Assembly (NCBI GenBank): GCA_023150875.1
Contig: JAKLKC010000053.1
Span: forward strand, 1 to 46,027
Source: Myxococcota bacterium
GTDB lineage: Bacteria > Myxococcota_A > UBA796 > UBA9615 > JAKLKC01
Reading direction: 5' to 3'
Length of the DNA stretch: 46,027 nt
The position numbers and the translations under genes are program-made. Position 1 is the stretch's first letter; every line of letters begins with the position of its first letter. The notes beneath the pieces were generated by a model. That model ran no database searches. It was not told the DNA's origin and was given only the letters and a program-made list of their open reading frames with translations. Below are positions 1 to 46,027 of the stretch, one piece after another.

Positions 1-34
1 AGCGGCGTTCTGGGCCGGTGGAGGAGGGGGTGGC

Positions 35-556
35 ATGGACATCAAGCTGTGGTGGTCGGTCATGCCCGAGGTCGCGCACCGGGGGGTTTGGGCCGGGGTC
101 GCGCTCCTCGGGGTGGCGTACTGGGTGCGACACGAGGCGAGCCGGCGGAGCCTGGTGAGGGTGGGGACGGTTGCCGTCGTCGCTCCGTTCCTCGTCGCCG
201 CCGCCCGGGAGGTGTCCTTCGAGGTGGCGCTGGCGATCTGGGTCGGGACTGCTCTGCTGGCGGGGTTCTGGTGGATGGCACTGCTCGTGGGACGCGGCGG
301 GGTGGTCGGGCTGGTCCGTCGGGCCCTGCCGGGAGGGGGGAGCGCCGGGGTTGGCGTCGGGGGCGGTCGCGCAGGAGGGGCGGGAAAGGGCAAGGTCCGC
401 CGCCGTGGGTGGCGGCGCCGATCACCGCAACCTCCCGTTGTCGTCGTCACCCCGCAGCAGGAACCCCCCACCGTGCTCGCGCCTCCGCCCGACTTCTGGG
501 TCCGGGGTGGCCCCGGGGGGGCCGGGGGGGCCCGCGGAGGCGCGGGAGGGGACTGA
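35..556 (+). CDS. small predicted membrane protein
   Basis: Hypothetical protein of 173 residues that I do not recognise. The ATG at 35 follows a strong purine-rich ribosome binding site (GGAGGAGGGGG). Three hydrophobic stretches at about residues 17-31, 43-59 and 64-86 suggest an inner-membrane protein with three segments. The C-terminal half (from about residue 95) is a Gly/Arg/Pro-rich, probably disordered tail. It converges with the sigma factor gene on the other strand. An anti-sigma or membrane partner role is conceivable from position alone, but no anti-sigma motif is visible. Confidence 0.55.
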   Translation: MDIKLWWSVMPEVAHRGVWAGVALLGVAYWVRHEASRRSLVRVGTVAVVAPFLVAAAREVSFEVALAIWVGTALLAGFWWMALLVGRGGVVGLVRRALPGGGSAGVGVGGGRAGGAGKGKVRRRGWRRRSPQPPVVVVTPQQEPPTVLAPPPDFWVRGGPGGAGGARGGAGGD

Positions 557-639
557 TCGTCGGAGGGAGGGACCGCGGCGATGGTCCGGGCGCTGGGCGG
601 CGAGGTGGGCGCCGCGGGGGACGGGGACGCCGCTCGCCC

Positions 640-1467
640 TCACCCCCGGAGCCTCATCCGCAGGCGCTCCAGGAACTCCTGGTGCACCGGGCCCATCCGG
701 GGGGCCACCAGGCGTGCACCGTGCCAGAGGGCCAGGGCCCCTCGGGTCGCCTGGCGTGCCACTCGGGCCCTCACCTGGGCGTCCGCCCCCTCGTATCCAA
801 GGTCCCGTCCGACCACCAGGCAGTCGACTCCGTGGCATCTCACCCGGGCCATGACGTCGATGTTGCGCCGCACCTCCTCCTCGGTGGTGCCGATCTCGTC
901 GGCCATCGCCGCGGCGTGCTCCCGGGGGGGCCCGCCCCGGCGTACCAGGGCGCACACCCCCTCCGTGGCCGCCTCCAGGGACTCGCGCCCCACCGCTCCA
1001 AGGGGATCCGGACCCCAGGGGCTCGGCGCCGCACCATGCCGCACCCCGGCGGGACTGGCCTGGGGCCCAGGGTCCTCCAAGGGTACGATCCGGCGGCGGT
1101 ATCGGCCCTGGGCGCGGAGGAAGGAGAGGTGGCGGCTCCGCACCACGCACCAGAGCCAGGCCCAGGCCGAGGCCTCGTCCGGGAAGCGGACTCGCCCGAC
1201 GTGGCGCGCCAGCGTCAGCAGGACATCCTGGACCACGTCCTCGGCGTCCTCGGGCCGGGGGACGCGGCGGGCCACCGCGCCGCGCACCACCGGCTCGGCC
1301 ACCGACGCCCAGGAGGATCCCCGCAGGGACCTCGGGGATGGGCCGGCACGCTCCGGGAGGTCGTCGGCCGACTTCCCTACGGAGCCGGCGGATCGCCGGG
1401 GAGCAACCCCTTCCAGCAGGCTCGCCGCCATCACACCCCCCGGGCCCGACGCCGGCGCGGCGTCCAC
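640..1467 (-). CDS. ECF-like sigma-70 family RNA polymerase sigma factor
   Basis: Encodes up to 275 residues. Residues about 70-130 resemble sigma-70 region 2: an acidic helix with DAEDVVQDVLLTLARHV, then a tryptophan-containing melting segment (AWAWLWCVVRSRHLSFLR) and a basic patch. A weaker helix-turn-helix-like stretch (IGTTEEEVRRNIDVM) would be region 4. The start is uncertain: GTG at 1467 or the ATG at 1431. It lies about 100 bp downstream of cas2 on the same strand, so it may be cotranscribed with the adaptation genes. In CalpL/CalpT/CalpS type III systems a sigma factor is the output of cyclic nucleotide signalling; whether that applies here is inference. It could instead be an unrelated neighbour. 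Confidence 0.7.
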   Translation of the reverse strand: MDAAPASGPGGVMAASLLEGVAPRRSAGSVGKSADDLPERAGPSPRSLRGSSWASVAEPVVRGAVARRVPRPEDAEDVVQDVLLTLARHVGRVRFPDEASAWAWLWCVVRSRHLSFLRAQGRYRRRIVPLEDPGPQASPAGVRHGAAPSPWGPDPLGAVGRESLEAATEGVCALVRRGGPPREHAAAMADEIGTTEEEVRRNIDVMARVRCHGVDCLVVGRDLGYEGADAQVRARVARQATRGALALWHGARLVAPRMGPVHQEFLERLRMRLRG

Positions 1468-1569
1468 CGGCCCGACGTCCGGCGGCCTCCTGTCATAGTC
1501 GGGGTGCTGGATCTGGCCACCTCGTCCCGGGCGGCCCCGCGGCGGGCGGGTGGAGGCCGGGTCGGAGGC

Positions 1570-1854
1570 TCACTCCAACACGACGTCCTCGGGCTCGTCG
1601 GGGACGGCCGGGGAGTTGCCCAGCAGCTCGGTCCGGGCCCGGCAGGCGGCGCAGAGGTGGTAGACGCGGACCGTGTCCCGCCGGGGGTCGATCAGCCCGG
1701 CGACGGCGGCCAGGAGGCGGGCCCGGTGGGACTCGGGGAAGGGGCCCTCGAACACGCTCTTCTGCACCCGGGGGAGCCACTCCTTCAGGCGACGCTGGAG
1801 CCGCGCCCGTCGCCGGTCCTTGACGATGTCGTAGGCCACCACCAGGAAGTCCAT
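1570..1854 (-). CDS. cas2: CRISPR-associated endoribonuclease/adaptation protein Cas2
   Basis: 94 residues, the usual Cas2 length. It begins MDFLVVAYDIV, the beta-1 strand with the conserved Asp (D9) of the ferredoxin-like fold, followed by an arginine-rich helix and the typical QKSVFEGPF strand. Cas2 dimers bridge two Cas1 dimers to form the spacer integrase. The gene starts 4 bp after the cas1 stop codon, so the two are translationally linked. A short acidic C-terminal tail (EPEDVVLE) is present. The identification is secure from sequence and context. Confidence 0.95.
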   Translation of the reverse strand: MDFLVVAYDIVKDRRRARLQRRLKEWLPRVQKSVFEGPFPESHRARLLAAVAGLIDPRRDTVRVYHLCAACRARTELLGNSPAVPDEPEDVVLE

Positions 1855-1858
1855 GGGG

Positions 1859-3064
1859 TCATCCGAGCCGCGATGGGCGGTACACTGGGTCCGCCCCCTG
1901 GAAGAGGCGGGCCAGCCGGCGCGCCTGGCGCTCCAAGACCCAGCCGAGCCGAGGACTCTCCCCCGAGTCCACCTCCCGCACCCCTCTCCGCAGCTCGCGC
2001 TGGAACTCGTGGAGGAAGAGGCGGCGGCCCCCGTCCTGGAGGTACACGGCCCGGGGCGGGGAGGGGGCGCCCGGGGCCGTCAGGTTCACCGGGACCGGCC
2101 GGGGATCCTGTTCCGCCGTATGGGGGTCACCCTGCCCGGCGGGCTCACCCCCAGCCGCCTCGACCTCCGAGTCCGCCGGGTCATCGGGCGGTTCGTCGAG
2201 ATCCGGGCCGTCCGGCTCCCGAGGGGCGGGCCCCGGGACCGCCAGGTGCGGACGCCTCCAGGAGGGATCCCCGAAGTCCTCGGGGGAGAGCTGCCGGCGG
2301 TTGACCAGCCGGAGGGTCATGCGGTCCACCACCCCCGCTCGGAACTCCTCCATGAGGTCCAGGGCCAGGGCCGGCTGGCCACGGATGGGCGCGTGGAGGG
2401 AGCCCACCCCCGGCAGGAGGCCCGTCGCGTACAGGGCCGACTCCACCCTCGTGGCGAGGAGCGTGTATCCGAAGGAGAGACAGGCGTTCACGGGGTCCCG
2501 GGGGGGGCGCCGATTGCGCCCGCTCCAACGGAAGTGGGGGTGGGTGATCAGACGGTCGAAGACCCCGTAGTAGATCGCCGCGGCCTGGCCCTCCAACCCC
2601 CGGGCCTGGTCGAGGCTCTCGGCGCCGGGAATGCGGCGCGACAGGGCGCGGAGCTGGCATGCCGCCTCTCCGATGGCCGGATCCTGGCGGTTGCGCTGGA
2701 CGTCGGTGAGCAGGCGCCACTGGGAGTCGACCTTGCCGGCCACGATCCACCGGGCCAGCGACAACGCGCGCTCCGGGTCCGCCAGCCAGCGCACCTGCTC
2801 CACCTGGAGGGCCCCCGTGGGCGAGCGGGGACCCTCCAGGCGGCCCCGGTATCGCCCGTCCGCGGTCAGGAAGACCACCGGGATCCCCCGGGCCAGGGCC
2901 GCCACCCGCGCCGATGCGCGGACCTCGGCCGCGCCGGAGATCTGGATCTCGTCCACCTCCCCGGCCCTGATCTCCCGCACCGGCTGGCCCCGGCGCTCGA
3001 CGACCCACTGCGAGCGGCGAAAGGACAGGGCCAGCGCCTCCCCCGCGAGGGCGAGCAGGGCCAC
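1859..3064 (-). CDS. cas1: CRISPR-associated integrase Cas1
   Basis: 401 residues; the Cas1 spacer integrase. The three metal-ligand positions are visible: E158 (GLEGQAAAIYY), H224 (GSLHAP) and D236/E239 (ALDLMEEFR). The N-terminal beta domain and C-terminal helical domain are both complete. It is longer than the usual 300-340 residues because of a Pro/Glu/Asp-rich insertion at about residues 267-337, between the DF motif and the final LFLHEFQREL helix. The reverse transcriptase and primase are separate upstream genes rather than fused to it. The primase gene ends 3 bp before this ATG and cas2 starts 4 bp after the stop. Confidence 0.95.
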   Translation of the reverse strand: MALLALAGEALALSFRRSQWVVERRGQPVREIRAGEVDEIQISGAAEVRASARVAALARGIPVVFLTADGRYRGRLEGPRSPTGALQVEQVRWLADPERALSLARWIVAGKVDSQWRLLTDVQRNRQDPAIGEAACQLRALSRRIPGAESLDQARGLEGQAAAIYYGVFDRLITHPHFRWSGRNRRPPRDPVNACLSFGYTLLATRVESALYATGLLPGVGSLHAPIRGQPALALDLMEEFRAGVVDRMTLRLVNRRQLSPEDFGDPSWRRPHLAVPGPAPREPDGPDLDEPPDDPADSEVEAAGGEPAGQGDPHTAEQDPRPVPVNLTAPGAPSPPRAVYLQDGGRRLFLHEFQRELRRGVREVDSGESPRLGWVLERQARRLARLFQGADPVYRPSRLG

Positions 3065-3067
3065 GCC

Positions 3068-4684
3068 TCAGGCCTCCTCTCCAACGCTCCCCGGCCCCCT
3101 GGGGGCGGAGGCGGCGACCTCCGACGTGTCCACCAGGCGAACCGGCCCCTCCCCGTCCCGGGCGTGGAGCAGCGGGGTGGCGTAGGTGAGCAGGACGGGC
3201 CCGAAGTCGCAGTCGCACCCCACCCGGTCGGCCACCCCAGGCACCCGCTGGCGGATCCGGAGACACGACATGGGGCTCCCCCGCAGCCGCCGGACGAGGC
3301 GCCAGGGCTCGGGGATCTCCGGCAGGTGGCGGAACACGTAGTTGAAGGCTCGCGGGCCTTCCCTCGTGTGCCCGATGGTGTGCTTCAGGACCATCGCCTC
3401 GTCCTGTCCCATCGCATCCCCCGCCAGGCCCCGGGCGACCAGCCGACGGAGCACGGCGCAGCCGGCCAGGAGCGGCGCGATCTGCGGGTCCACCCCGTAG
3501 TCCGCCTCCGTCCAGGGGGGAGGCGCAGGGGGCGCGATCCGGGTCCGGCGGACGGGGGTGTCGCCGGGCTCTCCCTCCGGACCTCCGTCGTCCGGCCCGG
3601 CCGGGCGCCGAGCCAGGAGGGTCGCCGTCGCCTCCGACAGGCGGTCGGCGGACACGGTCTCCAACTCGCGGAGGGCCACGGCGGGGTTGGGGTGGGCCGT
3701 GCCGTCCTGGCGCAGGATCCAAGCGCGCCTGCCGCTCACCCGGTGGATGCCCAGGGGGAGCTTGACCAGGTTGCCCAGCCCCCCGGGCTCCAGGCGGTCC
3801 TGCTTGGGGAAGAACTCCATGGACACGTCGGGCTCCCCGGGACGCGCGGCGCGCCGCAGGGCCGCGCCGAAGGCTCGGACGGTGGCGGCCTGGACCGGAC
3901 GGGTCAAGAAGATCCACAGGTGCCGCCCCTTGTGGCCGCTGTCCTCCAACAGGAAGGGCAGCCCGAGCTGGGCGAGGGTGCCGGCCAGGGAGCGGGCGGC
4001 GGCCTCCACCCTCGATCGGAGCGCCGCCACCGCCTCCCCGTCCCCAGCGGTCCGTGCGAGGGCGTCCCCCCTCGCGTCCAGGTCGACGACGGCGAAGCGC
4101 GCGGCGCCGTCGGAGCGTAGGACGTAGGAGCCGAGGGTGAGCCTGCCCTCCAGGTGGACACGGACGAGGGCCTCCGACAGAGGCTCCCGCACCGGCGAGT
4201 AGCCCCCCTGACCCCGCTCCGGGTCGTACCACTGCCGGGCGTGGACGTCCTCGCGGCCGGCGAACAGGTGGAGGAAGCGGGTCACGTCCGCCTCCTCGAA
4301 GCGGATGGCGGGAGCGTCGGGCGGTGGCGGGAAGGCGAGGGAAGCCGCACCGCCGGTGAGGACGTCCGGTCCCGGTCCCCCGTCGATGGCCGCCCCGCGG
4401 CGCAGGCACTCGGCGGCCAGGCGCGCGTCTCCCCGTTCGCGGTGGAGGGCGGCGAGCCGGCGCCAGGTGGGTGCGTCCCGGGGATCCCGCTCCAGGAGGA
4501 TCTGGCAACCCCGGACGGCTTCCCCCACCATGCCGCCCTCCTCGCACTCCTCGATCCACGCACGAACCTCGTCGGGGGGAGCGGTGGCCAGGAGGGCCGC
4601 CCGGGCGCGGAGGTCCTCGCGCCCGGCGGAGCGGTCCGCGGCGGGCGCCCGGGTGGGATCCTCGGGGCGGGTGGGTACGGACAT
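3068..4684 (-). CDS. CRISPR-associated primase-polymerase (AEP/TOTE-type)
   Basis: 538 residues from the ATG at 4684, which has a GGAG about 12 nt upstream. Residues about 25-95 look like TPR helices (DAPTWRRLAALHRERGDARLAAECLRR). The archaeo-eukaryotic primase core follows: the catalytic DxD is D201/D203 (VVDLDARG), the nucleotide-binding His is H255 (GRHLWIF), and LVKLPLGIHR is the third motif. The C-terminus carries a Cys cluster (SCLRIR then CDCDF), probably zinc-binding. This is the pattern of CAPP enzymes, primase-polymerases found beside Cas1 in type III loci and proposed to fill in or process prespacers. It sits between the reverse transcriptase and cas1 genes. The role is inferred from the family. 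Confidence 0.88.
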   Translation of the reverse strand: MSVPTRPEDPTRAPAADRSAGREDLRARAALLATAPPDEVRAWIEECEEGGMVGEAVRGCQILLERDPRDAPTWRRLAALHRERGDARLAAECLRRGAAIDGGPGPDVLTGGAASLAFPPPPDAPAIRFEEADVTRFLHLFAGREDVHARQWYDPERGQGGYSPVREPLSEALVRVHLEGRLTLGSYVLRSDGAARFAVVDLDARGDALARTAGDGEAVAALRSRVEAAARSLAGTLAQLGLPFLLEDSGHKGRHLWIFLTRPVQAATVRAFGAALRRAARPGEPDVSMEFFPKQDRLEPGGLGNLVKLPLGIHRVSGRRAWILRQDGTAHPNPAVALRELETVSADRLSEATATLLARRPAGPDDGGPEGEPGDTPVRRTRIAPPAPPPWTEADYGVDPQIAPLLAGCAVLRRLVARGLAGDAMGQDEAMVLKHTIGHTREGPRAFNYVFRHLPEIPEPWRLVRRLRGSPMSCLRIRQRVPGVADRVGCDCDFGPVLLTYATPLLHARDGEGPVRLVDTSEVAASAPRGPGSVGEEA

Positions 4685-4746
4685 GGCGTTGCGGGCTCCG
4701 GAGAGTGGAGGCCGATCAACGCCGGCCGCCGCCGCGCCTGACGGGC

Positions 4747-5745
4747 TCAGGGGGGCCGAGGGAGCCAGTCGGGCCACCACGCCGGGAGGGGCCAGGCCGC
4801 GCTCGATGCCCTCGCGGGGGAGCCTCCTCCCCCCGTGGGGATGGGGACCCGCTCCAGGCGGAACCCACCCGGTTCGGGGCGGATCCGAAGCGGGACGCCC
4901 AGGACCACCAGGGGCCCGCCGCGGTCCCCCGCGCGCCGGACCTCGGTCTTGTGCGGGGCGAGGCGCAGGCGCGCGTCCCCGAGGTGTCCGTCGAGCCAGC
5001 GGAGGAGCACGTCGGCGCAGCCCGGGTGGTCTCCCACCAGGAGGAAGTCGTCGGCGTAGCGGAGCCACCCCGCGGGCGGGCGGCCGTCGGGCCCCCTCTC
5101 CCGCTCCATCGGCCCGTCGACCCAGCCGTGGAGGTAGAGGTTGGCCAGCAGCGGCGAGAGGGGGGCCCCCTGGGGGATCCCTCGTCCGGGCGTCCGGGGA
5201 TCCGTCCACGCGCGCAGCCAGGCGGCGTTCAGGCGGAGCCACAGGGGATCGGGGCAGAGGGCGCCGGCCGCGGAGAGAAGCCGCCGGTGCTCCAGCCGGT
5301 CGAACAGGGCGTGGACGTCCCCCTTGACCACCTCCAGCCAGGGGCGGACGCCGATCCGGGCGAGGAGGGAGCGGACCCCGGACGTGGGGCCGCGGCCGGG
5401 GCGGAAGCCGTGGACGTGGGGCAGGAGCAGGGGCTCCGCGGCGGAGGAGAGCACGTGGTGGACCGCGGCCTGGACGAGGCGGTCGGCGACGCTGGGGATC
5501 CCGAGCGCCCGCGCGCCCCCCGAGGGCTTCTCGATGGTGACGTGGCGCAGGGGCCGGGGCTGCCAGCGACCGCCTCGCACCTGGTCCAGAAGCCAGGCTC
5601 GGCCGCCGGGGTGGGCGAAGACGGCGAACTCGTCGTCTCGCCGGAGCCCCGCTCCGCCCCGGGCCACCATGCGCTCCCAGGCGAGGCGGAAGACCTCTTC
5701 GGTGAGCAGCGAGGCCAGGTCCGGCAGGCGGCCCTCCAGGGCCAC
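4747..5745 (-). CDS. CRISPR-associated reverse transcriptase (group II intron-like)
   Basis: About 332 residues from a GTG at 5745. The N-terminus is uncertain because the frame stays open far upstream in this GC-rich DNA. Reverse transcriptase motifs occur in order: RT0/1 region (VFRLAWERMVARGG), RT2 (IEKPSGGARALGIPSVADRLVQ, split here only for reading), RT3/4 around KGDVHALFD, GIPQGAPLSPLLANL at 189-203, and the catalytic YADD at 230-233. There is no maturase or endonuclease domain after the thumb, so this is not a whole group II intron protein. With primase, cas1 and cas2 downstream, it probably allows spacers to be taken from RNA. The gap to the primase gene is 62 bp. Confidence 0.88.
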   Translation of the reverse strand: MALEGRLPDLASLLTEEVFRLAWERMVARGGAGLRRDDEFAVFAHPGGRAWLLDQVRGGRWQPRPLRHVTIEKPSGGARALGIPSVADRLVQAAVHHVLSSAAEPLLLPHVHGFRPGRGPTSGVRSLLARIGVRPWLEVVKGDVHALFDRLEHRRLLSAAGALCPDPLWLRLNAAWLRAWTDPRTPGRGIPQGAPLSPLLANLYLHGWVDGPMERERGPDGRPPAGWLRYADDFLLVGDHPGCADVLLRWLDGHLGDARLRLAPHKTEVRRAGDRGGPLVVLGVPLRIRPEPGGFRLERVPIPTGGGGSPARASSAAWPLPAWWPDWLPRPP

Positions 5746-6366
5746 GGACAGGGTCGCCGAGGCGGCGGCGGCCGAGGGAGGTCGGCGGGGCGGCGGGTTG
5801 GACGTCGGCAAGGGTGGGCCCGGGGGGCGGGGAGGGGACCGGGGCCGGCCCCTCGGGACCGGCGCCGCTGGACGCCCAGCGCCCTGAACGCCGGGGGGAC
5901 CCGGCGCTGACGAGGCCGGGCCCCGCCGGGGAGGCCGCCGCGCCCCCGCGCCGCAGGCTGGAGGGACCGGGGAAGGCTCCGGCCACCCCCTGGGAAGAAA
6001 TCGGAGCGATCGGCCTCTTCCCCCCTTCCACTGGCGGACGGTCTCGGGATACGGTGGGCGTGGCCGTGGGGACACGGCGTTTGTGACGACTCCGATGGAT
6101 CCGGGGAGATGAGGCGATGACGGCAGGGACAGGTCGCGTAGCGCCCGGGGCGGGCGCGTCTGGGACGAGTCCAAGGGCAGGTTTGGGGAGGGGAGGGGCC
6201 CCCGCGGCGGGGCGCCGCGCCGGTGGCCCGCCGCGCTCGCCCGCGACCCGCCGCCCGCCGAGGTAGGGGGATCCTCGTGGGGCCTCCCCGTGGGGGGGCC
6301 CCTCCGCTCCCGCGCCCGAGGCGGCGCACCCGGCGCCCTCGCGGGGCTCCGGGGAAGGGGACCGAC
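5746..6366. promoter_or_regulatory. divergent intergenic region between adaptation and effector operons
   Basis: About 620 bp with no gene I can support; it must hold promoters for the minus-strand adaptation genes and the plus-strand cmr operon. No convincing TTGACA/TATAAT pair is visible. The best plus-strand candidate is a weak TACGGT at about 6050 with a poor -35. The stretch 6190-6260 is dense in GCC/GGC and could fold stably. I see no direct repeats of CRISPR type. The region may also encode part of a longer N-terminus of the reverse transcriptase (5746-5890 codes a Pro/Arg-rich stretch in that frame). Confidence 0.5.
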
Positions 6367-7647
6367 GTGCCGAACGAGTCCATGACATTGAAGCTGGAGA
6401 CCACCGTGCCGGCCTTCGCCGGATCGGCAGCCACGCGGCAGGTCGACCCCTGGTTCGGGGTTCGCCCGAGCGCCATCCGGGGTGGGCTGCGGTGGTGGTT
6501 CCGGGCCGCGGCGGCGGGCGTGCTCCGTCCCGAGGGCGCGCCTCCCCGGGAGGCGGCCCTGAAGGAGGTCGTCGCCCGGATCCGGAGGGCCGAGACGGAG
6601 CTGTTCGGGGCGACGGAGAGGGCGTCCCGAGTGGTGGTCGGCCCGCCCCGGGGCGGCTCGATGCGGGAGGTCCCGCCCTTCGACCCCCGGAGCAAGGGGG
6701 GTGTGCGGTACCTGGGATTCGGGCTGTGGGACGACAAGGGAGCCAGAGCTCCCGAAGCGTGGTGGAGCCCCCGCCAGGACCCCCTGGTCGTCCCCATGCG
6801 GCTCCGCGACGGCGCGCCCGGGGGGGCGAGGGAGGCGCTTGCGGCGTCGATCTGGCTCTGGGCACACTACGGGGGCCTGGGCGCCAAGACGCGGCGGGGG
6901 TTCGGCAGCCTCCACCTGAGGGAGGACAGCGAACTCCCGTGGAGCGGACCGCCCCTGGGACGGGCGTCCGGCGTCTCGGAGCTCATGAAGCGCCTCCTCG
7001 CAGGGCTGGACGTGGCCAGCGAGGCGCTGCGGCGCTACCTGAGGAACGCGACGGACTGGGACGGCCGGGCCGGCAAGGCGCCCCACCCGCGGATCCGCTC
7101 CATCGACGGCATCGACTCCCTGCGGGCCCTCCCCCTGGTGTACCAGGACTGGACGTCGGCCTTGGACCACGCCGGGCGCCTCTACCGGGCGTTCCGGAGC
7201 ACCGTGGAGCGCCAGCACCTGGGGATGGCGCCCCTGCCGGACTTCTTCGCGGTGAAGGGCTCCCTCACCGGCGGGGGGGCGCCCCGCACCGTGGACCGCG
7301 CCGCGTTCGGGCTCCCCCTGCCGTTCTACTTCCGCTCCCTGGGCGGGGCCAAGACCAGGTTCGAGCCCGACGAGCAGGACGGCGACCGGCTGGCGTCCCC
7401 CCTCCTCTTCCGGGTCCACCCCGTCCGGAGGCAGGGGCCCGGCGGCGGCTGGGAGGATCGCCTGGCGGTGGTGCTGGTCAACCTGGCCCAGCGCGACCCC
7501 GGGGACGCGCTGCTGGGGTGCAGGCTCCGGCAGGACCGGCCCCCCAACCGGGGGATCGCCGCCCCGGGCGGCACCATCATCGAGCAGTTCATCGCCTGGG
7601 CCAGGGACCACGCGACCCAGGTGGGCGCGCCGGGGGGGGAACGATGA
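6367..7647 (+). CDS. cmr1: type III-B CRISPR RAMP protein Cmr1
   Basis: 426 residues from GTG 6367, preceded by GGGGAAGGGG; ATG 6382 is an alternative start. The N-terminal strand TLKLETTVPAFAG followed by the basic motif SAIRGGLRWWFRA is the Cmr1 signature. The glycine-rich GLGAKTRRGFGSL at about residues 175-190 is the RAMP G-loop. Cmr1 caps the head of the Cmr complex, near the 3' end of the crRNA, with Cmr6. It is the first gene of a tightly packed operon; its stop overlaps the cmr2 start by 4 bp (ATGA). Confidence 0.93.
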   Translation: MPNESMTLKLETTVPAFAGSAATRQVDPWFGVRPSAIRGGLRWWFRAAAAGVLRPEGAPPREAALKEVVARIRRAETELFGATERASRVVVGPPRGGSMREVPPFDPRSKGGVRYLGFGLWDDKGARAPEAWWSPRQDPLVVPMRLRDGAPGGAREALAASIWLWAHYGGLGAKTRRGFGSLHLREDSELPWSGPPLGRASGVSELMKRLLAGLDVASEALRRYLRNATDWDGRAGKAPHPRIRSIDGIDSLRALPLVYQDWTSALDHAGRLYRAFRSTVERQHLGMAPLPDFFAVKGSLTGGGAPRTVDRAAFGLPLPFYFRSLGGAKTRFEPDEQDGDRLASPLLFRVHPVRRQGPGGGWEDRLAVVLVNLAQRDPGDALLGCRLRQDRPPNRGIAAPGGTIIEQFIAWARDHATQVGAPGGER

Positions 7648-10469
7648 GCGGGACCCTGGACAGGGCCTACGCGCTCCGGGCGTGGGCGTTGCTGCTGCCC
7701 TGGGACCGGGAGCCCGGGGACGAGGGGGCGTTCGCCGCGGTCCCCCGGGAAGTGGTGAAGCGTCTCGGCCTCCCGGAAGAGCTGGACCCCTCCGAGAGGG
7801 CCCTCGTGTGCGCCTGCGCCATCGACGCCTACGCGGCGCAGATCGGCGCGGCGGCGGGGCCGGCGGCTGAGCCCGGCGGCGGGTCGCGGAGCCTGCCGGC
7901 GCTGAGGCACCCCCTCTCGGCCACGAGCCTGAGGGGAGGCACGCGGAGCGGCCCCGCGGACGGCGCCGCCGCGTACATGGACTTCATGGGATCGCTGGGG
8001 GTGGCGGCCCGGGGCGACGGGCAGGCGGACTCCGAGTGGTATCGGGACCTGTGGTTCCAGCTCGCGGAGGCCATGTCCTCGGGCCCGGCGGCAATGGTCC
8101 CGGGGAGCCGGCGGATCCCGGACTTCCCGGTGTGGGCCCACAGGACCCTGACGGCGGCCCTGGTGGGGGCGCGGTACTCCGGCGCGGTCCGGGCCGACGG
8201 CGGAGGCGGCGGGGCGGCCCTGCTCTACCTGCACCTCGGCCCCGTCCAGGACTTCATCGCCGCGGCGCGGCGCACCCACGACCTGTGGGTGGGCAGCTTC
8301 ACGGTGAGCTACCTGGCGTTCCGGATGGTGAGGGAGATCGTGGAGAGGGCGGGCCCCGACGCCGTGGTCTACCCGGACCCCACCGTCTTCCCCCTGGCGC
8401 GGTTGGAACACCGCGGGCCGGAGGACGTGGAGCCCCAGGACCGGATCCGGCCGTGCATCCCCAACAAGCTCCTGGCGGTGGTCCCGGCGGGCCGGGCGCC
8501 GGAGCTGGCCCAGGGCGCGGCAGCCCGGGCGCTGGAGACCTGGATGGGGATGGCGGAGGCTTGCCGGGCGGGGGTCTACGAGGCGCTGGCGAGGGGGAAC
8601 GGTGCTCGGGACCTGGCCGGCGCCGACGACTGGCGCGGGTTCGCCGAGCAGGTCGACGCCCACCTCGAGATCGACGCCGTCGTGCAGCCCTGGCCCGACC
8701 GGCGCGAGGACGTGGCGGCGCTGCTGGCCGGGCTCGGCGTGGAAGGCCGCGAGGGGTTGGAGGGGCTGCCCAGCGGCGTCACCGGGGACGCCTACGGAGC
8801 CCTCTTCGACACCACCCACCGCCTCCTCGTGGCGCACCGGCGGGCCGCTCCCCGCGTCCAACCCCCGGGGGACGACCGGCCCAAGTGCGACCTCTGCGGC
8901 GAGAGGGAGAGGATGGGGCCCGCGCGGAAGAGCAGGGAGTTCTGGCGCGAGCTGGGGGCGGCCCTCCAGCGGGCGGAGTCCGGCAACCAGGGTGGAGGAC
9001 CGCTCCCCGACCGCCTCTCCCTCCAGGTGGCGGACGGCGAGGGGCTCTGCGCCGTGTGCTTCACCAAGCGCCACGCCCCCCGGTACTGGTACGGTAGCAG
9101 GAAAGGGGGGCTGGGCCTGGAATGGGAGCGGCGGGACCGGGACCGCCCGTGGCTGCGGTTCCCCTCCACCGCGAGCATCGCGTCGGCCCCCCTCCGGTGG
9201 CGCCTCGCGGAGGTCCGAGACACCGTGCCCTTCCGGAAGTGGTGCTCGGCGCTCGACCGCCTCCACGCGCGGGACCTCTTGAGCTTCGACCCCCCGGGCA
9301 ACCTCGTCCCAGGCGTGGGCGAGGTCGGCCCCGGGGCGGTCTTCCCCTTCGACGGGACGTGGTGCTACGAGAGCGCCTACGACCCGGCGACCGCCTGGCG
9401 GGACCACCGGGAGGCGTCGCCGTCCGAGGCCGACGCGAAGAAGCTGGGCCCTCCGCTCCTGGCGGCGGACCGGCTCCGGCGCCAGGTCCTCGCCGACCTC
9501 GGCCCGGGCACCGGGGCGAGCCCCTACTACGCGGTCCTGGCCATGGACGTGGACCGCCTGGGGGAGTGGCTGACAGGGAGGCATCGCCGCACCCCCACCT
9601 GCGCCGAGGCGGCCACGGACCTGACCGGACCGCCGTGGGACTCGACCCCGCGCCCCCTCTTCCCCGCCCTCCACCGGGAGATCTCCCGACGGATCGCCCG
9701 CCTCGCCACGAGGGCGATCCCCGAGGCGATCGAGGGGATCGGCCTCGGGCGGGTGGTGTACTGCGGGGGCGACGACGTCCTGGCCCTCCTCCCCCTGCGG
9801 AGCGCCCTGCCGGTCGCCCAGGAGGTGCGGGACCGGGTGCGCGCCGAGGAGGGGCTCGGGGACAGGGTCGGGATCAGCGCCGGGATCGCCGTCGCCCACT
9901 TCACCCGCCCCCTCTCCCGGGCGATCCAGGAGGCCCGGGACGCCCTCCACGAGGCGAAGGAGACGAGGCGCCGGATCGGGGAGAAGGGGGAGCGGGACCG
10001 CTGGCGGGTGCGCGCGGCGGTGCGCTCGGGAGCGCCGCTGGTGGTGGACGCGCCCTTCGAGATCCCCCGCCCCCGGGGCGGGGAGCTCCGGGTGATCGAC
10101 GGGCTCCTGGACCTCCAGAGGGACATCGCCGGCGTGGCCGACGCCGCGGGCGACGCCGAGTCCATCGGCAACGTGGCCGCGGCGTACGCCCTGGAGCGGG
10201 AGGTGGGGGTCCTGGACGCACCTGGGTTGGAGGATGCCCTGATCCATCGCCTGCGGGTCCTCCTGGGTACCGACAGGACCACGGCGTCGAGGGACGATCC
10301 CTCGGTGTTGCTGGAGATCCTCCTGGCCCGCTTCCGCGCCGAGCTTCCACCGCCGCCAGGCCCGGGGAGGAGGCTGGTGGACCTGCTCCTCCTCCTGCGC
10401 TTCCTGGAGAGGGAGCGCCACGGGCTCCCGCCGTGGGGATCCGACGGAATGCCGGAGGGGAGGCGATGA
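7644..10469 (+). CDS. cmr2: type III-B Cas10/Cmr2, cyclase-competent, HD motif absent
   Basis: 941 residues, the large subunit of the Cmr complex. The first palm domain carries GPVQDFIAAARR (199-210) and DLWVGSF. Zinc-binding cysteines are C415/C418 and C469/C472. The second palm has the cyclase motif GGDD at 708-711 (YCGGDDVLALLPL), so cyclic oligoadenylate synthesis is expected upon target RNA binding. The N-terminal region keeps the RHPLS segment, but where other Cmr2 proteins have an HD nuclease motif (LLHDPP) this one reads LLLPWDREPGD. Single-stranded DNase activity is therefore probably lost. The start overlaps the cmr1 stop and the stop overlaps the cmr3 start. Confidence 0.95.
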   Translation: MSGTLDRAYALRAWALLLPWDREPGDEGAFAAVPREVVKRLGLPEELDPSERALVCACAIDAYAAQIGAAAGPAAEPGGGSRSLPALRHPLSATSLRGGTRSGPADGAAAYMDFMGSLGVAARGDGQADSEWYRDLWFQLAEAMSSGPAAMVPGSRRIPDFPVWAHRTLTAALVGARYSGAVRADGGGGGAALLYLHLGPVQDFIAAARRTHDLWVGSFTVSYLAFRMVREIVERAGPDAVVYPDPTVFPLARLEHRGPEDVEPQDRIRPCIPNKLLAVVPAGRAPELAQGAAARALETWMGMAEACRAGVYEALARGNGARDLAGADDWRGFAEQVDAHLEIDAVVQPWPDRREDVAALLAGLGVEGREGLEGLPSGVTGDAYGALFDTTHRLLVAHRRAAPRVQPPGDDRPKCDLCGERERMGPARKSREFWRELGAALQRAESGNQGGGPLPDRLSLQVADGEGLCAVCFTKRHAPRYWYGSRKGGLGLEWERRDRDRPWLRFPSTASIASAPLRWRLAEVRDTVPFRKWCSALDRLHARDLLSFDPPGNLVPGVGEVGPGAVFPFDGTWCYESAYDPATAWRDHREASPSEADAKKLGPPLLAADRLRRQVLADLGPGTGASPYYAVLAMDVDRLGEWLTGRHRRTPTCAEAATDLTGPPWDSTPRPLFPALHREISRRIARLATRAIPEAIEGIGLGRVVYCGGDDVLALLPLRSALPVAQEVRDRVRAEEGLGDRVGISAGIAVAHFTRPLSRAIQEARDALHEAKETRRRIGEKGERDRWRVRAAVRSGAPLVVDAPFEIPRPRGGELRVIDGLLDLQRDIAGVADAAGDAESIGNVAAAYALEREVGVLDAPGLEDALIHRLRVLLGTDRTTASRDDPSVLLEILLARFRAELPPPPGPGRRLVDLLLLLRFLERERHGLPPWGSDGMPEGRR

Positions 10470-11746
10470 GCGCCGTGTCGACCGTGTTCTTCGAGCCGCT
10501 GGACGTGCTGTTCTTCCGCGACCACCGCCCCTTCGACGCGGGCTTGCACTCCTTCGGGCGGTCCACCTTCCCCCAGCCCAGCGTGATCCGGGGGGCGCTG
10601 CGGACCGCTCTCTTCCTGGCTTCCGGTGCGCGCTTCGACAGCAACGAGCCGGGGTTCGGGGCCCCGGAGCCTTGGGTCACCCCGGTCCTGGGCGGCCGGA
10701 AGTGCCCGGGAAGCCTCTCCGTCCGGGGCCCCTTCCTGGCTCGGGGAGGGGCGGGGGGCGCCGGGCTCCAGCCCCTCCTGGCGATGCCGGCGGACCTCGA
10801 CGTCCGGGAGCTGGACCCGCCGCCCGGTCGGGCCGGTGGCGGGTCCCCGGCCGCGGCGCGGGAGCGGGAGCTGGTCCGTTCCAATCCGTTGGACATGGGG
10901 GCCCTACCGGCCCCGAGGCCGGTCCGCCTGCACCGCTGGAGGACGGGCGACGAGGCGCCGCTGGCGGAGTGGGGCGGGTCCCTGCCCTGGTCCCCGGTGG
11001 CCGCCGGAAAGGGGGGAGGCGCGGCCTACCTCGCCGGGGAGGGGATCGGCTGGTACCTGGGGGGCGAGGACGAGCGGCGGACCGTTACCCCGGGGGAGGG
11101 CTGGGTGGTCCGGGAGGGGGAGGCGCTCGAGTACGAGGAGCGGATCGGGATCCAGCGGGACGCGGCCACGCTGGTCGTCCAGGAGGGGATGCTCTACGCC
11201 ACCCGGTGCCTGAGCTTCCGGCGCGGCTTCGGCCTGGCCGCGGAGGTGGACTGGGAGGCCACCGCGAGCGCCGGAGGCGTGGGGTTGGAAGGGGTCGAAG
11301 CGGCGCGGCGGCGCCTCCACGAGCTGAGCGGGAGCACGATCTCCCTGGGAGGGAAGGGCCACCGGGCGAGGGTCCACGTCCGGGAGGGGGGGGTGGTCCC
11401 CCGGGGCCTCGGAGCGGGTGAGGCCGGCTCTCGGCTCCGGGCCTGGCTCCTTACCCCCACGCCCTTCAAGACCGGGGAGGGGGGCGTGCCCGAGGTCCTC
11501 GTCCCGGGGAGGGGGGCGGGGCTGGTGTCCATCGCCGCGGGCCGGCCGGTGGCGACGGGCGGGTTCGACATGGCCGGGGGTCGTCCCCGCCCCCTACGGC
11601 CCGCCCTGCCCGCGGGTTCGGTGCTCCACTTCGATTGGACGGAGGGTGGAAACATGGAGGGGTGGTGGACGGAGGCCCTCGCGAGCGAGGACCGGCGCAC
11701 GGGGTTTGGAGTCGCGCTGATGGGCGCTTGGAAGGAGTCGAGATGA
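10466..11746 (+). CDS. cmr3: type III-B CRISPR RAMP protein Cmr3
   Basis: 426 residues. The N-terminus FFEPLDVLFFRDHRPFDAG and the following QPSVIRGALRTALF are characteristic of Cmr3, which binds the 5' tag of the crRNA and contacts Cas10. The C-terminal half has the RAMP strand pattern and a glycine-rich segment near GFDMAGGRPRPLRPALPAGS. It overlaps cmr2 by 4 bp at its start and cmr4 by 4 bp at its end, with AGGCGATGA and AGATGA junctions. The assignment is confident from both motif and gene order. Confidence 0.92.
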   Translation: MSAVSTVFFEPLDVLFFRDHRPFDAGLHSFGRSTFPQPSVIRGALRTALFLASGARFDSNEPGFGAPEPWVTPVLGGRKCPGSLSVRGPFLARGGAGGAGLQPLLAMPADLDVRELDPPPGRAGGGSPAAARERELVRSNPLDMGALPAPRPVRLHRWRTGDEAPLAEWGGSLPWSPVAAGKGGGAAYLAGEGIGWYLGGEDERRTVTPGEGWVVREGEALEYEERIGIQRDAATLVVQEGMLYATRCLSFRRGFGLAAEVDWEATASAGGVGLEGVEAARRRLHELSGSTISLGGKGHRARVHVREGGVVPRGLGAGEAGSRLRAWLLTPTPFKTGEGGVPEVLVPGRGAGLVSIAAGRPVATGGFDMAGGRPRPLRPALPAGSVLHFDWTEGGNMEGWWTEALASEDRRTGFGVALMGAWKESR

Positions 11747-12780
11747 GCGAGGAGTCGAACGCCGGAGGCGGCCGGATCCGGGAGCCCGGGATGCTGGTCT
11801 TCTACTACACCGAGACACCCCTCCACGCCGGGAGCGGCACGGGGATCGGTGCCATCGACCTGCCCATCCAGCGGGAGCGGATGAGCGGCCTCCCCATCGT
11901 CCAGGGCTCGGGGATCAAGGGGGCGTGGCGGGAGGCCATGAGGCAGCGGGTGGGGCGGGGTGCGGCGCGGGACTCGAAGGCCGGCGACGGGAAGGGGGCC
12001 GACCTGGTGCTGTCCTGGTTCGGGCCCGAGCCCCCGCGGGTGGGGGACGGGGAGGGCAAGACGGGGGAGGCCGCGCCCACCTTCGCCGGTTGCGTCTCCC
12101 TCGGGGACGCCCGGCTGCTGCTGCTGGCGGTGAGGACCCTCAAGGGGGGGTGGGCGTGGGTCACCTGCCCGCTGATCCTGGAGAGGCTGGTTCGGGACCT
12201 GGAGATCCTGGGTATGGAGCTCCCCGGTTGGGTCTCCCCGGGGGCGGATCTCGCGGGGGCGTGGGTCTCGAAGGGGGCGAAGAGCGCGGTGGTGTCCGAG
12301 GGGCGGCTGGTCATCGAGGACTTCGACTACGCGGCGGAGGAGCGGGAGGAGGTGGACCGGCTCGGGGAGTTCCTGCGGGAACGTGCCTTCCCGGACACGC
12401 CGAGCTACGCCCCCTTCCGGGACCGGATCCCCGGGCAGCTCGCGGTGCTGCCGGACGAGGAGCTGCTGTTCCTGGCGCACCACGCGACCGAGGTGGTGGC
12501 GAGGATCAGGATGGACGGCGGCACCGGGACGGTGGCGAAGGGGGCGCTCTGGTCCGAGGAGAGCATCCCCGCCGAGTCCTTCCTTTGGTCCCTGGGCACC
12601 TTCACCGGCGACCGGCGGCCCGGCGAGGAGGCGGGGGCGGGAGCGATGCGGAGGGACTTCGTGGCCGCCGCCCGGGAGTGCGCTCGGATCCGCCTGGGCG
12701 GGGACCGCACCGTGGGCCGGGGCGTGGTCGGCGTCCGCGTGTACGCGCCCGGCGCGGAGACAGAAGGGAGCCAGCCGTGA
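11743..12780 (+). CDS. cmr4: type III-B backbone RNase Cmr4
   Basis: 345 residues. Cmr4 is the repeated backbone subunit that cuts target RNA every six nucleotides. The family motif HAGSGTGIGAIDLPIQRER is intact; D39 aligns with the catalytic Asp26 of Pyrococcus Cmr4, so RNA cleavage should be retained. SGSGIKG-like RAMP basic residues follow (QGSGIKGAWREAM). The C-terminal GGDRTVGRGVVGVRV is the glycine-rich loop. It overlaps its neighbours by 4 bp on both sides, and the cmr5 GTG is embedded in its stop (GTGA). Confidence 0.95.
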   Translation: MSEESNAGGGRIREPGMLVFYYTETPLHAGSGTGIGAIDLPIQRERMSGLPIVQGSGIKGAWREAMRQRVGRGAARDSKAGDGKGADLVLSWFGPEPPRVGDGEGKTGEAAPTFAGCVSLGDARLLLLAVRTLKGGWAWVTCPLILERLVRDLEILGMELPGWVSPGADLAGAWVSKGAKSAVVSEGRLVIEDFDYAAEEREEVDRLGEFLRERAFPDTPSYAPFRDRIPGQLAVLPDEELLFLAHHATEVVARIRMDGGTGTVAKGALWSEESIPAESFLWSLGTFTGDRRPGEEAGAGAMRRDFVAAARECARIRLGGDRTVGRGVVGVRVYAPGAETEGSQP

Positions 12781-13229
12781 CCGAGGAGAAGAGGCGTGAC
12801 GGGACCGCGACGACCGGCCTGGCCCAGGGCGGCACCGTGGCGGGCCAGATCGAGCAGCGGAGGGCGGCCTGGGCCTGGGCGAGGGTCGAGGAGGTCGCCG
12901 CCTGGGACAAGGCGAGCAAGGACAGGGAGGAGTACGCCGGCCTGGCCCTGAAGCTCCCCGCCCTGCTCCAGACCAGCGGGCTGGGTCAGACCATGGCGCT
13001 GCTGTTCGCCAAGGGGGGCGGTGGGAAGGAGGGCTCGGGAAACCGGGCCTACCGCACGATGTATCTCCAACTTCAAGCCTGGCTCCGGGCACGGATGCGG
13101 TGGCGCGAGGACCAGGAGGCGATGGAGCGCATCGTCGCCTGCTCCCCGGAGGCATACCGGCAGGCGACGCGGGAGGTCGCCGCCGTCTCCGAGTGGATCA
13201 AGCGGTTCGCCAAGGGGCGGATCGAGTGA
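12777..13229 (+). CDS. cmr5: type III-B small subunit Cmr5
   Basis: 150 residues from GTG 12777, which overlaps the cmr4 stop and has GAAGGGAG just upstream. It is mostly helical. The family pattern is visible: a central LPALLQTSGLGQTMALLFAKG, then AYRTMYLQLQAWL, and a C-terminal helix ending EWIKRFAKGRIE. Cmr5 lines the inner filament facing the target RNA. The N-terminal 20 residues are a variable extension. A 49-bp gap to the cmr6 ATG is the only sizeable spacing in the operon. Confidence 0.9.
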   Translation: MTEEKRRDGTATTGLAQGGTVAGQIEQRRAAWAWARVEEVAAWDKASKDREEYAGLALKLPALLQTSGLGQTMALLFAKGGGGKEGSGNRAYRTMYLQLQAWLRARMRWREDQEAMERIVACSPEAYRQATREVAAVSEWIKRFAKGRIE

Positions 13230-13278
13230 GCCCCCGCGGGGCGTGACGGAGCCCCGCGCGGCTCGCCGAAGGGAAGAC

Positions 13279-14223
13279 ATGGGCAACGGCCGAGACACGT
13301 TTCGACCCGGAGGTACGGGGGGGGGAGGAGGCCGGCCGGGGGGCGCGGATCGGTGGCCTCCCCGCGACCGCGACGGAGGGAGCCGCGACGGAGGGGACGG
13401 CGAGATGTGCCTGCCGCTGCCCGGAGACACGGCGCGGCGGGTGCCGGCCCGGCCGAGCCAGGGAGACAACATCGGGCTCTGGCTCGACAAGTTCGTGCGA
13501 CGGCGGAGCCCCTCGCCCGAGGCCCTCCGCAAGGGCGACGCCTGGGCCATCAAGTCCGAATACCGGGACCGGGCGCTGGCCCCCTTCTGGAGGGAGATCA
13601 CCGGGGCGGCGCGGGCCTGGAGGTCCGAGGCGGGGGTCCAGGGGCTCGCCCGGTCGGGCGAGGCGGTGAGGGCCCTCCACGGCGACGGAGGCTGGCGCAC
13701 CCACGACGCGAAGGTCCACGGGCGCCTGCTGGTGGACTACGGCCGGGCGACGTCCACAGAGATGAGCCTGTCCTTCCACCCCACCTGGGGGGTGCCGAGG
13801 ATCCCCGCCAGCGGCGTGAAGGGGGCCCTCCGCGCCTACCTGGAGGAGACGGGGGAGGCCGACCCGGTCCTGGACGCGCTGTTCGGCGGGACCGAGAGGG
13901 CGGGCGCCCTGGTCTTCCACGACGCCCTGCCCCTCGGGGGGACCTTCAAGCTGGCCTTGGACGTGCTCACCCCCCACCACGGCAAGTACTACCAGGAGGG
14001 AGCCCCCCCCGGGGACTGGATGAGCCCGGTGCCCCACACCTTCCTCACCGTCGTCGATACCACCTTCCGGTTCGCCATCGGCTTGGACGAGCGCCGATTG
14101 GAAGGGATGGCTCCCAAGGTCGCCTTGGACCTGGCCGTCCAGGGCCTCAGGGAAGCGCTCGACTCCCGCGGGGTCGGCGCCAAGAGGGCCGCGGGCTACG
14201 GTCGCCTGGGGAGGATCCCGTGA
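13279..14223 (+). CDS. cmr6: type III-B CRISPR RAMP protein Cmr6
   Basis: 314 residues from ATG 13279, preceded by AAGGGAAG. After a Gly/Arg-rich N-terminal stretch (about 40 residues) the Cmr6 core appears: DNIGLWLDKFV, then the RAMP motif WGVPRIPASGVKGALRAYL, VFHDALP, the LTPHHGKYYQ segment and the terminal glycine-rich VGAKRAAGYGRLG. Cmr6 sits at the head of the complex with Cmr1. The stop codon overlaps the GTG of the downstream ATPase gene by 4 bp, which ties that gene to the Cmr operon. Confidence 0.93.
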   Translation: MGNGRDTFRPGGTGGGGGRPGGADRWPPRDRDGGSRDGGDGEMCLPLPGDTARRVPARPSQGDNIGLWLDKFVRRRSPSPEALRKGDAWAIKSEYRDRALAPFWREITGAARAWRSEAGVQGLARSGEAVRALHGDGGWRTHDAKVHGRLLVDYGRATSTEMSLSFHPTWGVPRIPASGVKGALRAYLEETGEADPVLDALFGGTERAGALVFHDALPLGGTFKLALDVLTPHHGKYYQEGAPPGDWMSPVPHTFLTVVDTTFRFAIGLDERRLEGMAPKVALDLAVQGLREALDSRGVGAKRAAGYGRLGRIP

Positions 14224-16844
14224 CGGGGAAGTACCTCGACGAGAGCCCCTACACGCCCGAAAAGGGGCCAGCCCGGGACCTCGCCCGGAGCATCGCCGAG
14301 TGGGTCGCGGACGCCGGGAGGCGCTCGTCCGACGGGGCGTGGGTCGCGGGGGTCCACGGGGACAGGGGCACGGGCAAGACGTCGCTGCTGAAGGGAGTCT
14401 TGGAAGAGCTGGAGGAGAGGGGGAGGCGAGGCGAGGGAGGGAAGCCGGGGGAGGGTGACGGGCGCGGATTGGACTCTCCGGTAGACTGGGGTCCGCCCCG
14501 GGTCGTGCTCCCCCATCCCCGGCCAAAGTCGGGGTTCGGGGCGGAGAAGGTGCAGTCCCCGCGACGCCGGGATGGCCGGGAGGCCGGGGAGCCGCCGCAG
14601 CCCGGGGCTGCGACGGGGCGCACGACGGACAGGTTCCTGGCGCCCTCCATGACCCGATCCGGCGACGGGCTCCTCTTCGTTCTGCTGGACCACCTCCATC
14701 GATTCTACGCCCGGCCTGGCGCCTCCCCGGCTTCGGGCCGGTCCGCGTCCTGGGGCGGATCCCGGCCCGAGGACTTCCTCGCGGACGGCGGGGGCGCGGA
14801 TCCCTATGCGAGGGCACGCCGCGCGGAGGCGAGGAGACACGACCTCCCCCTCTTCCTCCAGTACGCCCGGGAGGTCGCTCCTTCCCGAGACAAGCTCCCC
14901 GAATACTTCGCCGAGCAATACCAGGAGGCGGCCACGGCGACCGCCAACATCCAGAGGCGATTCGCGGAGATCCTGGACGAGATCCGCAGGCCGGGCAAGG
15001 ACGCGGTGGTCCTGTTCGTCGACGACCTGGACCTCCAACCCCAGCGGAGCCTGGAGATGTTGGAGCTCATCCACCTGTTCCTCCACCGGCCGGGCGTCGT
15101 GGTGCTCCTCGCCGCCGACCGGGACCTCCTGCTCCACAGCCTGGAGGAGGGGCTGAGGGAGAGGTGGCCGTTGGCCGCCCACTCCCAGCGAGGGTTCGCG
15201 GGGACGCCGGGCCTCGCCGCGGAGCTGATGGCCAAGTTGATCCCCCTCTGGTGGACGGTGCCGACCCCCACCCCGGCGGAGCGGGTCGCCTTCGCCTGGA
15301 GCGGCAGGGGCGGCGAAGAGGGGGGGGCTCTCCGAGTGGCATGGAAGAAGGAGCCCCTGGAGGGGCTCCTGAGCATGGCGAACGTCGCGCGCCATTCCCG
15401 GGAACTGCGGCAGGAGAGGTGGCGAGAGGGAAGCCGCCCGGAGGGGCCCGCACCGGGCGGGAAGGAAGACCCCGTCCAGAGGGAGATCCTGGAGCGCCTC
15501 CTCCCGGACACGTGGCGGGGCCTGGTGGCGTACCGGAACCGCCTCCAGTCCGTCGTGGACAGGGCAATGGCGAGCCACGGGCGTACGAGCGGAGCGGGCG
15601 AGGGGGACGCCTTCGCGGCCGTCGCCGCGGACTTGAGCCGTCGCTGGGCCGCCTTGGGGTTGGACGCGGACGGGTTGCCGTCGTGGGCGGCCCTCCTCCT
15701 CGCCGTGGACGTGCGCTGGCCCGAGCTCCAGGTCTGGAGCGTCGCCGACCGGGACCCCAGGGCGCTTCGGGAGTTCCTCATCGGGCTCGGCGAGATCGTC
15801 GACAAGGGGGAGGTCCTGGGCGCTGGCGCGGGGCCGCAGGGCCCGGGGACGATCCCCCTGCTGGACCGGGTCGGCCCCCCGTTCCTGGACGGGATGCGCC
15901 TCCACTACGCCCGGGTCGCCCTCGCCTGGCTCGGGAAGCAGTGGAGCCAGGTGTGGAGTCCCGGCTCCATCGGCGCCTTCGCGAGGCTCCGGTGGCTGGT
16001 GGTCAGCCTGAACCAGGACGCCCTCGGCCTCACGCGGGCCCGGAGGTCCGGCGTGGGCGGGCCGGCCGAGGAAGCGGAGATGGAGGCCTGGCACGTGGAC
16101 CTCCAGGCCCACGCCCTCCTGCCCGGCCCCCGGGCGGACGCGGTGGGGCTCCGCGCCGCCCGCGCCGACGCGCGGCGTCTCATCGAGGAGAGGGGGGTCC
16201 GCTCCTTCGACGGCGCCCTCCAGGTCTTCGCCAAGGCCCAGATCCCCCTGGCCGCGTGGCTCGGCTGGTACCTGAGACACGTGGGGCTTGCCGCGGTGTA
16301 CAACGAGTGGCAGGGGGTCTGGACCCCCTTCCTCATCCCCCCCGAGGTGGGCCTGGTGCGGGCCCCGGGGACAGGCGTGTTCCACCGGCTCCGCATCCAC
16401 GAGCCCGAGGATGTGCCGGAGGGTCCCGGCGACCAGGCGGTGGTCATCGTGGACCTGAGCGGGAAGGCCACCCCCGCGCAGCTCCGGGAGTTCTGGACCC
16501 GCGGCCCTGGGGGGGAGGAACAGGTGCGCGCCGGGCACCGCTACCTGCTCCAGGTGCCTGAGGGGACAGGGTCACGGGTGGAGGCCGACGACGCCGTCCC
16601 CATCCTCGAGGACGTGATGGAGCTGCTCCGCGTGCTCCGCGACTCCGAGGGGGTGCGCGCCTTCCACTTGGGCTTCGCAGGGCCCACCGCCCTGGCGTTC
16701 CTGCTGGGCCGGCACCTGAACGCCCAGGGGGTGGTCCACCTGTACGAGCTCCTGAAGAAGGGCGAGCAGACGCGCTACGAGTACGTCTTCGACCTGGACG
16801 GGGAGGACGGGGGGGGAGAGGGCGGTGCCGAGGGCGAACGCTGA
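14220..16844 (+). CDS. RdrA-like P-loop ATPase with C-terminal SAVED domain
   Basis: 874 residues from GTG 14220, with GGGGAGGA 6 nt upstream. Walker A is GDRGTGKTS (47-55, K53); Walker B is VVLFVDDLDL with D268/D269, followed by HRPGVVVLLAADRDLLL, as in KAP-family ATPases and RdrA of RADAR. Residues about 65-140 form a Pro/Arg/Gly-rich insertion. A helical middle region runs to about 650. The last ~200 residues look like SAVED: AAWLGWYLRH (678-687), VVIVDLSGK (741-749), FHLGFAGPTALAFLLGRHLN (815-834) and HLYELL (840-845). SAVED domains bind cyclic oligonucleotides in CBASS and in type III CRISPR (CalpL). I infer an ATPase gated by the product of Cas10. The deaminase gene overlaps its end by 20 bp. 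Confidence 0.85.
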   Translation: MTGKYLDESPYTPEKGPARDLARSIAEWVADAGRRSSDGAWVAGVHGDRGTGKTSLLKGVLEELEERGRRGEGGKPGEGDGRGLDSPVDWGPPRVVLPHPRPKSGFGAEKVQSPRRRDGREAGEPPQPGAATGRTTDRFLAPSMTRSGDGLLFVLLDHLHRFYARPGASPASGRSASWGGSRPEDFLADGGGADPYARARRAEARRHDLPLFLQYAREVAPSRDKLPEYFAEQYQEAATATANIQRRFAEILDEIRRPGKDAVVLFVDDLDLQPQRSLEMLELIHLFLHRPGVVVLLAADRDLLLHSLEEGLRERWPLAAHSQRGFAGTPGLAAELMAKLIPLWWTVPTPTPAERVAFAWSGRGGEEGGALRVAWKKEPLEGLLSMANVARHSRELRQERWREGSRPEGPAPGGKEDPVQREILERLLPDTWRGLVAYRNRLQSVVDRAMASHGRTSGAGEGDAFAAVAADLSRRWAALGLDADGLPSWAALLLAVDVRWPELQVWSVADRDPRALREFLIGLGEIVDKGEVLGAGAGPQGPGTIPLLDRVGPPFLDGMRLHYARVALAWLGKQWSQVWSPGSIGAFARLRWLVVSLNQDALGLTRARRSGVGGPAEEAEMEAWHVDLQAHALLPGPRADAVGLRAARADARRLIEERGVRSFDGALQVFAKAQIPLAAWLGWYLRHVGLAAVYNEWQGVWTPFLIPPEVGLVRAPGTGVFHRLRIHEPEDVPEGPGDQAVVIVDLSGKATPAQLREFWTRGPGGEEQVRAGHRYLLQVPEGTGSRVEADDAVPILEDVMELLRVLRDSEGVRAFHLGFAGPTALAFLLGRHLNAQGVVHLYELLKKGEQTRYEYVFDLDGEDGGGEGGAEGER

Positions 16845-19089
16845 CGCCGCCGTCACCCGGTGGATCGCGCGCCCCCTGTTCGAGGCGGGCTTCCTGCGCC
16901 TCCACGTCGCCGAGCTGTCCGTGGTGCTCGGCACGGGCAAGGAGTGGAGGCGATTCCGGCCCGATCCCCACGCGCGGCTGTTCGAGGCGGCGTTCTTCGC
17001 CTGCCCACCGGGGCCGAGGTACCTCGCCCGGCACCGCGACGAGGCTTGGGCGACCCTCCGGGACCCGGTCCTCTCCGTGGGGCGGCCCTGGGAGCGGTTC
17101 CGCGAGGTCCTGGCCCTCCTCCGGAGCCGATCCCCCCGGGCGGAGCCGGGGAGACCGGGGATGCTGGAGATCTGGCGCGGGCTGGGGAACGAGACCCAGG
17201 CGTCCGAGCCGCTGCTGGCGGACGGGGGAGCGGCTGACGGTGGGGAGAACCGGTTGCCCGGCGGCGACCTGCGTGCACGGTACGAGGTCCACGCCCACCT
17301 CTACGGCGCCGTCCCCTTCGAGCACCTGTGGACGGGCTGGCTGGGGAACGAGCGGTGGGCCCGGCAGTTGGAGGGCGTGCCGTTTCGGTCCTGCGGCTGG
17401 GAGATGAACGGTGCCGAGGCCGTCGCCCTGGCCAGGAGAGTGGCGGCGGAGCTCGGGGCTCCCATGGCGGACGGCGAGGTGGAGTCCCGGTGGTGCGCCT
17501 CCCTCGTCCAGGGTCTGGCGGGCGGCGGTGTCGGCGCCCCCGGGCTCCGCGGGCGGCGGGGCGTCCTGGCGGTGGGATACCTGGCCCTCCGGGGCGCGGT
17601 CCGAGAGGCCCTCGTGGTGGGGCCGGGCGAGGTTGGCCTCGACTCGTTCAGGACCTCGTATGATCGATACGCCGACGCCCAGTTCATGGCCCGCGACGCC
17701 CCGGGCAACCAGGACCGCCGGCTCGTTCGCGCCGCCCTGGACCGTTACGCGGGGGAGGGGGTCCAAGGGGTCGAGCTCCGGCCGGCGCTCAACGGGCGCG
17801 GCCCCGCCGAGACCGTCGTCCGGCTGCGGGACTGCGTCCTGGGGTACTTCGATCACCTGGAGGCGGCGTGGAAGGGGAGTGGCGCGGGGAGGGCGCTGCG
17901 CTTCGGGCTGGTGCCGTCGCTGATCCGCCAGGCCCACCTGGAGCCCGGACTCCGGACCTCCTCGCTGGACGCCTGGGAGGGCCAGGCGGCGGCTTGGGCG
18001 CGGCAGGTGGAGCACCTGCTGGTGGCCGTGGGGGAGGTGCCCTGGCTGCGGTACTTCCTGGTGGGGTTGGACGTGGCCGCCGGGGAGAGGGGCTGCCCGC
18101 CCCGGGCGGTCGCGCCCGCCCTGGGGCGGGTCCAGGCGTACAACCGCGCCCTGGGGCTGGAGTGGGCGCGCCCGGGGCGGGAGATCCAGGTGGACCTGTT
18201 GAGGCGGGCGTTCGAGAGTGCGGGCCGCGGGAGGGGGGCGGACCTGCTGCTGGAGGAGCTGGGGAGGGCGAGGGAGATCCCCCCGGCGCGGATCGGGCTC
18301 ACCGTCCACGCGGGCGAGGACTTCCTGGACCCCGTGACCGGACTCCGGCACGTGTGGGAGGCCGCCGAGGTCCTGGACCTCCAACCGGGGGATCGGATCG
18401 GGCACGGGATCGCCCTCGGGCTGCACCCGGCCGCCCTCCGCCAGGTCCTGGACGCCCGGTGTCACGGCCCCGGGCGGGACGTCGAGTCCCTGGGGGGTGA
18501 CCGGTGGCGCCTGCTCAAGCCCCGGGGGACCCACCTGCTGGACCTGGCGTGGGAGTTCCGGATCGGGGAGCCCGCGGAACGGGGTGCGCTCGCGGAGACG
18601 ATCGGGCGGGTGGCGGTGGGCTCCTTCGGCTACCCCGCGCGGGTGGATCGGCTGCTCCGTGACCTGGTCGCCGCCGGCTCCGTGCCCCACCCGGTGCTGC
18701 CGGGGATCCGCTACCGGGCCGAGGGGGACGTGGGCCCCGAGGACCGGGAGTGGGTGGTGGTGGACCGGGACTGGCTCCGGAGGTTCGAGGTCGTCCGGGA
18801 GCGCACCATCGCCCGAGTGGAGCGCCGGGGGCTGACCGTCGAGTCCTGCCCCACCTCGAACTGCGTCGTCTCGGGGCTCGAGGTGCCACCCATCGGCGAG
18901 CTCTCGTCGCACCCGGATCTCCGGGTCGCCCTGGCGACCGACGATCCCGGCCTGCTGGACGCCTGGCCGGGGGGGGAGGCGAGCCGTGCCCTGGTGGCCA
19001 TCCGGGGGCGGATGGGCCCGGGAGCTGCGTGGGCGGGGCTGGAGCGGGTCGTGGGGGAAGCGGAGCGGTCGAGCTTCATCGCCCCCTGA
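16825..19089 (+). CDS. RdrB-like adenosine deaminase
   Basis: 754 residues from GTG 16825, overlapping the ATPase gene by 20 bp. All adenosine deaminase active-site positions are present: zinc ligands H156/H158 (VHAHLYG), H495 and catalytic E498 (VHAGED), H527 (RIGHGIALG) and D706/D707 (ATDDPG); SCPTSNCVVSG (674-684) is the usual strand before them. The spacing is far larger than in housekeeping adenosine deaminase, and there are about 150 extra N-terminal residues. Size, divergence and pairing with a KAP-like ATPase match RdrB of RADAR, which deaminates adenosine in RNA or nucleotides. No CARF or SAVED domain is seen here; sensing would have to come from the ATPase. Confidence 0.88.
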   Translation: MPRANADAAVTRWIARPLFEAGFLRLHVAELSVVLGTGKEWRRFRPDPHARLFEAAFFACPPGPRYLARHRDEAWATLRDPVLSVGRPWERFREVLALLRSRSPRAEPGRPGMLEIWRGLGNETQASEPLLADGGAADGGENRLPGGDLRARYEVHAHLYGAVPFEHLWTGWLGNERWARQLEGVPFRSCGWEMNGAEAVALARRVAAELGAPMADGEVESRWCASLVQGLAGGGVGAPGLRGRRGVLAVGYLALRGAVREALVVGPGEVGLDSFRTSYDRYADAQFMARDAPGNQDRRLVRAALDRYAGEGVQGVELRPALNGRGPAETVVRLRDCVLGYFDHLEAAWKGSGAGRALRFGLVPSLIRQAHLEPGLRTSSLDAWEGQAAAWARQVEHLLVAVGEVPWLRYFLVGLDVAAGERGCPPRAVAPALGRVQAYNRALGLEWARPGREIQVDLLRRAFESAGRGRGADLLLEELGRAREIPPARIGLTVHAGEDFLDPVTGLRHVWEAAEVLDLQPGDRIGHGIALGLHPAALRQVLDARCHGPGRDVESLGGDRWRLLKPRGTHLLDLAWEFRIGEPAERGALAETIGRVAVGSFGYPARVDRLLRDLVAAGSVPHPVLPGIRYRAEGDVGPEDREWVVVDRDWLRRFEVVRERTIARVERRGLTVESCPTSNCVVSGLEVPPIGELSSHPDLRVALATDDPGLLDAWPGGEASRALVAIRGRMGPGAAWAGLERVVGEAERSSFIAP

Positions 19090-19097
19090 GGGGGGCG
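19080..19097 (+). terminator. hairpin at the end of the deaminase gene
   Basis: Perfect 7-bp stem CGCCCCC / GGGGGCG with a 4-nt TGAG loop; the deaminase stop codon lies in the loop. No T tract follows, so it is only a terminator-like structure or a 3'-end stabiliser. Confidence 0.4.
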
Positions 19098-19122
19098 GGC
19101 GTGGGAGCGTCCGGCGGGGCGG

Positions 19123-19144
19123 CGCCACCCTGGGCGGGGTGGCG
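19123..19144 (+). terminator. second hairpin after the defence operon
   Basis: Perfect 8-bp stem CGCCACCC / GGGTGGCG with a 6-nt loop (TGGGCG), 26 bp beyond the first hairpin. Together they form a tandem pair between the deaminase gene and the next ORF. No T run is present, so Rho-independent termination is uncertain. Confidence 0.4.
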
Positions 19145-19165
19145 GCGGAGGACAGGTTCTGGCCC

Positions 19166-20278
19166 ATGCCCTCCGACTCCTCCCTCACCCTCTTCCTCTG
19201 CGGCGACGTCATGGTCGGGCGAGGGGTGGACCAGGTGCTCCCCCATCCATCGGAGCCGGAGTTGCGGGAGGAGTTCGTCCGGGACGCCAGGGACTACGTG
19301 CTCCTCGCGGAGCGGCGCTCCGGGCCCGTTCCGCGGGGCGTGCCCCCGGCGTGGCCCTGGGGGGAGGCCCTGGCGGAGATCGAGAGGGCGGGGGCGGTGG
19401 CGCGGGTGGCGAACCTGGAGACCAGCGTCACCCGCGGCGGCGACTTCTGGCCCGGAAAGGGGATCCACTACCGGATGAGCCCCGGGAACGTGGGGTGCCT
19501 GGGGGCGGCGGGGCTGGACGTGTGCGTGCTGGCCAACAACCACGTCATGGACTTCGGGGTCCCCGGACTGCTGGAGACCCTGGAAACCCTGGAGCGGCAC
19601 GGGATCCGGACCGCGGGCGCCGGCCGCGACCTCGCCTCCGCCCGCCGGCCCGCGGCGGTGGAGATCGGGGGCGGGAGGTTGCTGGTGTTCGGGATCGGCG
19701 GTTGGGACAGCGGGATCCCCCCCGGGTGGGCCGCCACGCCGGAGCGGCCCGGGGTGGACTGGGTGCTGGCGTTCACCGACGACGCCGCCGACGAGGTGGC
19801 GGAGCGGGTGCGGCGGGTGAAGCGGCCCGGGGACCTGGCCGTGGTCTCCGTCCACTGGGGCTCCAACTGGGGGTACGCGGTGCCCCCCGAGCACACCCGC
19901 TTCGCCCACCGTCTGGTGGAGGGCGGGGTGGACCTGGTCCACGGGCACTCCTCCCACCACCCCCGCCCGGTGGAGGTGTACCGGGAGCGGCTCATCCTCT
20001 ACGGGTGCGGCGACTTCATCAACGATTACGAGGGTATAGAGGGCTACGGTGCGTTCCGGGGCGACCTGGTGCTGGCGTGGTTCCCGGTGCTGCAGAGGAA
20101 CACCGGGCGCCTCCTGGGGCTGGAGATGAGCCCCCTGCGGACCCGGGGGATGAGGCTTCACCGGGCGTCGGAGCCGGAGGGGCGCTGGCTCCGGGAAGTG
20201 CTGAGCTTCGCGTGCGCCCCGTTGGGCTCCTCCGTGGAGCTCGGCCCCGAGGGTAGACTCCGGCTCGCTTGGACCTGA
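19166..20278 (+). CDS. CapA-family (PGA_cap) metallophosphatase-like protein
   Basis: 370 residues from ATG 19166; a GTG a few codons upstream is possible. Family motifs: LFLCGDVMVGRG near the N-terminus, NLETSVT (conserved Asn-Leu-Glu), VLANNHVMDFG, VVSVHWGSNW, VHGHSSHHPRPVE and LILYGCGDFINDYEG. These are the metal and substrate ligands of the CapA/PgsA calcineurin-like fold used in poly-glutamate capsule synthesis. No signal peptide or membrane segment is obvious, so an intracellular phosphatase or ligase-partner role is possible. It follows the defence operon by 76 bp on the same strand but is separated by two hairpins, so I do not count it as a defence gene. Confidence 0.8.
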   Translation: MPSDSSLTLFLCGDVMVGRGVDQVLPHPSEPELREEFVRDARDYVLLAERRSGPVPRGVPPAWPWGEALAEIERAGAVARVANLETSVTRGGDFWPGKGIHYRMSPGNVGCLGAAGLDVCVLANNHVMDFGVPGLLETLETLERHGIRTAGAGRDLASARRPAAVEIGGGRLLVFGIGGWDSGIPPGWAATPERPGVDWVLAFTDDAADEVAERVRRVKRPGDLAVVSVHWGSNWGYAVPPEHTRFAHRLVEGGVDLVHGHSSHHPRPVEVYRERLILYGCGDFINDYEGIEGYGAFRGDLVLAWFPVLQRNTGRLLGLEMSPLRTRGMRLHRASEPEGRWLREVLSFACAPLGSSVELGPEGRLRLAWT

Positions 20279-20300
20279 AGAAGGGCCGCAGCCCCTCGGT

Positions 20301-20315
20301 GGTCCGCATCGGACC
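20301..20315 (+). terminator. short hairpin after the CapA-like gene
   Basis: Perfect palindrome GGTCCG-CAT-CGGACC 22 bp after the stop codon and upstream of the next promoter. There is no T tract. The position fits transcript ending, but the structure is short. Confidence 0.3.
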
Positions 20316-20345
20316 CAGTCACTCACCGTTTCGGATGCCTGTTCC

Positions 20346-20375
20346 TTGACGCGCCAGCGGATCCCTCGGTAGTCT
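20346..20375 (+). promoter_or_regulatory. sigma-70 promoter of the HEAT-repeat gene
   Basis: TTGACG (20346-20351), 18-bp spacer, TAGTCT (20370-20375). The predicted start of transcription is about 20 bp before the ATG at 20406, which has its own ribosome binding site (GGGGAGG). Confidence 0.6.
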
Positions 20376-20405
20376 GGCCGACGTCGCACGGGTGGGGAGG
20401 CCGCC

Positions 20406-22835
20406 ATGGGGTTCTGGGACTGGCTGTTCGGGCAGCGGCGAGAGAAGGACGCGGAGACGATCACCGCGGAAAGGCCGCCCGGATCGGGGGGGCCCGAGCG
20501 GGCCGCGGTCTCCGCGTGGCCGCAGGACGCTCCCGAGGGCACGCTCTTCACCTTCGACGACGCGACCCAGGATCCGCGCCCCTTCTTCGGAGTCTGCGTC
20601 GAGATCGCCCGCACGCACTGCGCCGGGAGCGGGGTGAGGATCGGTCTCTTCGCGGGCGAGAGCGGGCCGGTCGTCGGCATCATGGGGCCCGCGGGTTCCG
20701 CGCTCGCCTTCCGGGCGGCCTTCTTCCAGCACCAGGGCAAGCTGCTGGAGGCGACCGGCAAGCCCCTCGCGCAGGTGCGCCCCAGTGGGTACGTGACGAA
20801 CGTCGCCGACAAGGGGAACGTGCTCGGGGACGACCGGCGCTACCGCGCGCTCCGCGATGCCATCGGTCACGGGTCGCTTCGCCTGGTCGAATCCGAGGAG
20901 GCACCCGCCGGGCGCCCACCGAGTGCGCCGGCTTCACCGGCCCCGTCCGTGACCGCCGCTGCACCGGCTGTGCCTGCGGCGCCGGACCCGCTCGCCGCCC
21001 TGCCCGCGCCACTGCGTGAAGCGCTCGACGGCATCCGCGGTCTCGACCACGAGCATTCCGCCCGCCTCGCCAGCGGCCAACCGACCCGCGACGACGTCTG
21101 GGGGCTCGCCCGGGACGGTCGCACCGCGGAACTGGTGCGGATCCTCGGGCAGCCATCGGCGGCCCAAGTCCATGGGCTCATCGCGGAGCGGCTGGCCGAG
21201 CTTGGACACGTCGCCGCGGCACCCGCCATCCATGCCGCCGGCCTGGACGCAGCGCCGGGCAAGCGGACCGACTTCGGACACGCTCTCGCCCAGCTCGGTC
21301 GGCCGGAAGCGGCGTTCTACCTGGCTGAAGCCATCGAAGGCGTGGATGCCTGGTCGGATACCGCCACGCGCCTGAAGGCGAAGCTCCTCGCGCTCCCGCG
21401 CGCCGAGGCCGAGGCCGTCCTCTTGGAGGCAGGCGACGGCGGTGGGTCCACGGCGGGGGTGGAGCGTGCGCTCGACATCCTCGGCAGCCATCGCCTGCTG
21501 CCGGCGATCGAGGCGAGGCTGGCAGCCGCCGCGGCGGGCAGCGACGACGAGAGGTATGCACTGCTGGCTCTCGGAGAACGGCGGCCGCCGGTCACCGAGC
21601 GGCTGGCCAGCCTCCTCGATGCGCGCCGGCAGAGCCGGGAGAGGGTGATAGACGCGCTGGGACGGACGGGGGATCCCAGGGCGGCGGAGCGGTTGCTCGG
21701 CCTCTGGGGTGAGGCGTCGCTGCGGTTCGAGCTCGCCGTCGCGTTCGGCCGGCTCAAGGCGACCTCGGCCGCCCCGCTCCTGGTCGAAGAGCTGAGGGCG
21801 TCCATCCGCGATGGAGGCCACACGTGGGACCTCTACCGGGCGCTCGCGGCGATCCCCGGTGCGACCCTGCCCGAGGATCTCGCCCTCGCCGTGGCACGCG
21901 TCGGCGTCGGGCGGTGGCGGGAAGCGGACGACCGGATGGACTTCAGGGGCAAGGAGGCCGTCGAAGCCGAGATGGGCGCCGGCCTGCTCGACGCCGGGCT
22001 CACCGCGCTGCTCGCCGATGACGACGCGAAGACGCGTCGCATCGCGGCGGGGGCACTCGCGGGAGCCATCGACAGCCTCGGGATCGCGGGCGGCGACCCC
22101 GACGCGATCGCACGGCGCGCCGAACTGATGGCGCGCCGGCCCGGCGGCGGCCTGGACGCGGCGCAGGCCCTCGCCGCTCGCCTGGAGGTCGAGACCGATT
22201 CCCACCTGCGCTACTGCCTCGGTTACGCGATCGAGAAGCTCGCCCATCCCGGCGTGCGCGACGCCTGCGAACGGATCCTCCGCGACCGATCGCGCGGAGA
22301 GCGCGGGATCCTCGCGAGCTACCTCGGGTGCGTCGGCGACCGCGCGAGCGTCCCGGCGCTCATCGAGGCCCTGGCGGACCCGGACGCGAAGGTGCGGGAC
22401 GCGGCGGCGAGCGCGCTCGGGAGTCTCGGCGACACGGCCGCCGTCCCGGGCCTCCGGCAGGCCCTCGCGGACCCCGTCGACGACGTGTGTGCGGGGGCGG
22501 CGCTGGCCCTGGGGAAGCTCGGCGCGCGCGAGGCGGTGCCCGACCTGCTCAGGCTCCTTCGGGAGCGTCCGGCCAAGGAGCAGGCCCTCGTCAGCGCGCT
22601 CGGCGCGCTCGCCGGCGAGGACTCGGCGGACGTGCTCGGGGGGATCGCCGCCGGCGGGCGCGACGTCTTCGCGGCGGCGAGTGCCGCGGCGGCGCTCATC
22701 CGCATCGACACCGTACGCACGCACGAGTGGCTCGCCCGGGCGTGGCTCGGTTCGCCTCACCCGCAGGTCAAGGGTCCCGCCGAGCGGCACCTTCGCGCCC
22801 GGTACCTGGGCGGGGAACGCGTAGCGGGTCGGTAG
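20406..22835 (+). CDS. HEAT-repeat protein with unknown N-terminal domain
   Basis: 809 residues; ATG 20406 is preceded by GTGGGGAGG. The C-terminal part (about 620-790) shows clear PBS-lyase-type HEAT repeats: SVPALIEALADPDAKVRDAAASALG, then AVPGLRQAL and AVPDLLRLL units (runs abbreviated). Looser helical repeats run from about 200. The first ~150 residues (FFGVCVEIARTHCAGSG, IGLFAGESGPVVGIMG) form a domain I do not recognise, joined by an Ala/Pro linker. No catalytic motif is seen; a scaffold role is likely. Codon and word usage look different from neighbours (fewer CCC/GGG runs, more GCG and CTC), which suggests separate ancestry. Confidence 0.75.
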   Translation: MGFWDWLFGQRREKDAETITAERPPGSGGPERAAVSAWPQDAPEGTLFTFDDATQDPRPFFGVCVEIARTHCAGSGVRIGLFAGESGPVVGIMGPAGSALAFRAAFFQHQGKLLEATGKPLAQVRPSGYVTNVADKGNVLGDDRRYRALRDAIGHGSLRLVESEEAPAGRPPSAPASPAPSVTAAAPAVPAAPDPLAALPAPLREALDGIRGLDHEHSARLASGQPTRDDVWGLARDGRTAELVRILGQPSAAQVHGLIAERLAELGHVAAAPAIHAAGLDAAPGKRTDFGHALAQLGRPEAAFYLAEAIEGVDAWSDTATRLKAKLLALPRAEAEAVLLEAGDGGGSTAGVERALDILGSHRLLPAIEARLAAAAAGSDDERYALLALGERRPPVTERLASLLDARRQSRERVIDALGRTGDPRAAERLLGLWGEASLRFELAVAFGRLKATSAAPLLVEELRASIRDGGHTWDLYRALAAIPGATLPEDLALAVARVGVGRWREADDRMDFRGKEAVEAEMGAGLLDAGLTALLADDDAKTRRIAAGALAGAIDSLGIAGGDPDAIARRAELMARRPGGGLDAAQALAARLEVETDSHLRYCLGYAIEKLAHPGVRDACERILRDRSRGERGILASYLGCVGDRASVPALIEALADPDAKVRDAAASALGSLGDTAAVPGLRQALADPVDDVCAGAALALGKLGAREAVPDLLRLLRERPAKEQALVSALGALAGEDSADVLGGIAAGGRDVFAAASAAAALIRIDTVRTHEWLARAWLGSPHPQVKGPAERHLRARYLGGERVAGR

Positions 22836-23106
22836 CGATCCCGGCCTCGGGTCTCGCATTCCTGGGCTGCTGCGGCTCGTCCTGGCCGGCCGCGGCGTCG
22901 TCGCGGTGCCGGATTCCTGGGTCGAGGAGGATCCACTACGCCTCCCGCGAGATCCGGCCCCGCTCCTCGCCGGGGCGCGGCCAGCCCTGGACCTCGCGAC
23001 GGCCTGGGGGTGCGAGAACCAAGTCCGAGGGGCGTGGTTGCGCACCCGGCGCTCGGCGCCCAAGCTGGGGGGAGCGGCGCCCCTCCCGCGCGCCGCCCGG
23101 AGGTCC

Positions 23107-23913
23107 GTGACCGCCCTCCCCGATCCGCCCGCCGTCCTGGTGGGATGCTGCGGCTTCGCCTACCGGGAGTGGGAGGGAGCGTTCTACCCCGAGGGGATCC
23201 GGGGGACCGCGGCGCGGCTCGACTTCTACGCCTCCCGCTTCCGCCTGCTGGAGCTGGACTTCACCTACTACGGCATGCCCACGGCGAAGGGCCTGGCCCG
23301 GTACGCCCGGGGGGACCTGGCCGTGGTGGTGAAGGCCCACCGCTCCATGACCCACGAGCGGGACGCCGGCCCCGGGGGGTTCGCCCGGTTCCGGGAGGCC
23401 CTGGGACCCCTGGTGGAGGCCGGGAACCTGCTGGCGGTCCTGGGCCAGTTCCCCCAGTCGTTCCGGTGGGACCGCGGGAGCGCCGAGTACCTGCGGGACT
23501 TCCACGAGGGCATGGGGGGGATCCCCTGGGCCCTGGAGACCCGCTCGGCGAGCTGGGACGAGCCCCGGGTCCGGGAGTGGCTGGCCCGGAAGGGGATCGC
23601 CCTGTGCCTGCCGGACCAGCCCCGGCTCCCGGGCCTCTTCCCGCCCCGGACCTACGCCACCGCGGGGCTCTCCTACGTGCGCTTCCACGGCCGCAACGCC
23701 GGGGCCTGGCACGCCCACGCCGAGGCGGCGGAGCGGTACACCTGGGACTACCGGGACGCCGAGCTGGCGGAGTGGGTGGAGCGGGTCGCGGAGCTGGCGC
23801 GGCGGGCCGCGCGGGTCGCCGTCGCCTTCAACAACCACAACTTCGGCGCGGCCCCCCGGGACGCGGCGCGCTTCGCGGCGATGCTGGAGGAGAAGGGGAT
23901 CCGGGTGGGGTAG
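23107..23913 (+). CDS. DUF72 family protein
   Basis: 268 residues from GTG 23107, preceded by GGAGG at the right spacing; the frame is open further upstream but that part is not conserved-looking. The start VLVGCCGFAYREWEGAFYP matches the DUF72 N-terminus (G-x-SG-x2-Y-x2-W), with LELDFTYYGMP, VVVKAHRSMTHER, LGQFPQSF and a C-terminal YVRFHGRN followed by VAVAFNNHNFG. The fold is a TIM barrel; biochemical function is not established. It converges with the nitrilase-family gene 21 bp away. Confidence 0.88.
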   Translation: MTALPDPPAVLVGCCGFAYREWEGAFYPEGIRGTAARLDFYASRFRLLELDFTYYGMPTAKGLARYARGDLAVVVKAHRSMTHERDAGPGGFARFREALGPLVEAGNLLAVLGQFPQSFRWDRGSAEYLRDFHEGMGGIPWALETRSASWDEPRVREWLARKGIALCLPDQPRLPGLFPPRTYATAGLSYVRFHGRNAGAWHAHAEAAERYTWDYRDAELAEWVERVAELARRAARVAVAFNNHNFGAAPRDAARFAAMLEEKGIRVG

Positions 23914-23934
23914 GGGAGGGGCGGGTGGGGCGCG

Positions 23935-24762
23935 CTACGGCCCCTTCACGGCGTCCGGCCAGGGGAGGCGGGCGTGGCGCAGCGCGGGCAGCTCGGCGCG
24001 GATCCGGTCCTGGGCGGCCAGGTCCAGGCGGGCGGTGGCGAAGCCCTCGCCGTCGGGGACCGTGGCCAGCACCGTCCCCCAGGGGTCCACGATCATCGAG
24101 CGCCCGTGGGAGGCGCGGCGGCCCCCGTGGGGGCCCCACTGGCCCGGGGCGATCACGAAGGCCTGGTCCTCGATGGCCCGGGCCCGGAGCAGCACCTCCC
24201 AGTGGTCCTTGCCGGTGTGGGCGGTGAAGGCCGAGGGGACGAAGAGGAGGCGGGCCCCCCGGGCCACCAGGGCGCGGTACAGCTCCGGGAAGCGCAGGTC
24301 GTAGCATACGCTGAGGCCGGCGGGGCCCCAGGGAGTGTCGGCGACGACGAGATCGCCCCCCGGCAACACGGTGGCCGACTCCCGCACTTCGGCCCCCCCG
24401 GGGATGGCGACGTCGAAGAGGTGGACCTTCCGGTACACCGCCACCCGGTCCCCCCGGGGACCGTAGAGGACCGACGTGTTGTAGACCCGCCCCGGGTCCG
24501 GGGACCTCTCGTGGATGGAGCCGGCCAGCAGCCAGATCTCCAGGTCCCGGGCCAGCTCCGCCATGCGTCGGCACGTCGGGCCGTCCAGGGGCTCGGCGAT
24601 CCGCAGCTTCTCGTCCTCGGGGCCGATGAAGGGGAACGCCTCCGGCAGGGCCACCAGGCCCGCCCCGGAGCGGGCCGCCTCCCGGACCCACGCCGAGGCG
24701 CGCTCGACGTTGGCGGCGATGTCGGCGGTCGCGTTCAACTGCACCACCGCGACGGGGCTCAC
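23935..24762 (-). CDS. carbon-nitrogen hydrolase (Nit/omega-amidase-like)
   Basis: 275 residues from GTG 24762, preceded by GGGAGGG. The nitrilase-fold triad is visible: Glu in LVALPEAFPF, Lys in YRKVHLFDV and Cys in LSVCYDLRFPELYR; the SYDLRFPE pattern is that of the Nit1/Nit2 branch, which hydrolyses deaminated glutathione or alpha-keto acid amides. The full family length is present. A housekeeping metabolite-repair role is likely. It is divergent from the small basic protein gene, with a clear promoter for that gene in the gap. Confidence 0.88.
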   Translation of the reverse strand: MSPVAVVQLNATADIAANVERASAWVREAARSGAGLVALPEAFPFIGPEDEKLRIAEPLDGPTCRRMAELARDLEIWLLAGSIHERSPDPGRVYNTSVLYGPRGDRVAVYRKVHLFDVAIPGGAEVRESATVLPGGDLVVADTPWGPAGLSVCYDLRFPELYRALVARGARLLFVPSAFTAHTGKDHWEVLLRARAIEDQAFVIAPGQWGPHGGRRASHGRSMIVDPWGTVLATVPDGEGFATARLDLAAQDRIRAELPALRHARLPWPDAVKGP

Positions 24763-24789
24763 GGACCCTCCCGCGCGCCCCGCCCTCGC

Positions 24790-24818
24790 TTGACGGGCCG
24801 GGTGCGCCTCCTTAGACT
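24790..24818 (+). promoter_or_regulatory. strong sigma-70 promoter for the small basic protein gene
   Basis: TTGACG (24790-24795), exactly 17 bp, TAGACT (24813-24818). It lies 64 bp upstream of the GTG at 24883 and is one of the clearest promoters in the window. Confidence 0.7.
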
Positions 24819-24882
24819 GCGCTGCCTCTTCACCCGACCCACCCCCGAGCGGCCGGCCCGTCGCCGCCCCCCGGAGATCGCC

Positions 24883-25035
24883 GTGGCCTCTTCCACCAAG
24901 CAGACCAGCAACGTCCGTCGCGCCAAGATGACCAAGCGCGGTCAGGAGCGCAAGCGCGCCTCCCGCGGCAAGGGCACGACCCCCAAGTTCCCCATCCATC
25001 CCGACCAGGGCTCGAAGGAGTCCGGCCAGAGCTGA
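24883..25035 (+). CDS. 50-residue basic conserved-type small protein
   Basis: 50 residues starting VASSTKQTSNVRRAKMTKRGQ (first 20 shown in part), Lys/Arg-rich, with the C-terminal motif KGTTPKFPIHP. I recall similar tiny basic proteins ending in a GTTP-x-FPIH motif in deltaproteobacterial genomes, but no function is known to me. The GTG start follows GGAG with 8-nt spacing, and a consensus promoter lies 64 bp upstream, so it is very probably expressed. The charge suggests nucleic-acid or ribosome binding; this is inference. Confidence 0.75.
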   Translation: MASSTKQTSNVRRAKMTKRGQERKRASRGKGTTPKFPIHPDQGSKESGQS

Positions 25036-25097
25036 GGCCCGCTCCGGCGTCGCCCTCCCCGCGGCCTCTCCCTCTCCCTACCCTGCCCATCCGGTTA

Positions 25098-25246
25098 CCA
25101 CCCAGGGCGGTTCGCGACGACTGCCGGCCCGAGTGGATGGCTCGCCGTCCTTGGCTCGCCCACAGAGGCACAGGGCGGCCCGTCCGGGGCCCACAGAGAA
25201 CACGGAGGGAAGGGCGGGGAGGCCTGGAGCCCTGGGCGGCAAACGG
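25098..25246. repeat. dispersed intergenic repeat, copy A
   Basis: About 149 bp closely similar to the reverse complement of 41503-41651. Shared blocks include CCACCCAGGGCGGTTCG, CTCGCCGTCCTTGGCTCG, CCCACAGAGGCAC, CCCACAGAGAAC and GGGAAGGGCGGGGA. It lies between the small basic protein gene and the end of ompA, i.e. between convergent genes. It resembles the ACAGAGG-type intergenic repeats seen in some deltaproteobacteria. Confidence 0.85.
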
Positions 25247-25259
25247 GTAGGCAATCTTC

Positions 25260-26585
25260 CTACTGCCCGATCACCCGGAACTCCACCCGGCGGTTCTTCG
25301 CCCGGCCCGCGGGGGTGGAGTTGTCCGCGATGGGCGAGTCCTCCCCGTAGCCGACGGCGATCAGGCGGTCCGCCGCCACCCCGAGGTTGGCCATGTAGCG
25401 CATGACCGCCTCGGCGCGCCGCTGGGAGAGGTCGCGGTTGTACTCGTCGTTCCCGTCGGCGCTGGCGTGGCCCTGGACCTCGACCCGGAGGCTCGGGTAG
25501 CTCCGCAGGGTCTCGGCCGCCGAGTTCAGCATCGGGAACGACGCGGCGGTGAAGTCGGTGGAGTTGTTCTCGAACCAGACCCCCTCGATCACCCCGCTGA
25601 ATCGCCGGATCACCTCCTCCGGAGGGGGCGGCGGCGGGGGTTCGGGCTCCGGCTCGGGCTCGGGAGGCGGCGGGGGAGGCGCGGCGACGACCACGGGGGC
25701 CTCGTCGGCGCAGCCGTCCCCGTCCTCGAAGTCGTTGAAGTTCTCCGCCTCCACGGGGCAGGCGTCGTCGGCGTCGGCGAAGCCGTCCTGGTCGTTGTCG
25801 GGATCGGCGCAGCCGTCGCCGTCCTCGAAGCCGTCCCGGTCCTCGGGCTCCCGGGGGCAGTAGTCCTCGTCGTCGACGATGCCGTCCCCGTCGGTGTCGA
25901 TCCGCGGCCGGGCGCCGCCGAGCATCAGGGAGATCCCCAAGGTGGCCTGGAGGTTGTCCCAGCGGTCGGCCACCGCGTGCCCGTCCTCGTCCTCCCACGC
26001 CTCGCTGGCGCCGCCGATGGGCATGCCGTAGCGGACCTCGGGGCGGAGGAGCACGCGCCGGGTGAGGAAGACCTTCACCCCGAAGGCTGCGTCCAAGAGG
26101 AAGTCCGCGTCGGGGTTGCGGAATCCGGGGAGGGGCCGTCCGTCCGACCCCAGGATCGTGCCCTCCCCGGCGGGGCGATCGGGCACGGCGTAGTAGCGGA
26201 CCCCGGCGCCGAGGGAGAGGTAGGGGACGGCGCGCCGGCGGGGGGTGAGGTGGAAGACCAGGTCCACCGTGCCCAGGAAGTAGTGGGTCAGCTTCGACCT
26301 CTCGAGGGTGGTGGTCTGGCCGTAGCCCGCGGTGAACTCGAAGGCCAGGACCCGCGAGGCGTTCACCGCCGCCCGGGCGCCGCCGATCCCCGTGCCGGCG
26401 AGGTTCTCGCCGTCCTCGAAGAACCAGCGGTAGCCGCCCCAGATCCCGACCTCGCCGGATCCGGGGAGGATACCGGGGCGGCGCGCCTCCTCGGGGGTCA
26501 CGGTCTCGCGCTCGGCGCCGGTGACGGGGCCGGCCAGCGACAGCAAGAACGCCAGTGGGAGGAAGGCGGGGCGCAGGCGCATCAT
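25260..26585 (-). CDS. OmpA-family outer membrane protein with calcium-binding TSP3 repeats
   Basis: 441 residues with a signal peptide (MMRLRPAFLPLAFLLSLAG, cleavage after about residue 24). Residues about 30-230 are an eight-strand-like beta-barrel (alternating aromatic strands such as IWGGYRWFF). Residues about 232-295 carry DxDxDG repeats of thrombospondin type 3 (DTDGDGIVDDEDYCP, DNDQDGFADADDACP), then a Pro/Glu linker. The C-terminal OmpA domain (about 325-441) has the peptidoglycan-binding elements VEVQGHASADG, NRDLSQRRAEAV and NRRVEF. It anchors the outer membrane to the cell wall and supports a diderm host. An extended -10 promoter lies about 80 bp upstream. Confidence 0.92.
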   Translation of the reverse strand: MMRLRPAFLPLAFLLSLAGPVTGAERETVTPEEARRPGILPGSGEVGIWGGYRWFFEDGENLAGTGIGGARAAVNASRVLAFEFTAGYGQTTTLERSKLTHYFLGTVDLVFHLTPRRRAVPYLSLGAGVRYYAVPDRPAGEGTILGSDGRPLPGFRNPDADFLLDAAFGVKVFLTRRVLLRPEVRYGMPIGGASEAWEDEDGHAVADRWDNLQATLGISLMLGGARPRIDTDGDGIVDDEDYCPREPEDRDGFEDGDGCADPDNDQDGFADADDACPVEAENFNDFEDGDGCADEAPVVVAAPPPPPPEPEPEPEPPPPPPPEEVIRRFSGVIEGVWFENNSTDFTAASFPMLNSAAETLRSYPSLRVEVQGHASADGNDEYNRDLSQRRAEAVMRYMANLGVAADRLIAVGYGEDSPIADNSTPAGRAKNRRVEFRVIGQ

Positions 26586-26665
26586 CAGGTGAGGTGACTC
26601 CGGCGGGAGCAGAGGCGGCGCGCCACAAGCACGCCTTCCACTCCGTCCCACGCGACCCGTGCCCC

Positions 26666-26674
26666 ATTGTAGCA
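26666..26674 (-). promoter_or_regulatory. extended -10 promoter for the OmpA gene
   Basis: On the minus strand the sequence reads TGC-TACAAT (TACAAT at 26671-26666), an extended -10 element; no good -35 is present. It gives a 5' leader of about 70 nt before the ATG at 26585. Confidence 0.5.
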
Positions 26675-26698
26675 GCCGAGCGCCCCGAAGCGCGAGCG

Positions 26699-28177
26699 CT
26701 ACCCGAGGTGCTGGAAGGGCCGGAAGCGGAAGCGGGCCCCCAGCTCCCCATCGGCGATAGCGCGGCAGGCCTCCGGGTCCACCCCCGGCACCCCCACGGC
26801 GGTCGCCTGGACCCACGGGATCACCCCCACGGCGGCGGCGATGAAGGCCTTCACCGCGGGCCACGCGGCTTCGCCGTAGCGGTTCGGGCACACCCGGGCG
26901 TAGGTGACGGCGTCCTGGGCGTTGAGGCTGACGCTGACGGCGTCGAATACGGCGGCGATCTCGGGGGTGACGTCCCGCCCCTCCCGCAGGCTGGCCAGGC
27001 CGTCGGTGTCCAGGCGCGTCCGCTTCGCCCCCAGCTCCTCCTTGGCCCGCCTCGCCACCTCCAGCACCAGGTCCAGGCGCCGGGTGGGCTCGCCGTAGCC
27101 GACGAAGACCACCTCGTCGAAGCCCGAGAGATCCGGGAGGCCCGAGGGATCGGCGAGGGCTGCCCGGGCCTCGGAGCGCCCCGCGGTGTCCCGGACCGCC
27201 GCCACCCGGGCCGCCGCCAGGACCTCGTCGGCGGTGGGCTCGGCGGTGGACGGAAGCTTCAGGTACACGCCGGTGACCTCGTAGGTCCTGAACTTCGGGC
27301 AGAAGGTGCACGCGAGGGTGCAGCGGCTGGTGACGTTCAGGTAGAGGGAGCGGCGGATCCGGTAGGCGACCTGCCCCTCCCGCTCGCCGGGGTCCTCCAG
27401 GCCGAAGAAGCGCCGGGCGGTGAGGGTGGTGGCCCGGGCGACGTCCGCCGGGGCGAACCCCTTGACGGCGGCCACGGCGGCGGCGACCTCCACGACGAAG
27501 GCGGGCTCGTTCCGGCGGCCCCGGTGGGGCACCGGGGCGAGGAAGGGGCTGTCGGTCTCCAGGAGGAGCTGCTCCAGGGGCGTGTCGAGCACCCCCTGGC
27601 GCAGGCCCTCGGCGTTGCGGAACGTCACGATCCCGGGGATGGAGAGCAGGGCCCCACGGGAGACCAGGGCGCGGGCGAACTCCGGCGTGCCGCTGAAGCA
27701 GTGGATCAGGACGCCCCGGGGATAGGGCCCGGCCTCGTCCAGGAGGGCGAGGGTGTCGTCGTCGGCCTCGCGGGTGTGGACCACCACCGGCAGATCGAGG
27801 TCCCGGGCGAGGGAGAGCTGCTCGCGGAAGACCCGGAGCTGGACGTCCCGGGGGCTGCGGTCGTAGTGGTAGTCGAGGCCCATCTCCCCCAGGGCGACGA
27901 CCTTGGGGTGGGCGGCGTGGGCGGCGATCTCCCCCCAGGTGCCGGGGCCCACCTCGGCGGCGTCGTGGGGGTGGACTCCCACGATGGCCCAGGCGTCGGC
28001 GTGCTCCTCGGCGACCCGCAGGGCCTCGGCGTTCCCCGCCACCCCGTAGCCCGCCCCGACGATGCACAGGTGGCGCACGCCGGCCTCTCGGGCGCGGGCG
28101 ATGACGGCGTCGACCTCTTCGCCGTAGACCCGGGGGACGACGTGGCAGTGGGTGTCGAAGAGCTCGGGGAGGGACAT
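26699..28177 (-). CDS. TatD-family nuclease fused to TatD-linked radical SAM domain
   Basis: 492 residues. Residues 1-260 are a TatD metal-dependent hydrolase: FDTHCH (metal ligands), VGVHPHD, ALGEMGLDYHYD, PVVVHTRE, LIHCFSG and ETDSPFLAP. Residues about 275-492 are a radical SAM domain with cluster cysteines C286, C290 and C293 (TSRCTLACTFC) and a later VFVGYGEP segment. Radical SAM proteins linked or fused to TatD are a known family of unknown reaction. The gene is downstream of metG on the same strand, 24 bp away, as in the usual metG-tatD order, so it is likely cotranscribed. Confidence 0.92.
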   Translation of the reverse strand: MSLPELFDTHCHVVPRVYGEEVDAVIARAREAGVRHLCIVGAGYGVAGNAEALRVAEEHADAWAIVGVHPHDAAEVGPGTWGEIAAHAAHPKVVALGEMGLDYHYDRSPRDVQLRVFREQLSLARDLDLPVVVHTREADDDTLALLDEAGPYPRGVLIHCFSGTPEFARALVSRGALLSIPGIVTFRNAEGLRQGVLDTPLEQLLLETDSPFLAPVPHRGRRNEPAFVVEVAAAVAAVKGFAPADVARATTLTARRFFGLEDPGEREGQVAYRIRRSLYLNVTSRCTLACTFCPKFRTYEVTGVYLKLPSTAEPTADEVLAAARVAAVRDTAGRSEARAALADPSGLPDLSGFDEVVFVGYGEPTRRLDLVLEVARRAKEELGAKRTRLDTDGLASLREGRDVTPEIAAVFDAVSVSLNAQDAVTYARVCPNRYGEAAWPAVKAFIAAAVGVIPWVQATAVGVPGVDPEACRAIADGELGARFRFRPFQHLG

Positions 28178-28201
28178 CGCGGGGGTCTGGTGGGAGGGGG
28201 A

Positions 28202-29731
28202 TCAGGTGGGCTGGAGCCGCGGGAAGAGGGGCTCGCCCTTCACCACCCGGGTCCCGGGGACGAGGCGCCCCCACACCGCGGTCTCGGCCACGGGGGCGCC
28301 GTAGTCGCCGGCGGCGCCGATCCGCTGGAGGACGTGGAGGGACGTGCGGGGGACGAAGGGCTGGAGCAGGCAGGCGGCGATCCGGACGCCCTCGCACAGG
28401 GCGTACAGGAACCCCGAGAGCTCCTCGGCACGGTGCGGGTCCTTGGCCACCCGCCAGGGCTCCCGGGCCTGGATCAGGTTGTTCAACGCCGCGACGATGC
28501 TCCAGGCGGCGTCGATCCCCTCGTCGAGCTGGTGGCGGTCCATGGCGTGACGCCAGGCGATCGTGGCGCGGTCGCAGAGGTCGACGACGGCGGCCTCCCG
28601 GGCGGCGCCGGGATCGGGGATCCCGCCGCGGTACTTCTCCACCATGTTCAGGGCGCGGCTCAGCAGGTTCCCCAGCTCGTTGGCCAGGGCGGAGTTGTAG
28701 CGCTCCTCCAGCCGCTCCCGGCTGAACTCGCCGTCCTTTCCGAAGGGGATCTCCTTGAGCAGGAAGAAGCGCAGCGGGTCCGGGCCGTAGGTGGCCACCA
28801 GCGCAACGGGATCGGTGACGTTGCCGGCGCTCTTGCTCTCCCGCTGGCCCCCCGCGGCGAGCACCCAGCCGTGGCCGTAGACCTGCCTGGGCAGGGGGAG
28901 CCCCGCCGCGAGGAGCATCGCCGGCCAGATCACGCAGTGGAAGCGGGTGATGTCCTTGCCCACCAGGTGCAGGTCCGCGGGCCAGAAGCGGAGGTCCTCG
29001 CCGCCGTCGGCGAAGTCCAGGCCCGTCAGGTAGTTGGCGAGGGCGTCGAACCAGACGTAGACGGTGGCGCCGGGGCGGAAGGGGATGGGGATCCCCCACG
29101 CCAGCCCCTCCCGGGAGACGCTGACGTCGTCGAGCCCCCCCCGCAGGACCGCCAGGACCTCGTTGCGGCGGGAGTCGGGCCGGATGAACTCCGGGTGGGC
29201 CTCCACGTGGGCCAGCAGCGCGTCCCGGTAGGCGCCCAGCCGGAAGAAGAGGTTCTCCTCCACCACCCACCGGGGCTCCAGGCCCGGGTGGTCGGCGCAG
29301 CGGCCGTCCACCAGGTCCTTCTCGGGCTTGTAGGCCTCGCAGCCCACGCAGTACCAGCCCTCGTAGGAGCCCTCGTACAGGTCGTCGCCCCGGTCGCGGA
29401 TCCGCTCCAGGAGCCTCTGGACCGTGCGGGTGTGGCGCTCCTCGGTGGTGCGGACGAACACGTCGTAGGACACGTCCAGGGCGTCCCAGGCCTCCCGGAA
29501 CGTCGCCGAGAGGCGGTCCACGTAGGTCTGGGGGTCCAGCCCCGCGGCCTCGGCGGCCCGGGCGACCTTCGTGCCGTGCTCGTCGGTGCCGGTGAGGAAC
29601 TTCACGTCGAAGCCCGACAGGCGGCGATAGCGGGCGATGGCGTCGGCGGCGATCTTCTCGTAGGCGTGCCCGAGGTGGGGGCGGCCGTTCACGTAGTCGA
29701 TGGCGGTGGTCAGGTAGTAGGTCCGCGGCAT
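28202..29731 (-). CDS. metG: methionyl-tRNA synthetase
   Basis: 509 residues from ATG 29731; the open frame extends 31 codons further but the family begins at PRTYYLTTAIDYVNG. The HIGH motif is PHLGH; LTGTDEHGTK is the family-specific loop; a zinc-type insertion holds YCVGCEAY and RCADHP. The KMSKS loop reads RESKSAGNV, an unusual variant with Met replaced by Glu. The anticodon-binding helical domain is present, but the C-terminal tRNA-binding (Arc1p-like) domain of longer MetG proteins is absent. It charges tRNA-Met. Confidence 0.95.
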   Translation of the reverse strand: MPRTYYLTTAIDYVNGRPHLGHAYEKIAADAIARYRRLSGFDVKFLTGTDEHGTKVARAAEAAGLDPQTYVDRLSATFREAWDALDVSYDVFVRTTEERHTRTVQRLLERIRDRGDDLYEGSYEGWYCVGCEAYKPEKDLVDGRCADHPGLEPRWVVEENLFFRLGAYRDALLAHVEAHPEFIRPDSRRNEVLAVLRGGLDDVSVSREGLAWGIPIPFRPGATVYVWFDALANYLTGLDFADGGEDLRFWPADLHLVGKDITRFHCVIWPAMLLAAGLPLPRQVYGHGWVLAAGGQRESKSAGNVTDPVALVATYGPDPLRFFLLKEIPFGKDGEFSRERLEERYNSALANELGNLLSRALNMVEKYRGGIPDPGAAREAAVVDLCDRATIAWRHAMDRHQLDEGIDAAWSIVAALNNLIQAREPWRVAKDPHRAEELSGFLYALCEGVRIAACLLQPFVPRTSLHVLQRIGAAGDYGAPVAETAVWGRLVPGTRVVKGEPLFPRLQPT

Positions 29732-29829
29732 GCTCGGGTCCGGGCGCCCATGGGGCCGGTGGGGGATGGGCGCGACGGCGGGTGGCGCCGGCGCGGGCAT
29801 GGTACACGCTCGGGCGGGAAGCATGGGGT

Positions 29830-29850
29830 CCTTCCCTGCGCCGGGGAAGG
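29830..29850. other. intercistronic hairpin upstream of metG
   Basis: Perfect 7-bp stem CCTTCCC / GGGAAGG with a 7-nt loop in the gap between ricT and metG. It could be a processing or attenuation element; there is no T tract. Confidence 0.3.
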
Positions 29851-29878
29851 GGGGCGGAAACGAGGGGGGACGGGCGGT

Positions 29879-30931
29879 TCAGGCGTCGTCGGCGTCTCCG
29901 CCGTCGGGGGCGAGGGCGGGCTCGGGCTCCAGCTCGGACGGGATGGTTTCCCCGTCCCCCAGCCCGGAGTCGTCGTCGGCGTCGGACTCCGGCTCGGCGT
30001 CCTCGGGGGCGCCGGACGAGGGGGGGCGGATCCAGTCCTCCAGGGAGCACACGGTCCGGCGGCCGTTCTCGATCTGGACGGTGAACTTCTGGGTCAGGAC
30101 CTCGACGTGGACCACACGACCGGGGCCGAAGCGGGTCTCCACGGTCTTGCCCGCCTTGGGGAGGGAGCGGCGCATGTCCCGGTAGGTCTCGTGCTCGTAG
30201 GAGAGGCAGCACATCAGCCGCCCGCACAGGCCGCTGACCTTCGCGGGGGTCAGGGCGAGGTTCTGGTCCTTGGCCATGCGGATGCTCACGGGCACGGACT
30301 CCCGGAGCCAGGTGGAGCAGCACAGCTCCCTGCCGCAGTGGCCGATCCCGCCCAGCACCTTGGCCTCGTCCCGCACGCCGATCTGGCGCATGTCCACCCG
30401 GGCGCGGAGCTCGCGGCCGAGCTCCTGCACCAGCTCGCGGAAGTCGACCCGCTGCTCGGCGGCGAAGTACAGGTTCACCCGAGCCCCGATGGCGTGGTAC
30501 TCGGCCTTGATGAGCTTCATCCGAAGCCGCTTCTGGCGGACGCGGCGCAGGGCGATGCGGAGGACCTCGCCGTTGCGGAGGGCCCCCTCCTCCTCGGCCT
30601 CGACGTCCTCGGGGCGGGCGATCCGCACCACCCGGCGCATGTCCCGCTCGCCGCCTCCCCCCCGGGCCTCCCGGGGGGATCCCTTCACCGTCCCTAGGGC
30701 GGCGCCCCGGGGCCCCTCCACCACCACCCGGTCCCCTTGCTCGACCGCGTGGCGCCGGGGGTCCACCAGGCAGTCGTGCAGTCGCCCCGCGGGCGAGAAC
30801 GAGACGGGCACCACGGCCCGGGCGCCGGGCTTGCCGGCGAAGACCGGCATCGGGACGACCTCCTCGGGATCGGGCCCGCCCTCGCGGGTGAGGCCCAGGG
30901 CGGGGGTTCCGGTGCTCGTCTCTCGGTCCAT
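29879..30931 (-). CDS. ricT: PSP1/RicT (YaaT) family protein
   Basis: 350 residues from ATG 30931. The PSP1 C-terminal domain is clear, with the two cysteine clusters HCGRELCCSTW and LCGRLMCCLSYE that hold an iron-sulfur cluster in the RicA/F/T complex, plus MRQIGVRDEAKVLGGIG. In Bacillus this complex promotes RNase Y-dependent mRNA maturation; the role in diderms is less defined. The last ~60 residues are an acidic tail (SDADDDSG). The gene sits between holB (17 bp upstream) and metG, the conserved housekeeping order. Confidence 0.92.
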   Translation of the reverse strand: MDRETSTGTPALGLTREGGPDPEEVVPMPVFAGKPGARAVVPVSFSPAGRLHDCLVDPRRHAVEQGDRVVVEGPRGAALGTVKGSPREARGGGGERDMRRVVRIARPEDVEAEEEGALRNGEVLRIALRRVRQKRLRMKLIKAEYHAIGARVNLYFAAEQRVDFRELVQELGRELRARVDMRQIGVRDEAKVLGGIGHCGRELCCSTWLRESVPVSIRMAKDQNLALTPAKVSGLCGRLMCCLSYEHETYRDMRRSLPKAGKTVETRFGPGRVVHVEVLTQKFTVQIENGRRTVCSLEDWIRPPSSGAPEDAEPESDADDDSGLGDGETIPSELEPEPALAPDGGDADDA

Positions 30932-30948
30932 CCGTCGCTCCGGCGCCG

Positions 30949-31932
30949 CTACGCGGGCAGCACCATCTCCTCGATCAACCCCCTGGGGCTGGCGTTGAAG
31001 GCGAGACGCGCCCGCGCGCTCGCGATCCGGTCGATGCACCGGAAGACCTCGTCCCCGGGGAGGGCGGCGTCCAGGGCGTCCAGGAGGTCGGGGCAGTCGG
31101 CGTGGAGGGGAGCGCGGTCCCCGGCCTCGCGGCCCACGGCGACGTCCCGCGCCATGCCCGCCAGGGCCCAGAAGAACGCGAGGGCCCGCTCCGGGTCCCG
31201 GTCGAAGCCCTCGGCGAAGGCGAGGCGGGCGCGGTCGTTGCCCCGGAGGGCGTCGACGTAGCCCCAGACCAGGGTCCGGCGCTCCGCCAGGGCCTCGTCG
31301 GACAGGGCGGCGGCCCTCCCCAGGGAGCCGGCGCCGAGGCGGGCGCGGAGGAGGGCGCGGTCCTCGGGGACGCCGGAGGCCACCAGCCAGGCGGCGACGG
31401 TGGCCTCGGGGAGGGCGCCCAGCCGGACGAGCTGGCAGCGGGACCGGATGGTCCGCAGCACCGACGACGGGGAGCGGGCGATCAGCGTGAAGGTGGTGCG
31501 GGGGGGCGGCTCCTCGAGGGTCTTGAGGAGGGCGTTGGCCGCGGACTCGTGGAGGCGGTCGGCGGGGTCCACCACCACCACGCGCTGGCGGGCCTCGCCG
31601 AGCTTGTATCCGACCCGGCGCTGGAGCTCCCGCACCTGGTCCACGGAGATCGTGTCCTTCTTGCGGGTCTCGTCCTTCTCCCGGGGCTCGGGCTCCACGG
31701 TCCACACATCGGGGTGGACCCCTCCGGCGATGCGCCGGCAGGCGGAGCAGGCGCCGCACGCGCTCCCGTCCGCCGAATCGCAGTTCAGGGCCTGGGCGAG
31801 GCCCAGGGCGACCCGGTGGCGGCCGACCCCCTCGGGGCCGGTGAACAGGTAGGCGTGGTGGGGCTCCCCGCGCCCCGCGGCCCGGGAGAGGCGCGCCACC
31901 TGCAGCTCGTGGCCCAGCACTCCGGCGAACAA
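30949..31932 (-). CDS. holB: DNA polymerase III delta-prime subunit
   Basis: 327 residues from a TTG at 31932, giving FAGVLGHELQVARLSRA, where the family starts; an AGGGGA lies just upstream. A longer version from ATG 32025 (358 residues) is possible but its extra 31 residues look non-conserved and span a promoter-like box. Visible features: AYLFTGPEGVGRHR (P-loop with Lys lost, as often in delta-prime), a zinc module with four cysteines (C-x8-C-x2-C-x2-C around ACGACSAC), ANALLKTLEEPP and the SRC motif (IRSRCQ). It is part of the clamp loader. Confidence 0.9.
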   Translation of the reverse strand: MFAGVLGHELQVARLSRAAGRGEPHHAYLFTGPEGVGRHRVALGLAQALNCDSADGSACGACSACRRIAGGVHPDVWTVEPEPREKDETRKKDTISVDQVRELQRRVGYKLGEARQRVVVVDPADRLHESAANALLKTLEEPPPRTTFTLIARSPSSVLRTIRSRCQLVRLGALPEATVAAWLVASGVPEDRALLRARLGAGSLGRAAALSDEALAERRTLVWGYVDALRGNDRARLAFAEGFDRDPERALAFFWALAGMARDVAVGREAGDRAPLHADCPDLLDALDAALPGDEVFRCIDRIASARARLAFNASPRGLIEEMVLPA

Positions 31933-31987
31933 AGGGGATCCCCTGGGGAGGGCCCGCGGGACGGACCCCGGGGCGCGGTGCGCGGGG

Positions 31988-32010
31988 AGGATAGCACGGG
32001 AGCCTCCCGT
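31988..32010 (-). promoter_or_regulatory. candidate holB promoter with palindromic operator
   Basis: On the minus strand a TATCCT (31993-31988) lies 55 bp before the proposed TTG start. Immediately upstream is a perfect inverted repeat, ACGGGAG-C-CTCCCGT (31996-32010), placed between -35 and -10 where a repressor would bind. No good -35 is seen. Confidence 0.4.
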
Positions 32011-32041
32011 CTCCATCGCCCCCACCCCTCCTCGCGTGCGC

Positions 32042-32047
32042 TATCCT
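32042..32047 (+). promoter_or_regulatory. leaderless-type -10 box for the radical SAM gene
   Basis: TATCCT followed by only 7 nt before the GTG at 32055, with no Shine-Dalgarno sequence between. The transcript would begin at or next to the start codon. Confidence 0.5.
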
Positions 32048-32054
32048 CGCGCCC

Positions 32055-33368
32055 GTGGCCAACGTCCTCCTGCTGAACCCCTCCGGCAGCCGGCCCTACG
32101 TGCGGGACTGCTACTGCTCCCTCGTGGGGAGGAGGGGGTACGCCTTCCAGCCCCTGGACCTGCTGCTCCAGAGCGGGTTCCTCCACGAGGCGGGGCACCG
32201 GGTGGAGGTGCTGGACGCCATCGCCTGGGGAGTCCCCCGGGGGGCGGCCCTCGCCCGGATCAGGGAGGCGCGGCCCGGGGCGGTCCTGGTGCTCGGGGGG
32301 GCCGCGTCCGCCGCCGAGGACCTGCCCTTCCTGGCGGCGCTGCGGGAGGCCGCGCCCGGGGCCCTCGTGGTGGGTTCGGGGGACCTCTTCCAGTTCGACC
32401 CCCGGGGGGCGCTGGAGCGGAGCCCCGCCCTGGACGGGGTGCTGACGGACTTCGCCGCCCCGGACCTGGCGAGGTGGCTGGCGGGCGACCGGGAGGCGTC
32501 GCCGGCCGTCGTGGACCGCGGGCCCCAGATCCCCCGGGGCCGCCGGGCGGCGAGGTGGCGCCAGCCCCGGCCCCGGCACGACCTCTTCCCCAAGGGGAGC
32601 TACCGCCTGCCCTACCATCCCCGGCCCTTCGCCAGCGTGCTCACCGGCTACGGCTGTCCCTATTCCTGCACCTTCTGCAACACCTCCCAGGTCCCCTTCA
32701 AGGTCCGGGAGGCGGAGGACGTGCTGGAGGAGCTGGACTGGATCCACCGGGGGTTGGGTTACGGCGACGTGTACCTCCGGGACGCCACCCTGGGCGTCTC
32801 CCGGCCCCAGATCGCCGCGATCTGCGAGGGGATCCTCGCCCGGGGGCTGAGGCTGTCCTGGAACAGCTTCACCCGGGCCGACCTGCTGGACCCGGACCTC
32901 CTGCGCCTGATGGCCCGGGCGGGGTGCCGGCTGCTCCAGCTCGGGATCGAGACCGCCGATCCCGAGCTGCTGGAGGCGCACCGCAAGGACCTGACGCCCG
33001 GGCGGGTGGCGGAGACGGTGCGGGCGTGCCGCGAGGCGGGGATCGCCGTGTGTGGCCACTTCATCGTCGCCTGGCCCGGACGCCCCCCCGAGGAGGGGGC
33101 CCGGGAGGCCGCCCGGTGGGCCGTGGAGCTGGGGTGCACCTTCGCCTCGTTCAACGTCGCCGAGCCCCGGCCGGGTACGCCGTTCCGGGGGGCGTTCGGG
33201 CCCGGCGAGACGGCGGAGGACGCCAACGCCCGCGCCCGCCCCGCCCGGGGGGCCGCCATGAGGCGCTTCTACCTGGACCCCCGGACGGCCTTCCGGATCG
33301 GCCGGTCCCTGTCGGGCCCGGGGGAGTGGATCCACGCGCTGCGCCTCGCCGGAGCGGCGCTGGGCTGA
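32055..33368 (+). CDS. B12-binding-type radical SAM protein
   Basis: 437 residues from GTG 32055. The N-terminal ~150 residues resemble the cobalamin-binding-like Rossmann domain of this superfamily (VLLLNPSG..., RPGAVLVLGG), without an obvious DxHxxG cobalamin motif. Radical SAM cluster cysteines are C201, C205 and C208 (GYGCPYSCTFC). TSQVPFKVREAEDVLEEL, LRDATLGV and LGIETADPELL are the typical barrel strands. The substrate is unknown. It is divergent from holB and followed 8 bp later by a membrane-anchored SGNH hydrolase, suggesting a joint role in envelope or lipid modification. Confidence 0.88.
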   Translation: MANVLLLNPSGSRPYVRDCYCSLVGRRGYAFQPLDLLLQSGFLHEAGHRVEVLDAIAWGVPRGAALARIREARPGAVLVLGGAASAAEDLPFLAALREAAPGALVVGSGDLFQFDPRGALERSPALDGVLTDFAAPDLARWLAGDREASPAVVDRGPQIPRGRRAARWRQPRPRHDLFPKGSYRLPYHPRPFASVLTGYGCPYSCTFCNTSQVPFKVREAEDVLEELDWIHRGLGYGDVYLRDATLGVSRPQIAAICEGILARGLRLSWNSFTRADLLDPDLLRLMARAGCRLLQLGIETADPELLEAHRKDLTPGRVAETVRACREAGIAVCGHFIVAWPGRPPEEGAREAARWAVELGCTFASFNVAEPRPGTPFRGAFGPGETAEDANARARPARGAAMRRFYLDPRTAFRIGRSLSGPGEWIHALRLAGAALG

Positions 33369-33376
33369 GTGGGCGC

Positions 33377-34429
33377 GTGAGCCTGCCCCGCCCGCGCTTC
33401 GTCGCGCTGGCCGGCCTGGCGCTCGCCGCCGCCGCCCTGGCCCTGGGGGCCGTGGAGATCGGGCTGCGCGTGGCCGGGTTCGACCTGCTCCGGGGCATCG
33501 AGCCCCGGGGCGACGACCCCGTGCTGGTGTACCGGAACGAGCCCGGCGAGCGCTGGTCCCCGGAGATCGGCTACGAGGTCCGCTTCAACCGCTTCGGGTT
33601 CCGGGAGCGGGAGTTCGCGGAACTGCCGGCCCCGGGGGTCTTCCGCGTCGCCGCGGTGGGCGACTCCTTCACCTTCGGGCTCGGCCTGCCCGCGGAGGAG
33701 GGCTGGACCCGGGGCCTGGAGGGGAGGCTGGGGGCTGCGGGGGGCGGGACGTACGAGGTGCTGAACTTCGGAGTGCCGGGCTACAACGCCTGCCAGGAGG
33801 ACCGCCTGGTGGAGCGGGCGGTGCTGGGCTTCCGGCCCCACCTCGTCCTGGCGCAGACGTTCTTCAACGACGGCGACCGGGTGCGCTGGAACCCGCCCAT
33901 CGCCGGCCACTGCCTGCCGGACGCCGGCCTGGGCGACCGCGTAGTGGAGGGGTTCGAGCACGGCCCCCGGATCGGGCTCGCGGTGGTGCGGGGGCTCCGG
34001 GCGCTGCGGGACCGCCCCCGCCCCGGGGCCTCCCCCGACCAGCCCTCGGGGCCGATGGCCTACCTCTTCCGCCCCGAGGGGATGCACTGGAGGGGGTACG
34101 CCGCCTCCATGGGGCGCCTGGTGGCCCGCTCCCGCGCCGCCGGGGCGGCGGTGGGGGTGGTCCTGTTCCCCGCCCCCGGAGCCCCCGATCCCCACGGGGG
34201 CACCCCCTGGCTCTGCGACGCCGTCGCGTCCCTGTGCGCAGGACTCGAGGTCCCGTTCCTGGACCTGCACGGGGCCCTGGACCCCCGGCACGATGCCCGT
34301 TACCGGCTGTCGGAGGGCGACTTCCACCTGAACGCAGAGGGCAACGCCCGGGCCGCGGCGGCCATCGCCGGCTTCCTGGTGGAGGAGGGGCTGGCGCCTC
34401 CGGGGCGAGCGTCGAGAGAACGCCAATGA
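33377..34429 (+). CDS. membrane-anchored SGNH/GDSL hydrolase 1
   Basis: 350 residues from GTG 33377. One N-terminal hydrophobic segment (about 8-28) would anchor it facing the periplasm. Block I is GDSFTFG with Ser97; PGYN and a downstream Asn (FFNDGDR) are oxyanion residues; the final Asp-His is DFHLNAEGN (D315/H317). The SGNH fold cuts or transfers acyl groups; family members close to AlgJ/AlgX act on exopolysaccharides. It begins 8 bp after the radical SAM gene and ends 2 bp from the convergent SGNH gene. Confidence 0.82.
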   Translation: MSLPRPRFVALAGLALAAAALALGAVEIGLRVAGFDLLRGIEPRGDDPVLVYRNEPGERWSPEIGYEVRFNRFGFREREFAELPAPGVFRVAAVGDSFTFGLGLPAEEGWTRGLEGRLGAAGGGTYEVLNFGVPGYNACQEDRLVERAVLGFRPHLVLAQTFFNDGDRVRWNPPIAGHCLPDAGLGDRVVEGFEHGPRIGLAVVRGLRALRDRPRPGASPDQPSGPMAYLFRPEGMHWRGYAASMGRLVARSRAAGAAVGVVLFPAPGAPDPHGGTPWLCDAVASLCAGLEVPFLDLHGALDPRHDARYRLSEGDFHLNAEGNARAAAAIAGFLVEEGLAPPGRASRERQ

Positions 34430-34431
34430 GA

Positions 34432-35445
34432 TCAAGGAGATGCGGTGGCCGGCGCGGGCCACGGGCCGCGGCGTTCCAGCTCGTCGGCGATGGCGCGGGC
34501 GAAGCGGGCGTGGAGGGGGGCGGCGGGGTGCGCGGAGTCCAGGAAGTCCCGCTGCGGGTCGTAGCCCGAGGCCGCGATCTCCCGCTCCAGGTCCACCAGG
34601 GGGAGGCCCCGGGACACGGCCAGGTCCCGCAGGAGGCAGGGGTGGGGGACGGCGCCCCACCGGTACAGGGGGTGGAGGACCACCACCGGCGCCGGGATCG
34701 CCGCGGCGGCGCGGAGCAGGCGGTCCCACGCCTCGCGCCGGTCGGCGAGGGGGACCCGGACCAGGGAGTCGGGGGAGCGCCCCCGGAGGAGCAGGCGCCC
34801 GAGGGAGGTGCGCCAGGCGAGCACCCGGAGCAGGCGCTCCCCCGGCGGCGACGGGGGCAGGGGGAGCCCGTGGAGCAGGAGGTCCATCTCGCGGTCGGTG
34901 TAGGGCATCCAGCGCCGGATCTCGTCGCCGTTGCGGACCGCCGTGGGCATCCCGTCGTTGGCCTCGAAGTACACCAGCAGGAGGGAGGGGCGGAGGGCCG
35001 CGAGGCGCTCCTCGACGAAGCGCATCCCCTGCCACACCGTCCAGGCCCGGACCCCGGCGTTCAGGACCTCCACGTCCCACTCGGGCCTCTCCCGGTCCAG
35101 GATCGCCTCCAGTACCGCGGGGTAGGCCTCCTCGGCGCGCACGCCGTGGCCGAAGGTGGTGGACTCCCCGATGGCCACCACCCTCCGGACGCCGGGGCCG
35201 GGGAGGGCGGGGACCTCGGGGCCCCGGGTGCCGAGGGTGTTGACCTCCACGTCCACGCCCGGCCAGGCGTCCCGGGCCCGGATGCCGGGGGCGGGGCGCC
35301 AGAACAGGTCGGCGTCCCGGACGTGGCCCGCGTCCCAGTAGGCGTCCCCGAGGACGATCACCTTGGGGTCCACCACCCATGTCCCCCACAGGGCGGCCGC
35401 CCCTTCCAGGAGGACGAGGGCGAGGGTCCCCGCCAGCGCCGACAT
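34432..35445 (-). CDS. membrane-anchored SGNH/GDSL hydrolase 2
   Basis: 337 residues from ATG 35445, with GGGAGA 6 nt upstream; an alternative GTG at 35493 overlaps the preceding stop as GTGA. An N-terminal hydrophobic segment (about 3-22) is followed by the extracytoplasmic domain: GESTTFGHG (Ser nucleophile, Asp replaced by Glu in the usual GDS), NAGV, EANDG, and a C-terminal DSAHP (Asp-His pair). The likely function is ester hydrolysis or O-acyl transfer at the cell surface; the substrate is unknown. It lies downstream of the GT39-like gene and may be translated with it. Confidence 0.8.
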   Translation of the reverse strand: MSALAGTLALVLLEGAAALWGTWVVDPKVIVLGDAYWDAGHVRDADLFWRPAPGIRARDAWPGVDVEVNTLGTRGPEVPALPGPGVRRVVAIGESTTFGHGVRAEEAYPAVLEAILDRERPEWDVEVLNAGVRAWTVWQGMRFVEERLAALRPSLLLVYFEANDGMPTAVRNGDEIRRWMPYTDREMDLLLHGLPLPPSPPGERLLRVLAWRTSLGRLLLRGRSPDSLVRVPLADRREAWDRLLRAAAAIPAPVVVLHPLYRWGAVPHPCLLRDLAVSRGLPLVDLEREIAASGYDPQRDFLDSAHPAAPLHARFARAIADELERRGPWPAPATASP

Positions 35446-35489
35446 GAGCAGTCTCCCCGGGAGGCCGCGGCCGGGGCCCGGGGGGCCGG

Positions 35490-37136
35490 TCACGGGGCGG
35501 GCCCGGGGGCCGGGGTGGGCTCGACGGCGTAGAGCCGATAACCGCCGTCCCTGCCGAGGCAGCGCAGGGTCACGGGGCCCCGGACCTCCGTGCCGCAGGT
35601 GTGGGGGGGCAGATCGAGGAGCCGGGGCAGGTGCCCGCCGTCCGCCGCCAGCGCCAGGGACGGGCCGGCGGCGAGGCCGGCGACCAGGCGCGCGACGCCC
35701 TCGGGATCCCCCTCGTCCCGCACCACCGGGGCATGGACCTCGGGGATCCCCGAGGCCCAGATCAGGTGGGGAGCGGCCCACTCGTGGGGGTCGATGGCCG
35801 CCCGGGTCGGCGGCACGCCGGGGGGGCGGGCCGCCTCCCGGGAACGCCACTCCCGCCCCAGGCGGCGGGCCGCCGCGTCCAGCCCGGCGGGGACGTCGGC
35901 CCTCCAGCCCGACTCCAGGCACCGGGCGGCCCGGACCTCGCCGGCGACGGGGGCGAGGACGAGGAGGGCCACGGCGGCCCAGGTCCCCCTCCGGGCCACG
36001 AGCGCGCCCGCCGCCACGCCTACGGCCACGCCGGCCGCCACGCCGAGCAGGGCCAGGGGGAGCTGGGCGTATCGCTGCTGGGGACCCGTCAGGCGCAGCG
36101 CCGCCGTGGCGAGCAGGAAGAGGGAGGGCCCCGCGAACGCCAGCGGGAGGGCCCGGGCGCCGGGGGCCAGTGCGGCCAGGCCGAGACCCACCAGGCCCAG
36201 GGGGACCAGCCAGGTTCCCGAGAAGTCCAGGGCGACCCGGGGGTAGTACGCGAGGTTGGCGGCCCACTCCGCCGCGAGCTGGGGCACGGCCTCGGCGGCG
36301 TTGTTGGAGAGGACCGTGGCGGGGGAGGTGCCCACCCACGCCAGGGCGGGGGCCAGCGCCACGGCGGCGGCGATCCCCCGGAGGATCCGCCCCGCGGGTG
36401 CGCACGCGGCCACCACCCCGGCCAGGGGCCAGGTGTCGTACCGCATGAGGGCCGCCGCCCCCAGGGCGGGCACGGCCAGGACCCAGCCCGGGGCGCGGGC
36501 CGGGCGGCCGGACGCGCCACCCCCCGCGCCGGTCAGGGCGGCGATCCCGGCGAGGGCCAGCAGGACGGTGAGGGGCTCGGGATAGGCGACGCTCCCGTAC
36601 ACGATCCCCAAGGGCTCGACCGCGACCAGGGCGGCGGCGGCGGTTCCGGCGATCCACCCTCCCGCTCGGGCGGCGGCGGCGCTCCCGGACCGCGCCAGGA
36701 CGGCTCCCGCGGCCCTCCGCCCCAGGACGAAGGTCGGCCAGGCGCACAGGGCCCCCGCCACCACCCCGGGGAGGCGCGCGGCCAGCTCCCGATCGGGGAT
36801 GATTCGGGAGCATCCCGCCAGGATCAAGGGATGGAGGGGGAGCCAGACGGCGGTGTGCAGGAAGGACCAGCCGTGGTCCACGAAGCCCTCCCCCAGCAGG
36901 GCACGGGCGGCGGGATCGCCCCCGAGGTAGGCGCTGGTGGCGAGCATCCGGGAGAGCCGGACCGCGAGGGCGGCGGCCACGGCCGCGACCACCACGGCGG
37001 CGGCGAGGGCCGCGGAAGCCCGGGGGGAGGGCCCGGTCCCCGGCCCCGGGGGCGAGGCGCTGCCCGACGCCCCGCCGGGGAGCGGCGGGGACGGGGATCC
37101 AGGCTGCGGGGAGGGCGGGGGCTCCATCGCCGTCAT
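35490..37136 (-). CDS. GT39/PMT-like multi-pass membrane glycosyltransferase
   Basis: 548 residues from ATG 37136, with AAGGA upstream. After a Pro/Gly-rich cytoplasmic N-terminus (about 45 residues) there are about ten hydrophobic segments. The first loop holds YLGGDPAARALL, where ArnT/PMT-type GT-C enzymes keep an acidic residue, and WLPLHPLILAG. The last ~110 residues form a soluble C-terminal domain. Such enzymes transfer sugar from a polyprenyl carrier in the periplasm. No donor or acceptor can be assigned. It is divergent from SGNH hydrolase 3. Confidence 0.72.
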   Translation of the reverse strand: MTAMEPPPSPQPGSPSPPLPGGASGSASPPGPGTGPSPRASAALAAAVVVAAVAAALAVRLSRMLATSAYLGGDPAARALLGEGFVDHGWSFLHTAVWLPLHPLILAGCSRIIPDRELAARLPGVVAGALCAWPTFVLGRRAAGAVLARSGSAAAARAGGWIAGTAAAALVAVEPLGIVYGSVAYPEPLTVLLALAGIAALTGAGGGASGRPARAPGWVLAVPALGAAALMRYDTWPLAGVVAACAPAGRILRGIAAAVALAPALAWVGTSPATVLSNNAAEAVPQLAAEWAANLAYYPRVALDFSGTWLVPLGLVGLGLAALAPGARALPLAFAGPSLFLLATAALRLTGPQQRYAQLPLALLGVAAGVAVGVAAGALVARRGTWAAVALLVLAPVAGEVRAARCLESGWRADVPAGLDAAARRLGREWRSREAARPPGVPPTRAAIDPHEWAAPHLIWASGIPEVHAPVVRDEGDPEGVARLVAGLAAGPSLALAADGGHLPRLLDLPPHTCGTEVRGPVTLRCLGRDGGYRLYAVEPTPAPGPAP

Positions 37137-37195
37137 CGCACGTCCTTGCGTGTCCGGGACGGCACGGGGTTCGGGGATCCCCTCCCGCCCCGGAG

Positions 37196-37201
37196 TATAC
37201 T
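37196..37201 (+). promoter_or_regulatory. leaderless-type -10 box (TATACT)
   Basis: TATACT followed by 8 nt (GCCCGCCC) and the ATG at 37210. No Shine-Dalgarno sequence fits in between, which implies a leaderless transcript. No good -35 is present. Confidence 0.55.
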
Positions 37202-37209
37202 GCCCGCCC

Positions 37210-38286
37210 ATGCCGTCCCGCTCCCGTTCTCGCCGCCGGGGGGCCGGCGCCGCTGCCCGGCTGGCCCTGCTCCTCGCGGGCACGGCGGCGGGCCTGCTGG
37301 TCGCCGAGGTCGCCTACCGGGCCTACCGGGCGCGGCACCCGAGCCCCATCTCCACGTTCGTGTCCTTCGACCGGCGCTCCGACGAGTTCCGGCTCTACGA
37401 GCTGGTGGACGGACCCCAGAAGCTGGACCTGCGGCCGGGGATCGACCTGGGCTTCCTCAGGACCAACGCCCTGGGGATGCGGGACCGGGAGTACAGCCCC
37501 GCCAAGCCCGCGGGGACGTACCGGATCCTGGCCCTGGGGGACTCGGTGACCTTCGGGGTGCAGGTGCCCGAGGCGGACGCCTGGACCGAGCAGCTCGAGC
37601 GCGGCCTCGCCTCCCGGCGCCGGTCGGGCCCCCCGGTGGAGGTGCTGAACATGGGGGTCCCGGGCTACAACACCGAGCAGTCCCTCCTGCGTTTCCTGAA
37701 GCGGGGCAAGGGGTTGGGCGCCGACCTGGTGCTGCTGGAGTGGTCGGCCAACGACCTGGACATGAGCCCCATCGTCATGACCACCCCGGGGCGGGTGGTC
37801 TACATGTACTGGGGCGACGGGACCGATCCCCCGACCCCCTACCGGGTCCTCCCGGGGGTCAACGCCCGTCTCCTCGCCGCGTCGGCGCTGTACCGCGACG
37901 CCTCCCTCGCCGCCTTCGTCTGGCTCGACCGGCGCATGGGGACCGAGGGCCAGGCCCAGGACGTGCGGGCCCGGAACCTCGCCGCCCTGGTGACGCTGCG
38001 GGACGCGGTGGCCGAGGAGGGGGGACGCCTGGTGGTGGCACTGTTCCCGGACGTCACCGACCTCCAGCGGCCGGTCGACGCCGCCGACCGCGAGGACGCC
38101 ATCCGCCACTGCCAGGAAGCAGGGATCCCCGTCGTGGACCTGGTGCCCGCCTTTCGGGGGTTGGATCCCGCCGAAGTGCGCCTCGCTCCGGGGGACCCGG
38201 TCCACCTGAGCCCTTCGGGGTATCGCCTCGCTGCCGAGGCCATCGCGGCGGCGCTGGACGCCCACGGCTACCTGCCGCCACCCTGA
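37210..38286 (+). CDS. membrane-anchored SGNH/GDSL hydrolase 3
   Basis: 358 residues. Arg-rich N-terminus, then one hydrophobic segment (about 15-35) predicted to be a membrane anchor. Catalytic blocks: GDSVTFGVQ (Ser), MGVPGYNTEQ (Gly block), EWSANDLDM (Asn block) and GDPVHLSPSGY (Asp-x-x-His). All four SGNH positions are intact, so it should be active. Starts from a leaderless-type promoter, and is divergent from the GT39-like gene and 45 bp upstream of the radical SAM-SPASM-TPR gene. Confidence 0.83.
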   Translation: MPSRSRSRRRGAGAAARLALLLAGTAAGLLVAEVAYRAYRARHPSPISTFVSFDRRSDEFRLYELVDGPQKLDLRPGIDLGFLRTNALGMRDREYSPAKPAGTYRILALGDSVTFGVQVPEADAWTEQLERGLASRRRSGPPVEVLNMGVPGYNTEQSLLRFLKRGKGLGADLVLLEWSANDLDMSPIVMTTPGRVVYMYWGDGTDPPTPYRVLPGVNARLLAASALYRDASLAAFVWLDRRMGTEGQAQDVRARNLAALVTLRDAVAEEGGRLVVALFPDVTDLQRPVDAADREDAIRHCQEAGIPVVDLVPAFRGLDPAEVRLAPGDPVHLSPSGYRLAAEAIAAALDAHGYLPPP

Positions 38287-38331
38287 TCCGGAGGAGGCTC
38301 GCTTGGGCGCGACGCGACACGGAGGGCGAGG

Positions 38332-41300
38332 GTGTACCGGCACCTGCTGAGGTGGCGTGACGGCGAACGCCCGGGGCCCCTGCGGCTCCACGTGGTGCTC
38401 ACCGAGAGGTGCAACCTCCGGTGCCACTCCTGCTTCATGGGGCTGACCCCGGCGCGGAACCGGGAGCGGGAGGTGCCCGACGCGCTCCTGATGCGCCTCG
38501 CCGACGACGCCGTGCGCCTCGGTGTGAGGGAGCTCTACCTCGTGGGCGGGGAGATCTTCCTGAGGAGGGACGTGGCGCTGGCGATGATGGAGCGGATCAA
38601 GGCGGCGGGGCTGTTCGGCGACCTCACCACCAACGGGACGCTCATCGACGACGCCGCCGCCCGCAGGATCGTGGAGATGGGCTGGGACCGGCTGCAGGTC
38701 TCGCTGGACGGTCCCGACGCCGAGGTCAACGACGGGATCCGGCCCCCCCGGGGCAGCTTCGACCGCGTGATGGCCTCCCTGGAGCGGATCCGGAGCTGGA
38801 GGGCGCGCCTGGGGCGGGACCGCCCATCCGTCACCGTCTCCACCGTGGTCTCCAACCGCAACCACCACCTGCTGGCGGACATGCTGCGGCTCGCCGCGGA
38901 GGTCGGCGCCTCGGACGTGTCCTTCCAGTCCCTCAAGGACCGGATGAGCGCGGAGGCTCCGTCGATGATGCTGGACGAAGCCCAGAGGCGCGAGGTGCGG
39001 CTCGCCCTCCCGGCGGCCCTGGAGCGGGCGGAGGAGCTGCGCCTGGACACCAACCTCGGCAACTTCCTGGAGTCCCCCATCGTCGAGAACATCGGGCGGC
39101 TGGACCGGGTGATGCGGGAGGACATCCACGACGTGGAGGACCCCTTCTTCCGCGCCCACTGCTTCGTGCCCTGGTACTACGTGGTGGTCCACTACGACGG
39201 CCGGGTCTCCCCCTGCTGGGAGTGGACCGGCGACGACATGGGCAACGTCAAGGACACGCCCCTGGAGGAGATCTGGCACGGCCCCCTCTTCGAGCGGTTC
39301 CGGCGGGAGTTCCAGGCGCGCCAGGTCTCGGACCACTGCGCCCAGTGCTGCCTCGGCTACCTGAACCACACCCGCTGGCTCCGGGAGATGGGGCTCCTGG
39401 CGTCGGGGAACCACCGGGAGGCGCTGAAGGTGGCGGAGCGACTCTTGGCCTCCACCCCCCTCCACCACCAGTCGGTGGAGGTGAAGGCCCGCTGCCTGTA
39501 CCACCTGGGCCGGCGGGAGGAGGCCCGAGCCTACCTGCGCCACGTCGTGGAGGAGTTCCCCCCCGACGCCCTGGCCCAGCTCGCCCACCTGCTGGACGTG
39601 CCCGGGGAGTTCGAGGACTTCGCGGCGCTGGGGTGGATGGTGGACCGTCTGCTGGAGCGGGTGGGGCCATCCCGGATCGCCGAGAGGGGAGGGAGGGTGC
39701 TGGTCCCCGCGGCTTACGGACTGGCGCGGATCGGGCGGCACGCCGACGCGCTGGCGATGTGCGAGCGGCTGGACGCGTTGGGGATCGAAGGGGGCCGACA
39801 GGGGTGGCAGGCGCGCCTCCAGGCCCTCTACGGCCTGGGCCGGCGCGGGGACGCGAGGGAGGCGCTGGAGCGGCTCGCCGCCCGGGCGCGGAGCGGGGCG
39901 GCGGCGGAGCTGGCGGAAGCGCTGTACGTACCCTTCGCCCAGGGAGATCCCGAGGGCTGCCTGGTGGCGGCGGAGGCGTTCGTCGCGGCGGATCCCGACT
40001 GCGCCCCCGCGCTGGCCCTCGGGGCGGCGTCCCGGGTGCTGCTGGGGGACCTCGCCCGGGGGCCGCGGGAACTCGAGGCGGCGGCGGCGCTGGACCCCGG
40101 GGACGCCTGGGTGCGTGAGCTTCGCCTCCGGACCCTGTACCGTGCGGGGCGGCGGGGGGAGGCGGCGGAACGGATCGCCGAGGCGATGCGGGAAGCTCCG
40201 GCGTCGGAGTGGGGGCCGCTGGTGCGGGTGGCGGCGGAGTTCCAGGGGGGAGACGCGGTGGAGGCGGCGCTGGACGGGGTGGCCGCGGAGGCGGCGGTCG
40301 CGGGGAGGGCGGGGGCGGCGTGGGCGGCGCTGGGGGAAGCGCTGGCGGGGGCAGCGCGGGTGCCGGAGCCGCCTCGGGGTGAGCCCTGGGAGGTCCTGCC
40401 CGGGGCGGTGCGGGCGGTGGCGGCGGCCCGGGCGTTCCCGTCACCCGCGGCGAGGTCCTGGGCTGCGGAGGCGGCGGACGAGGACCGGCACCTGCTCCTG
40501 GCGCTCCTGGCGGCGCGGATCGACCGGGCCTACGCCGCGGGGGATCGGCCGGGAGCCCGGGAGCTGCTCCGGGCGGCCCTGGAGGGGGCGCGGGCCTCGG
40601 ACCGGGGCCGGCTGCGGGACCTTGTGTACGTCGCCCATCGTCGCCGGGACCCCCGGGAGGCCATAGCCGCCGCGGACCGGCTGGGGACTTCGCTGCCGGG
40701 GGACCCCTGGGTCGCCTGGCTGAGGGCGGCGGCGTGCGGGAAGGTCGGGAGGCGCGCGGAGGCCCTCCGGGGGTGCCGGGCGGCGCTGAGGACGCTGGAG
40801 GTGATCCCCGAGGACTTCGCCGACGCGGTGCACGACACCCTGGCGAGCCTGGCCTGGAGCGGGGGGGACGCGGCGGCGGCGGCGGCCTGGGCGCGCCGGG
40901 CCCTGGAGGCGGGCCGGGACCGGCCGGGGACCCGGAGGACCCTCGCCCGGGCGGAGCAGGCCCTGGCGGCGGGGGCGGATCCCGCTCCCCGGGACCCGCT
41001 GCTGTGGGTGGCGCTGGGCCGGGAGCACTTCGCGGGGGGGCGCGCCGCGGCGGGGGTGGCGGCGGCCCGGGAGGCGGTGATCGCCGCCCGGGGAGACGCG
41101 GACCTGACCCCCGAGCTGGCGGCGCTGGCCCGGGATGCCCTGGACGCAGGGGAGCCGGAGGTGGCGCTGGAGGTCTCTGGCGCGGCCCTGGAGCGGGAGC
41201 CCGGGATCCCCCTGGCCCTGGCGGTGCGGGGGGCGGCGCTGGCGGACCTGGGACGCGGGAAGGAGGCGAAGGCGGCCTGCCGGGCGGCGCTGCGGTCCAC

Positions 41301-41490
41301 CCGCCAGCACCACGGGTCCCCGGAGGACATCGCCTGCGATGCCCTGGGCCGCGTCGCCCTGGCGGAGGGGGCCGAGGGAGCCGCGGCGGCCTGGTTCGAG
41401 AGGGCCCTGGCCATCGACCCCCGGCGGGAGGGGGCGCGCCGGGCCCTGGAGGGGATCCGCTCCCGGGTGGTGGCGGGCCCCGGATCGTGA
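38332..41490 (+). CDS. radical SAM-SPASM protein with long C-terminal TPR array
   Basis: 1052 residues from GTG 38332, preceded by GGAGGGCGAGG. Radical SAM cluster cysteines are C27, C31 and C34 (TERCNLRCHSC); DGPDAEVND and VSTVVSNRN are barrel elements. A SPASM-type auxiliary cluster region follows (SPCWEWTGDD and SDHCAQCCLGYL at about 290-345). Residues about 350-1040 are Ala/Arg/Glu-rich helical pairs typical of tetratricopeptide repeats. SPASM enzymes usually modify ribosomal peptides or install cofactors; no precursor peptide gene is apparent nearby. The TPR array would hold the substrate or a protein partner. The identification of the enzyme domain is firm, its substrate open. Confidence 0.88.
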   Translation: MYRHLLRWRDGERPGPLRLHVVLTERCNLRCHSCFMGLTPARNREREVPDALLMRLADDAVRLGVRELYLVGGEIFLRRDVALAMMERIKAAGLFGDLTTNGTLIDDAAARRIVEMGWDRLQVSLDGPDAEVNDGIRPPRGSFDRVMASLERIRSWRARLGRDRPSVTVSTVVSNRNHHLLADMLRLAAEVGASDVSFQSLKDRMSAEAPSMMLDEAQRREVRLALPAALERAEELRLDTNLGNFLESPIVENIGRLDRVMREDIHDVEDPFFRAHCFVPWYYVVVHYDGRVSPCWEWTGDDMGNVKDTPLEEIWHGPLFERFRREFQARQVSDHCAQCCLGYLNHTRWLREMGLLASGNHREALKVAERLLASTPLHHQSVEVKARCLYHLGRREEARAYLRHVVEEFPPDALAQLAHLLDVPGEFEDFAALGWMVDRLLERVGPSRIAERGGRVLVPAAYGLARIGRHADALAMCERLDALGIEGGRQGWQARLQALYGLGRRGDAREALERLAARARSGAAAELAEALYVPFAQGDPEGCLVAAEAFVAADPDCAPALALGAASRVLLGDLARGPRELEAAAALDPGDAWVRELRLRTLYRAGRRGEAAERIAEAMREAPASEWGPLVRVAAEFQGGDAVEAALDGVAAEAAVAGRAGAAWAALGEALAGAARVPEPPRGEPWEVLPGAVRAVAAARAFPSPAARSWAAEAADEDRHLLLALLAARIDRAYAAGDRPGARELLRAALEGARASDRGRLRDLVYVAHRRRDPREAIAAADRLGTSLPGDPWVAWLRAAACGKVGRRAEALRGCRAALRTLEVIPEDFADAVHDTLASLAWSGGDAAAAAAWARRALEAGRDRPGTRRTLARAEQALAAGADPAPRDPLLWVALGREHFAGGRAAAGVAAAREAVIAARGDADLTPELAALARDALDAGEPEVALEVSGAALEREPGIPLALAVRGAALADLGRGKEAKAACRAALRSTRQHHGSPEDIACDALGRVALAEGAEGAAAAWFERALAIDPRREGARRALEGIRSRVVAGPGS

Positions 41491-41502
41491 TTCGTGGCCC
41501 AT

Positions 41503-41651
41503 CCGTTTACCGGCCGAAGCCCCAGGCATCCCCGCCCTTCCCTTTGCGTTCTCTGTGGGTCCCGGACGGGCCGCTCCGTGCCTCTGTGGGCGAGCCAAGG
41601 ACGGCGAGCCGTCTACGTCGGCTGGCCGTCGTCACGAACCGCCCTGGGTGG
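41503..41651. repeat. dispersed intergenic repeat, copy B
   Basis: About 149 bp, the inverted partner of 25098-25246. It lies between the ends of the radical SAM-SPASM-TPR gene and SGNH hydrolase 4, again between convergent genes. Strongly matching blocks include GTTCTCTGTGGG, GTGCCTCTGTGGGCGAGCC and AAGGACGGCGAG; differences are scattered substitutions. Confidence 0.85.
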
Positions 41652-41681
41652 CATCAAGATAGGCATAGCTTGATTCCACGG

Positions 41682-42764
41682 TCAGCGGGGCCAGCGAGCG
41701 GTGCAGGCAGCCCGGACCGCGTCCCTCGGAGGGGCGCAGCCGTCGGCGGCCTCGGGAGGACCCGCGGCCCCCGAGCCCGGGCAGGCGAGGCGCGCCGCCA
41801 GCTCGGCGGCGGCCAGGCAGTGGGCGAAACCGCTCGGATGCCACGGATCCGTGGCGATCTTCAGGTCCGTCCCCCCGAGGCCCTCGAACGCGGCGGCGAG
41901 GTCCAGGAAGTCCGCTCCCTCGGCGGCGGCGAGCCCCTCGAGGGCCTCACCGGAGGCCGCGTCCGGAGGGGGCGCGCCCCGTCTCCAGTCCTGCACCGGC
42001 GTCGGGTAGAAGGCGACGAGGGGCTCCGCTCCGGCGGCGCGCACGACGTCGATCAGGCGCCGGAGCGCGGCCCGGAAGCAGCGGCCCGCCGGGGTGGGGG
42101 ACTGGAAGTTCGCCGAGCAGCGGCGGGGCCCCATGCACCCCGGGTCGACGAGGACCGCCCGGACCGGCCGCCACACGTAGAGGTGGCGGAAGATGGCCCA
42201 TTCCACGGCCTCGCCTGGTCCCACGTCCAGCCCGCAGCGCCGGACGGGATCGGGGTTCCACGGCATGACCTCGGCGTCGTTGCCGGTGACCACCAGCACC
42301 GCCTCCCGGGCCCCCAGAACCGGTAGCCAGCGCGCGGCGATCCACTCCTGCTGGAGGGTGTTGCTCCCCGACTCCCCGAGGTTGACCACCGGCCCGCCCC
42401 CCAGCGCCGCGGCGAGCTGGACGGGCAGGGTGGCGTGGTCGGGGACGCCGATCCCGAAGGTGAAGGAGTCCCCGAGGACGGCCACCGCAGGGGCCCCCGG
42501 GGGGCCCTCCCCCCAGTCCGCGCCCCTGAAGCCGTGCCGGTTCAGGGTGTAGTGGACAGCGCGGACCGGGTCGAAGGCACCCCCGCGGGTGGTGAAGTTC
42601 TCCACCCGGCCGTCCTCACCCATGCGGACCTCCCCCGGTCGGGCCTCTCCGTACCCCGCCACCCGGAGCCCCCCCTCGAAGATGCCCAGGGCGAGGAGCG
42701 CGGAGGCGAGGGCGAGCGTCGCTCCGAGCCTCACCCTCCGGCCACCACCCGCCGGGGCGCTCAC
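41682..42764 (-). CDS. membrane-anchored SGNH/GDSL hydrolase 4
   Basis: 360 residues from GTG 42764, overlapping the stop of SGNH hydrolase 5 by 3 bases (GTGA). N-terminal hydrophobic segment at about 11-31. Catalytic blocks: LGDSFTFGIG, NLGESGSNT, VVTGNDAEV and TDPWHPSGF (Asp-x-x-His). Several extra cysteines (PGCMGPRRC, GRC) suggest disulfides in the periplasm. It is the last gene of a four-gene minus-strand operon. Confidence 0.82.
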   Translation of the reverse strand: MSAPAGGGRRVRLGATLALASALLALGIFEGGLRVAGYGEARPGEVRMGEDGRVENFTTRGGAFDPVRAVHYTLNRHGFRGADWGEGPPGAPAVAVLGDSFTFGIGVPDHATLPVQLAAALGGGPVVNLGESGSNTLQQEWIAARWLPVLGAREAVLVVTGNDAEVMPWNPDPVRRCGLDVGPGEAVEWAIFRHLYVWRPVRAVLVDPGCMGPRRCSANFQSPTPAGRCFRAALRRLIDVVRAAGAEPLVAFYPTPVQDWRRGAPPPDAASGEALEGLAAAEGADFLDLAAAFEGLGGTDLKIATDPWHPSGFAHCLAAAELAARLACPGSGAAGPPEAADGCAPPRDAVRAACTARWPR

Positions 42765-43849
42765 GGTGCCGCCGTCGCGGTCAGGTCGGCGCGGAGCCAC
42801 CGCCCGAGGGCCGCCGCCAGGGCCTCGTGCCCCAGGGTGGTGGGGTGATCGGGGTCGTCGCCCCCCAGGAGGAGGGCATCCAGGGGAAGGCCGCGGTATG
42901 CCTGCCTCAGGTCCACGACGGGGATCCCCTCCTCCCGGGCGATCCCCGCGGCGACCTCCAGGACCGCGTCGGAGTGGGCGCAGAACCCGGGGTCCCCGTG
43001 CCAGGTCCGGCCCCCGCACCGCGTAGGATCGGGGTCCGCGAAGGGGATGGGGGGCACCAGGGCCAGGACCAGCGGGACGCCCCCCTCCCGGGCGAGGCGG
43101 CAGATTTCCCGCAGCCCCGCCCGGCCCCGGGCCTCCAGGGCGTCCAGGGGGATCTCGGTCGCGGCCCGCGATCCCCGGCCGAAGCGGCGGCTCGCCACCA
43201 CGGACTTCGCCCACTGCCAGGCGAGCGAGCGTCCGTCGAGCCACCGCGCCGCGGGCGCAAGGGCGCGGGGGACGGCCAGCCCGTCCGAGGCGTCGGGCGC
43301 GACCGCCACCACCTCGTCCCCCACGAAGAAGGCGCGGCTGTCGACGAAGTCGTTCACGTAGAAGGCGTAGACGATCCGGTGGGCGTTCAGCCGAGGCGCC
43401 TTGTGCTCCAGGAAGGCAGCCACCTGGTGGACGTCGTATCCCGACACCGCGCAGTTCGCCACCTCGAAACGGGCCCGGACCGGCGGATCGGCGTTGAGGA
43501 GGGCCTGGAGGCGACCCGGGAACGCCTCCTCCCGACGGAACATGCCCCCATGGGCGACGGAGTCCCCGACGACGGCGATCCGGTAGGCGTCGGCCCCGGG
43601 CCTGGCGGAGAGCTCGGGCCCGCGGCAGCCCAGGGGATCCGGCTCGCCCGCGGGGCTCGGCCTGGGCTCGTAGATCAGCCCGGGCACGCTGGACCGGCGC
43701 ACGTGGACGCCGTCCCGCCACCAGATCCGCCGCCCCGCCAGGGGGTCGAAGGCCACCCGCGCCAGCCCCTCGACGGCGAGGAGGGCCAGGGCGGCGGCGA
43801 CGGCGGACAGGGCGGGCCCCGCGAGGCGGCCCCGGCGGCCGCCCCTCAT
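42761..43849 (-). CDS. membrane-anchored SGNH/GDSL hydrolase 5
   Basis: 362 residues from ATG 43849, overlapping the YhhN stop by 3 bases (ATGA). N-terminal hydrophobic segment at about 12-31. Catalytic blocks: VVGDSVAHGG (Ser), NCAVSGYDVHQV, FYVNDFVDS (Asn) and DDPDHPTTLGH (Asp-x-x-His). It is similar in layout to the other four SGNH proteins in this region, but the sequence has diverged, so this is an expanded family rather than a recent tandem duplication. Confidence 0.82.
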   Translation of the reverse strand: MRGGRRGRLAGPALSAVAAALALLAVEGLARVAFDPLAGRRIWWRDGVHVRRSSVPGLIYEPRPSPAGEPDPLGCRGPELSARPGADAYRIAVVGDSVAHGGMFRREEAFPGRLQALLNADPPVRARFEVANCAVSGYDVHQVAAFLEHKAPRLNAHRIVYAFYVNDFVDSRAFFVGDEVVAVAPDASDGLAVPRALAPAARWLDGRSLAWQWAKSVVASRRFGRGSRAATEIPLDALEARGRAGLREICRLAREGGVPLVLALVPPIPFADPDPTRCGGRTWHGDPGFCAHSDAVLEVAAGIAREEGIPVVDLRQAYRGLPLDALLLGGDDPDHPTTLGHEALAAALGRWLRADLTATAAP

Positions 43850-44493
43850 GCCCCGAGGCCGCCCGAGACCGTGGCGGCGAACGCGATCTGCGCGCCGTAG
43901 TAGAGGGGGAGACCCCAGGCTCGGTTCCAGGGCGTGGGAGCGACGAACCGTTCCCGGGCGACGAAGAGGTCCGAGAGGAAGAAGGCCACCGCGGCGGCGG
44001 GGATCAGGCGGGGCGCCCCGGCGCCCGCCGCGCCGAAGGCGAGGGCCACCATCGCCGTGATGGCGACGACGTAGGCGACCACCGGGCCCCGCAAGGGGGT
44101 GGGGACTCGGGGGAGGAGCCAGCGCAGGACCACCGCCGCCACCCCCACCAGGAGCAGCGAGGCTCCCCCCGCGGCCACGCCCGAGACGCCGAGGGCGGCG
44201 AAGGCGAGGGCGAAGGTGACGTGGGCCAGCAGGAACGCGGCGAGCCCCGCGGCGAAGTACGCCCTGGATCCCTTGGGGATCAAGAGTACGTCCCCGGCGA
44301 AGGAGAGGGCGAGGGCCACCACCACCCAGGTCCCGTAGCCCCGGGACGGAGGCCCCGCCGAGAGGGCGAGGGCGATGAAGCCCGTCGACGCCAGGGGCTT
44401 GGCGATCCACATCAGGGCGCGGGCCCCGCGGAACTCGGCCCAAAGGACCGCCGCGACCGCCGCCGCCGTCAGCGCCGGGAACGCCATCGCCAT
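43846..44493 (-). CDS. YhhN/TMEM86 family membrane protein (lysoplasmalogenase-like)
   Basis: 215 residues from ATG 44493, with AAGGA at good spacing. About seven or eight hydrophobic helices; family motifs are the WIAKPLAS segment, LSFAGDVLL, the FLLAHVTFALAF helix, and FFLSDLFVARERF. YhhN/TMEM86 proteins hydrolyse the vinyl ether of lysoplasmalogen in animals; bacterial roles are less certain. It lies 11 bp after the radical SAM gene and overlaps SGNH hydrolase 5, so the four genes form one operon. Confidence 0.87.
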   Translation of the reverse strand: MAMAFPALTAAAVAAVLWAEFRGARALMWIAKPLASTGFIALALSAGPPSRGYGTWVVVALALSFAGDVLLIPKGSRAYFAAGLAAFLLAHVTFALAFAALGVSGVAAGGASLLLVGVAAVVLRWLLPRVPTPLRGPVVAYVVAITAMVALAFGAAGAGAPRLIPAAAVAFFLSDLFVARERFVAPTPWNRAWGLPLYYGAQIAFAATVSGGLGA

Positions 44494-44504
44494 GGTCGGA
44501 TCCT

Positions 44505-45950
44505 TCAGGTACCCCGCGGAGTGGCGCCCATCTTCCACAGGTGCCCGCGCCGGGTCAGGTCGGAGAGGAAGGCGGCGCCGCCGCTGCCGAGGTTTCGCGC
44601 GTCCTGGAGGGTCCGGAGGTCGCGGACCCTCTCCCAGAAGTACCGGGGCCGCAGGTAGAAGTCCCGGCTGGCCCTCTCGATCCAGCGCCTCGCCGTCGCC
44701 ACCGGGACCCCGGTGACCGTCCTCTCGTCCAGGCGGCTGTTCCCGGGATCCAGGTAGTAGGCGTAGACGTCCTCCTCGGTGAACCAGCCCTGCCGGACCC
44801 CCTCCTGGGTGATGGGGGTGCCGGGGATCGGCTCCAGGATGTCGTAGAGCACGTAGTCCGGCTGGAGCTCCCGGGTGAAGCGGATGTTGGCGTCGACGGT
44901 GGCGTCGCTCTCCCCCGGGGAGCCCACCAGCAGGTAGGCGGTGGTGCGGATCCCCAGGTCCCGGCAGTCCCGGAACGCCTGGATGGAGTGCTCGCGGGCC
45001 AGCCCCTTGTCCAGGCGGTCGAGCTGCTCGTCGGAGCCGGACTCGACGCCGAAGGCCACCAGGTAGCAGCCGGAGCGGCGCATGGCCGCCAGCGTGTCCC
45101 GGTCCGCCAGGTCCACCCGGGTCTTGCAGGACCAGGCGAGGCGGAAGGGGAGGCGGGCGATCCCCTCGCTCAGGGCCACGGCGCGCCGGGTGTTGAGGGT
45201 GAAGGTGGGGTCGATGAAGTGGACCTCCCGGATCCCGTAGCGCTCCCGGAGCCAGCGGAGCTGGGCCAGGACCGCCTCCACCGGGCGGGCCCTCCACTTC
45301 ATGGAGAGGCAGCAGAAGTCGCAGGAGTAGGTGCAGCCCCGGGCGGTCTCCACCAGCGTGGCGTAGGGCCACACCCCCATGGGGGGGTGGAGGCGGTAGC
45401 GGTCCATCGGCAGCAGGTCGAACGCGGGATCGGGGATGGACTCCCCGTTCATCATGGGTCGGTCGGCGTTCCTGACCGCCGCCTCCCCGTCCCGCCACGA
45501 GATCCCCGCCACCTGGGCGGGGGATCCGCCCCCACCCAGCACGTCGGCCAGCTCGGCGAAGGTGTCCTCCCCCTCGCCGTGGACGAAGAAGTCGACGCCC
45601 CGGCCGTAGCGGAACAGGACCTCCGGGGGGAAGCCACCCAGCCCGGGTCCACCCACCGCGGTCCGCACCGAGGGGAAGCGGGAGCGCACCGCGTCGCACA
45701 GCTCGAAGGCCTCCTTCAGGGACAGGATCGTCGCCGACACCCCGAAGAGGTCCACGGGCTCGGACTCCAGGTGCGACAGGAGGTCCGGCACCCACCACCG
45801 CTCGGCGATGAGGTCCACCAGCCGGACGGCGTGGCCCCGTTCCCGGAGCCGGGCGGCGCACCCCGCGATCCCGAGGCGAGGGACGGGGTAGAGGTCCGAG
45901 AGGTTGAACTGGAGGCGCCGGCACGGCGCCATGGTCATCAGCACCCGCAT
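44505..45950 (-). CDS. cobalamin-domain radical SAM protein (PhpK/BchE-like superfamily)
   Basis: 481 residues. The N-terminal ~150 residues form a B12-binding-like domain (LVDLIAERWW, VDLFGVSATI, TAVGGPGLGGFPPEVL). Cluster cysteines are C206, C210 and C213 (ARGCTYSCDFC), followed by IDPTFTLN, FGVESGSDEQLDRLDKG and LVGSPGESDAT, typical of the methyltransferase/cyclase group. C-terminal helices suggest a substrate domain. First gene of the YhhN/SGNH operon; it starts from a promoter whose -10 box is 7 nt from the ATG. The substrate is not predictable from sequence, but a lipid or terpenoid is plausible from context. Confidence 0.88.
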   Translation of the reverse strand: MRVLMTMAPCRRLQFNLSDLYPVPRLGIAGCAARLRERGHAVRLVDLIAERWWVPDLLSHLESEPVDLFGVSATILSLKEAFELCDAVRSRFPSVRTAVGGPGLGGFPPEVLFRYGRGVDFFVHGEGEDTFAELADVLGGGGSPAQVAGISWRDGEAAVRNADRPMMNGESIPDPAFDLLPMDRYRLHPPMGVWPYATLVETARGCTYSCDFCCLSMKWRARPVEAVLAQLRWLRERYGIREVHFIDPTFTLNTRRAVALSEGIARLPFRLAWSCKTRVDLADRDTLAAMRRSGCYLVAFGVESGSDEQLDRLDKGLAREHSIQAFRDCRDLGIRTTAYLLVGSPGESDATVDANIRFTRELQPDYVLYDILEPIPGTPITQEGVRQGWFTEEDVYAYYLDPGNSRLDERTVTGVPVATARRWIERASRDFYLRPRYFWERVRDLRTLQDARNLGSGGAAFLSDLTRRGHLWKMGATPRGT

Positions 45951-45957
45951 GGTCGGG

Positions 45958-45986
45958 AGGATAGCGGGGGGATCGGCGGCCGTCGA
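45958..45986 (-). promoter_or_regulatory. leaderless promoter of the radical SAM/YhhN/SGNH operon
   Basis: On the minus strand: TCGACG (45986-45981), 17-bp spacer, TATCCT (45963-45958), then 7 nt and the ATG at 45950. There is no room for a Shine-Dalgarno sequence in the transcript. Confidence 0.6.
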
Positions 45987-46027
45987 GGAGGGGGGGGAGC
46001 CCCAGATCGTCGGGTCCGGGAGGACCC

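What the first reader, a model, noticed from the sequence alone, without database searches (positions are those of the whole stretch)
6367..19089. RADAR-like ATPase and adenosine deaminase built into a type III-B Cmr operon
Seen: cmr6 and the ATPase gene overlap by 4 bp, and the ATPase and deaminase genes by 20 bp, so six cmr genes and the pair read as one transcription unit. Established: RADAR (RdrA ATPase plus RdrB deaminase) acts as a stand-alone phage defence; type III systems use cyclic oligoadenylate effectors, including CARF-adenosine deaminases. Inference: the RADAR-like pair is the effector arm of this CRISPR system, converting RNA recognition into adenosine or ATP deamination. I cannot tell from sequence alone whether this exact arrangement has been described.
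Basis: partly seen in the sequence, partly recalled or inferred. Interest (0 to 1): 0.95.

Follow-up and report, generated by a model that had tools for sequence, protein, structure and literature searches.

The report
CRISPR-linked RADAR pair with messenger sensor
In two distantly related Myxococcota, the last two genes of an RNA-sensing CRISPR operon encode a RADAR-like ATPase, fused to a sensor domain for the CRISPR alarm molecule, and a RADAR-like adenosine deaminase, so RNA recognition by CRISPR probably switches on corruption of the cell's ATP pool.

Summary
Cmr1-6 (type III-B) are followed by an ATPase gene (4-bp overlap with cmr6) and a deaminase gene (20-bp overlap). [quoted passage not shown] Its N-terminal AAA+ domain matches RdrA best in the PDB (Z 18.7; next fold 12.4). 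The deaminase matches RdrB along its whole length (Foldseek 1e-15), with all zinc and catalytic residues kept. Cas10 has an intact GGDD cyclase motif and no HD nuclease motif. A second Myxococcota genome from another order carries the same eight genes in the same order at 31-46% identity, beside a CRISPR array. None of 29 ATPases next to other RdrB homologues carries SAVED; almost all of those pairs are ordinary RADAR. Best reading: a RADAR-derived effector arm gated by cyclic oligoadenylate from Cas10, deaminating ATP/dATP. Messenger binding and enzymatic activity are inferred, not shown. I found no description of it in the open-access papers searched. It would supply RADAR, whose trigger is unknown, with a defined one.

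The parts
6367..7647 (+). cmr1
   Evidence: RAMPs 5.2e-15; TIGR01894 above cut-off
7644..10469 (+). cmr2/cas10: intact GGDD (residue 708), no HD nuclease motif in the N-terminal region
   Evidence: TIGR02577 168 bits, cut-off 79.4; Cmr2_N and palm2; motifs
10466..11746 (+). cmr3
   Evidence: TIGR01888 above cut-off
11743..12780 (+). cmr4, with Asp39 in the loop GIGAIDLPIQRE (catalytic position by analogy)
   Evidence: TIGR02580 185 bits; sequence
12777..13229 (+). cmr5
   Evidence: TIGR01881 55.5 bits, cut-off 27.9
13279..14223 (+). cmr6
   Evidence: TIGR01898 121.6 bits, cut-off 51.1
14220..16844 (+). RdrA-like AAA+ ATPase fused to a C-terminal SAVED sensor (874 aa)
   Evidence: Walker A GDRGTGKT, Walker B VVLFVDDLD; top PDB folds RdrA; hhalign to RdrA alignment; SAVED
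16161..16799 (+). SAVED domain (ATPase residues about 648-860)
   Evidence: PF18145 6.3e-15; NF033611 56.7 bits, cut-off 33; place 16209-16793
16825..19089 (+). RdrB-like adenosine deaminase (754 aa): H156, H158, H495, H527, E498, D706-D707 kept
   Evidence: NF041744 4.9e-17; PADLOC RdrB 1.9e-13 against CARF-ADA 4.2e-6; fold; conserved columns
4747..5811 (-). reverse transcriptase (group II intron-like, YADD) of the divergent adaptation module
   Evidence: TIGR04416 1.2e-45, below its equivalog cut-off; sequence
3068..4681 (-). CRISPR-associated primase-polymerase type A1 (CAPP)
   Evidence: NF040561 252 bits, cut-off 200; AEP-TOTE
1859..3064 (-). cas1
   Evidence: PF01867 3.6e-79
1570..1854 (-). 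cas2
   Evidence: PF09827 1.7e-16

Best explanation
This is a type III-B CRISPR system whose effector arm is a RADAR-derived ATPase-deaminase pair gated by a cyclic-oligonucleotide sensor. Proposed steps: (1) the Cmr complex binds a foreign transcript through its crRNA; (2) the Cas10 GGDD cyclase makes cyclic oligoadenylate; (3) the SAVED domain at the C-terminus of the RdrA-like ATPase binds it; (4) binding promotes ring assembly or ATP hydrolysis by the AAA+ domain, which docks on or activates the deaminase; (5) the RdrB-like deaminase converts ATP/dATP to ITP/dITP, corrupting the nucleotide pool and stopping phage growth. Shown by sequence or model: operon, domains, catalytic motifs, homology, conserved linkage. 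Inferred: steps 1-2 from the Cmr family, step 3 from the SAVED family, steps 4-5 from RADAR.
For: SAVED on the ATPase in both genomes. RdrA as best fold, well above other AAA+ proteins, and profile-profile probability 98.9. RdrB over the full length: 581 residues aligned at Z 26.8, against about 310 for ordinary deaminases. Catalytic residues match RdrB's Zn tetrad H152/H154/H498/H530 and E501 given in PMC9994260. Intact GGDD and no HD motif in Cas10, so defence should rest on the messenger. Eight-gene synteny in a second order with similar divergence across all genes. SAVED absent from 29 of 29 ATPases next to other RdrB homologues, most of which are PADLOC RdrA. The published hypothesis that RdrA's C-terminal domain is RADAR's sensor (PMC9994260) fits a SAVED at that end.
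Against: No biochemical evidence. The SAVED region was not modelled with confidence (pLDDT mostly under 50), so its binding pocket was not checked. RdrA and RdrB scores lie far below the curated equivalog cut-offs (22.7 against 600 bits; 61.7 against 800), so mechanism may have diverged. Only two complete copies are known, both from MAGs. No CRISPR array lies in the window.
Confidence: 0.74

Rival explanations
1. A RADAR-CBASS hybrid lodged in a Cmr operon: the SAVED ATPase senses a messenger from a CD-NTase elsewhere in the genome, and operon membership gives only co-expression.
For: SAVED domains are common in CBASS (most PADLOC SAVED hits are CBASS effectors). A neighbouring genome, G020, has a cmr operon with a CD-NTase gene beside a Cmr6-SAVED-PNP fusion.
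Against: No CD-NTase was among the flanking genes tested. The pair follows cmr6 directly in both complete loci. Cas10's cyclase motif is intact, and the SAVED ATPase is the only cOA-type sensor recognised in the operon. Not all window ORFs were tested for cyclases.
Confidence: 0.1
2. The ATPase-SAVED protein is the effector itself, or a regulator of the Cmr complex or of cOA levels, and the deaminase is a second, constitutively regulated enzyme.
For: AAA+ and KAP-type ATPases are found as parts of other defence systems (QatA, PifA matches). Contact between the two proteins was not modelled.
Against: An ATPase-sized gene lies directly upstream of nearly every RdrB homologue whose upstream flank is held, and RADAR function needs the complex (PMC9994260). 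The deaminase is linked in both genomes.
Confidence: 0.1
3. A decaying or inactive accessory pair, or a chance insertion of a RADAR locus into the operon.
For: Rare distribution; a degraded deaminase remnant with an in-frame stop occurs in a cmr locus of G020.
Against: Both genomes keep open frames, Walker motifs, all zinc and catalytic residues and the sensor at about 31-36% identity, which implies long purifying selection.
Confidence: 0.05

Closest known systems
RADAR (RdrA AAA+ ATPase and RdrB adenosine deaminase)
   Same: Two adjacent genes; AAA+ domain of RdrA fold; full-length RdrB fold and active site; CRISPR-linked deaminases form a 100%-supported pair that groups with Myxococcota RdrB homologues within the RdrB tree (quick tree with long branches).
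   Different: Inside a cmr operon; C-terminal SAVED sensor absent from 29 RADAR-locus ATPases; far below RdrA/RdrB equivalog cut-offs.
Cad1 / CARF-ADA of type III CRISPR
   Same: Type III-linked adenosine deaminase that makes ITP under cyclic oligoadenylate control (PMC12669630).
   Different: Cad1 is one protein with a CARF domain; here SAVED sits on a separate AAA+ ATPase and the deaminase is RdrB-like (PADLOC 1.9e-13 against 4.2e-6; Foldseek 1e-15 against 4e-4).
SAVED effectors of type III CRISPR (CalpL, SAVED-CHAT, TIR-SAVED)
   Same: SAVED sensor in a type III locus (PMC11229360).
   Different: Known partners are Lon protease, CHAT protease or TIR; none found described with an AAA+ ATPase or a deaminase partner.
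QatABCD / KAP NTPases
   Same: P-loop KAP-type ATPase (QatA 2.6e-8).
   Different: Partner genes and fold ranking differ; RdrA is the best structural match.

Membership tests
Type III-B CRISPR-Cas | cmr1-cmr6 with Cas10/Cmr2 | tested here: met
   All six above NCBIfam cut-offs
Type III-B CRISPR-Cas | Cyclase motif GGDD in Cas10 | tested here: met
   VVYCGGDDVLALLP at residue 708; LVYCGGDDVVALLP in G171
Type III-B CRISPR-Cas | CRISPR array at the locus | tested here: inconclusive
   None in the window, which is a whole contig; an array of at least 18 repeats lies beside the G171 operon
RADAR | RdrB: zinc ligands H/H/H/H and catalytic Glu | tested here: met
   H156, H158, H495, H527, E498 invariant among 22 homologues; residues of E. 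coli RdrB from PMC9994260
RADAR | RdrB fold including the parts beyond a plain deaminase | tested here: met
   8hr7 aligned over 581 residues, Z 26.8; Foldseek 1.0e-15
RADAR | RdrA AAA+ domain | tested here: met
   8hr8 Z 18.7, next non-RdrA 12.4; hhalign 98.9%
RADAR | Equivalog scores for RdrA and RdrB (NF041743, NF041744) | tested here: not met
   22.7 of 600 and 61.7 of 800 bits
RADAR | Stand-alone locus, RdrA C-terminus without a known domain | tested here: not met
   Embedded behind cmr6; SAVED at the C-terminus
RADAR | Heptameric RdrA on dodecameric RdrB | not testable with these tools
   No complex modelling or biochemistry available
SAVED effectors | SAVED domain above curated cut-off | tested here: met
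   PF18145 55.8 (cut-off 26.2), NF033611 56.7 (33); G171 34.7
SAVED effectors | Binding of a cyclic oligonucleotide | not testable with these tools
   Needs purified protein
Cad1 (CARF-ADA) | CARF domain fused to the deaminase | tested here: not met
   No CARF match in the deaminase by Pfam or NCBIfam
CBASS | CD-NTase gene adjacent | tested here: inconclusive
   None among ten flanking genes scanned; not every ORF of the window scanned

The most novel reading that the evidence does not exclude
A previously undescribed class of type III CRISPR effector in which the whole RADAR machine has been captured and rewired: the unknown phage sensor of RdrA is replaced by a SAVED domain, so a large ATPase-deaminase assembly is switched on by Cas10's cyclic oligoadenylate and converts ATP/dATP to ITP/dITP.
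Probability: 0.6. Interest if true: 0.88.

Novelty: new variant of a known kind. Interest (0 to 1): 0.82.

Why it matters
RADAR's trigger and the role of RdrA's C-terminal region are open; the RADAR structure paper suggests that region is the sensor (PMC9994260). Here an RdrA-like protein carries, at that end, a sensor class with known ligands. That gives a RADAR-type machine an experimentally controllable switch, and gives type III CRISPR a two-protein effector of a kind I did not find described. It also links two defence systems studied separately, and shows nucleotide deamination reached twice in type III systems: once as CARF-ADA (Cad1), once through RADAR.

Tried and rejected
Cad1-type origin of the deaminase: rejected by profile and fold ranking. 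SAVED as a general RADAR feature: none in 29 ATPases next to other RdrB homologues. Structure of the full ATPase: N-terminal AAA+ part good, residues beyond about 360 poor, so SAVED rests on profiles alone; a phmmer match of that end to PDB 9eyi (a SAVED protein) was only E=0.4. More copies were sought in plasmids (one weak RdrB-like hit), viral contigs (none), 84,980 genome contig sets (only MAG.235 as a close relative; the pattern prefilter used two short motifs and can miss copies), Myxococcota (G171 plus a remnant in G020) and three other phyla, about 830 genomes (only short RdrB-like matches). KAP ATPases in G181 and G205 that matched the query have no SAVED and no cmr genes in the DNA held. 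Own-genome array: the repeats on C115 lie beside a type I-G system, so the array used by this Cmr complex is unknown. Papers: searches for RdrA/RdrB with CRISPR, SAVED or Cmr, and for SAVED with deaminase gave no description; subscription papers, including the 2020 CARF classification, are not held.

Full report
Observation. Cmr1-6 all pass NCBIfam's curated cut-offs. cmr6 and the ATPase overlap by GTGA (14220-14223), ATPase and deaminase by 20 bp (16825-16844), and five junctions carry 4-bp overlaps; only cmr5/cmr6 has a 49-bp gap. The next gene downstream encodes a PGA_cap protein with no evident link. The window is a whole 46,027-base contig of a 6.9-Mb Myxococcota MAG (phylum inferred from the named relative MAG.235).

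Residues about 648-860 of the ATPase are a SAVED domain: Pfam 55.8 bits against a cut-off of 26.2, NCBIfam 56.7 against 33. The genome has one other SAVED protein, on another contig, and one Cas10 palm domain, the one in this operon. SAVED domains are the cyclic-oligonucleotide sensors of CalpL, SAVED-CHAT and TIR-SAVED in type III CRISPR (PMC11229360).

Identity of the pair. The deaminase's only sequence match in the PDB is RdrB (4.9e-6). Its AlphaFold2 model (mean pLDDT 73) matches RdrB over the whole chain (Foldseek 1.0e-15; 581 residues aligned, Z 26.8), whereas ordinary deaminases and Cad1 align over about 310 residues. H156, H158, H495, H527 and E498, the positions of RdrB's zinc tetrad and catalytic glutamate, are kept. 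The ATPase's N-terminal AAA+ domain has RdrA entries as its seven best PDB folds (Z 18.7 to 14.1; next is Cdc6/Orc1 at 12.4; Foldseek likewise), and a two-sequence profile aligns to an RdrA alignment with 98.9% probability. The input alignments for the models included RdrA and RdrB homologues, so fold similarity is not independent of those sequences; the hhalign and HMM results are. Scores remain far below RdrA and RdrB equivalog cut-offs: this is a distant branch, not RADAR proper. In a quick tree the two CRISPR-linked deaminases form one fully supported pair, grouped (95) with three Myxococcota RdrB homologues; branches are long.

Linkage. A search of Myxococcota found the same eight genes in the same order in G171 (MAG.235), same class but another order, with SAVED and KAP matches in its ATPase and at least 18 CRISPR repeats beyond cmr1. 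Identities are 37-46% for the Cmr proteins, 36% for the deaminase and 31% for the ATPase, so the genes appear to have diverged together. By contrast, RdrB homologues elsewhere showed no cmr genes in the flanks searched with the window's and G171's Cmr proteins, apart from G020 below, and 29 of their upstream ATPases include no SAVED while most match PADLOC RdrA. A third locus, G020, has a cmr operon with a deaminase remnant that contains a stop codon.

Mechanism. Cas10 keeps GGDD and shows no HD nuclease motif in its N-terminal region in either genome, so immunity should depend on messenger-activated effectors, and the SAVED ATPase is the only recognisable sensor in the operon. RADAR makes ITP and dITP, and its authors propose that the RdrA C-terminal domain is the sensor (PMC9994260). 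The simplest chain is: target RNA, Cas10, cyclic oligoadenylate, SAVED, AAA+ assembly or activity, deaminase, ITP/dITP. Operon, domains and motifs are shown; messenger identity, binding, complex formation and deamination are inferred.

Novelty. CARF-ADA (Cad1) already shows cOA-triggered deamination in type III systems (PMC12669630), and RADAR is known. I found no description of a SAVED-RdrA-like ATPase or of a RADAR pair in a type III operon in the open-access library, but subscription papers and supplements were not searchable. I rate it a new variant of a known kind with high interest.

Noticed in passing
window 1570-5811 (- strand): Divergent adaptation module: reverse transcriptase, CRISPR-associated primase-polymerase type A1 (CAPP), Cas1, Cas2.
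   Followed up: partly
L024 (G020:C95) 8995-14239, - strand: Another cmr operon in the same class with a single 854-aa Cmr6-SAVED-PNP phosphorylase fusion, followed by a DncV-like CD-NTase, a deaminase remnant with a stop codon, and a TIR protein: type III and CBASS parts mixed.
   Followed up: partly
L025 2470-14902, L028 2-10694, L038 5227-17685: RADAR-like Myxococcota loci of four genes: a protein of 1,400-2,300 aa with a C-terminal AAA domain, a 360-470-aa protein, an ATPase and a deaminase; the big proteins match nothing in PADLOC. Their deaminases are the nearest relatives of the CRISPR-linked ones in the tree.
   Followed up: partly
G000:C115 (L042) and G000:C133 (L095): Type I-G system (GSU0053/GSU0054, Cas3, Cas4-Cas1) with 40 copies of a 37-nt repeat at a contig start; the same repeat, 20 copies, at the start of contig C133.
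   Followed up: partly
G000:C29:3042-3614: A second, stronger SAVED domain in the same genome, context not examined.
   Followed up: no
window 640-1467 (- strand): Sigma-70 region 2 protein (ECF-like) just beyond cas2; whether it belongs with the CRISPR locus is unknown.
   Followed up: no
window 25705-25899: 99-nt repeat, two copies at 79% identity, apparently within a minus-strand gene; looks like acidic calcium-binding repeats.
   Followed up: no

Follow-up and report, generated by a model that had tools for sequence, protein, structure and literature searches.

What does a type III CRISPR complex act through when its Cas10 has kept the cyclase and lost the nuclease? The question is raised by a cas10/cmr2 gene in a 46,027-nucleotide stretch of DNA (the window), which makes up a complete contig of a Myxococcota genome of 6.9 Mb. 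A first-pass annotation, made from the sequence of the window, had described a Cas10 with an intact GGDD cyclase motif and no His-Asp pair at the N-terminal HD position; it had inferred that the complex depends on signalling, and that this fits an attached sensor-effector pair. Here we describe the operon, the state of the two catalytic sites, their distribution in related genomes, and the readings that the locus allows.

A Cmr operon with a SAVED-KAP ATPase and a deaminase

The cas10 gene is part of a tight plus-strand operon (6382-19089) of eight genes, cmr1, cas10/cmr2, cmr3, cmr4, cmr5, cmr6, a SAVED-KAP ATPase and an adenosine deaminase, most of which overlap their neighbours by stop and start codon. 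An adaptation module lies on the opposite strand.

1570..5754, minus strand: adaptation module of cas2, cas1, a type A1 CRISPR-associated primase-polymerase and a group II-type reverse transcriptase (NCBIfam)
6382..7647, plus strand: cmr1 (PADLOC Cmr1, 1.6e-19; relatives found)
7644..10469, plus strand: cas10/cmr2, 941 aa (TIGR02577, 168 bits; Pfam Cmr2_N and palm2 above cut-off; ATGA overlap with cmr1)
10466..11746, plus strand: cmr3 (position, ATGA overlap, tblastn relatives)
11743..12780, plus strand: cmr4 (PADLOC, 1e-54; RNase aspartate in GAIDLPIQRER, aligned with GVVDQPIQRER of solved Cmr4)
12777..13229, plus strand: cmr5 (TIGR01881, 7e-15)
13279..14223, plus strand: cmr6 (PADLOC, 4e-38)
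14220..16844, plus strand: KAP P-loop NTPase with C-terminal SAVED sensor, 874 aa (Pfam KAP 1e-10, SAVED 3.7e-15; NCBIfam SAVED 2.4e-15)
16209-16793, plus strand: SAVED domain of the KAP protein (56.6 bits, cut-off 26.2, which places the protein among SAVED effectors)
16825..19089, plus strand: RdrB-like adenosine deaminase, 754 aa (Pfam A_deaminase 2e-7; NCBIfam RdrB 4.9e-17, far below cut-off; PDB RdrB 8fnw, 1e-12)

Cas10 scores 168.3 bits against the NCBIfam type III-B Cas10/Cmr2 model TIGR02577 (cut-off 79.4), and with Cmr1, Cmr3, Cmr4, Cmr5 and Cmr6 all encoded in the operon the locus belongs to the type III-B effectors. Pfam matches above cut-off place Cmr2_N at residues 194-304 and Cas10-Cmr2_palm2 at residues 628-776; residues 1-150 match no Pfam family. 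The start codon of Cas10 is well placed, given its ATGA overlap with the Cmr1 open reading frame. An HD domain hidden upstream of this start was considered and rejected, as the upstream stretch, translated in the Cas10 frame, is simply cmr1 read out of frame.

The sensor-effector pair named in the first-pass annotation is present, as the SAVED-KAP ATPase and the deaminase of the same operon. The ATPase has a Walker A motif (GDRGTGKTS) and a Walker B motif (FVDDLD) that are kept in its relative, and the catalytic residues of the deaminase are complete (HxH 156/158, H495, E498, H527, D706/D707) and invariant in its relative. No CARF domain was found in the deaminase; a weak CARF_ADA match falls in the deaminase part of the protein. 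On the contig that carries Cas10, neither a CRISPR array nor a recognizable cas6 was found. Elsewhere in the same genome, on another contig, a cas6 stands beside a TIR-SAVED gene, and this TIR-SAVED protein may serve the same Cas10 as a second effector.

Loss of the HD site and retention of the cyclase in Cas10

The N terminus of Cas10 reads MSGTLDRAYALRAWALLLPWDREPGDEGAF, with ALLLPWD standing where relatives from the phylum have LHDPPxK. The features of Cas10 that bear on its two activities are as follows.

7644..8093, plus strand: residues 1-150, a degenerate N-terminal domain of HD type (HPLS motif retained, catalytic residues lost; weak profile score)
7689..7700, plus strand: LLLP, residues 16-19, in the place of the LHDPPxK motif
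7824..7826, plus strand: D61, the motif-3 Asp and sole putative HD-domain ligand left (invariant in four ALLLP Cas10s; aligns with its motif-3 counterpart in HD-bearing relatives)
8886..9059 (span), plus strand: two CxxC pairs of zinc-finger type, residues 415/418 and 469/472 (invariant in relatives)
9546..9554, plus strand: Palm2 DxD, D635 and D637 (aligned with MDGD of P. furiosus Cmr2; invariant in relatives)
9765..9776, plus strand: GGDD cyclase motif, residues 708-711 (intact)

An N-terminal HD motif, mostly LHDPPxK, was found in seven Cmr2 proteins from the same phylum; HD-bearing relatives read LHDPPEK, LHDPPGK or LHDPPNK at this first motif, and the six that were compared over the whole domain also have a second motif, GH or AH, and a third that resembles ADxxAxxADR. 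In two of three MAFFT modes, L18-P19 of the Cas10 studied here fall in the H-D columns; its second motif is without His, and its third retains one Asp, D61. Residues 1-165 contain a single His, H89, which is Asn in a relative, so no HD metal site can form there. No HD dipeptide occurs in Cas10 before residues 212-213 (RRTHDLW), which lie inside the Cmr2_N domain and outside the nuclease domain. The protein thus has neither the N-terminal His-Asp pair nor the second His of an HD-active Cas10, and on alignment the HD nuclease site is absent from its N-terminal domain. This agrees with the first-pass annotation, which had read no His-Asp pair at this position and had proposed as a check an alignment of the first 150 residues with HD-containing Cmr2 proteins; aligned in this way, the domain shows D61 but neither an HD pair nor a GH motif.

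To what extent the domain can still be recognized as a former HD domain depends on weaker signals. A profile of HD-bearing N-terminal domains scores 7.3 bits against Cas10, a value reached by none of 400 shuffles, and matches it through the region of the HPL motif. With the same profile, the corresponding Cas10s of genomes G147 and G170 score at about chance and that of G381 reaches 3.5 bits (7 of 400 shuffles), and a profile-profile comparison of ALLLP and HD N-terminal domains aligned only the linker into Palm1. Taken with position and length, the HPL motif, the shared linker and the weak profile score suggest with moderate confidence that the ALLLP domain arose by decay of an HD domain; it is probably retained only as a structural part. 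AlphaFold models have a mean pLDDT of 38 for Cas10 and 33 for SAVED-KAP, from alignments of two sequences each, values too low for the models to bear on either fold.

The cyclase presents the opposite picture. The GGDD motif and the palm DxD, the residues of cyclase competence, are both present, line up with solved Cmr2 structures and are kept in the relatives aligned. Translation and alignment therefore bear out the earlier claim of an intact GGDD at 708-711, and the DxD at 635/637 is likewise intact.

Distribution of HD loss and of the whole operon

Three other Myxococcota Cas10s have ALLLP at the same place together with D61 (G147:C171, 41% identity; G170:C211, 34%; G381:C39). Since the motif is common to these proteins, the loss is, as judged from their alignment, old, and marks a lineage with a degenerate N-terminal domain; it is neither a recent mutation nor a sequencing error. 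G147 also encodes a second Cmr2 (contig C284) in which LHDPPNK is intact.

HD loss by itself is ordinary and the majority state in type III: a survey of 1113 type III loci found a recognizable HD domain in 39% of Cas10s and a cyclase in 92% (PMC11229360). Our own tally of 31 classifiable Cmr2 loci, a rough one with starts placed by eye and a number of short contigs, has 7 with the HD pair, 5 with a long N-terminal domain without HD, and 19 that start directly at Cmr2_N. The five long HD-less proteins are the four ALLLP Cas10s and one from genome G019. By its predicted protein, the Cas10 studied here is in this less usual class, in which the N-terminal domain is kept and its chemistry lost. A rule coupling HD loss to the SAVED-KAP/deaminase pair was also considered and was not upheld, the pair being present at two of the four ALLLP loci (G147:C171 lacks it, and the G381 locus ends at a contig end). 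The suggestion that reliance on signalling fits an attached pair stands insofar as such a pair is in the operon, and is weakened by both of these frequencies.

The same eight-gene order (Cmr1-Cas10-Cmr3-4-5-6-KAP-SAVED-ADA) was found in Myxococcota MAG.235 (G170/G282), which represents a different family of the class, with identities of 30-40%. That all catalytic motifs are kept at pairwise identities of ~30-40% argues for selection on the whole unit. Beside the MAG.235 locus lie cas1, cas2 and an array with 11 or more repeats. SAVED-KAP occurs in 2 of 71 genomes of the class, the source genome and MAG.235, and when a genome collection was scanned with a profile of the deaminase, in a pattern-based and so non-exhaustive way, MAG.235 was the only other genome to show this architecture. 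No relative was found in viral contigs with profiles of Cas10, the deaminase and SAVED-KAP, or in plasmids with SAVED-KAP.

Probable signalling to the pair and comparison with known systems

In type III systems, binding of target RNA turns on the palm cyclase, and in other SAVED effectors the cyclic product is bound by the SAVED domain. At this locus, crRNA-guided binding of invader RNA would switch on the palm cyclase of Cas10, and the product, probably a cyclic oligoadenylate, would bind the SAVED domain. The KAP ATPase would then dock on the deaminase or activate it, by analogy with RdrA and RdrB, and the deaminase would convert ATP and dATP to ITP and dITP, so that phage growth would be stopped by cell arrest or death. 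Conversion of ATP to ITP is the known outcome in RADAR (PMC9994260) and in Cad1 (PMC11645235). As a whole, the best explanation of the locus, to which we give a probability of roughly two in three, is a type III-B effector that has lost HD catalysis, has kept its cyclase and drives SAVED-KAP-activated deamination of ATP. We also lean, with less assurance, towards calling the locus a CRISPR-gated RADAR, in which a SAVED domain reading the Cas10 messenger replaces the RADAR trigger and an HD-dead III-B complex starts the conversion of ATP to ITP.

The complex may have more than one output. Because the aspartate in the GxIDLPIQRE loop of Cmr4, the RNase residue of the family, is retained, the complex can probably still cleave target RNA; the DNA-directed arm of the complex would be gone, and the RNA-directed and signalling arms would remain. 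The same genome has, on another contig, a locus with Cas3 and a 40-repeat array that we labelled type I-G from its gene content by eye. These two facts would suit a complex that is mainly a guided RNase, whose HD site decayed as DNA destruction was left to type I-G and for which cyclic oligoadenylate signalling is secondary. We consider this quite unlikely, as the cyclase residues are kept in the aligned relatives and the SAVED sensor of the operon would be idle. The earlier statement that the complex depends on signalling accordingly holds only in part: the missing HD site and the intact cyclase residues speak for it, and the Cmr4 aspartate and the type I-G locus with its Cas3 speak against it. 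Another reading accepts that HD is dead and treats the pair as an adjacent defence system within the same operon, with a CD-NTase or a phage cue driving SAVED-KAP and the deaminase. MAG.235 lends this some substance, since a SMODS CD-NTase and a SAVED-CHAT protein lie downstream of its deaminase and a second signal source is possible there. In the window, however, the pair has no CD-NTase beside it, SAVED-KAP begins within the end of cmr6, and both loci have the same gene order, so we regard a separate system as unlikely, if the least so of these alternatives.

Two further alternatives concern Cas10 itself. Its signal could be inverted, the Cas10 product holding the effector off and loss of the product releasing it, as in the mini-Cas10 system Panoptes; inhibitory Cas10 signalling does exist (PMC12657230), but the Cas10 here belongs to a complete Cmr complex whose subunits are crRNA-guided, and such complexes activate, rather than inhibit, their effectors Cad1 and NucC, which makes inversion very improbable. 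It is scarcely credible that the N-terminal domain still cuts DNA through a site formed by other residues: the invariance of D61 does imply that some constraint on the domain remains, but all four ALLLP Cas10s have lost the HD pair as well as the GH motif, and the single His of residues 1-165 is not conserved in a relative.

The loss of HD is valuable mainly as a pointer. A Cas10 with a cyclase only needs an effector, a criterion that has been used in a survey to find new effector families (PMC11229360), and here it lands on a two-gene SAVED-KAP/deaminase unit. This unit was not found in that survey, in one review or in literature searches whose coverage left most subscription journals outside. 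The nearest precedent for the complex is that of Vibrio metoecus (VmeCmr), an HD-less III-B complex that makes cA3 for NucC (PMC8682760); as here, a Cmr complex with an intact cyclase and no HD nuclease has its output through a cyclic-nucleotide effector. The published HD-less III-B Cas10s are short, at ~600 aa, with the N-terminal domain entirely absent (PMC8682760), whereas the present protein has 941 aa, with Cmr2_N beginning at residue 194 behind a degenerate N-terminal domain, and so falls outside the short type; its effector is SAVED-KAP with a deaminase and not NucC. The TIR-SAVED, Lon-SAVED and SAVED-CHAT proteins of type III CRISPR likewise link a SAVED sensor to Cas10 signalling, but the output here is a KAP ATPase with a partner deaminase.

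Type III signalling is also tied to an adenosine deaminase in Cad1, in which a fused CARF domain lets cyclic oligoadenylate turn on the conversion of ATP to ITP (PMC11645235). Cad1 joins CARF and ADA in one chain, whereas here two proteins divide these roles: the sensor is a SAVED domain carried by the KAP ATPase encoded next door, and the deaminase is closer to RdrB. In RADAR, a KAP-family ATPase and an RdrB-like deaminase are similarly encoded side by side, and among solved structures the deaminase studied here comes closest to RdrB (8fnw) and the ATPase to RdrA (8fnu). The scores lie far below the equivalog cut-offs, at 22.7 bits for RdrA (cut-off 600) and 61.7 bits for RdrB (cut-off 800), and the pair is therefore not filed as RADAR. 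RdrA stimulates RdrB, and its C-terminal domain is the proposed sensor (PMC9994260); it is in this position that the ATPase described here has SAVED instead, and, unlike RADAR, the pair is embedded in a Cmr operon. If SAVED does gate the ATPase, the question of how RADAR is activated would become approachable with a defined small molecule.

Neighbors of the type III-B operon in the window

3068-5754 (-): type A1 CRISPR-associated primase-polymerase and group II-type reverse transcriptase, beside cas1-cas2
640-1467 (-): sigma factor of the ECF type, located downstream of cas2
19166-20278 (+): PGA_cap protein of the CapA family, immediately following the adenosine deaminase

The adaptation module made up of the primase-polymerase, the reverse transcriptase and cas1-cas2 may take its spacers from RNA. 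No PGA_cap gene was seen among the ORFs adjoining the KAP-SAVED/deaminase pair in Myxococcota MAG.235; the PGA_cap protein of the window is therefore probably not part of the KAP-SAVED/deaminase system.

SAVED genes and Cas6 on other contigs

L144 (C29, same genome as the window), 2370-4797: TIR-SAVED protein, then Cas6 directly after
L018 (G170:C211, MAG.235), 2331-4767: SMODS CD-NTase and SAVED-CHAT protein
L018, 19212-19991: CRISPR array with 11 or more repeats (repeat CCGTCCTACCCAGTGATGCCGAAAGGCGTTGAGCAC), after cas1-cas2
L106 (G282:C374, MAG.235), 7878-10319: 813-aa ORF

The TIR-SAVED/Cas6 couple sits on a separate contig of 5.4 kb; its TIR-SAVED protein is possibly a second SAVED effector of the window's type III system, and its Cas6 could be the missing crRNA processor. 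On G170:C211, the KAP-SAVED/deaminase pair is directly followed by the CD-NTase and SAVED-CHAT genes, which are CBASS parts within a type III island. The 813-aa ORF has an N terminus that looks CHAT-like by eye, a weak SAVED match and an end that is possibly metalloprotease-like.

SAVED fused to a Cmr subunit

L076 (G019:C95), 6679-9240: single 854-aa ORF, RAMP (Cmr6-like) + SAVED + nucleoside phosphorylase
L076, 3996-6623: DncV-like CD-NTase, adenosine deaminase C-terminal fragment (163 aa) and TIR protein

In this HD-less type III-B locus, the 854-aa ORF, adjoined by the CD-NTase, deaminase fragment and TIR protein, joins a SAVED sensor-effector to a Cmr subunit in one chain.

What the first reader, a model, noticed from the sequence alone, without database searches (positions are those of the whole stretch)
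16220..16820. SAVED sensor domain at the C-terminus of the ATPase
Seen: the last ~200 residues contain AAWLGWYLRH, a VVIVDLSGK strand, FHLGFAGPTALAFLLGRHLN and HLYELL in the order typical of SAVED. Established: SAVED domains bind cyclic oligonucleotides in Cap4 and in the CRISPR protease CalpL. Inference: this domain makes the ATPase a receptor for the Cas10 product. To my knowledge classical RdrA carries no SAVED domain, so the fusion would be new wiring of RADAR.
Basis: partly seen in the sequence, partly recalled or inferred. Interest (0 to 1): 0.88.

Follow-up and report, generated by a model that had tools for sequence, protein, structure and literature searches.

The report
CRISPR-wired RADAR with a SAVED sensor
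A bacterial CRISPR operon carries its own version of the RADAR antiviral system, in which the controlling ATPase has gained a SAVED domain, a known type of receptor for CRISPR alarm molecules, suggesting that CRISPR switches RADAR on; what switches ordinary RADAR on is still unknown.

Summary
The 874-residue ATPase (14220-16844) ends in a real SAVED domain: Pfam E=3.6e-15 over residues 664-858, and a predicted fold whose 50 best Foldseek PDB hits are all SAVED proteins (Cap4 Z=19.6, CalpL Z=18.5). Its front half is a divergent RdrA ATPase; the next gene is an RdrB-type deaminase with all zinc and catalytic residues. Both follow a complete type III-B cmr1-6 set in one overlapping operon. The same order recurs in a second Myxococcota genome, at about 30% identity, beside a CRISPR array. 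Of 60 RdrB-linked ATPases outside CRISPR loci (48 tested with Pfam, 12 with a local profile) none has SAVED; both CRISPR-linked ones do. The CRISPR-linked RdrBs form one clade (SH-aLRT 99). Cas10 keeps its cyclase motif but shows no N-terminal HD motif, so signalling is probably its main output. Best reading: Cas10's cyclic oligoadenylate binds SAVED, which drives the ATPase to activate ATP deamination by RdrB. Ligand binding, ligand identity and RdrB activation are inferred, not shown. The trigger of classical RADAR is unknown and its C-terminal lobe is only hypothesised to be the sensor, so this natural sensor swap is highly testable. No prior description was found in the library searched.

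The parts
14220..16844 (+). SAVED-RdrA: RdrA-like AAA+/KAP ATPase with C-terminal SAVED domain (874 aa, GTG start overlapping the cmr6 stop as GTGA)
14220..15269 (+). RdrA-type ATPase domain (residues 1-350): Walker A 47-GDRGTGKT-54, Walker B 265-LFVDDLDL-272, sensor-1 D300, K339; sensor-2 R433 lies just outside
   Evidence: RdrA profile match at residues 37-342; VIA-align to RdrA 8hr8 Z 17.1, residues 14-349; conserved columns
16056..16805 (+). SAVED sensor domain (residues about 613-862)
   Evidence: Pfam, AlphaFold2, Foldseek and VIA-align
16825..19089 (+). RdrB-type adenosine deaminase (754 aa as called; overlaps the ATPase gene by 20 bases, exact start uncertain); zinc/catalytic residues H156, H158, H495, E498, H527
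   Evidence: PADLOC RdrB E=1.9e-13, PDB 8fnv, RdrB profile 152 bits, motifs
7644..10469 (+). Cas10/Cmr2: GGDD cyclase motif at residues 708-711; no HD motif in the N-terminal region
6382..7647 (+). Cmr1 (RAMP)
10466..11746 (+). Cmr3
11743..12780 (+). Cmr4 (RAMP)
   Evidence: tblastn to the G038 locus
12777..13229 (+). Cmr5
13279..14223 (+). Cmr6 (RAMP; start uncertain)
   Evidence: tblastn to the G038 locus

Best explanation
This is a RADAR pair used as a type III-B CRISPR effector. SHOWN by sequence or structure prediction: a divergent RdrA ATPase carries a C-terminal SAVED domain, is followed by an RdrB deaminase, and both sit in the cmr1-6 operon with a Cas10 whose cyclase motif is intact. 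INFERRED: crRNA-guided detection of foreign RNA makes Cas10 produce a cyclic oligoadenylate; this binds the SAVED domains, probably between neighbouring subunits as in other SAVED effectors; binding drives or rearranges the RdrA ring, which docks on RdrB and lets it convert (d)ATP to (d)ITP, stopping phage replication. SAVED would take the place of part of the variable C-terminal lobe that Duncan-Lowey et al. suggested as the sensor of ordinary RdrA.
For: SAVED: Pfam 3.6e-15; fold matches only SAVED among the 50 best Foldseek hits, Z 19.6 to Cap4. RdrA: a profile of 48 classical RdrAs gives 77 bits, above all 21 KAP control proteins from the class (at most 46) and inside the range of Myxococcota RdrAs next to RdrB (69-215); best VIA match of residues 14-349 is RdrA 8hr8, Z 17.1; Walker A/B, K339 and sensor-2 Arg invariant across the set. 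RdrB: 152 bits on a profile of stand-alone RdrBs; the zinc and catalytic residues named for E. coli RdrB are present. Linkage: same gene order Cmr1-6, SAVED-RdrA, RdrB in G038/MAG.235 at 30-34% identity, with CRISPR array and Cas1, Cas2, Cas6. SAVED in 2 of 2 CRISPR-linked RdrAs and 0 of 60 others. The CRISPR-linked RdrBs are one clade, SH-aLRT 99. Cas10 has GGDD and no N-terminal HD motif in window and G038. One Cas10 and no SMODS-type CD-NTase were found in the genome.
Against: No ligand binding, ring assembly or deamination can be shown by computation. The partner locus in G038 also carries a CD-NTase and a SAVED-CHAT gene, so the messenger there could come from a CBASS enzyme. The G038 ATPase scores only 29 bits on the RdrA profile, inside the KAP control range. 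The middle region (about 350-610) has no profile match to RdrA and low model confidence, so interfaces with RdrB are not established. The full-length model was built with RdrA rows in its alignment, which steers its RdrA match. Only two intact loci were found.
Confidence: 0.68

Rival explanations
1. SAVED senses a CBASS messenger made by a CD-NTase rather than Cas10's product; the operon is a joint CRISPR/CBASS locus.
For: G038 carries a SMODS-type CD-NTase and a SAVED-CHAT protein directly after RdrB, and the degenerate G010 III-B locus carries a DncV-like CD-NTase. SAVED domains of CBASS bind CD-NTase products.
Against: No CD-NTase was recognised among the genes after RdrB in the window; no SMODS-family match in the whole 98%-complete genome, with working positive controls. 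The DncV-like scan was also empty but had no ringing control. The Cas10 cyclase motif is intact.
Confidence: 0.12
2. SAVED is mainly an off-switch: a ring nuclease that destroys cyclic oligoadenylate, with the ATPase regulated otherwise.
For: CalpL's SAVED domain is a ring nuclease (PMC11417357, title), and a viral SAVED ring nuclease, 9r8s, is among the closest folds.
Against: In CalpL the same domain is also the activating receptor, so ring-nuclease activity would not exclude sensing. No other sensor domain was recognised in the window ATPase.
Confidence: 0.08
3. The ATPase is another KAP/STAND ATPase with its own SAVED-gated activity, and the RdrB next door works without it.
For: Pfam names it KAP; PADLOC scores QatA above RdrA; a SAVED-KAP fusion exists elsewhere without recognised RdrB or Cmr neighbours (L127).
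Against: A profile from 48 RdrAs outscores the best KAP control by about 30 bits for the window protein. The pair is adjacent, in RADAR order and overlapping in the window, and kept side by side in a distant relative. RdrA is the best VIA match of the ATPase domain.
Confidence: 0.1
4. The resemblance to SAVED is chance or a misread frame.
For: High-GC window with many spurious overlapping ORFs.
Against: E=3.6e-15, an independent relative with the same domain at 34% identity, and a SAVED fold by structure search.
Confidence: 0.01

Closest known systems
RADAR (RdrA-RdrB; E. coli and S. suis structures, PMC9994260)
   Same: RdrA-type AAA+ ATPase plus RdrB-type deaminase, adjacent and in the same order, with catalytic residues conserved
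   Different: RdrA C-terminal part is SAVED here, where classical RdrA has an all-helical lobe without known homologues; embedded in a type III-B operon; classical RADAR loci examined here have no Cmr linkage and no SAVED
Cad1 (CARF-adenosine deaminase of type III CRISPR, PMC11645235, PMC12669630)
   Same: Type III CRISPR effector that ends in ATP deamination, gated by a CARF-superfamily sensor
   Different: Cad1 is a single CARF-deaminase protein; here the sensor sits on a separate ATPase and the deaminase is of the RdrB family with no CARF domain detected (RdrB 47 bits, CARF-ADA 24 bits)
CalpL, SAVED-CHAT and TIR-SAVED effectors
   Same: SAVED domain fused to an effector module; all three are found with type III CRISPR systems
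   Different: Those carry the enzyme that does the damage; here SAVED is on a regulatory ATPase that would control a second protein
Cap4 and Cap5 of CBASS
   Same: Closest SAVED folds (Z 15-19.6)
   Different: CBASS nucleases driven by CD-NTase products; no SMODS-type CD-NTase found in this genome

Membership tests
SAVED domain (PF18145) | Profile score above the curated cut-off | tested here: met
   56.6 bits vs 26.2, E=3.6e-15
SAVED domain (PF18145) | SAVED (tandem CARF-like) fold | tested here: met
   Foldseek best 50 all SAVED; VIA Z 15-19.6 vs at most 6.3 for others
SAVED domain (PF18145) | Binds a cyclic oligonucleotide | not testable with these tools
   needs binding assay
RdrA | AAA+ ATPase with RdrA-position Walker A/B and sensor residues | tested here: met
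   K53, D268, D269 in 50/50; K339 and R433 in all 49 readable; D300 shared by 33/50
RdrA | Closer to RdrA than to other KAP ATPases | tested here: met
   77 bits vs at most 46 for 21 KAP controls; Myxococcota RdrAs next to RdrB score 69-215; but cross-validated classical RdrAs score 91 or more and the G038 homologue scores only 29
RdrA | All-helical C-terminal lobe | tested here: inconclusive
   residues about 350-610 predicted helical at low confidence; no profile match beyond residue 342
RdrA | Adjacent RdrB | tested here: met
   next gene, overlapping by 20 bases as called
RdrA | Heptameric ring docking on RdrB | not testable with these tools
   needs biochemistry or cryo-EM
RdrB | Histidine tetrad and catalytic Glu of RdrB | tested here: met
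   H156, H158, H495, H527, E498 correspond by motif to E. coli H152, H154, H498, H530, E501
RdrB | RdrB rather than Cad1 or housekeeping deaminase | tested here: met
   152 bits on stand-alone RdrB profile; PADLOC RdrB 47 vs CARF-ADA 24 bits
Cad1 (CARF-ADA) | CARF domain fused to the deaminase | tested here: not met
   only A_deaminase found in the deaminase
Type III-B CRISPR-Cas | Cmr1-6 with Cas10 | tested here: met
Type III-B CRISPR-Cas | Cas10 cyclase motif for signalling | tested here: met
   GGDD at residues 708-711
Type III-B CRISPR-Cas | CRISPR array to supply guides (not needed beside the operon) | tested here: inconclusive
   no array in the window; array of 11 repeats at the homologous G038 locus; arrays elsewhere in the own genome not searched
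CBASS | CD-NTase gene with the SAVED effector | tested here: not met
   no SMODS match in the whole genome; present in G038

The most novel reading that the evidence does not exclude
RADAR's RdrA is a ring with an exchangeable C-terminal sensor; in Myxococcota a SAVED domain has taken that place, putting RADAR under the control of a type III CRISPR second messenger. This would be the first RADAR with an identifiable trigger and a second route, besides Cad1, from type III CRISPR to ATP deamination.
Probability: 0.6. Interest if true: 0.92.

Novelty: new variant of a known kind. Interest (0 to 1): 0.85.

Why it matters
What activates RADAR is an open question: Duncan-Lowey et al. 2023 state that the trigger is unclear and hypothesise that the RdrA C-terminal domain is the sensor (PMC9994260), and Baca et al. 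2024 still call its activation mechanism unknown (PMC11645235). Here evolution appears to have put a well-understood receptor domain at that end of the protein and placed the pair under a defined upstream enzyme, Cas10. That gives a system in which the trigger can be synthesised and added in a tube, so that how RdrA switches on RdrB becomes directly testable. It would also show that stand-alone immune systems can be recruited as CRISPR effectors by swapping the sensor.

Tried and rejected
Scanning viral and genome contigs with the ATPase alone found no relatives, probably because its sequence is too divergent for the peptide patterns; the deaminase alignment worked instead. A plasmid search was empty. 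A first phylum-wide search failed on the server. Composite alignment A7 appeared to misplace SAVED fragments and was replaced by A9. The full-length AlphaFold2 model has only pLDDT 56.5: its RdrA match is used for the ATPase domain only and is partly steered by RdrA rows in the alignment. Chance match, a different C-terminal fold, and SAVED as a general feature of RdrA were rejected. Cad1 was considered and rejected for the deaminase. Makarova 2020 and Burroughs 2015 are not in the library, so an earlier listing of this architecture cannot be excluded; no model named as a SAVED-ATPase fusion appears among the 25 PADLOC hits shown for this protein. The ligand (cA3, cA4 or other) could not be predicted; by profile the nearest solved SAVED sequences are Cap5-like, by single sequence CalpL at a non-significant E of 0.4.

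Full report
OBSERVATION. The ATPase gene runs from a GTG at 14220, overlapping the cmr6 stop as GTGA, to 16844 (874 aa). Pfam finds SAVED (PF18145) at residues 664-858 with E=3.6e-15 and KAP_NTPase with E=9.5e-11. An AlphaFold2 model of residues 600-874, from 15 SAVED sequences, has pTM 0.76. All 50 of its best Foldseek hits in the PDB are SAVED proteins: Cap4, Cap5, CalpL, SAVED-CHAT, TIR-SAVED and a viral SAVED protein. VIA-align gives Z 19.6 for Cap4 and 18.5 for CalpL, falling to at most 6.3 for the next, non-SAVED rows.

WHAT THE ATPASE IS. Family libraries alone do not call it RdrA (PADLOC RdrA E=0.0037; QatA and PifA score higher). A profile built from 48 ATPases that neighbour RdrB outside CRISPR loci matches it at 77 bits over residues 37-342 and nowhere else. 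Twenty-one KAP ATPases of the same class score at most 46 bits; classical RdrAs score at least 91 in cross-validation, but RdrAs next to RdrB in Myxococcota go down to 69. Walker A Lys53, Walker B Asp268/Asp269, Lys339 and the sensor-2 Arg433 are shared by every readable member. The full-length model (low overall confidence) has RdrA 8hr8 as its best VIA match for residues 14-349, Z 17.1, against about 13 for origin-recognition ATPases; RdrA rows were in the alignment, so this is partly steered. Verdict: a divergent RdrA ATPase. The G038 homologue is more divergent still (29 bits). Residues about 350-610 look helical, but are unassigned.

NEIGHBOURS. The next gene (16825-19089) is an RdrB: PADLOC E=1.9e-13, PDB hits only to RdrB, 152 bits on a profile of stand-alone RdrBs. 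Its H156, H158, H495, H527 and E498 fit the zinc tetrad and catalytic Glu of E. coli RdrB. Upstream lie Cmr1, Cas10, Cmr3, Cmr4, Cmr5 and Cmr6. Cas10 keeps the GGDD cyclase motif; its first 160 residues hold no HD dinucleotide and Pfam finds no HD domain, and the G038 Cas10 has no HD dinucleotide anywhere. Loss of the HD nuclease would make second-messenger signalling the main output, though the absence rests on motif and Pfam only. The genome has one Cas10 match and no SMODS-type CD-NTase.

COMPARISON. The same order Cmr1-6, SAVED-RdrA, RdrB occurs in G038 (its contig corresponds to JAKLKD010000191.1, Myxococcota bacterium MAG.235), with ATPases 30% and deaminases 34% identical, SAVED E=1.9e-8, Cas6, Cas1 and Cas2 and an array of 11 repeats. 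A search of 84,980 genomes with the deaminase returned 80 RdrB loci, of which only this one has Cmr homologues by tblastn. Pfam on 50 RdrB-neighbouring ATPases finds SAVED in two, the window and G038. Fourteen further Myxococcota RdrB loci were fetched; twelve had an RdrA-profile match, none a SAVED match with the local profile or a Cmr hit. So 2 of 2 CRISPR-linked and 0 of 60 other RdrAs have SAVED. A tree of 81 RdrBs puts the window, G038 and a fragment from a third III-B locus (G010) in one clade (SH-aLRT 99), apart from the other 78; branches are long and the fragment short, so this is supporting, not decisive. Rarity: in 282 sampled phylum genomes only the window's and G038 have a SAVED-RdrA of this type; the third match of that search, in G023, is another ATPase.

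MECHANISM. Shown: domain identity, gene order, conserved active sites. Established for relatives: SAVED domains bind cyclic oligonucleotides and mediate assembly (PMC11229360, PMC9704534); RdrA docks as a ring on RdrB, which turns (d)ATP into (d)ITP, and both RdrA and RdrB active sites are needed in vivo (PMC9994260). Inferred: Cas10's cyclic oligoadenylate binds SAVED, which assembles or rearranges the RdrA ring and activates RdrB. The main rival is a CBASS-type messenger, because G038 and G010 also carry CD-NTases; the window genome argues against it for this locus.

RELATION TO KNOWN SYSTEMS. It works like a type III effector such as Cad1 (ATP deamination) or TIR-SAVED (SAVED-gated), but is built from RADAR parts. 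It is a new variant joining two known kinds, not a new kind. No paper in the searched library was found to describe it; two key surveys are not held, so earlier mention cannot be ruled out. A 2024 survey of type III effectors covers CalpL, SAVED-CHAT and TIR-SAVED and has no occurrence of RADAR, deaminase or ATPase in its main text.

Noticed in passing
L009 (G010:C95) 8676-11240 -: One protein joins a Cmr-type RAMP, a SAVED domain and a nucleoside phosphorylase (PNP) domain, in a III-B operon: a SAVED effector physically fused to the CRISPR complex.
   Followed up: partly
L126 (G030:C921) 822-3392 - and L128 (G100:C14) 6627-8672 -: Two more such fusions in Myxococcota: RAMP-SAVED-TIR, and SAVED-Cmr3. 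SAVED tethered to Cmr subunits looks like a recurring theme.
   Followed up: partly
L009 7206-7697 -: RdrB remnant of about 162 residues with a stop just upstream, in a III-B locus that also has a DncV-like CD-NTase and a TIR protein: probably a decayed relative of the window's system.
   Followed up: partly
L123 (own genome, contig C29) 2370-4800 +: A TIR-SAVED gene followed by a Cas6 gene on a 5.4 kb contig, possibly a second SAVED effector serving the same single Cas10.
   Followed up: partly
L127 (G008:C57) 6260-10012 +: SAVED and KAP ATPase fused in the opposite order in a 1250-aa protein, with no RdrB or Cmr gene recognised nearby.
   Followed up: no
L004 2328-4767 -: SMODS-type CD-NTase and SAVED-CHAT genes directly behind the CRISPR-RADAR operon of G038: CRISPR, RADAR and CBASS parts in one row.
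   Followed up: partly
window 3068-6865 -: ORF with a TOTE-type primase-polymerase domain (E=8.9e-38) directly next to cas1 (1859-3064) and cas2 (1570-1854), probably a CRISPR-associated Prim-Pol; its called start overlaps cmr1 on the other strand, so the true start is probably lower.
   Followed up: no
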